DNA of 20,207 nucleotides from a virus: positions 1-20,207 of IMG/VR virus record IMGVR_UViG_3300030098_006123. One strand, 5' to 3'. Below the pieces are notes generated by a model that saw nothing but the letters and a program-made list of their open reading frames with translations, was not told where the DNA came from and did no database searches. Below are positions 1-20,207 of this stretch, in pieces (position 1 is the stretch's first letter; each line of letters begins with the position of its first letter). The translations under genes and the position numbers were made by a program.

Positions 1-473
1 AGCATGGCTTTCATGTAGATTTCAGGGTGCGGCTTTGGAACGCGAACATCTTGGTTTGAAAAAAACGCATCTATGTATTCCATATAGCCAGCATATAAGA
101 GCATGAGCTTGACGGTTGACCTAATGGAATTAGACGCACAATAAACCGTATATCCCATAGACTTCAGTGAATGCAGGCAGGCGATAACACCTCCATGGTC
201 TTCTGGCGTTATCTGCTCTTTAATTATATCGTGAGTGCTTCGCTGTTTGGTTTCCCATATAGTGTCGTAGTATTCCTCTGGAAGACCTTTTTCTTTTGTT
301 AGAATTGCCAGCTTTTTTCGCGTGCTTAGTCCGTCATATTTAGCTAGATGTTCTTCTCTTCCAATAACATACTTTTCATCAATAGAGGATAGCGCCCTAT
401 TCATTGCTTCGTAATGAAAGTCACGAGCCTCTACAAGAACACCATCTAAATCAAAAACTATCAGCCTTATCAT
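1..473 (-). CDS. HAD-superfamily phosphatase/phosphomutase, partial (C-terminus beyond window start)
   Basis: The first 157 residues are visible and the reading frame is still open at base 1. Three HAD motifs are seen: motif I FDLDGVL with nucleophile Asp8 and Asp10, motif II at ASNS (residues 113-116), and motif III Lys147 in KPHPEIY. The helical region between motifs I and II fits a C1 cap, as in beta-phosphoglucomutase and phosphoglycolate phosphatase relatives. Motif IV lies outside the window. The ATG at 473 overlaps the stop of the upstream GT25-like gene by 4 bases (ATGA), and an AAGGA sits about 8 bases upstream. In a sugar-nucleotide context it probably dephosphorylates or isomerises a sugar phosphate; this is inference. 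Exact substrate is unknown. High confidence in superfamily, low in reaction. Confidence 0.88.
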   Translation of the reverse strand, partial: MIRLIVFDLDGVLVEARDFHYEAMNRALSSIDEKYVIGREEHLAKYDGLSTRKKLAILTKEKGLPEEYYDTIWETKQRSTHDIIKEQITPEDHGGVIACLHSLKSMGYTVYCASNSIRSTVKLMLLYAGYMEYIDAFFSNQDVRVPKPHPEIYMKAM

Positions 474-1174
474 AGCTTTTTCCTTTCTATGGTATTCTGT
501 TCACAGTTGCTGAAAATGCCTTTGTCATGAATAATTTTAGGTTTTACAAAGTATGTTTGCGCCCGCCAATGTAAATGTCTATTAAGCTGAGAATCAACTG
601 GCCCATGAGGTGGCAGCGTAGCAATGACTTCTAGTATACGCCTATGGATAACTACCCCATGAAGTCCTCCCACTCTTTTGTCTGGAGCATCTCTGACATA
701 ATCTATGCCGACTGTTCCGTCTTCATTATAGGAACGCTCAACTTCTTCGTTCCATTCATCATCTTCGTCTCCTACCCACCAACCCAAATACAGCATATCG
801 TAGTCTAGCTCTTTAATTTGGTCGGACAGTTTTTCTAATACGTCTTCATAGCGGTCGGTAAAATATGCGTCGTCTTCAAGAAATAAGACTCTTTCCACTC
901 CTTCGTCAAGAAGCTTTCTGGCGATTGACTGATGTGACAAAAGAGCGTTGCAGTGATTTCTGGCCGACACAGGGTTTCCCCACCCAAAATTTTCAATCGG
1001 TGGGTATCTCTCATCAATCCTGCCGTATTTTTCAACGGAAAACATCTGACCATCACCAACCAGAAAAGGTTCAAACTCTATCCCTCTTTTTTCACACTCT
1101 TTCCATAGTTCATGCCACTCCTCATGCCTTTTATCTAAGCAGAGGCATACGGCCTTATCTATTCCTAACACCAT
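470..1174 (-). CDS. GT25-like glycosyltransferase
   Basis: This 234-residue protein resembles glycosyltransferase family 25 (LPS-type galactosyltransferases). An N-terminal strand (AVCLCLDKR) is followed by ARNHCNALLSH (residues 71-81), a metal-site-like motif FLEDDAYF (Glu100, Asp101, Asp102), GLHGVVIHRRI (170-180) and PVDSQL (192-197), which is where GT25 enzymes carry a conserved PxD. No signal peptide or membrane segment is seen, so it should act in the cytoplasm. I use the ATG at 1174; a TTG at 1192 in the same frame would add six residues, but an AAGG lies about 12 bases before the ATG. It overlaps the upstream gene by 20 bases and the downstream HAD gene by 4. The acceptor is unknown. 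Confidence 0.8.
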   Translation of the reverse strand: MVLGIDKAVCLCLDKRHEEWHELWKECEKRGIEFEPFLVGDGQMFSVEKYGRIDERYPPIENFGWGNPVSARNHCNALLSHQSIARKLLDEGVERVLFLEDDAYFTDRYEDVLEKLSDQIKELDYDMLYLGWWVGDEDDEWNEEVERSYNEDGTVGIDYVRDAPDKRVGGLHGVVIHRRILEVIATLPPHGPVDSQLNRHLHWRAQTYFVKPKIIHDKGIFSNCEQNTIERKKL

Positions 1175-2234
1175 AATCCAATACCTTATCAAAGAAATAT
1201 TTAGCCATAGATTCTGTGGTTAGATGCAGTCGCGTGTACTCAATAAACTCATCCCTTAAATTGTTATACTCATTCAGGTCGAACTCATCAAAATCTATAT
1301 ATCCTCTGTCTTCTCCCGGTAGTATTTGTTTTGAGGTTCCTATAAAAGTGTCTTCTTGAGGGTTATAGGGTTCTTTTGTGCCGGGGTATACGCCCTTGAG
1401 CTTTTTAGCTCTAACACAAAGCTCTTTTGGGTAATTAAACAGTGCATTTTTTGGACACTTTTCAACGTCAGTAAAGAAGGGAACACATCCGTTGGCAAGA
1501 ATCTCGAAATGTCTCATTGTGACCCATCCCGCCCTCTCGTCATCCTCTCTTGCCTTTTTGCAAACATAAGCGAAGTAGCTTTTTTGGTAATCTTGATAAT
1601 AGCTATCCTCGTCTTCATAGATATATGATTTTTGATGTGGGTCATCAAAGTGCATATAGGCGGGGACTAACGGAGCAAAATCAAAAGACTTTTCTGACGG
1701 CTCGCGAATTTTTTGCTTTGGTATGGAAAATGATATTGGTGTGGCAACATCAGCATCCTCATCAGCAAACTGCATTTTAAAGTAGGGTACTTTTTGGGCT
1801 ATTTTTCTATTTAGGTCAAACTTGTCCCATCCGTCAACTAAAACTATCCTGTGTGGCTCATACGTCTTGAGGAGAGACGTTAGAGCGTGATGAATTTCGC
1901 TGTATCTACCGTTTAGAGTGTGGTGTATGGGGCAGATAATAAAATTAAAATATCTATTTTCTATGCGACGAACAAGGTCGTCATAATACCCATGCTCATC
2001 TCTAGGAAGCTCCATGTTTGGCAAAATTCCATAACTACTAAACCCTTTACCCCAAGTGTTTTTTAGTTTTTCTGGATCAGCGTCGTCGTAAACATGCCAC
2101 ATTCTGTATGCATCTATTAGCTGGTCGCCTAAGATAGACCTTAAGCCGTGAAATAGAGTGTCACACTGATAGTCACCAACTTGGTCGGAATGAATTTTGT
2201 CTTGGTATATTAATGGAAAATATAAGACTTTCAT
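1155..2234 (-). CDS. GT-B-like glycosyltransferase, family uncertain
   Basis: A 359-residue protein starting MKVLYFPL, typical of the first beta strand of a GT-B Rossmann domain. The C-terminal half has MRHFEILANGCVPFF followed by EKCPKNALFNYPK (residues about 240-270), the pattern seen in the nucleotide-sugar binding domain of GT-B and CgeB-like transferases (ExxANGxxPxF). The middle (about 170-235) is rich in Tyr and Asp and shows no motif I know. It sits between an SDR epimerase (4-base ATGA overlap) and a GT25-like enzyme, in a row of sugar genes. A role as a glycosyltransferase is inferred from the motif and neighbours; donor and acceptor are unknown. An exostosin-like or inactive transferase cannot be excluded. 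Confidence 0.7.
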   Translation of the reverse strand: MKVLYFPLIYQDKIHSDQVGDYQCDTLFHGLRSILGDQLIDAYRMWHVYDDADPEKLKNTWGKGFSSYGILPNMELPRDEHGYYDDLVRRIENRYFNFIICPIHHTLNGRYSEIHHALTSLLKTYEPHRIVLVDGWDKFDLNRKIAQKVPYFKMQFADEDADVATPISFSIPKQKIREPSEKSFDFAPLVPAYMHFDDPHQKSYIYEDEDSYYQDYQKSYFAYVCKKAREDDERAGWVTMRHFEILANGCVPFFTDVEKCPKNALFNYPKELCVRAKKLKGVYPGTKEPYNPQEDTFIGTSKQILPGEDRGYIDFDEFDLNEYNNLRDEFIEYTRLHLTTESMAKYFFDKVLDYGVRNR

Positions 2235-3175
2235 TTTGATTCTATCCTTTTAACAGCATCTTCTATGGCGTCCGAAGATTTAGGAAATTTAAGCTTCCAT
2301 CCCAAATCTTTTAGCTTCATGTTTGATACAGATATCACCCTATTGTCACCCTTCCAGTTTGCACCTTCACCAAGCCATTTGATCGGCTTATGTATGCCGC
2401 ATCCGTTCATAACCGCCTTGGCAACTTCCGCTATATTAATTGAATCATCAGGAGCGACGTTGTATGCACCGTTGGCATCAGATTTTGCTAGGGTAACTAA
2501 TGCAGATATTGTATCGCTTATATGACAATATGGCTTTGTTGACCCCGGCTCTGCCCCCAGCGCCTCTAGATTAGGATTGTCACTCTTAAGCTTACGGATA
2601 AAGTCCTTCATTACGCCATGAGTAACACCATCTCCGACAGTAGCGCACAGTCTAGCCGAAACTCCGTTCACATCTCCCATGTTAGTATGGGCTTCAATTA
2701 GACTTTCTGAAGCTCTCTTTGTTATCCCGTAAGAGGATGTTGGGATTGTAGCTAGATTTTCTCTGCATTGCTGGTGACGATCAACCCACCAATCTCCGTA
2801 CACAATCACCGTAGAGGCCAAAACTATTCTACAGCCCCGTGGAGCAGAATGGATAACTTTCTGCGTGCTAATTATATTGTCTTGTATGATTCTGTATGGG
2901 TTATGAGACTCTTTAACCGTAGCCTTGCTTGCCAAATGAAAAATTATGCTTGGCTTGTGGGTCTTACAAATGTCATAGAGTAAATGAAAGTTTGAATCGT
3001 CGGGATCGGTTTCGCCTAAATCAACAGCATAATGCTTTATGTTGCGATCAAGAACGTTCGAGAAAACCGGATTTCTTCCTACGCAAACAATATCTCCAAA
3101 ATCAGGCTCGTGTTGCAGTCTCTTGACCAAATGCTTGCCTATAAATCCGTGAGCGCCAGTAATAAGTACGGTCAT
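2231..3175 (-). CDS. NAD(P)-dependent nucleotide-sugar epimerase/reductase (extended SDR)
   Basis: A complete 314-residue extended short-chain dehydrogenase. It shows the cofactor motif TGAHGFIG (residues 6-13), a Ser/Thr in the active-site strand ASTVIVYG (120-127), and the catalytic Tyr149-x3-Lys153 in SSYGITK. The C-terminal part (YNVAPDDSINIAEVA, then a segment ending LKDLGWK) matches sugar-nucleotide epimerases, dehydratases and 4-keto-6-deoxy sugar reductases. The likely substrate is an NDP-sugar in the cytoplasm; the exact sugar cannot be told. ATG at 3175 overlaps the upstream gene as ATGA, and its own stop overlaps the next start the same way, so translation is probably coupled. Alternatives within the family are UDP-glucose 4-epimerase-like or GDP-4-keto-6-deoxymannose reductase-like. 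Confidence 0.9.
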   Translation of the reverse strand: MTVLITGAHGFIGKHLVKRLQHEPDFGDIVCVGRNPVFSNVLDRNIKHYAVDLGETDPDDSNFHLLYDICKTHKPSIIFHLASKATVKESHNPYRIIQDNIISTQKVIHSAPRGCRIVLASTVIVYGDWWVDRHQQCRENLATIPTSSYGITKRASESLIEAHTNMGDVNGVSARLCATVGDGVTHGVMKDFIRKLKSDNPNLEALGAEPGSTKPYCHISDTISALVTLAKSDANGAYNVAPDDSINIAEVAKAVMNGCGIHKPIKWLGEGANWKGDNRVISVSNMKLKDLGWKLKFPKSSDAIEDAVKRIESK

Positions 3176-4215
3176 GCAGAAATCATCCCTTCCAGAACCT
3201 GAATTGTTTTAACGGCTTCATTCTCCAACCCTAGTTCATGAAACATTGTTGCCATTCTGTGGAAGTAGGTGTGTTTTTCCAGAACGCACTTTTGACCCCT
3301 CTGTATATAAGGCTCTCTTTCTTCCGGGTGAGCTGCATAATACTTAATAAGGGTTTCAAACTCTTCTGGTGTTTTCGCAAAAATTATCTCGTCATTATTA
3401 AATACATCTTTTGACATGGATTCAACATAATCAGAAATGCAGAAGCCACCACTCATTAACACCTTGAACGGTCTTTCAATTATGTCGTAGCCAAAATCTT
3501 GAGAGTGAGGCTCACTAACATTAGGACATACTGTTGCAGAACGAAAAACATGCCTAGCTTGATCGCCAGCAATCCTGCCCATGTACTGAACAACCGGCCA
3601 GTTGGAACCCCATATCTTTATATTGTACTTTCCAACAGGATGGCATAGCCTGAGCATGTATTTATCCAGACACTTAGCTTTGTATGGCCAATACCCCCCG
3701 ATAAATGATACGTCACTTTTGAGATGCTCTACGATTTGACCGCCCCAGTACTCAAACACGTCTGCTGCATGAATCAATGATACTGGCCTAACACCTATGT
3801 CGTTCCACTTATTATGCGTCTTGGTTATCCAATTGTCATGGTAGTGGTTGTGGATAAAGTCGGGTTTTTGGGTCTCTTTTTTGAGCTGTTCTACCAGCTT
3901 TATTTCATCATCTCTTGCTGTTAGTATTGGATATTTTTCTTTGTCGATTTCTTTTTGTATATCGCCCCAGTCAGAACCTCGCATAACCACCTTTAAATGT
4001 GGTCTTTCCTTTATGCATTTATAAACGGACTTATTGAGATTGTACGTCTGCCCCATAAATATGTCTGGCTCAAAGTCATCAAACATATCAAACGTTGGAA
4101 TACTCTCTATATCCCAAATATAAACATCGTGACCGCAGGCTTCTAAGGCTCTAGCCCAGCCTAGTCGAATATAGTAATGTGCGTGGGGGCCATCGCTAGA
4201 TATAAGTATTTTCAT
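3172..4215 (-). CDS. CgeB-like glycosyltransferase
   Basis: A 347-residue GT-B type protein. The N-terminus MKILISSDGPHAHYYIRLGWARALEACGH (first 20 or so residues shown by motif: strand, then helix, then GHDVYIWD) is a typical acceptor-side Rossmann fold. The C-terminal domain carries FIGGYWPYK (171-179), IKIWGSNW (199-206), the donor-site region DIIERPFKVLMSGGF (244-258) and a closing stretch with EEREPYIQRGQKCVLEKHTY (297-316), the usual pattern of the Glyco_trans_1_2/CgeB family. No membrane segment is seen. It starts one base after the stop of the nucleotidyltransferase gene and overlaps the epimerase gene by 4 bases. Donor and acceptor are unknown. Confidence 0.82.
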   Translation of the reverse strand: MKILISSDGPHAHYYIRLGWARALEACGHDVYIWDIESIPTFDMFDDFEPDIFMGQTYNLNKSVYKCIKERPHLKVVMRGSDWGDIQKEIDKEKYPILTARDDEIKLVEQLKKETQKPDFIHNHYHDNWITKTHNKWNDIGVRPVSLIHAADVFEYWGGQIVEHLKSDVSFIGGYWPYKAKCLDKYMLRLCHPVGKYNIKIWGSNWPVVQYMGRIAGDQARHVFRSATVCPNVSEPHSQDFGYDIIERPFKVLMSGGFCISDYVESMSKDVFNNDEIIFAKTPEEFETLIKYYAAHPEEREPYIQRGQKCVLEKHTYFHRMATMFHELGLENEAVKTIQVLEGMISA

Positions 4216-4216
4216 T

Positions 4217-4933
4217 CTACAAATCTTTCATAGAATCTATTTCTCGGATATTCATTCCGCTAGGTTCTACTGCTTTAAAACTAAACCCCTTGGATATCAT
4301 ATAATTAAATATCTCAAAGGGGTACATCTTGTTTCTTTTTCTGTCACCACAAAGCTTCTTAAAAAATCTAGACTCTCTTTCGGCCATGTATATAATGTGA
4401 GACCATTTAGTTGGAAGTCCGTATGCAAAATTGGTAACAGATCCTTCGACTACCGTTACACCAACTTCTTCTGCCTTGAAACGATTTTTTGAGTCTATAA
4501 CGATGCAGGATTCATCTTTTGATATATCGCTTATGGTGTGTGTGTTATAAATTAAGTCGCCATACAATATTAAAATGTTTGTGTTGATTGAGCAGTTTAA
4601 TGCTAGTCTCAAACTTTCTACCACATTGGTAGTTTCATAAAATTGGTTCTCTACTATTCTAACGTCTTCCGGTATGCATTTGATTACTTTGTCGGCCTCA
4701 AAGCCAACAACCACTATGATCTCTGCATATGGAAAAACTTTTTTTACTGTAGATATGCTTTTTTGTATTATGCTTTCTTTTTTGTTTGCCGGGAGAAGGC
4801 ATTTAGGCCCATAAGACTTCATTCTGTGACCAACTCCCGCTATAGGGATGATTACAGTAAGAGGGCTTTCCTGAGCCTGACCCGGAGAAAGCTTCTTCTG
4901 GGCTGTAGTTACAAATCTATTTTTTACTATCAT
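4217..4933 (-). CDS. Nucleotidyltransferase, LicC-like / sugar-phosphate type
   Basis: A 238-residue single-domain nucleotidyltransferase. The signature is IPIAGVGHRM (29-38) followed by PKCLLP (43-48), which binds the NTP and phosphate; Asp126 in YGDL is a likely metal ligand. The region NQFYETTNVVESLRLAL (96-112) resembles the choline/ethanolamine-phosphate cytidylyltransferases (LicC type), where a TNN-like motif precedes SL. The last residues, NIREIDSMKDL, match the common ending of this fold. An N-terminal extension of about 24 residues precedes the fold. It probably makes an NDP- or CDP-activated sugar or alcohol for the neighbouring transferases. The choice between hexose-1-phosphate and choline-like substrates is uncertain. 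ATG at 4933 overlaps the GT2 stop as ATGA. Confidence 0.85.
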   Translation of the reverse strand: MIVKNRFVTTAQKKLSPGQAQESPLTVIIPIAGVGHRMKSYGPKCLLPANKKESIIQKSISTVKKVFPYAEIIVVVGFEADKVIKCIPEDVRIVENQFYETTNVVESLRLALNCSINTNILILYGDLIYNTHTISDISKDESCIVIDSKNRFKAEEVGVTVVEGSVTNFAYGLPTKWSHIIYMAERESRFFKKLCGDRKRNKMYPFEIFNYMISKGFSFKAVEPSGMNIREIDSMKDL

Positions 4934-5706
4934 TGAAGCCTGTCTTGCATTTTTTCCATTACTCTAGACCAGTTTCTTTGCCAGACTTCTTGATTAACTA
5001 CAAAACTGGAATTGTCTCCAGTTACCCGAACAAGCGTTAGCGACTGAGGAACATGAACCAGCATAAACTTCTCACTTATTCTCATCCACAGATCGTAGTC
5101 CTCGCAAGTTCTCATGGTAAAATCATAGTACCCCGTGTCTTCATGCGTGTTGTCAAGAGCCTTTTTGTTGATTAAAGAACCGCTATGAACAACGCATTCT
5201 TCTATTAGCCTTTTTCTGCTGTAAGGTTCTTTAAATTCTCTTATTATTTTGTCTGTGTCGATATGGTGTGTATCATAATCAGCATATACCACTCCTACCG
5301 TTTCCATATCTTCAGACATAACTTTTTCACATGTAGATATTTTGTTCTCGTACATCTGGTCGTCTGCGTCGAGTACTGCATAGATATCTGTATGAGGCCA
5401 AGCATAGCCTATACCCCAGTTTCTTGCATCGCTGGGGCCACCATTGGGCTTTGTCATTACAACATATTTGGTGTTTCCAAACCTTCCCCTGTCTTCCTGA
5501 AACCATACTTCATTATCACGGTAGCTGTCAGAAAGCGGTTTGCTAAAATAGCCTTTGGCTATCTCCAGAGACCTGTCTGTAGAACCATCATCAATAACAC
5601 AAATAGTCATTGGGCCTTGGTAATCTTGGTTAAAGGCACTTTCTATGGCACTATCTATATAGTCTTCGTCGTTATAGCAGGCTATAAGGATTGTTACTCT
5701 ATGCAT
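4930..5706 (-). CDS. GT2-family glycosyltransferase
   Basis: A 258-residue GT-A fold enzyme with all the usual landmarks of family 2. These are the N-terminal VTILIACYNDEDYI (4-17), VIDDGSTD (37-44) for nucleotide binding, NGGPSDARNWGI (88-99), the metal-binding DxD in VLDADD (Asp113, Asp115), and the later CEDYDLWMRI, where the ED pair serves as catalytic base region in this family. There is no transmembrane segment, so it is a soluble transferase rather than a polysaccharide synthase. Its start overlaps the upstream Cys-motif gene by 13 bases and its stop overlaps the nucleotidyltransferase start by 4. Sugar specificity is unknown. Confidence 0.92.
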   Translation of the reverse strand: MHRVTILIACYNDEDYIDSAIESAFNQDYQGPMTICVIDDGSTDRSLEIAKGYFSKPLSDSYRDNEVWFQEDRGRFGNTKYVVMTKPNGGPSDARNWGIGYAWPHTDIYAVLDADDQMYENKISTCEKVMSEDMETVGVVYADYDTHHIDTDKIIREFKEPYSRKRLIEECVVHSGSLINKKALDNTHEDTGYYDFTMRTCEDYDLWMRISEKFMLVHVPQSLTLVRVTGDNSSFVVNQEVWQRNWSRVMEKMQDRLQ

Positions 5707-6503
5707 AGCTGGTCAATGTCTTCCCATGTATAGGTGAGGCTAGACTTTTCTTCAAAACTGGAGACTTCTTTCAGTTTTTCTTTTAACGGTTTAACAACAT
5801 TACCGTTTAAGTGTTTATGTATAGCTGCCTGAGCAGTTCTTCCATTAACGCCGTCGTAGCCATCTATGTAAGCAACTTTATGAAGTTCTTCATTTATGGA
5901 CTGATTTAATTTTTTCGTAAGATCTGGTCTCAATTCATGACCGACCTTGACCACCATGTAAAATCCGTTTTTAACCTTATTAAAAACTTCGTCTATGGCT
6001 TCATCGTCTGTTGCGCCTTTTTCATACATAGAGGTAATTTTATATTCAAAATCTACGCCATCCATTACTGTTACCGTAGATTGTATAATATTTACATGCT
6101 CGTCTGGAATTTTGTTAATCATAAGCATGTAGCTGGGCGAAATAGATTGAGCCAAAATAGAATCTAGGGTTTTTTGCAGTTTACTAGAGTAGTCAGTCGC
6201 GGACTCCTCGTCTGCAATGACAAGATAGCCAACTCTTACTTGGTATTCTTCTCTAACCTTGGTGTGGATATCGTCCACACCCTCTTTCCATGGCTCTTCT
6301 CTATATGCTGCGCACCAAGATTCGATGACATAGAATTCGTTTTCTTCGAGATCTTCTGCTTCTACAACAAACACACCCCTATCTTTGAATTTTTCAATTC
6401 TATTAAGAGAGCATCCGGTTTGTGTTTTTTCTTCTTTTTCTGAGAATACACAGTCTTTACATGATGTTGTCAAGCCCTGCGGCTGGTTTTGTTGAAATGT
6501 CAC
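5694..6503 (-). CDS. Cys-motif protein with degenerate GT-A-like region
   Basis: A 269-residue protein in two parts. Residues 15-64 hold four cysteines, C15-x2-C18-x12-C31-x32-C64, which look like a small metal site (SCKDCVF, TGC, ESWCAAYR). Residues about 89-230 look like a GT-A Rossmann core: VRVGYLVIAD, then LQKTLDSILAQSISP and YMLMINK, where LxxxLDSIxxQ is the usual first-helix pattern of GT2 enzymes. No clear DxD motif follows, so it may be an inactive or divergent transferase. The start is GTG at 6503, in a GTGA overlap with the methyltransferase-like gene, and is supported by a strong AAGGAG at 7 bases. It lies directly before a canonical GT2 gene, so a partner or regulatory role is possible. 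Function unknown. Confidence 0.72.
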   Translation of the reverse strand: MTFQQNQPQGLTTSCKDCVFSEKEEKTQTGCSLNRIEKFKDRGVFVVEAEDLEENEFYVIESWCAAYREEPWKEGVDDIHTKVREEYQVRVGYLVIADEESATDYSSKLQKTLDSILAQSISPSYMLMINKIPDEHVNIIQSTVTVMDGVDFEYKITSMYEKGATDDEAIDEVFNKVKNGFYMVVKVGHELRPDLTKKLNQSINEELHKVAYIDGYDGVNGRTAQAAIHKHLNGNVVKPLKEKLKEVSSFEEKSSLTYTWEDIDQLCIE

Positions 6504-6964
6504 TCTCTTTCTCCTTCTATGACTATCCGATAACCATCAAGTCTTTTTTTTGTTACTTTTAATCCCGCATTTTCTAGCTTTGATTGCATGTATTCTAACG
6601 TTACATTGTGTAACCTTACATCCCACGGCTGAGAAAATGCCCCGTGAACTAATTTGTTAAACTCTTCTAAATCAATTTTTTGCTGATAAAACATTTTAGA
6701 GGCTTCGTATGCGTCCGTGCCTCCTATCACAATCTTACCACCTCTTCTAAGCTTGCCTATCCAGTGATTTAATACCTTATCAGCTTCAGAGCTTTCAAGG
6801 TAATCGAGAACATCTTCGGCTATAAATTCGGTACACTCTGCGTCGTCTACTACGTCATCTAAATTTCTAATGTCTACATCTAGACCATCCGGTTTTGTTA
6901 TAGGGTCTATATTTAGATAACCATTTTTTCGGAACGGTGAACCTACAGTTATGCTTACTTTCAT
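6500..6964 (-). CDS. Small SAM-methyltransferase-like protein
   Basis: I start this at ATG 6964, giving 154 residues (MKVSITVGSP); a longer frame reaching 7024 would run into the upstream glycosyltransferase. It shows GYLNIDPIT (15-23), DVDIRNLDDV, then an AEDVLDYL segment, HWIGKLRRGGKIVIGG (about residues 67-82), and a C-terminal LEYMQSKLENAGL. This is the pattern of small class I methyltransferases common in sugar gene clusters, where LxxWxxxLxxGGxxxI is the post-motif III strand. The glycine-rich SAM motif is weak, so the protein may be truncated at its N-terminus or may not bind SAM normally. It could methylate a sugar or a nucleotide-sugar. It begins one base after the upstream stop. Confidence 0.72.
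   Translation of the reverse strand: MKVSITVGSPFRKNGYLNIDPITKPDGLDVDIRNLDDVVDDAECTEFIAEDVLDYLESSEADKVLNHWIGKLRRGGKIVIGGTDAYEASKMFYQQKIDLEEFNKLVHGAFSQPWDVRLHNVTLEYMQSKLENAGLKVTKKRLDGYRIVIEGERE
6511..6516 (-). promoter_or_regulatory. Ribosome binding site deciding the GTG start at 6503
   Basis: AAGGAG with a 7-base spacer to GTG. It is one of the strongest Shine-Dalgarno matches in the window and supports the non-ATG start of the Cys-motif gene. Confidence 0.75.
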
Positions 6965-6965
6965 C

Positions 6966-7976
6966 TTAACCTCTAAAACATACTTTTGACGCTTCATAAA
7001 GCAGATGTTCCCATCTGCCAACAAATTGATCTTCTGAAAATCTGCTTTCTATAGTCTTTCTAGCCTCATTTCCTAATTTCGTGGCCAAATCCTCATCATT
7101 CAGAAGTTCTACTAAATATTCTTCTAATTCTTCTTCCGTCTCCCCTAAAAAGCCGTTAACTCCATGCTCTACTACTTCTGGTATCATGCAGGTAGCTGTA
7201 GACACAACAGCACATCCGCAAGCCATAGCTTCAAGTAAAGAAGTTGGAATAGGTGATATTGTAGAAGTGTTCAGAAATATTCTACTGGTTTGGTAGGCAT
7301 CCACCAATTCCTCTATACTGGATGCTGGTTTCGATAATCCCGGCGTGTCGCCTATCACTCTTGTTGGATATTTTTTTGATACGTTTTGCCATATGTTAAA
7401 ACCGCAGCACCAATCCCTGTTGATCCAATCATTTACCACTGACAGAGCATGGTTCTCTCTTTCTTTTTCTGCTGGCTTAAATAATGTTGTATCTACCCCA
7501 TGAGTAATGACACTAGTATTTGGCGCATCCCACCCCCAAGCGCCAATACTATATTTTGAAATGAATACGTTGATGTCACCCTGCATTGTTCTGGTTTGCT
7601 CTAAAACTTCGGGAGGCCAATAGGGGACTGGAAGCGTATGCTCAAGACTAACCAAAGGAAGATGAAACCGTTTCGCTATTGGTTCGGCCAGTTGGAATTG
7701 ACCAAACTTGTTTTGAGACAAAACTAGATCAAAATCCAGATAGGACGGTATTTGTTTATCTCCCAGTGTGGGATCTAAAAGAGTATAGTTTTCTGGAATA
7801 GCGGCATTGTTCGTATTCCAATCTTTTATACCTTCTGCTCTATAGGCATAGAAATTATGCCCCGTTTTACATAAAAGCGTTTCGTACCTTTCGTGTGTAG
7901 GAAAGGTCAGTATATTCAGAGGGTCATTTATTTTTCTAGCAGACGCTCTGGTTATGGAGGATACCGGACTAAGCAT
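6966..7976 (-). CDS. GT4-like glycosyltransferase
   Basis: A 336-residue GT-B enzyme. The N-terminal domain has DLVLSQNK (83-90) and SLEHTLP (110-116). FISKYS and ITHGVDTTLFKP (157-168) mark the interdomain start of the donor domain, and LLEAMACGCAVVST (247-260) with VVEHGVNGFL (268-277) is the classic GT4 donor loop. Of the usual E-x7-E pair, the second Glu is present (Glu249) but the first position is Ser241, a variation also found in some GT4 members. No signal or membrane segment is visible. AGAGG lies about 8 bases before the ATG. It overlaps the preceding GT4 gene by 8 bases. Acceptor unknown; the N-terminal HTLP region implies a soluble glycan or protein acceptor only by inference. Confidence 0.88.
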   Translation of the reverse strand: MLSPVSSITRASARKINDPLNILTFPTHERYETLLCKTGHNFYAYRAEGIKDWNTNNAAIPENYTLLDPTLGDKQIPSYLDFDLVLSQNKFGQFQLAEPIAKRFHLPLVSLEHTLPVPYWPPEVLEQTRTMQGDINVFISKYSIGAWGWDAPNTSVITHGVDTTLFKPAEKERENHALSVVNDWINRDWCCGFNIWQNVSKKYPTRVIGDTPGLSKPASSIEELVDAYQTSRIFLNTSTISPIPTSLLEAMACGCAVVSTATCMIPEVVEHGVNGFLGETEEELEEYLVELLNDEDLATKLGNEARKTIESRFSEDQFVGRWEHLLYEASKVCFRG

Positions 7977-9093
7977 TTAGTGCCTCTTTTATTACATTGC
8001 CAATCTCCCTATGGGAATATTTCATAGCTCGTTCCAGACCGTGAGTTTTCATGTCTGTTCTGTCAGACTCGTACATGTCTCTCATGGCTTTTCTAAGTTT
8101 TTGTATATCAATAGACGCCCACTCTTCCTTACCTGTGAAGATATCAGATAGTGTATCTAATGCTCCTGTGACGGGTTCTAATCTTGCATCCACCAAAACA
8201 CCGCCCGCTCCTATGTTGGCGCTTTTCCGCAAAAAATCGGCCATACCGCCAGTATTAGTGCATATAGGAGTGTTTCCAAACCCCATCGCGTCAAACGCAG
8301 GGATGCACCATGCTTCCCCATGACTTGGCATAACAAAACAGTCACAAGACTGATGAACCCTTTCTATATCTTTTTCGGACAAATAGTCAGTTATTATAAA
8401 ATCCTCTTTGTAGTCATTGGAAGATGGGTACAGTTTTAACCCTTGTTTAATTTCGTTACAAAGACTCTGAACTTGTTCGGCGCATTGGTCTGCGCTTAGA
8501 CCAGCCTTGTTTGTCTTTATTAAAATTGAAACCGGTTCATTTCTCTCAAACTCTAAATGAAAAGCCGTAACAAAAGCTCTTAAGTTTTTCCTCTTGTTGA
8601 ATTCGCCAACCGTATAAAATATAAAGTTGTCGTCTGGTATTGGAAGGTCAAGCTTTTTATGTCTCTGCGTAAATTTCTCAAAGTCTGTCGCGTGCGGAAT
8701 CACCTTTATAGGCACTGTGATCCCGCTATTAACAGAAGCTTCAACCATTTGATTATTGATAACCCAAGCCTCGTCCATCAGGTTTATTTTTCTAGGCCAA
8801 GTTGAATATTTGAAATTACTTGTTTCGGTAGCATACAAGGCTATGTTCTTTTTGAACTTTGGGTGAAAATCCATTAAGTGAGGAAGAACATGCTGTATGC
8901 AAACATCGCACCCGGAAGATTCCTGATTTTCTAACTCCAACAGTCTTCGAGGAAGTTCCGGCTGTCTGTCGTTAAGTTTTACGGCTCTAGGCACAACCTC
9001 GATGCCAGCGGCATCCATAGACAGTATGTAGTCTATAGCGGCTCTTCCCCAGCCCGTACCTTCTCTATAATGACCTATGTATAAAACCTTCAT
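7969..9093 (-). CDS. GT4-like glycosyltransferase
   Basis: A 374-residue GT-B protein starting MKVLYIGHYREGTGWGRA, with the Gly-rich loop usual after the first strand. VIPHATDFEKF (131-141) and YTVGEFNKRKNL (160-171) open the donor domain, and MPSHGEAWCIPAFDAMGFG (255-273) is the GT4 donor motif. The conserved E-x7-E is E260-x7-D268, a conservative change. I use the ATG at 9093 because it forms an ATGA overlap with the stop of the upstream transferase; a start at 9123 would add ten unlike residues. It is the second of three consecutive GT4-like genes. A cytoplasmic mannosyl- or glucosyltransferase type activity is plausible but not shown. Confidence 0.9.
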   Translation of the reverse strand: MKVLYIGHYREGTGWGRAAIDYILSMDAAGIEVVPRAVKLNDRQPELPRRLLELENQESSGCDVCIQHVLPHLMDFHPKFKKNIALYATETSNFKYSTWPRKINLMDEAWVINNQMVEASVNSGITVPIKVIPHATDFEKFTQRHKKLDLPIPDDNFIFYTVGEFNKRKNLRAFVTAFHLEFERNEPVSILIKTNKAGLSADQCAEQVQSLCNEIKQGLKLYPSSNDYKEDFIITDYLSEKDIERVHQSCDCFVMPSHGEAWCIPAFDAMGFGNTPICTNTGGMADFLRKSANIGAGGVLVDARLEPVTGALDTLSDIFTGKEEWASIDIQKLRKAMRDMYESDRTDMKTHGLERAMKYSHREIGNVIKEALNA

Positions 9094-10727
9094 CTTACAA
9101 TTTCCACCCTTGTTTTTTCCCATTCATTTCTTCTAGCACAAAGACCAGCCATCATATTGAAAGCCTCTTCAATTGTAAATTTTTGATAGTCCGGTTTTAC
9201 AAAAGCATAAGAATCTTCGTTCAGATACATTTCTCCAGTTCCTTGGATGTGTATACCCCAGTTAAGATCTCTCATTAATCTAGATTCAAAATAAGAGTTC
9301 AATCGTTCTGGTTCGCCAAGGACGTTGACTATGAGCCACTGGGCTAATTGTCTAGTGTCAAGATGTTCGGGAACGTCTCTAGGAAACTTATGTATTCTTG
9401 GTGGTGATAGCCATGTTTCTTCACGAGGTCTAATTTCTACAGAGTCAAAATAATCAGACCACATCTTGGCGGTCGCATCCCACTGGTAGTGCTTTTCAAA
9501 AGCAGACCTTGTTTGCTTGCTTTTTTCTTTTCGTTCTTCTTCAGACAAATTGAAAAAATCATATATAACCTTGGCGGCTGCATCGTTATTTGGAACTGCT
9601 CTATTGCAGCCGGTTTCTAGTTCGTTATATAGGGCTTGGGGTTTGATTGGGTAGCCCTCAAGCTTTCTCACTACGCTACTCATTGCCGAGTAATCTACGC
9701 TAGCAACAGGTACTCCACAGGCGGCGGCTTCAACCTGCGGCATCCCAAAACCCTCACTGTTTGCATACTGTATATACAAATCAAAGGTATTAAATATTTC
9801 AGATAGAAAATCATATTCAACACCATTTTGTACGTTGGATAGGCCAGCAGACTTTCCTCCGCAGCGAGGGCATTTTGTTTTGGCGTCACAAAAATACATA
9901 GGAAAGGCGTAATTGCATTGTGGGCAAGAATATGTCACTAGGATTTTGCTTGATAGCCCGTAACGATTTATCAGCTTAGGCAGATCCCATCCCAAATCTG
10001 GATAACTAGTATGACAATACAAAAACACGTCGTTCTTGTCGTACATATCTAAGAATTTTCTAAAGGCTTCAAACAGGTCTGGGAACAGCTTTCTTCTTTG
10101 ATTGCGCATCACTGTTCCAAGTATAAGAGTGTCTGCGTCGAACCCCATTCTTTCTTTATGGGCTTGCTTGTCTTCAACTGGACTATAGATAGCGTGAGCA
10201 GAAGGAGATGCAGTGCCTAAGTAATTGACCTTGCCATTGGACTCATTCTTTAATACCGAACCTCCCCAGTCCGAATAACTAAAAACGGCATCTGCATTAG
10301 AATACGTAGCTATCCACTGTTCGTTTTGTGGTGAGGCGTCTACGGTTGGCATTATAACCCAATTGAACAACCGTCTAAAAGGAGACCTTTCTTGGTAATC
10401 TATCATCCAGAAATCTCTTATGTCACAAACGAAATCTGGCTGAAAATCCAAAAGAACGTTTTCAAATCTCCATTCTCCAAACTGATTGGTTGGAACTGAA
10501 GCGTATTCTTGGTTGCCTGCTAAATCACTATCATGAGGCTGGTTGGGGTAGAATTTCCACAGAATGTCATTATTGCGAGGGTCGCCATCTTTTCCATAGC
10601 TAGCAAATTCAGCAATTTCATATTTTCCAGAAGCATGTAGCCTGCTTAAAACCTCTCTGGCGTATGTTGCATAGCCAGTGTTTAAGTAGGTAGCCTCTGA
10701 GCAGAATAGAACTCTCTTTTTTCTCAT
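9090..10727 (-). CDS. Large GT4-like glycosyltransferase with inserted zinc ribbon
   Basis: A 545-residue protein, longer than a normal GT4 (about 350-400). The N-terminal domain begins RVLFCSEATYLNTGYATYARE. The donor domain starts near residue 200 (LGTVMRNQRRKLFPDLFEAF) and has NSEGFGMPQVEAAACGVPVA (323-342) with an intact E-x7-E. Between these, residues 268-289 carry CPQC and CPRC (Cys268, 271, 286, 289, with Cys280 between), a zinc-ribbon-like insertion. About 110 extra C-terminal residues (from 435) follow the GT fold and match nothing I recognise. Its start overlaps the sigma factor stop as ATGA, so it is the first sugar gene after the transcription factor. The enzyme class is firm; the role of the zinc ribbon and tail is unknown. 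Confidence 0.9.
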   Translation of the reverse strand: MRKKRVLFCSEATYLNTGYATYAREVLSRLHASGKYEIAEFASYGKDGDPRNNDILWKFYPNQPHDSDLAGNQEYASVPTNQFGEWRFENVLLDFQPDFVCDIRDFWMIDYQERSPFRRLFNWVIMPTVDASPQNEQWIATYSNADAVFSYSDWGGSVLKNESNGKVNYLGTASPSAHAIYSPVEDKQAHKERMGFDADTLILGTVMRNQRRKLFPDLFEAFRKFLDMYDKNDVFLYCHTSYPDLGWDLPKLINRYGLSSKILVTYSCPQCNYAFPMYFCDAKTKCPRCGGKSAGLSNVQNGVEYDFLSEIFNTFDLYIQYANSEGFGMPQVEAAACGVPVASVDYSAMSSVVRKLEGYPIKPQALYNELETGCNRAVPNNDAAAKVIYDFFNLSEEERKEKSKQTRSAFEKHYQWDATAKMWSDYFDSVEIRPREETWLSPPRIHKFPRDVPEHLDTRQLAQWLIVNVLGEPERLNSYFESRLMRDLNWGIHIQGTGEMYLNEDSYAFVKPDYQKFTIEEAFNMMAGLCARRNEWEKTRVEIVR

Positions 10728-11239
10728 TTGTTATGTTCTTCAAGCTTATTAATTATATCTGTAATTTTATTCTTTAAGGCGTTTCTAGTGCAAGACAGTA
10801 TCTCGCATATCTCAGAGTTAGTGTAGTTTTCCATCTTCTTGGTTATTATGAACAATTCCTGCTCATTCAGTTTAGTCAGATAGCTTGCAATATTATCTTT
10901 GTCAAGATAGTGTCTGCCATTTAATGAGCTATTAAGTGCTTTTGTATCAAACACAACCTTGTTCTTTTTACTATGTTTTTTTACAAAGCTGGATATTGCA
11001 TTTTTTATACACACCGTTGCGTACACTGGAAACTTAGACTTTTTAGGATCATGTTTTCTTATAGATTTTAATAACCCTACTAAGCCAACCTGAATACAAT
11101 CTTCTAGTGTATAGTGTTTTGACGTGTCTTTAAAAAATAAAAGAGCTTGAGAAACTACCAGCCCGTAATTATTACGGATCAGTTGTTCTTCAAGCTCTTC
11201 TTGATTTTTTTGAGTTACTCTGTCTAATTCATCACTCAT
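10724..11239 (-). CDS. Small sigma-70-like RNA polymerase sigma factor
   Basis: A 171-residue protein with two sigma domains. Region 2 spans about residues 18-88: LIRNNYGLVVSQAL, then LEDCIQVGLVGLLKSIRKHD (45-64), the core-binding helix pattern, and FPVYATVCIKNAISSFVKK (70-88), which corresponds to the -10 recognition helix. Region 4 is a C-terminal helix-turn-helix, LNEQELFIITKKM followed by TNSEICEILSCTRNALKNKI (140-159). Regions 1.1 and 3 are absent, as in ECF-sized or phage sigma factors. It would bind host RNA polymerase and redirect it, probably to middle or late phage promoters. It overlaps the SSB stop by 8 bases and the first glycosyltransferase by 4. The target promoter motif is unknown. 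Confidence 0.87.
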   Translation of the reverse strand: MSDELDRVTQKNQEELEEQLIRNNYGLVVSQALLFFKDTSKHYTLEDCIQVGLVGLLKSIRKHDPKKSKFPVYATVCIKNAISSFVKKHSKKNKVVFDTKALNSSLNGRHYLDKDNIASYLTKLNEQELFIITKKMENYTNSEICEILSCTRNALKNKITDIINKLEEHNK

Positions 11240-11606
11240 CTTCTTGTTGAGAATTTTCTCTATCTGACGGGGGTGGGTTGAAGAGCTTGAATTCTTTAAC
11301 CCTAAAACGAGTCGAAAACTTCTGTTTGCCTTCCTTGTCTGTCCATTGATTATTCCTTGCGGAGGTTACAACATCTACAATATCTCCCTGCTTGCAATAC
11401 CTATTGATGGTAGAGGCTCCGCTATCCCAAGCTTCAAAATCAAAGTAATTTGTTGTCTTCTTCTTTTCGCCACCTTTTTCTTTGCGATACTCTGTTATTG
11501 CAAGGGTAAAGGTAACAAGCTCGGTATTTTCTAGTTTTATGAGTTTCGGGTCTCTTACAAGCCTGCCGATAAAACGACAGTAGTTGGAAATTGAGCTGGC
11601 AGACAT
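11232..11606 (-). CDS. ssb: Single-stranded DNA-binding protein
   Basis: A 124-residue SSB (using ATG 11606). An OB fold covers residues 8-110: NYCRFIGRLVRDPKL at the start, VTFTLAITEYRK (31-42), NYFDFEAWD (53-61), INRYCKQGDIVDVV (67-80), NNQWTDKEGKQKFSTRFRV (85-103). The last residues (DRENSQQEDE) form a short acidic tail, as in SSBs that recruit partner proteins, though it lacks the bacterial DDDIPF ending. The upstream ATG at 11657 is less likely because it has no ribosome site and its first residues do not fit the family; AAGGA stands 6 bases before 11606. It would coat single-stranded DNA at the fork. The gene follows the window's only intergenic gap, so it probably has its own promoter. 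Confidence 0.9.
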   Translation of the reverse strand: MSASSISNYCRFIGRLVRDPKLIKLENTELVTFTLAITEYRKEKGGEKKKTTNYFDFEAWDSGASTINRYCKQGDIVDVVTSARNNQWTDKEGKQKFSTRFRVKEFKLFNPPPSDRENSQQEDE

Positions 11607-11612
11607 CCGTGA

Positions 11613-11617
11613 TCCTT
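11613..11617 (-). promoter_or_regulatory. Ribosome binding site deciding the SSB start
   Basis: AAGGA with a 6-base spacer to the ATG at 11606. The alternative ATG at 11657 has nothing comparable, and it also falls inside the proposed promoter region. Confidence 0.7.
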
Positions 11618-11648
11618 CAGTGCAGGGTGTTGTAAAGTTCCTACATCT

Positions 11649-11677
11649 AATATACATAAAGAGTCAATGTTTTGCAA
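11649..11677 (-). promoter_or_regulatory. Candidate sigma-70 promoter for ssb and downstream genes
   Basis: The gap 11607-11677 is the only non-coding stretch of note. Read on the minus strand it has TTGCAA (4/6 to the -35 consensus), a 17-base spacer and TATATT (5/6 to the -10 consensus). Transcription would start near 11642, about 36 bases before the SSB ATG. A TTGACT inside the spacer is an alternative -35 but has no -10 at the right distance. The match is moderate and AT-rich DNA gives such matches by chance; position before SSB is the stronger argument. Confidence 0.45.
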
Positions 11678-13252
11678 TCAAATCTCAACAACTTTATCGA
11701 CTACAAAACCGTCCCTATTCTTAGAGGCATTACAAAATAATAGGACATTATTTCCCTCATATAGTATATTTTTATATTCTTTCCATGATTCGCTAAATAT
11801 TGCCACGTTATCAAGCTCTCCGGTGTTATCTTCTACTGAGAGAAAGGCCATTTCTTGGCCGGGGTTTTTACCGCCTTTTGTTGTCCATTTTCTTATGGCG
11901 TTGAGGGTTACAGCTATTTTCATCTTCCCTTTCTTGCCTTCTAGACAATCTCTACAGGTGGTGTCAGACATGCTGATGTCACTAGATTCTATCTTTGAGT
12001 ATGTTACCGCCACCCCAAGATAGTTTTCTTCTGTACCTATTACCCACCGAGGGTCGTCTTCAAGAGAGGACGGTGGGTTTTCCAAATGCAGAACCAAGTC
12101 AAGTATAACCTCTGTTCTTTTGCTGTTATGAGCCGCTCCCCCTTCCTTCTTTACAGGAGACGCTGCTTTTAGGAGGTCAAGAATGTTGTCATGGTTCTTA
12201 TAGTTTTCTTTGATCCAGACAACCTCTTTCGACGTTAGTTTTTGCCATGTATCAAAGTCGTCTAGCATTTTCAGCCTAGACAGTTTTGTGTGCGAAAACA
12301 TACCCGTGGATATCATGGCTATCGCCAAAGGGGAGTACAGTAGATCTCCTATTGAAACCAGCGTCTCGTACCAAGACATCTCGTGAATTTTTTTGCCGAT
12401 TAAATTTTCGGCTTCTGGCAAAATATCTTTGAATTTATCTATCTGTTTCTTGCCGATAGTCTTCAGATCAGAAAGTCCGAAGTGAATTTTCTCATCTATT
12501 ATACTGGTCGTCTCATTAAGGCTTTTTAATGAAGGAGGGTGTATTGAAACACCGACAGACTTTGCGTCACGTACAAGCTCTCTTATTTCTTCTTGAGGGT
12601 CTGGCTTACCATGTGCGTAATATAGGTAGTTACAGTAAAACTCCAATGGATGATGAGACTTAGCGTAAGCGCTCCAATAACCACAAATAGCGTAGCTAAC
12701 AGCATGGGACTTATTAAAAGCGTAACGAGAGGACTTCTCGATCCATGAGAATATCTCTTCTGCTGCTTCTTTAGAAACAATGGCCGCATCTATGGCACCT
12801 TGTACAAACCTCTTTTTAATCTTGGCCATCAAATCGGCTTTTTTCTTACCGATAGCCTTCCTTAAGTCATCAGCTTGCTGGAGATTGAATCCAGCTATCT
12901 TTTGGGCTATCTCCATAGACTGTTCTTGATAAACCAAAACCCCTTGTGTATTTTTAAGTATTGGCTCAAGAGAGTCGTGAATATAGACTATTTCTTCTGA
13001 CCCGTTTTTTCGGTCTACGTAATGCTGCGTCATAGACTTTCCGTCTACAATCGCCTTAAGACATCCGGGTCTAATAATAGAAACAAGAGCGGCCAAGTCT
13101 TCTATGTTTCTTGGTTTGACTCTTTTTGACCAAGCTCTACCCAAACTACTTTCTAGCTGGAAAACCCCCTTGGTTTTTCCGTCACAGATTAAGTCCCAAG
13201 CATCTTGGTTGTTGAAGTCTATTTCAATAGGATCAAAGGTGGATGTTTCCAT
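11678..13252 (-). CDS. dnaE: DNA polymerase III alpha, C-terminal part (fingers, tail, OB fold) of a split enzyme
   Basis: This 524-residue protein continues the C-family polymerase just where the upstream piece (14115-16034) stops. Residues 25-62 (KTKGVFQLES, then LAALVSIIRPG) and 90-150 (LKNTQGVLVYQEQSMEIAQ, RKAIGKKKADLM) match the fingers of DnaE; RYAFNKSHAVSYA (176-188) and HPLEFYCNYL follow. The remainder covers the helix-hairpin-helix-like region (GLSDLKTIGKKQI, 259-271) and ends in an OB fold (444-524, VTLNAIRKWTTKGGK, FLSVEDNTGELDNVAIF). The catalytic aspartates are not here. The ATG at 13252 is preferred over a TTG at 13270, since AAAAGG lies about 9 bases upstream of it; it overlaps the exonuclease gene by 20 bases. 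It should be active only in complex with the N-terminal piece. Confidence 0.92.
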   Translation of the reverse strand: METSTFDPIEIDFNNQDAWDLICDGKTKGVFQLESSLGRAWSKRVKPRNIEDLAALVSIIRPGCLKAIVDGKSMTQHYVDRKNGSEEIVYIHDSLEPILKNTQGVLVYQEQSMEIAQKIAGFNLQQADDLRKAIGKKKADLMAKIKKRFVQGAIDAAIVSKEAAEEIFSWIEKSSRYAFNKSHAVSYAICGYWSAYAKSHHPLEFYCNYLYYAHGKPDPQEEIRELVRDAKSVGVSIHPPSLKSLNETTSIIDEKIHFGLSDLKTIGKKQIDKFKDILPEAENLIGKKIHEMSWYETLVSIGDLLYSPLAIAMISTGMFSHTKLSRLKMLDDFDTWQKLTSKEVVWIKENYKNHDNILDLLKAASPVKKEGGAAHNSKRTEVILDLVLHLENPPSSLEDDPRWVIGTEENYLGVAVTYSKIESSDISMSDTTCRDCLEGKKGKMKIAVTLNAIRKWTTKGGKNPGQEMAFLSVEDNTGELDNVAIFSESWKEYKNILYEGNNVLLFCNASKNRDGFVVDKVVEI

Positions 13253-13916
13253 CTGCGAACGCCTTTTCAAATTTTACCTTGGGAGCTATACGACGATGCA
13301 GTTTCATAAACGCAATCATTAGATTTGCCGTGTCTTTAACATCTTGCATGGCATCGTGAGCGTTCTCTTTGCTCATACCCAACAGGTCTCTCATTGAATC
13401 CATGCTTAAGGATTTAATGTCTGGGTTGTTTTCCATCCACATCCAAACGGTATCCAGCATGTCAATCTTGTGGATTTTATTAAACAGAGTCTGCTTTCCG
13501 GTCTTTTTGTCAACAGGGCCATGCTGCTCGCACAACCTCTGAACGATGGGAAGATCAAACCCTATAATGTTATAACCAGCAGGTATAGGGGCAAAGTAAG
13601 GTGTCTTTTTCCAATTGTATTTGTTTACAAAGTTAGCAAACTTTTTCCATACCGTTTTGGCAGAGGGGGCTTTGGCCAGTTCTTCTCTTGTCTTGCCGTT
13701 GACAGCAAGTGCCTCGTCTTCTATTGGATCAACCCCCATCTCTATAGCCTTTTCATCATCCAGTTCTGGACGTATTAAGCTTTCAAAATAGCCTCCGGGT
13801 TGGATCGTTAGCTTTCTACCGTGTATAGCAACGGCAGCAATCTGCACTGGCTGTGTTTTGTGAGGGTTTCTTGACCCAGTTTCAAAGTCGAAAACAATTA
13901 TGTCTTTATAGTTCAT
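13233..13916 (-). CDS. dnaQ: DnaQ-like DEDDh 3'-5' exonuclease (proofreading type)
   Basis: A 227-residue exonuclease with the full DEDDh set: Asp10 and Glu12 in VFDFETG, Asp121 in GYNIIGFDLPIV, His187 and Asp192 in HDAMQD. The fold covers residues 5-205. The final 20 or so residues are basic and could contact another protein. It probably removes misinserted nucleotides for the split polymerase whose two genes flank it. No clamp-binding motif is obvious. Its start overlaps the 71-residue gene as ATGA, and its end overlaps the C-terminal polymerase gene by 20 bases. A role in host DNA degradation or RNA trimming is possible but the location favours proofreading. Confidence 0.92.
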   Translation of the reverse strand: MNYKDIIVFDFETGSRNPHKTQPVQIAAVAIHGRKLTIQPGGYFESLIRPELDDEKAIEMGVDPIEDEALAVNGKTREELAKAPSAKTVWKKFANFVNKYNWKKTPYFAPIPAGYNIIGFDLPIVQRLCEQHGPVDKKTGKQTLFNKIHKIDMLDTVWMWMENNPDIKSLSMDSMRDLLGMSKENAHDAMQDVKDTANLMIAFMKLHRRIAPKVKFEKAFADGNIHL

Positions 13917-14128
13917 CTCAATCTCTTTTTAATTTCAAAAAATTTGTCTATGGCCTTGTCCATGTCATCATACAATTCGCTGAACTTATTTTTAAAATGT
14001 TCGCAATGTACTTGATACATAGTCTTTGATAATGTTTGTCTTCTTATTGCAGAAATAGACAGTGACTTATAATCCTCATGACCGCCTCTTTCTAACTTAC
14101 CTATTATTTTTTCTCTATGAGTTGACAT
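13913..14128 (-). CDS. Hypothetical 71-residue basic protein between the polymerase halves
   Basis: I do not recognise this protein. It starts at ATG 14128 (MSTHREKIIG) and overlaps the stop of the N-terminal polymerase gene by 14 bases; the frame is open further up to 14203, but that part lies wholly inside the polymerase gene. It is rich in Lys, Arg and Glu, with no cysteine pair, signal peptide or membrane segment. The second half (about residues 40-71, HFKNKFSELYDDMDKAI and FFEIKKRLR) looks like an amphipathic helix or short coiled coil. A translated product is supported by the ATGA overlap with the exonuclease start and by absence of another use for these bases. Its position suggests a link to the polymerase complex; this is inference only. 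Confidence 0.6.
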   Translation of the reverse strand: MSTHREKIIGKLERGGHEDYKSLSISAIRRQTLSKTMYQVHCEHFKNKFSELYDDMDKAIDKFFEIKKRLR

Positions 14129-16034
14129 TGTTTGATTCCAGTTCTTCCTTGACTCCCATAATTTTATCCAAAAGCGAAACTCCCAATATATCAAACTTGA
14201 CATGGCCCATGGACTCTAAGTCATTCATTTCCATGCCAGCTATTTTTTCCGTTCCTTTTTTATCTCTCACCATGGGGCAAACTTCATCTAGACTGTGAGA
14301 AGATATAACAACTCCAGCCGCGTGTTTTCCTTGAGACTTAAATGTGCCTTCTATTCTCATCGCCTGCTCAAACAATTTAGAGTAGTCTCCCTCAAGACTT
14401 CCATCGTCGTTTAGTCTGCAATAATCTCTCAGCACTTCCGGTTGGTTTATTAACGTCCATTTAATTACGGAAGATTCGTCCATATCCGCTAGCTGGTCTG
14501 AGATCTCATGCTCATGAGGCAGGCTTTTTGTAATCTTATTCATCTCGTCATAGCTACATGCCTCGTTCATTCTCAAGACTTCTTTCAAAGCACTTCTTCC
14601 CTGAAGTCGTCCAAATGTAACCATTTGGCCCACTTTGTCGGTTCCGTACTTTTCTCTGATGTAGCCGATGACAGAATCTCTTTTTGAGGCTGGTACGTCG
14701 ATATCAATATCCGGCAAGGAAACATGCCCTCCGGTGTTACGACCAGCATTATAGAACCTCTCGAAGATTAGTCCGTACTGAATTGGATCTACCTGAGTAA
14801 TACCTACCAGATACGAAACCAAACATCCTGCCGCAGAGCCTCTTCCCGGCCCCGGAAGCCATTTCTGATCCTTAACGCTATTAACTATGTCTCGCACGAT
14901 AAGAAAATAGCCTGACAGATTAGCTCCGCTAATAACTTCAAGCTCCTTCTTGATCCTGTCTGCATAAATTTGCTTGTCCGTTTCTGTGGCAATTTTGTTA
15001 GAACCAACCAGTTTTGATTCCCAGCCATTCCGACACAATTGTCTTAGATGATCCTCTTCAGTGCTGGATTCTGGACAGGAAAACTTGGGTAGCATAGGAG
15101 GCCCAAGAATATTATACTCCTCACACATGTCTGCAATCTGTTCCGTTGCTTCTATCTCATGTGGACGGTGTATTGCGGCTATTTCTTCAGGTGTAGGAAT
15201 ATGGAAGTTATTGGACTTAAGAAACCCGCTAAAGCCAACATCTTCATTATTAGCGACCTTCTTCTTGATCTGTCGTAACGGCGTCCTCATGGCAGAACAC
15301 AATAGGATCATATGATCTACCGCATCCTGTTTCTCTGGATAGTGAGAGTCTGCCGTGGCTACTGATTGAAAACCGTATTTTTTGGCTATATATCTCAACC
15401 CCTGAGCTACCAGTCTGGCGGCTGGGGAGTTCTCTTCATCTATACATTGGATTTCGATAAAGAAATTTTCTTTGCCAAAGATATCCCTGTAGCGGTTTGC
15501 TAGAGCTAAAGCTTTTTGATCCCAATTAGAATCTATATGCTCTTTTACTTCTTCTTCTGTAGAAGCCCTGTATGCAGCTTTTGGGTCAGTGAAAATAACA
15601 TTCGCTAAATCGCTCCCAAGATGTCCGCTAAACGTAACCAGATTACCATCGGCATACTCCGAAAGAATATCGAGATCAAGCCGAGGCTTAAAATAGAACA
15701 GATCCTCATCATTACTTCTGGAGGTCGCTTCAATCAACCTCTTCCACCCCTCCTTATTTTTAGCCAAAACTACTAGATGACTTAGAGACCTATTACTCGA
15801 ATCTCTAATAGTGGCGTCCTGCTGACTTAGATAAAACTCACAACCCAAAATAGGTTTAACGGATTTATCTTGGCAGGCTTTAGTGAAGGATACAGCACCG
15901 GAGATCGTCCCATGGTCTGTGATGGCACACGCTTTGTAGCCAAGCTCTGCACAGCGAGAGGCGACCTGAGAGGGCTTTGAGAGGCCGTCTAGGAGGCTGT
16001 AATGCGTATGCAGATGTAGAGGGTTCCAACTCAT
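14115..16034 (-). CDS. dnaE: DNA polymerase III alpha, N-terminal part (PHP and palm) of a split enzyme
   Basis: A 639-residue protein. The PHP domain opens with HLHTHYSLLDG (7-17), then AITDHGTISG (37-46), KPILGCEFY (60-68) and ATADSHY (226-232); metal-site residues look intact, so PHP may be an active nuclease or phosphatase. The polymerase core follows: GPGRGSAAGCLVSYLVGITQ (395-414), FERFYNAGR, the catalytic LPDIDIDV with Asp442 and Asp444, KRDSVIGYIREKYG, GKHAAGVVIS (569-578), and VKFDILG with the third Asp615. The protein stops 24 residues after this Asp, before the fingers, with no intein sequence. A complete alpha subunit is about 1,150 residues, and the two parts add up to 1,163. The ATG at 16034 overlaps the RecB-like gene as ATGA. 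Confidence 0.95.
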   Translation of the reverse strand: MSWNPLHLHTHYSLLDGLSKPSQVASRCAELGYKACAITDHGTISGAVSFTKACQDKSVKPILGCEFYLSQQDATIRDSSNRSLSHLVVLAKNKEGWKRLIEATSRSNDEDLFYFKPRLDLDILSEYADGNLVTFSGHLGSDLANVIFTDPKAAYRASTEEEVKEHIDSNWDQKALALANRYRDIFGKENFFIEIQCIDEENSPAARLVAQGLRYIAKKYGFQSVATADSHYPEKQDAVDHMILLCSAMRTPLRQIKKKVANNEDVGFSGFLKSNNFHIPTPEEIAAIHRPHEIEATEQIADMCEEYNILGPPMLPKFSCPESSTEEDHLRQLCRNGWESKLVGSNKIATETDKQIYADRIKKELEVISGANLSGYFLIVRDIVNSVKDQKWLPGPGRGSAAGCLVSYLVGITQVDPIQYGLIFERFYNAGRNTGGHVSLPDIDIDVPASKRDSVIGYIREKYGTDKVGQMVTFGRLQGRSALKEVLRMNEACSYDEMNKITKSLPHEHEISDQLADMDESSVIKWTLINQPEVLRDYCRLNDDGSLEGDYSKLFEQAMRIEGTFKSQGKHAAGVVISSHSLDEVCPMVRDKKGTEKIAGMEMNDLESMGHVKFDILGVSLLDKIMGVKEELESNNVNS

Positions 16035-17053
16035 TTTTTGTCTGTATCCGTATCCGCTAACCTTCCACCGCCGTCACCATAGGCGGCTAGTTTACTGACA
16101 TCACCATGTTCAGCAACAACTTTGGCCACGCCCTTTTTTCGTACTTCGTCACGCATATATTGACAAAGGCTTTTCTTAGCTCCGGGCTTGTACGGTTCGC
16201 TAAATTTACAAAGTTTTTGACACTTCCAATGAGAATTACCATCAGAGAGTAGTTTTGGTCGTTCGCATTTTTTTATTTGTAGGAACTTCTTCTTTAATAT
16301 CTGTTCCGCTTTTTCATAATCGTCGTCATCAAAACACATGGAAAATAAACCACCGGAGTTGATATAGAATATACTCACAGAAAATTCTGCGTCTGGATAC
16401 ATATTCCTTAAGGCATAATAATAAAGAAGGAGTTGCGTATCTTTCTGGAGAGACTCTAGCGTCTTCTCCTCTCCCGTAGCCCAATTGATTCTTTTTCCAG
16501 TCTTGTAATCAAGTATCTCAAAGTAGGATTCGTCATGCTGGATGATTACATCGACCGTACCTTTTATTGATAGATAGCCCTCTATCTTTTCTTTTCCAAC
16601 CCTGTAAGAGTATTTTGCCCAAGGTTTTTTAATTTCAATATCAAAGAACTTTTCAGTGGCAAATATGTTTTGGTTTCTTGGGTCACAGAAGCCGTCTTGA
16701 TATGCAACCGCCTTCTCTGTCCATTTAGTACATGTTTTTAGATCTGCTTTGGTTAGTGTTACTTCTGGGAAGTGTTTTTGATAATAATCAAACGCCTTCT
16801 CTGTGATCTTTGGCAGATTATTGCAGTCTTGAACTTTGAACCTTCCGAGTTCATCATCGGTAAAGCTTTTGTTACCACGAAGCGTACAGAGCTTCTGATC
16901 ACCAAGAAGCTGTAAAGCCTTATGGACAATAGTTCCCATCAAAGCTTTTTTATTAGTTTTATCCTTCAGGCCAAGATTGTACTGAAGGAAATATTTCTGT
17001 TCGCAGAATTCTAGCGTTCCTAGACTACTGCTTCTGTGGTAGCAAACTATCAT
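16031..17053 (-). CDS. RecB/Cas4-like PD-(D/E)XK nuclease, possible Fe-S cluster
   Basis: A 340-residue PDDEXK_1-type nuclease. The motifs are in order: SSSLGTLEFCEQKYFLQY (8-25), GTIVHKAL with His44 (40-47), GTVDVI with Asp168, EILDYKTGK with Asp182 and Lys184 (179-187), and QLLLYYYAL with Gln207 (207-215). Cysteines at 17, 278, 282 and 297 match the AddB/Cas4 layout of one N-terminal and three C-terminal ligands for a 4Fe-4S cluster, though the spacing CxxxC-x14-C differs from the common form. The last 40 residues are low in complexity and end in Asp/Lys. There is no helicase domain. It likely trims DNA ends during recombination-dependent replication or degrades host DNA. It overlaps the upstream gene by 29 bases. 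Confidence 0.88.
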   Translation of the reverse strand: MIVCYHRSSSLGTLEFCEQKYFLQYNLGLKDKTNKKALMGTIVHKALQLLGDQKLCTLRGNKSFTDDELGRFKVQDCNNLPKITEKAFDYYQKHFPEVTLTKADLKTCTKWTEKAVAYQDGFCDPRNQNIFATEKFFDIEIKKPWAKYSYRVGKEKIEGYLSIKGTVDVIIQHDESYFEILDYKTGKRINWATGEEKTLESLQKDTQLLLYYYALRNMYPDAEFSVSIFYINSGGLFSMCFDDDDYEKAEQILKKKFLQIKKCERPKLLSDGNSHWKCQKLCKFSEPYKPGAKKSLCQYMRDEVRKKGVAKVVAEHGDVSKLAAYGDGGGRLADTDTDKK

Positions 17054-17588
17054 CTAATGGATCTAACTCTGTTGTGATTAGGTTATACATATCTGCATGT
17101 GCAATAAAGCCATTGTTTCCTTCTGGCTCACCCTTTTTGATAAATCTAGCTTCTTCAAAATAACTATCCCTGTCTTTTTGTCCAATGATCCACGCTCTTT
17201 TAGGTTCCCTACCGTCAAACTGGATACTGACAAAAATATATAAATCTAATCCCTTCTTATCAGCTTGATGTCTGCTGGAAGCAGCAACAGAAACATCATA
17301 AAAAGGCTTAGGCTCAACTGTTCGTCTTTTAGTTTTAACCTCAATCCTTCTGTCGGATTTTGATAGATCATGACCGTACTTAGCATCACCTTCATCGTTA
17401 CTGATGATGTCGGCGTCAATGTAAGCGGCGACCGCCTCTTCTCCCAAGTAGCCAGCAAAGTTGCCCTTACCCTTGAGTATAGAGTTGTTGATTTGACCAA
17501 GAGCTTTTGCTTTGGCCTTGGCGGATTTTACCATCTCTTTAGTAAAGGGAATCTCTACTATGAGTCCTTCTTTTTTAACCATCCCCAT
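17025..17588 (-). CDS. Small PD-(D/E)XK nuclease-like protein
   Basis: A 187-residue protein with a restriction-endonuclease-like core. YLGEEAVAAYI (47-57) supplies the first Glu, YGHDL has Asp74, and RIEVKTKRR holds Glu83 and Lys85 of the E-x-K motif. A following strand with LDLYIFVSIQF (about 115-125) fits the fold. Such proteins occur in phages near replication genes; some are Holliday-junction or DNA-damage nucleases, but I cannot place this one. Two starts are possible, ATG 17588 or ATG 17582; GAGAG stands 7 bases before the second and only 1 base before the first, so 17582 may be the real one. It overlaps the kinase gene by 25 to 31 bases. Confidence 0.75.
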   Translation of the reverse strand: MGMVKKEGLIVEIPFTKEMVKSAKAKAKALGQINNSILKGKGNFAGYLGEEAVAAYIDADIISNDEGDAKYGHDLSKSDRRIEVKTKRRTVEPKPFYDVSVAASSRHQADKKGLDLYIFVSIQFDGREPKRAWIIGQKDRDSYFEEARFIKKGEPEGNNGFIAHADMYNLITTELDPLDDSLLPQKQ

Positions 17589-18325
17589 TCTCTCAATACT
17601 TCCATTACCTTAATATTTGTTTCGTTTATGTCAAAGTTTTGATTGTCAATTACCACATCAAAGTTTTCGTAGCTATCTAATGCGGTTTCGCTGGGATGCG
17701 CGTCTTCATGAGGTTTTCTTGTTAGCCGTATAACTTTACCGCCAGCCTTTTGAATTGCCTCAACCTCGTTTTCAAACCGCACGTCTGGAACGATGGCAAG
17801 CTGTGTTCCGCTTGCGATGATTTGTTTCATGCACAGGTCTACCCATACCTGATCTTTTATCTTTCTACAGATGTTAGTACCAAAATACTGTAAGAATTCT
17901 CTGGCCGACATAAAACCTTTTGCTTTTTCTTCGAGTCCCGGCATCCTTTTCCACTTAATATTGGTGGGACTGTTCTTGTCTTCGTCTGTTCCAAAGCACT
18001 GTTCTTCAGTTAGGTCAAATAATTGCATCGCAATGATTTTTAATGGGTCAGCGAAACTGAACGATCTCACATAAGGCCATATCATTGCGGAAGCAAATTC
18101 TGTAAATGCGGAGTCTCGTCTCTCAAGATCTATTTCGCCAACACCCTGAACTTCTTCTCCATCGTCGTTTATCTCAACAGCGTTAACAATTACACGACCC
18201 TGTTCGTTCATCATGAACGTTTCTATAACATCATGATACCGCATTTGGTATCCATGAATAAAGTTGGAGGTGGTCGTTTTGCCACTTTGTTTTACACCAG
18301 ACAAACCGAGGATATGTTGTTCCAT
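17558..18325 (-). CDS. Deoxynucleoside monophosphate kinase
   Basis: A 255-residue P-loop kinase similar to T4 gene 1 type dNMP kinases. The Walker A is GVKQSGKTT (residues 10-18). SFSFADPLK (88-96) is the usual substrate-side segment following a long helix, and REFLQYFGTNICR (142-154) is a family hallmark. PDVRFENEVEAI (180-191) with KVIRLTR (197-203) gives the LID region arginines. The insertion at about 38-66 is rich in acidic residues and beta strands, a feature of the phage versions. It would phosphorylate dNMPs recycled from host DNA to feed replication. The TAA stop of the primase shares one base with its ATG, so translation is coupled. Confidence 0.9.
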   Translation of the reverse strand: MEQHILGLSGVKQSGKTTTSNFIHGYQMRYHDVIETFMMNEQGRVIVNAVEINDDGEEVQGVGEIDLERRDSAFTEFASAMIWPYVRSFSFADPLKIIAMQLFDLTEEQCFGTDEDKNSPTNIKWKRMPGLEEKAKGFMSAREFLQYFGTNICRKIKDQVWVDLCMKQIIASGTQLAIVPDVRFENEVEAIQKAGGKVIRLTRKPHEDAHPSETALDSYENFDVVIDNQNFDINETNIKVMEVLREWGWLKKKDS

Positions 18326-19431
18326 TATGAAAATCCCTTTAGCTGTGGTTTTATTTCCGTTTCTATCTGTTCAACCGTCATATCGCCAACATCTTTGTGA
18401 CTGTATTCCGGTTCAATGATATTGAATATTCTTGAGCATTTGTCTTTGATTGAATTCCTAGCCTTTTTTCCGGCTTCATCATTGTCTGTTAATATTACTA
18501 AGTTAAAAGCACCGGAAGTTTCTAGCGTCCTACATTGAGAGTCACTTAAGCTAGAACCAAATATACCAACAGAGTTTTCCAAGCCAGCTTCATGAAGTCT
18601 CCAAACGTCTCCTTGGCCTTCCACCAAAATTACTGTTTTTGTTTCTCTGATTTTTTCCTTGGCAAGCCAGTAACCATAAAGGTAGGAACCAGTATGAAAA
18701 TGTTTAGAGTTAATCCACTTCCTACCATTATAGTCCTCGTTTTGCACCCTTCCGACGCATCCAACCATGTAGGAAAAGTCGTCATCATAAACAGGTGCCA
18801 CTACCCTATTATACATTGGCTTGTTCCTGTCTAGACACACTCCCACATCAAATTTGTCTAGAATATTCTGATCGAACCCACGGTTAATATAGTAAGAAGC
18901 TGGTCTGGTCAAGGACTTCCTGACATCTTCCCGTGAGATATTTGTACTACTCTTCTTGGATTTTCTTTCTACGGCTTTTGTAAATTTATCGAAGACGCTG
19001 TATTTTTCGTCTTTTGAAGCCTCTTTGAGATCTTCGGCAGATGTCTCAACAAACTTGACGGCAAATTTTATAACCTGCGGAAATTTTGATTTGTTTTTAT
19101 ATTTCTCGGACGACTGCATCAACGCTTGAACCAAACCAAGCATATCATGAGAATGTGACTTTTCACACCCTCTTGTCCAGCATCTCCACAGTCCATACAT
19201 CTCATCATCGGGGTCAGTGCAAATGGAAAACGCCGAAGGGTTATCCGCTCCTTCATGTATGGGGCAAGTCATTGATATGTATGATTCGTAATCAGCATAG
19301 GCTATGTCAAAATATTCTACCAGATCCCTAGCCTTGTCTGCAAGTTTTTGATTTAAAACTATTTTCTCTTGACGAGATAGCGCTTTATTAAAACGGCTTT
19401 TCTTCGTCACTGATTTGGTGGTCAAAACCAT
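18325..19431 (-). CDS. dnaG: DnaG-type primase (zinc finger and Toprim)
   Basis: A 368-residue primase. The zinc finger is CPIH (Cys56, His59) and CWTRGC (Cys84, Cys89), the CHC2 type. The Toprim domain has VILVEGQGD with Glu271 and LVILTDNDEAG with Asp316 and Asp318, and a later KDVGDM motif. The segment SYYINRGFDQNILDKFDVGV (179-198) is the RNA-polymerase-like N-terminal part of the catalytic core. The protein stops shortly after Toprim, so the DnaB-binding C-terminal domain of bacterial DnaG is missing, as is common in phage primases. AAAGGT lies about 5 to 7 bases before the ATG at 19431. It overlaps the helicase gene by 44 bases, long for this window. It makes RNA primers for the helicase-polymerase machine. 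Confidence 0.93.
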   Translation of the reverse strand: MVLTTKSVTKKSRFNKALSRQEKIVLNQKLADKARDLVEYFDIAYADYESYISMTCPIHEGADNPSAFSICTDPDDEMYGLWRCWTRGCEKSHSHDMLGLVQALMQSSEKYKNKSKFPQVIKFAVKFVETSAEDLKEASKDEKYSVFDKFTKAVERKSKKSSTNISREDVRKSLTRPASYYINRGFDQNILDKFDVGVCLDRNKPMYNRVVAPVYDDDFSYMVGCVGRVQNEDYNGRKWINSKHFHTGSYLYGYWLAKEKIRETKTVILVEGQGDVWRLHEAGLENSVGIFGSSLSDSQCRTLETSGAFNLVILTDNDEAGKKARNSIKDKCSRIFNIIEPEYSHKDVGDMTVEQIETEIKPQLKGFS

Positions 19432-20207
19432 CTTTACCTTTTCTATTCTTTAACAGCAGTTCATTCTTTGTTTCGTTTTCTACTACTTTTCCGATTTCAC
19501 CCTGCATGGAAATATTGATGTAATCATAACTATCTGACAACCCTCCCCCATGTCTGGCAACAATAGGTACAAGTTTTCTATTACCGCTTTTTCCTTGATC
19601 TTCTGCTATCTCTTCGTCAGACTTACTTTTAAAGATGCTAAAGCTACTACACAGCCAGATCAATCTGTCTGATCCACTTACTACCTCGGTTGATTCTTTT
19701 GTAACCCCGTCTCGGTTAAGCTGGACAAAAGCAAGGCACGGAACGTCGTACTGAACGGTGAAGTTGTGTAGCTGAGTAATTTGAAAACCCAGAACCTGAA
19801 ACTCAGCAAGATTGTCATTTATCTGACCTGAGTTCATCAGCTTCAGATAGTCATATATCAACATGCAGTCCTTGGTTCTTCCGTTCTCATCAAAGCCTAC
19901 ATTCTTTATGATCCATCTTCTTATTATGGATAATGTTTCCTCAAAAGCTTTACCGGCAATACTTATATAATCAAAAGGTATATCTTTGAGTTTTTCAGAA
20001 GCCTGATGTACCCTTTCTTTTCCGCCAGATATATTTGCAAAGTTTCCGGTAGAGATATCATTTATCTCGATTCCACTAAAGTTGGCAAGAAGTCTATTCC
20101 AATGATCCTCTTTGGACATTTCTGTGTCCAGCATTAATACTGGCACGCCTAAGTTTCCAGCGATATGCATGGCAAAGTTATCTGCCAGCATACTCTTACC
20201 AGTTTTT
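19388..20207 (-). CDS. dnaB: DnaB-family replicative helicase, C-terminal RecA domain, partial (N-terminus beyond window end)
   Basis: The frame is open at the right edge, and reads K-T-G-K-S at the edge, the end of the Walker A loop. VLMLDTEMS follows, the helicase motif 1a with its Glu. CMLIYDYLKLM is the Walker B region, FVQLNRDG matches DnaB motif QxxR region (SQLNR), and VVSGSDRLIWLCSS with GNRKLVPIVARHGGG is the motif 4 and arginine-finger area. A hydrophilic tail of about 35 residues closes the protein. It would be the hexameric 5'-3' fork helicase, interacting with the primase whose gene follows. The N-terminal domain and the first half of Walker A lie outside the window. Confidence 0.93.
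   Translation of the reverse strand, partial: KTGKSMLADNFAMHIAGNLGVPVLMLDTEMSKEDHWNRLLANFSGIEINDISTGNFANISGGKERVHQASEKLKDIPFDYISIAGKAFEETLSIIRRWIIKNVGFDENGRTKDCMLIYDYLKLMNSGQINDNLAEFQVLGFQITQLHNFTVQYDVPCLAFVQLNRDGVTKESTEVVSGSDRLIWLCSSFSIFKSKSDEEIAEDQGKSGNRKLVPIVARHGGGLSDSYDYINISMQGEIGKVVENETKNELLLKNRKGKDGFDHQISDEEKPF

Follow-up and report, generated by a model that had tools for sequence, protein, structure and literature searches.

The window analyzed here, i.e., the whole stretch of DNA under study, comprises 20,207 nt of a viral genome (IMG/VR record IMGVR_UViG_3300030098_006123, positions 1 to 20,207). The genes that concern us are all located on its minus strand and, listed from upstream to downstream, are as follows:

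19388..20206 (−), DnaB-like helicase, truncated by the contig end (PF03796, phrog_19)
18325..19431 (−), DNA primase, Toprim (PF13662, phrog_47)
17558..18325 (−), deoxynucleoside monophosphate kinase (PF21448, phrog_139)
16031..17053 (−), PD-(D/E)XK nuclease, the upstream neighbour of N, with a 4-nt overlap (PF12705)
14115..16034 (−), N chain, PHP and palm/thumb of DNA polymerase III α, 639 aa, with D442, D444 and D615 (PF02811, PF07733; Asp columns of the alignment; solved DnaE chains matched)
13913..14128 (−), S, a conserved small protein of 71 aa, with no match to a Pfam or PHROG family but alignable in 18 other loci
13233..13916 (−), X, a DnaQ/epsilon-type DEDDh 3′-5′ exonuclease, 227 aa (PF00929; phrog_192, “DNA polymerase exonuclease subunit”)
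11678..13252 (−), C chain, fingers, HhH and OB of DNA polymerase III α, 524 aa (PF17657; AlphaFold2 model; aligns with DnaE structures)
11232..11657 (−), SSB, 20 nt after C in the replication operon (PF00436, phrog_44)

Neighbouring genes overlap by 14 nt (N and S), 4 nt (S and X) and 20 nt (X and C). The coordinates of C are those obtained with an ATG start codon; an alternative TTG start would place the beginning of the gene at 13270.

A sequence-only reading of this region had proposed that Pol III α is split here into two genes, between the palm and the fingers. The Pfam domains of both pieces bear this out: the N piece matches PHP (1e-40) and the DNA_pol3_alpha palm (6e-71), while the C piece matches DNA_pol3_finger (6e-48). 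The two pieces cover a single PHROG polymerase profile (length 1190) in a complementary manner, N from 42 to 614 and C from 622 to 1071. The window polymerase thus possesses the PHP, palm and fingers domains of a C-family DnaE-type enzyme (PF02811, PF07733 and PF17657) and departs from that type in not being a single polypeptide. The model of the C chain (pLDDT 90.3) matches DnaE and aligns with residues 566-1073 of the 1160-residue E. coli α, which leaves the final ca. 87 E. coli residues without an aligned counterpart. Enzymes of the DnaE type carry a C-terminal tau-binding domain. A CxC pattern is present within the first 70 residues of 99 of 173 fingers chains.

The catalytic aspartates of E. 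coli α, which we take to be D401, D403 and D555, all have their equivalents in the N chain, where the corresponding alignment columns contain D in 140/141, 141/141 and 140/140 rows. Window D615 aligns with E. coli D555 and, in a chain of 639 residues, is followed by just the 24 residues that had been counted from the sequence. The further proposal that the active site is formed by two polypeptides has to be narrowed, in that the fingers are supplied by the C chain and all three catalytic Asp residues by the N chain. A natural uninterrupted homologue was modeled as DnaE, and the break maps to a coil between its helices 618-630 and 640-647. The break is located in the linker between the last palm helix and the fingers; the length of the palm-fingers linker varies among unsplit DnaE proteins.

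The two halves are indeed separated by two complete genes, S and X. What had been missed is that the gap contains an exonuclease, which was seen in every split locus examined. The active site residues of X (D, E, D, H, D) are invariant in 127-131 aligned rows, as expected of a DEDDh enzyme of the DnaQ/epsilon type. X is present in the gap of 171/171 split loci, and in 150 of these the distance between X and C is 30 nt or less. S also adjoins X upstream of an uninterrupted dnaE in two relatives, L041 and L159. In contigs of the L119 type, the polymerase is broken at another place, again around S and X.

The locus was searched for elements that could join the halves. No intein family was detected on either window piece at E ≤ 0.001, in agreement with the original claim. 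Neither hallmark of a split-intein DnaE was found: Hint halves at the break were not detected on the window pieces with these families and this threshold, and the break does not fall at the Y-(C/A)FN site, which, as had been noted, is uninterrupted in the C piece (RYAFNKSH). The same library detects inteins of relatives, two of these only under its curated cut-off (Hint above the cut-off in L053 and L159, Intein_splicing below it in L043 and L108). Polymerase inteins of relatives are inserted in-frame between RPG and C (L043, L057), and split inteins, with other genes between the halves, occur between FNK or FNR and S (L053, L159) and between GRG and S (L108). A split intein at the palm/fingers break of the window was therefore rejected. 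The space in which an intein could hide is small, ca. 15-25 residues beyond conserved sequence on each side. No Rfam intron was found at the locus, in a search that has no positive control, since no intron was retrieved from any source searched. The sole Rfam match is snoRNA-like and scored 22.4 bits, below the gathering score (43), and a group I/II intron was rejected. Read-through of the N stop codon, or a recoded TAG, was rejected as well, for a TAA lies six codons past the TAG.

We surveyed 219 distinct viral contigs, from which repeats had been taken out using a hand-made list of contig names. Both sides of the palm/fingers junction are visible in 188 contigs, further referred to as informative; the others contain the N end without a C start on the locus (23), are cut before the junction (7) or contain the C start only (1). 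In one of the 23, L035, C was located about 7 kb further. The gene order suggested as worth looking for elsewhere proved widespread: the junction is split, with X between the halves, in 171/188 informative contigs and uninterrupted in 17/188. When the N proteins were dereplicated at 90%, 107 of the 114 remaining informative contigs are split. Since one relative scan retained the top 80 out of at least 574 relatives, the sample is biased toward closer ones. Among the 17 uninterrupted contigs are L071, a distant relative outside the clade, and six contigs of the L119 type (L119 and L268-L272). L108, L159 and L228 are uninterrupted at the palm/fingers junction and have split inteins elsewhere; L194, which was not covered by the intein scan, is also uninterrupted at the junction and has an apparent split intein elsewhere.

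The group with the split replicase is large, consists of bacterial viruses and is known only from environmental DNA; all relatives within the clade are metagenomic. Terminase-type matches were obtained in 7/8 long contigs, and the terminase of a sister contig (G001) has a best identity of ca. 24% over 97% of its length among the 12 records listed. The N chain is matched by 1349 annotated phage records, the best place of each being less than 60% identical, and among the 40 phage records listed the best identity is 35.2%. In the five phage records whose gene structure was inspected by ORF or annotation (L089-L093), the polymerase is a single gene. No close cultured relative was found by a search that may omit records very closely related to the genome of the window. 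A search of genome contigs retrieved one distant relative, at 27%, and a viral scan for basal relatives yielded nothing beyond one contig already in the set.

Both halves are under purifying selection, with dN/dS of about 0.07. Sixty pairs were tried for each gene, and only those with unsaturated dS were used; many pairs were saturated, and the pairs are not independent. The medians were 0.068 for N (16 usable pairs), 0.079 for X (14) and 0.066 for C (37). Among 20 long contigs, the palm family was found in 19 and the fingers family in all 20; the contig without a palm begins inside S. PolA or PolB was found in 0/20 of these contigs, whose records carry no completeness rating and are possibly fragments. 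A dispensable pair working beside PolA or PolB was rejected on these grounds.

Taken together, these data make it probable that the replicase of this clade of tailed phages is a DnaE-type Pol III α composed of two separately folding, non-covalently bound polypeptides. We infer non-covalent assembly from the conservation of both chains, the operon structure and the failure to find a joining element or another polymerase in the searches described above. The palm chain would contribute PHP and all catalytic Asp residues; the fingers chain, bearing HhH and OB, would close the active site over the nucleotide. Since the exonuclease gene lies between the halves and its end runs into the beginning of the fingers gene, the palm chain, the exonuclease and the fingers chain are probably co-translated and assembled into one replicase. 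The arrangement may have originated by an insertion, or by complementary loss, around an exonuclease cassette, with a later re-fusion in one lineage. The findings suggest that a core DNA-replication enzyme can work as two unjoined chains. A more far-reaching version, which we consider possible but rather unlikely, is that the replicase works only as a complex of three chains, with X as the structural link between N and C. The polymerase would have undergone an ancestral fission, the fingers chain would often have gained a new N-terminal element, and a single in-frame re-fusion would have returned the exonuclease to a position outside the polymerase gene. A structural role of X as a bridge would explain its presence in 171/171 gaps and in the differently broken L119 type.

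Three other explanations of the pair were considered. It is hardly credible that the reading frames result from misassembly, sequencing errors or pseudogene decay: though the contigs are solely metagenomic and the N gene of the relative L063 is broken in a way that resembles damage, the break is identical in 171 contigs (107 clusters when grouped at 90% identity), purifying selection acts on both halves, and a second contig, L073, encodes identical C and X proteins. We therefore rejected this explanation. It is very improbable that protein trans-splicing, or RNA splicing of the S-X stretch, joins the halves. The polymerase of relatives does contain inteins or split inteins (L043, L057, L053, L159 and L108), but the window pieces match no intein family and offer little space for one, no intron family was found, and X, a conserved gene, also occurs outside the split, upstream of an uninterrupted dnaE.

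The third explanation, according to which phage DNA is replicated by the host Pol III and the split pair is accessory, as proposed for jumbo phages with their minimal split Pol III, deserves more weight, yet we regard it as improbable. In its favor, the beta-clamp domain PF02768 was not found in the 20 long contigs, and the C chain lacks an aligned counterpart of the end of E. coli α. On the other hand, the pair shares an operon with a helicase, a primase, SSB and an exonuclease, its catalytic residues are retained, and no PolA or PolB was seen in the long contigs. The host replicase might nevertheless carry out part of phage DNA synthesis.

Uninterrupted dnaE genes do occur at this locus in relatives, an observation that the sequence-only reading would have counted against a split. 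In larger trees, these genes nest among split ones, pointing to re-fusion instead. A topology with all split loci in one clade was rejected by AU tests (p = 0.031 and 0.019) that were carried out after an earlier tree had suggested nesting, and a split locus, L248, is the sister of the uninterrupted rows. All trees except the first came from short searches with distant outgroups; L136 and L035 entered as the N part only, and L119 was included in one nesting tree and left out of both AU tests. From the nesting, it appears that the split is old and that one lineage re-fused its polymerase gene. The opposite history, with uninterrupted genes as the ancestral state, a single split event inside the group and no re-fusion, has an appreciable but minor chance of being correct. 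The outgroups, distant as they are, are all uninterrupted, the first tree placed the then sole known uninterrupted row in an unresolved fork, and support is only moderate (84-95 SH-aLRT) for several of the branches placing the uninterrupted rows among split ones. Against it stand the nesting itself, the outcome of the AU tests and the position of L248.

Should the catalytic subunit of a replicase prove to be stably divided between palm and fingers in a large number of phages, C-family polymerases would be shown to withstand a break next to the active site and to be amenable to reconstruction from modules. The pair offers a two-part replicative polymerase ready for biochemistry, and the group provides a natural series for tests of fission and its reversal, with genes that are split, apparently re-fused, split elsewhere, or carry inteins at three further sites. 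Annotation may label split replicases of this kind as truncated genes. Among the titles and abstracts listed by our searches of open-licence literature, we found no report of the palm/fingers break or its fixation, of an exonuclease constantly present between the halves, or of the re-fusion.

Several known systems resemble the window in part. Cyanobacterial DnaE is a C-family replicase encoded by two genes, dnaE-n and dnaE-c, whose products are joined by a split intein at the Y-(C/A)FN site. Like it, the window polymerase is a C-family replicase made from two genes; unlike it, the window has no detected intein, its break lies in the palm-fingers linker and an exonuclease gene occupies the gap. 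Fractured genes with split inteins, in which phage-type genes are halved and a nuclease gene separates the halves, were reportedly described by Dassa and colleagues in 2009. The palm-fingers break of the window differs from these in lacking a detected intein, whereas the other breaks in L053, L108 and L159 resemble them. The cyanobacterial split is also mentioned in PMC3919608.

According to PMC2988022, the T4-like polymerase of Aeromonas phages 25 and 44RR is encoded as gp43A and gp43B, the gap being occupied by a seg endonuclease gene or an untranslated spacer; the phage 25 proteins co-purify and are active as a polymerase. This too is a phage replicase divided over two genes, but gp43 belongs to the B family, whereas the polymerase studied here is of the C family, and in 171 contigs a proofreading exonuclease gene lies between its halves. 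The window domains are those of the C family, and the B-family domain PF00136 was not found in 20 long relatives. PMC7824862 describes a minimal split Pol III α in group 2.2 jumbo phages, whose two proteins likely reconstitute an enzyme; its genes are distant, Mg-binding is assigned to the C-terminal part and PolB is present alongside. Compared with that description, the window pair comprises PHP, palm, fingers and OB, is encoded in one operon and has all Asp residues in N, and PolB was not found in the long contigs. Unsplit phage DnaE proteins are encoded by Bacillus phage Finn and Moorella phage MTATph1, which share a C-family polymerase with the window but make it as one chain. In Finn, the exonuclease gene directly follows dnaE, while in the window it interrupts the polymerase.

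The replication operon of the window, a virus record of 20,207 bases, is encoded on the minus strand and, as judged from ORFs together with domain and PHROGs searches, contains genes for a DnaB-like helicase, primase, dNMP kinase, an unknown protein, a PD-(D/E)XK nuclease, the N piece of DNA polymerase III alpha, S, X, the C piece and SSB. The genes forming and separating the polymerase halves are as follows.

14115-16034, minus strand: N piece, PHP and palm (domain search)
N-C gap, minus strand: S, 71 amino acids, no family match in domain or PHROGs searches
N-C gap, minus strand: X, DnaQ-type exonuclease; RNase_T and phrog_192, "DNA polymerase exonuclease subunit"
11678-13252, minus strand: C piece, fingers (domain search)

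Consecutive genes overlap (N/S by 14 nt, S/X by 4 nt, X/C by 20 nt), as expected for translationally coupled genes. The D-E-D-H-D active site of X is intact, and S is conserved in 18 further aligned loci. Both polymerase pieces match a single PHROGs family, phrog_405 DNA polymerase, N at positions 42-614 and C at 622-1071 of 1190; the pieces are thus complementary, with little missing. When compared with solved E. coli alpha chains, N extends up to residue 565 and C begins at residue 574. On the 3' side of SSB, a small sigma-like gene is followed by an extended stretch of glycosyltransferase- and sugar-nucleotide-like genes (470-10727; labels assigned by reading ORFs) that is partly conserved in relatives.

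Scans of viral contigs with N and C as queries yielded 71 and 15 loci, respectively, and a mixed-alignment scan gave the best 80 of at least 574 relatives; uninterrupted and odd polymerase types were used as queries in further scans. After removal of repeat contigs, 219 remained, of which 188 contained both sides of the palm/fingers junction. The junction was split in 171 of these informative contigs and uninterrupted in 17 (107 and 7, respectively, after dereplication at 90% N-protein identity). The sequence-only reading that alpha is divided into a PHP-palm and a fingers gene is therefore confirmed, and the split is widespread in a phage clade. Recurrence of the same split in 171 contigs, 107 of them after dereplication, also disposes of an assembly artefact.

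X lies between the halves in all 171 split loci. X and C are separated by 30 nt or less in 150 of the 171 and by more than 100 nt in 20; the N-X spacing has a median of 182 nt and ranges from -19 to 2729. In L035, a related locus outside the 171, the fingers gene is ca. 7 kb from the palm gene, with X still adjoining C. By reading of translations, glutamate-dehydrogenase-like and uracil-DNA-glycosylase-like ORFs lie between the halves in another relative (L123:8652-10444), and other genes were also seen there in relatives. Thus, the gap tolerates cargo, and X is retained.

Further interruptions of the polymerase in relatives come from mobile elements. In-frame inteins are present at RPG/C in L043 and, by reading, in L057; split inteins are found at FNK/S or FNR/S in L053 and L159 and at GRG/S in L108. 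Other genes lie between the split-intein halves, a DUF559-type gene in the case of L053. Pfam Hint scored above cut-off in L053 and L159, and Intein_splicing below cut-off in L043 (E 2e-8) and L108 (E 8e-5), where splice junctions were assigned by reading. L068 and L072 have a second palm break, a non-intein one, directly 5' of the LPDID motif (LPDIDVDFP; L068:7296-8211 and L072:6596-7831). A LAGLIDADG gene separates the pieces, and the following piece carries an extension of ca. 75 amino acids that looks similar in both. No intein or other mobile-element break of these kinds was found in the window polymerase, in agreement with the proposal that its break is intein-free.

The window C chain was modeled by AlphaFold2 with a mean pLDDT of 90.3, and DnaE enzymes are its best structural matches: 5lew (Z 21.6, 3.3 A, 320 residues) and 5fku (Z 21.3, 8.8 A, 456 residues, covering E. 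coli alpha 566-1073). L041, a natural uninterrupted homologue of 1144 amino acids, was modeled with a pLDDT of 92.6 and matched 5lew (Z 43.9, 4.0 A, 878 residues) and 5fkw (Z 36.4, 3.8 A, 851 residues). The break position falls in coil 631-639 of this model, so that the cut is in an inter-domain linker: the preceding helix (618-630) is part of the N chain in split phages, and the fingers chain starts with the following one (640-647).

The catalytic aspartates are conserved in 140/141, 141/141 and 140/140 aligned rows. Median dN/dS values were 0.068 for N, 0.079 for X and 0.066 for C, from 16, 14 and 37 usable, non-independent pairs, respectively, out of 60 tried for each. A second polymerase, which might have made the pair dispensable, was not apparent: neither PolA nor PolB was found in 20 contigs of 71-244 kb, absences that are weak because these contigs have no completeness rating and may be fragments. 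The fingers family was present in 20/20 and the palm family in 19/20, the exception being L073, which starts inside S. Beta-clamp domain PF02768 was not found in the same, possibly fragmentary, contigs either; the phage would then presumably rely on the clamp of its host or on one of a different type. Terminase-type matches in 7 of 8 long contigs point to tailed phages.

A genuine and conserved split with complementary domains, at which no intein was found, suggests the proposed non-covalent assembly, and a putative two-chain replicase is the best explanation. Naturally split polymerases are already known, and this break is one more variant. Group 2.2 jumbo phages reportedly have a Pol III alpha that is minimal and split, encoded by distantly located genes and beside a PolB (PMC7824862). 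Intein-split cyanobacterial enzymes, and fragments usually resulting from frameshifts, are mentioned in a survey of alpha subunits from bacteria (PMC3919608). The passages found of a 2026 survey of bacterial polymerases do not mention a split alpha (PMC12926913). Among the papers listed in a literature search of non-subscription sources, none dealt with this palm/fingers break, and no close relative of the clade was found in an annotated phage collection, which may leave out the records closest to the window. The surprising features are that the exonuclease occupies the gap throughout and that the gene was probably re-fused.

When trees were rooted on uninterrupted DnaE of phages, the uninterrupted genes of the clade nested within the split ones, on branches with moderate to good support (SH-aLRT 84-99). 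Holding the split rows together as one group was rejected (AU p 0.031 and 0.019) in tests that were not blind, the hypothesis having come from one of these trees. A different, earlier tree, in which only one uninterrupted gene was included, gave no resolution. We infer that the split is old and was probably reversed once. In L041, L107, L108, L159 and kin, S-X or X lies upstream of the uninterrupted dnaE and not within it. In a third arrangement, the L119 type, six contigs share an 854-amino-acid chain in which the palm and the greater part of the fingers side are unbroken. In the five not cut inside S (L270 is), this chain is followed by S, other genes, X and a 175-residue last piece with the OB part; the pieces cover profile positions 16-357 and 358-527 and are complementary to the residue. 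Here (L119:6977-12734, likewise L268, L269, L271 and L272), the break precedes the OB part and much of PHP is missing. The same S-X cassette therefore flanks two different breaks. The three arrangements may have arisen by duplication and complementary loss, or by movement of the cassette.

Several variations were seen within the chains. At nine PHP positions, which we take to be metal ligands, 121-144 of 137-144 rows have the same residue as the window N piece (14115-16034). Several of the nine are lost in some rows; in most rows, PHP may have catalytic activity. N chains of L241, L243, L257 and kin (ca. 540 amino acids) lack profile positions ca. 117-228, part of PHP. The broken N gene of L063 (3205-4933), without the DxD stretch, appears to be damaged or misassembled; the gene is intact in related loci such as L037. 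A C-[GDNSKH]-C motif occurs in the first 70 residues of 99 of 173 fingers chains (e.g., L037, L051 and L079), the 12 matches listed all being CGC, and is absent from that of the window. It may bind metal and serve for docking at the N-terminus that the split created.
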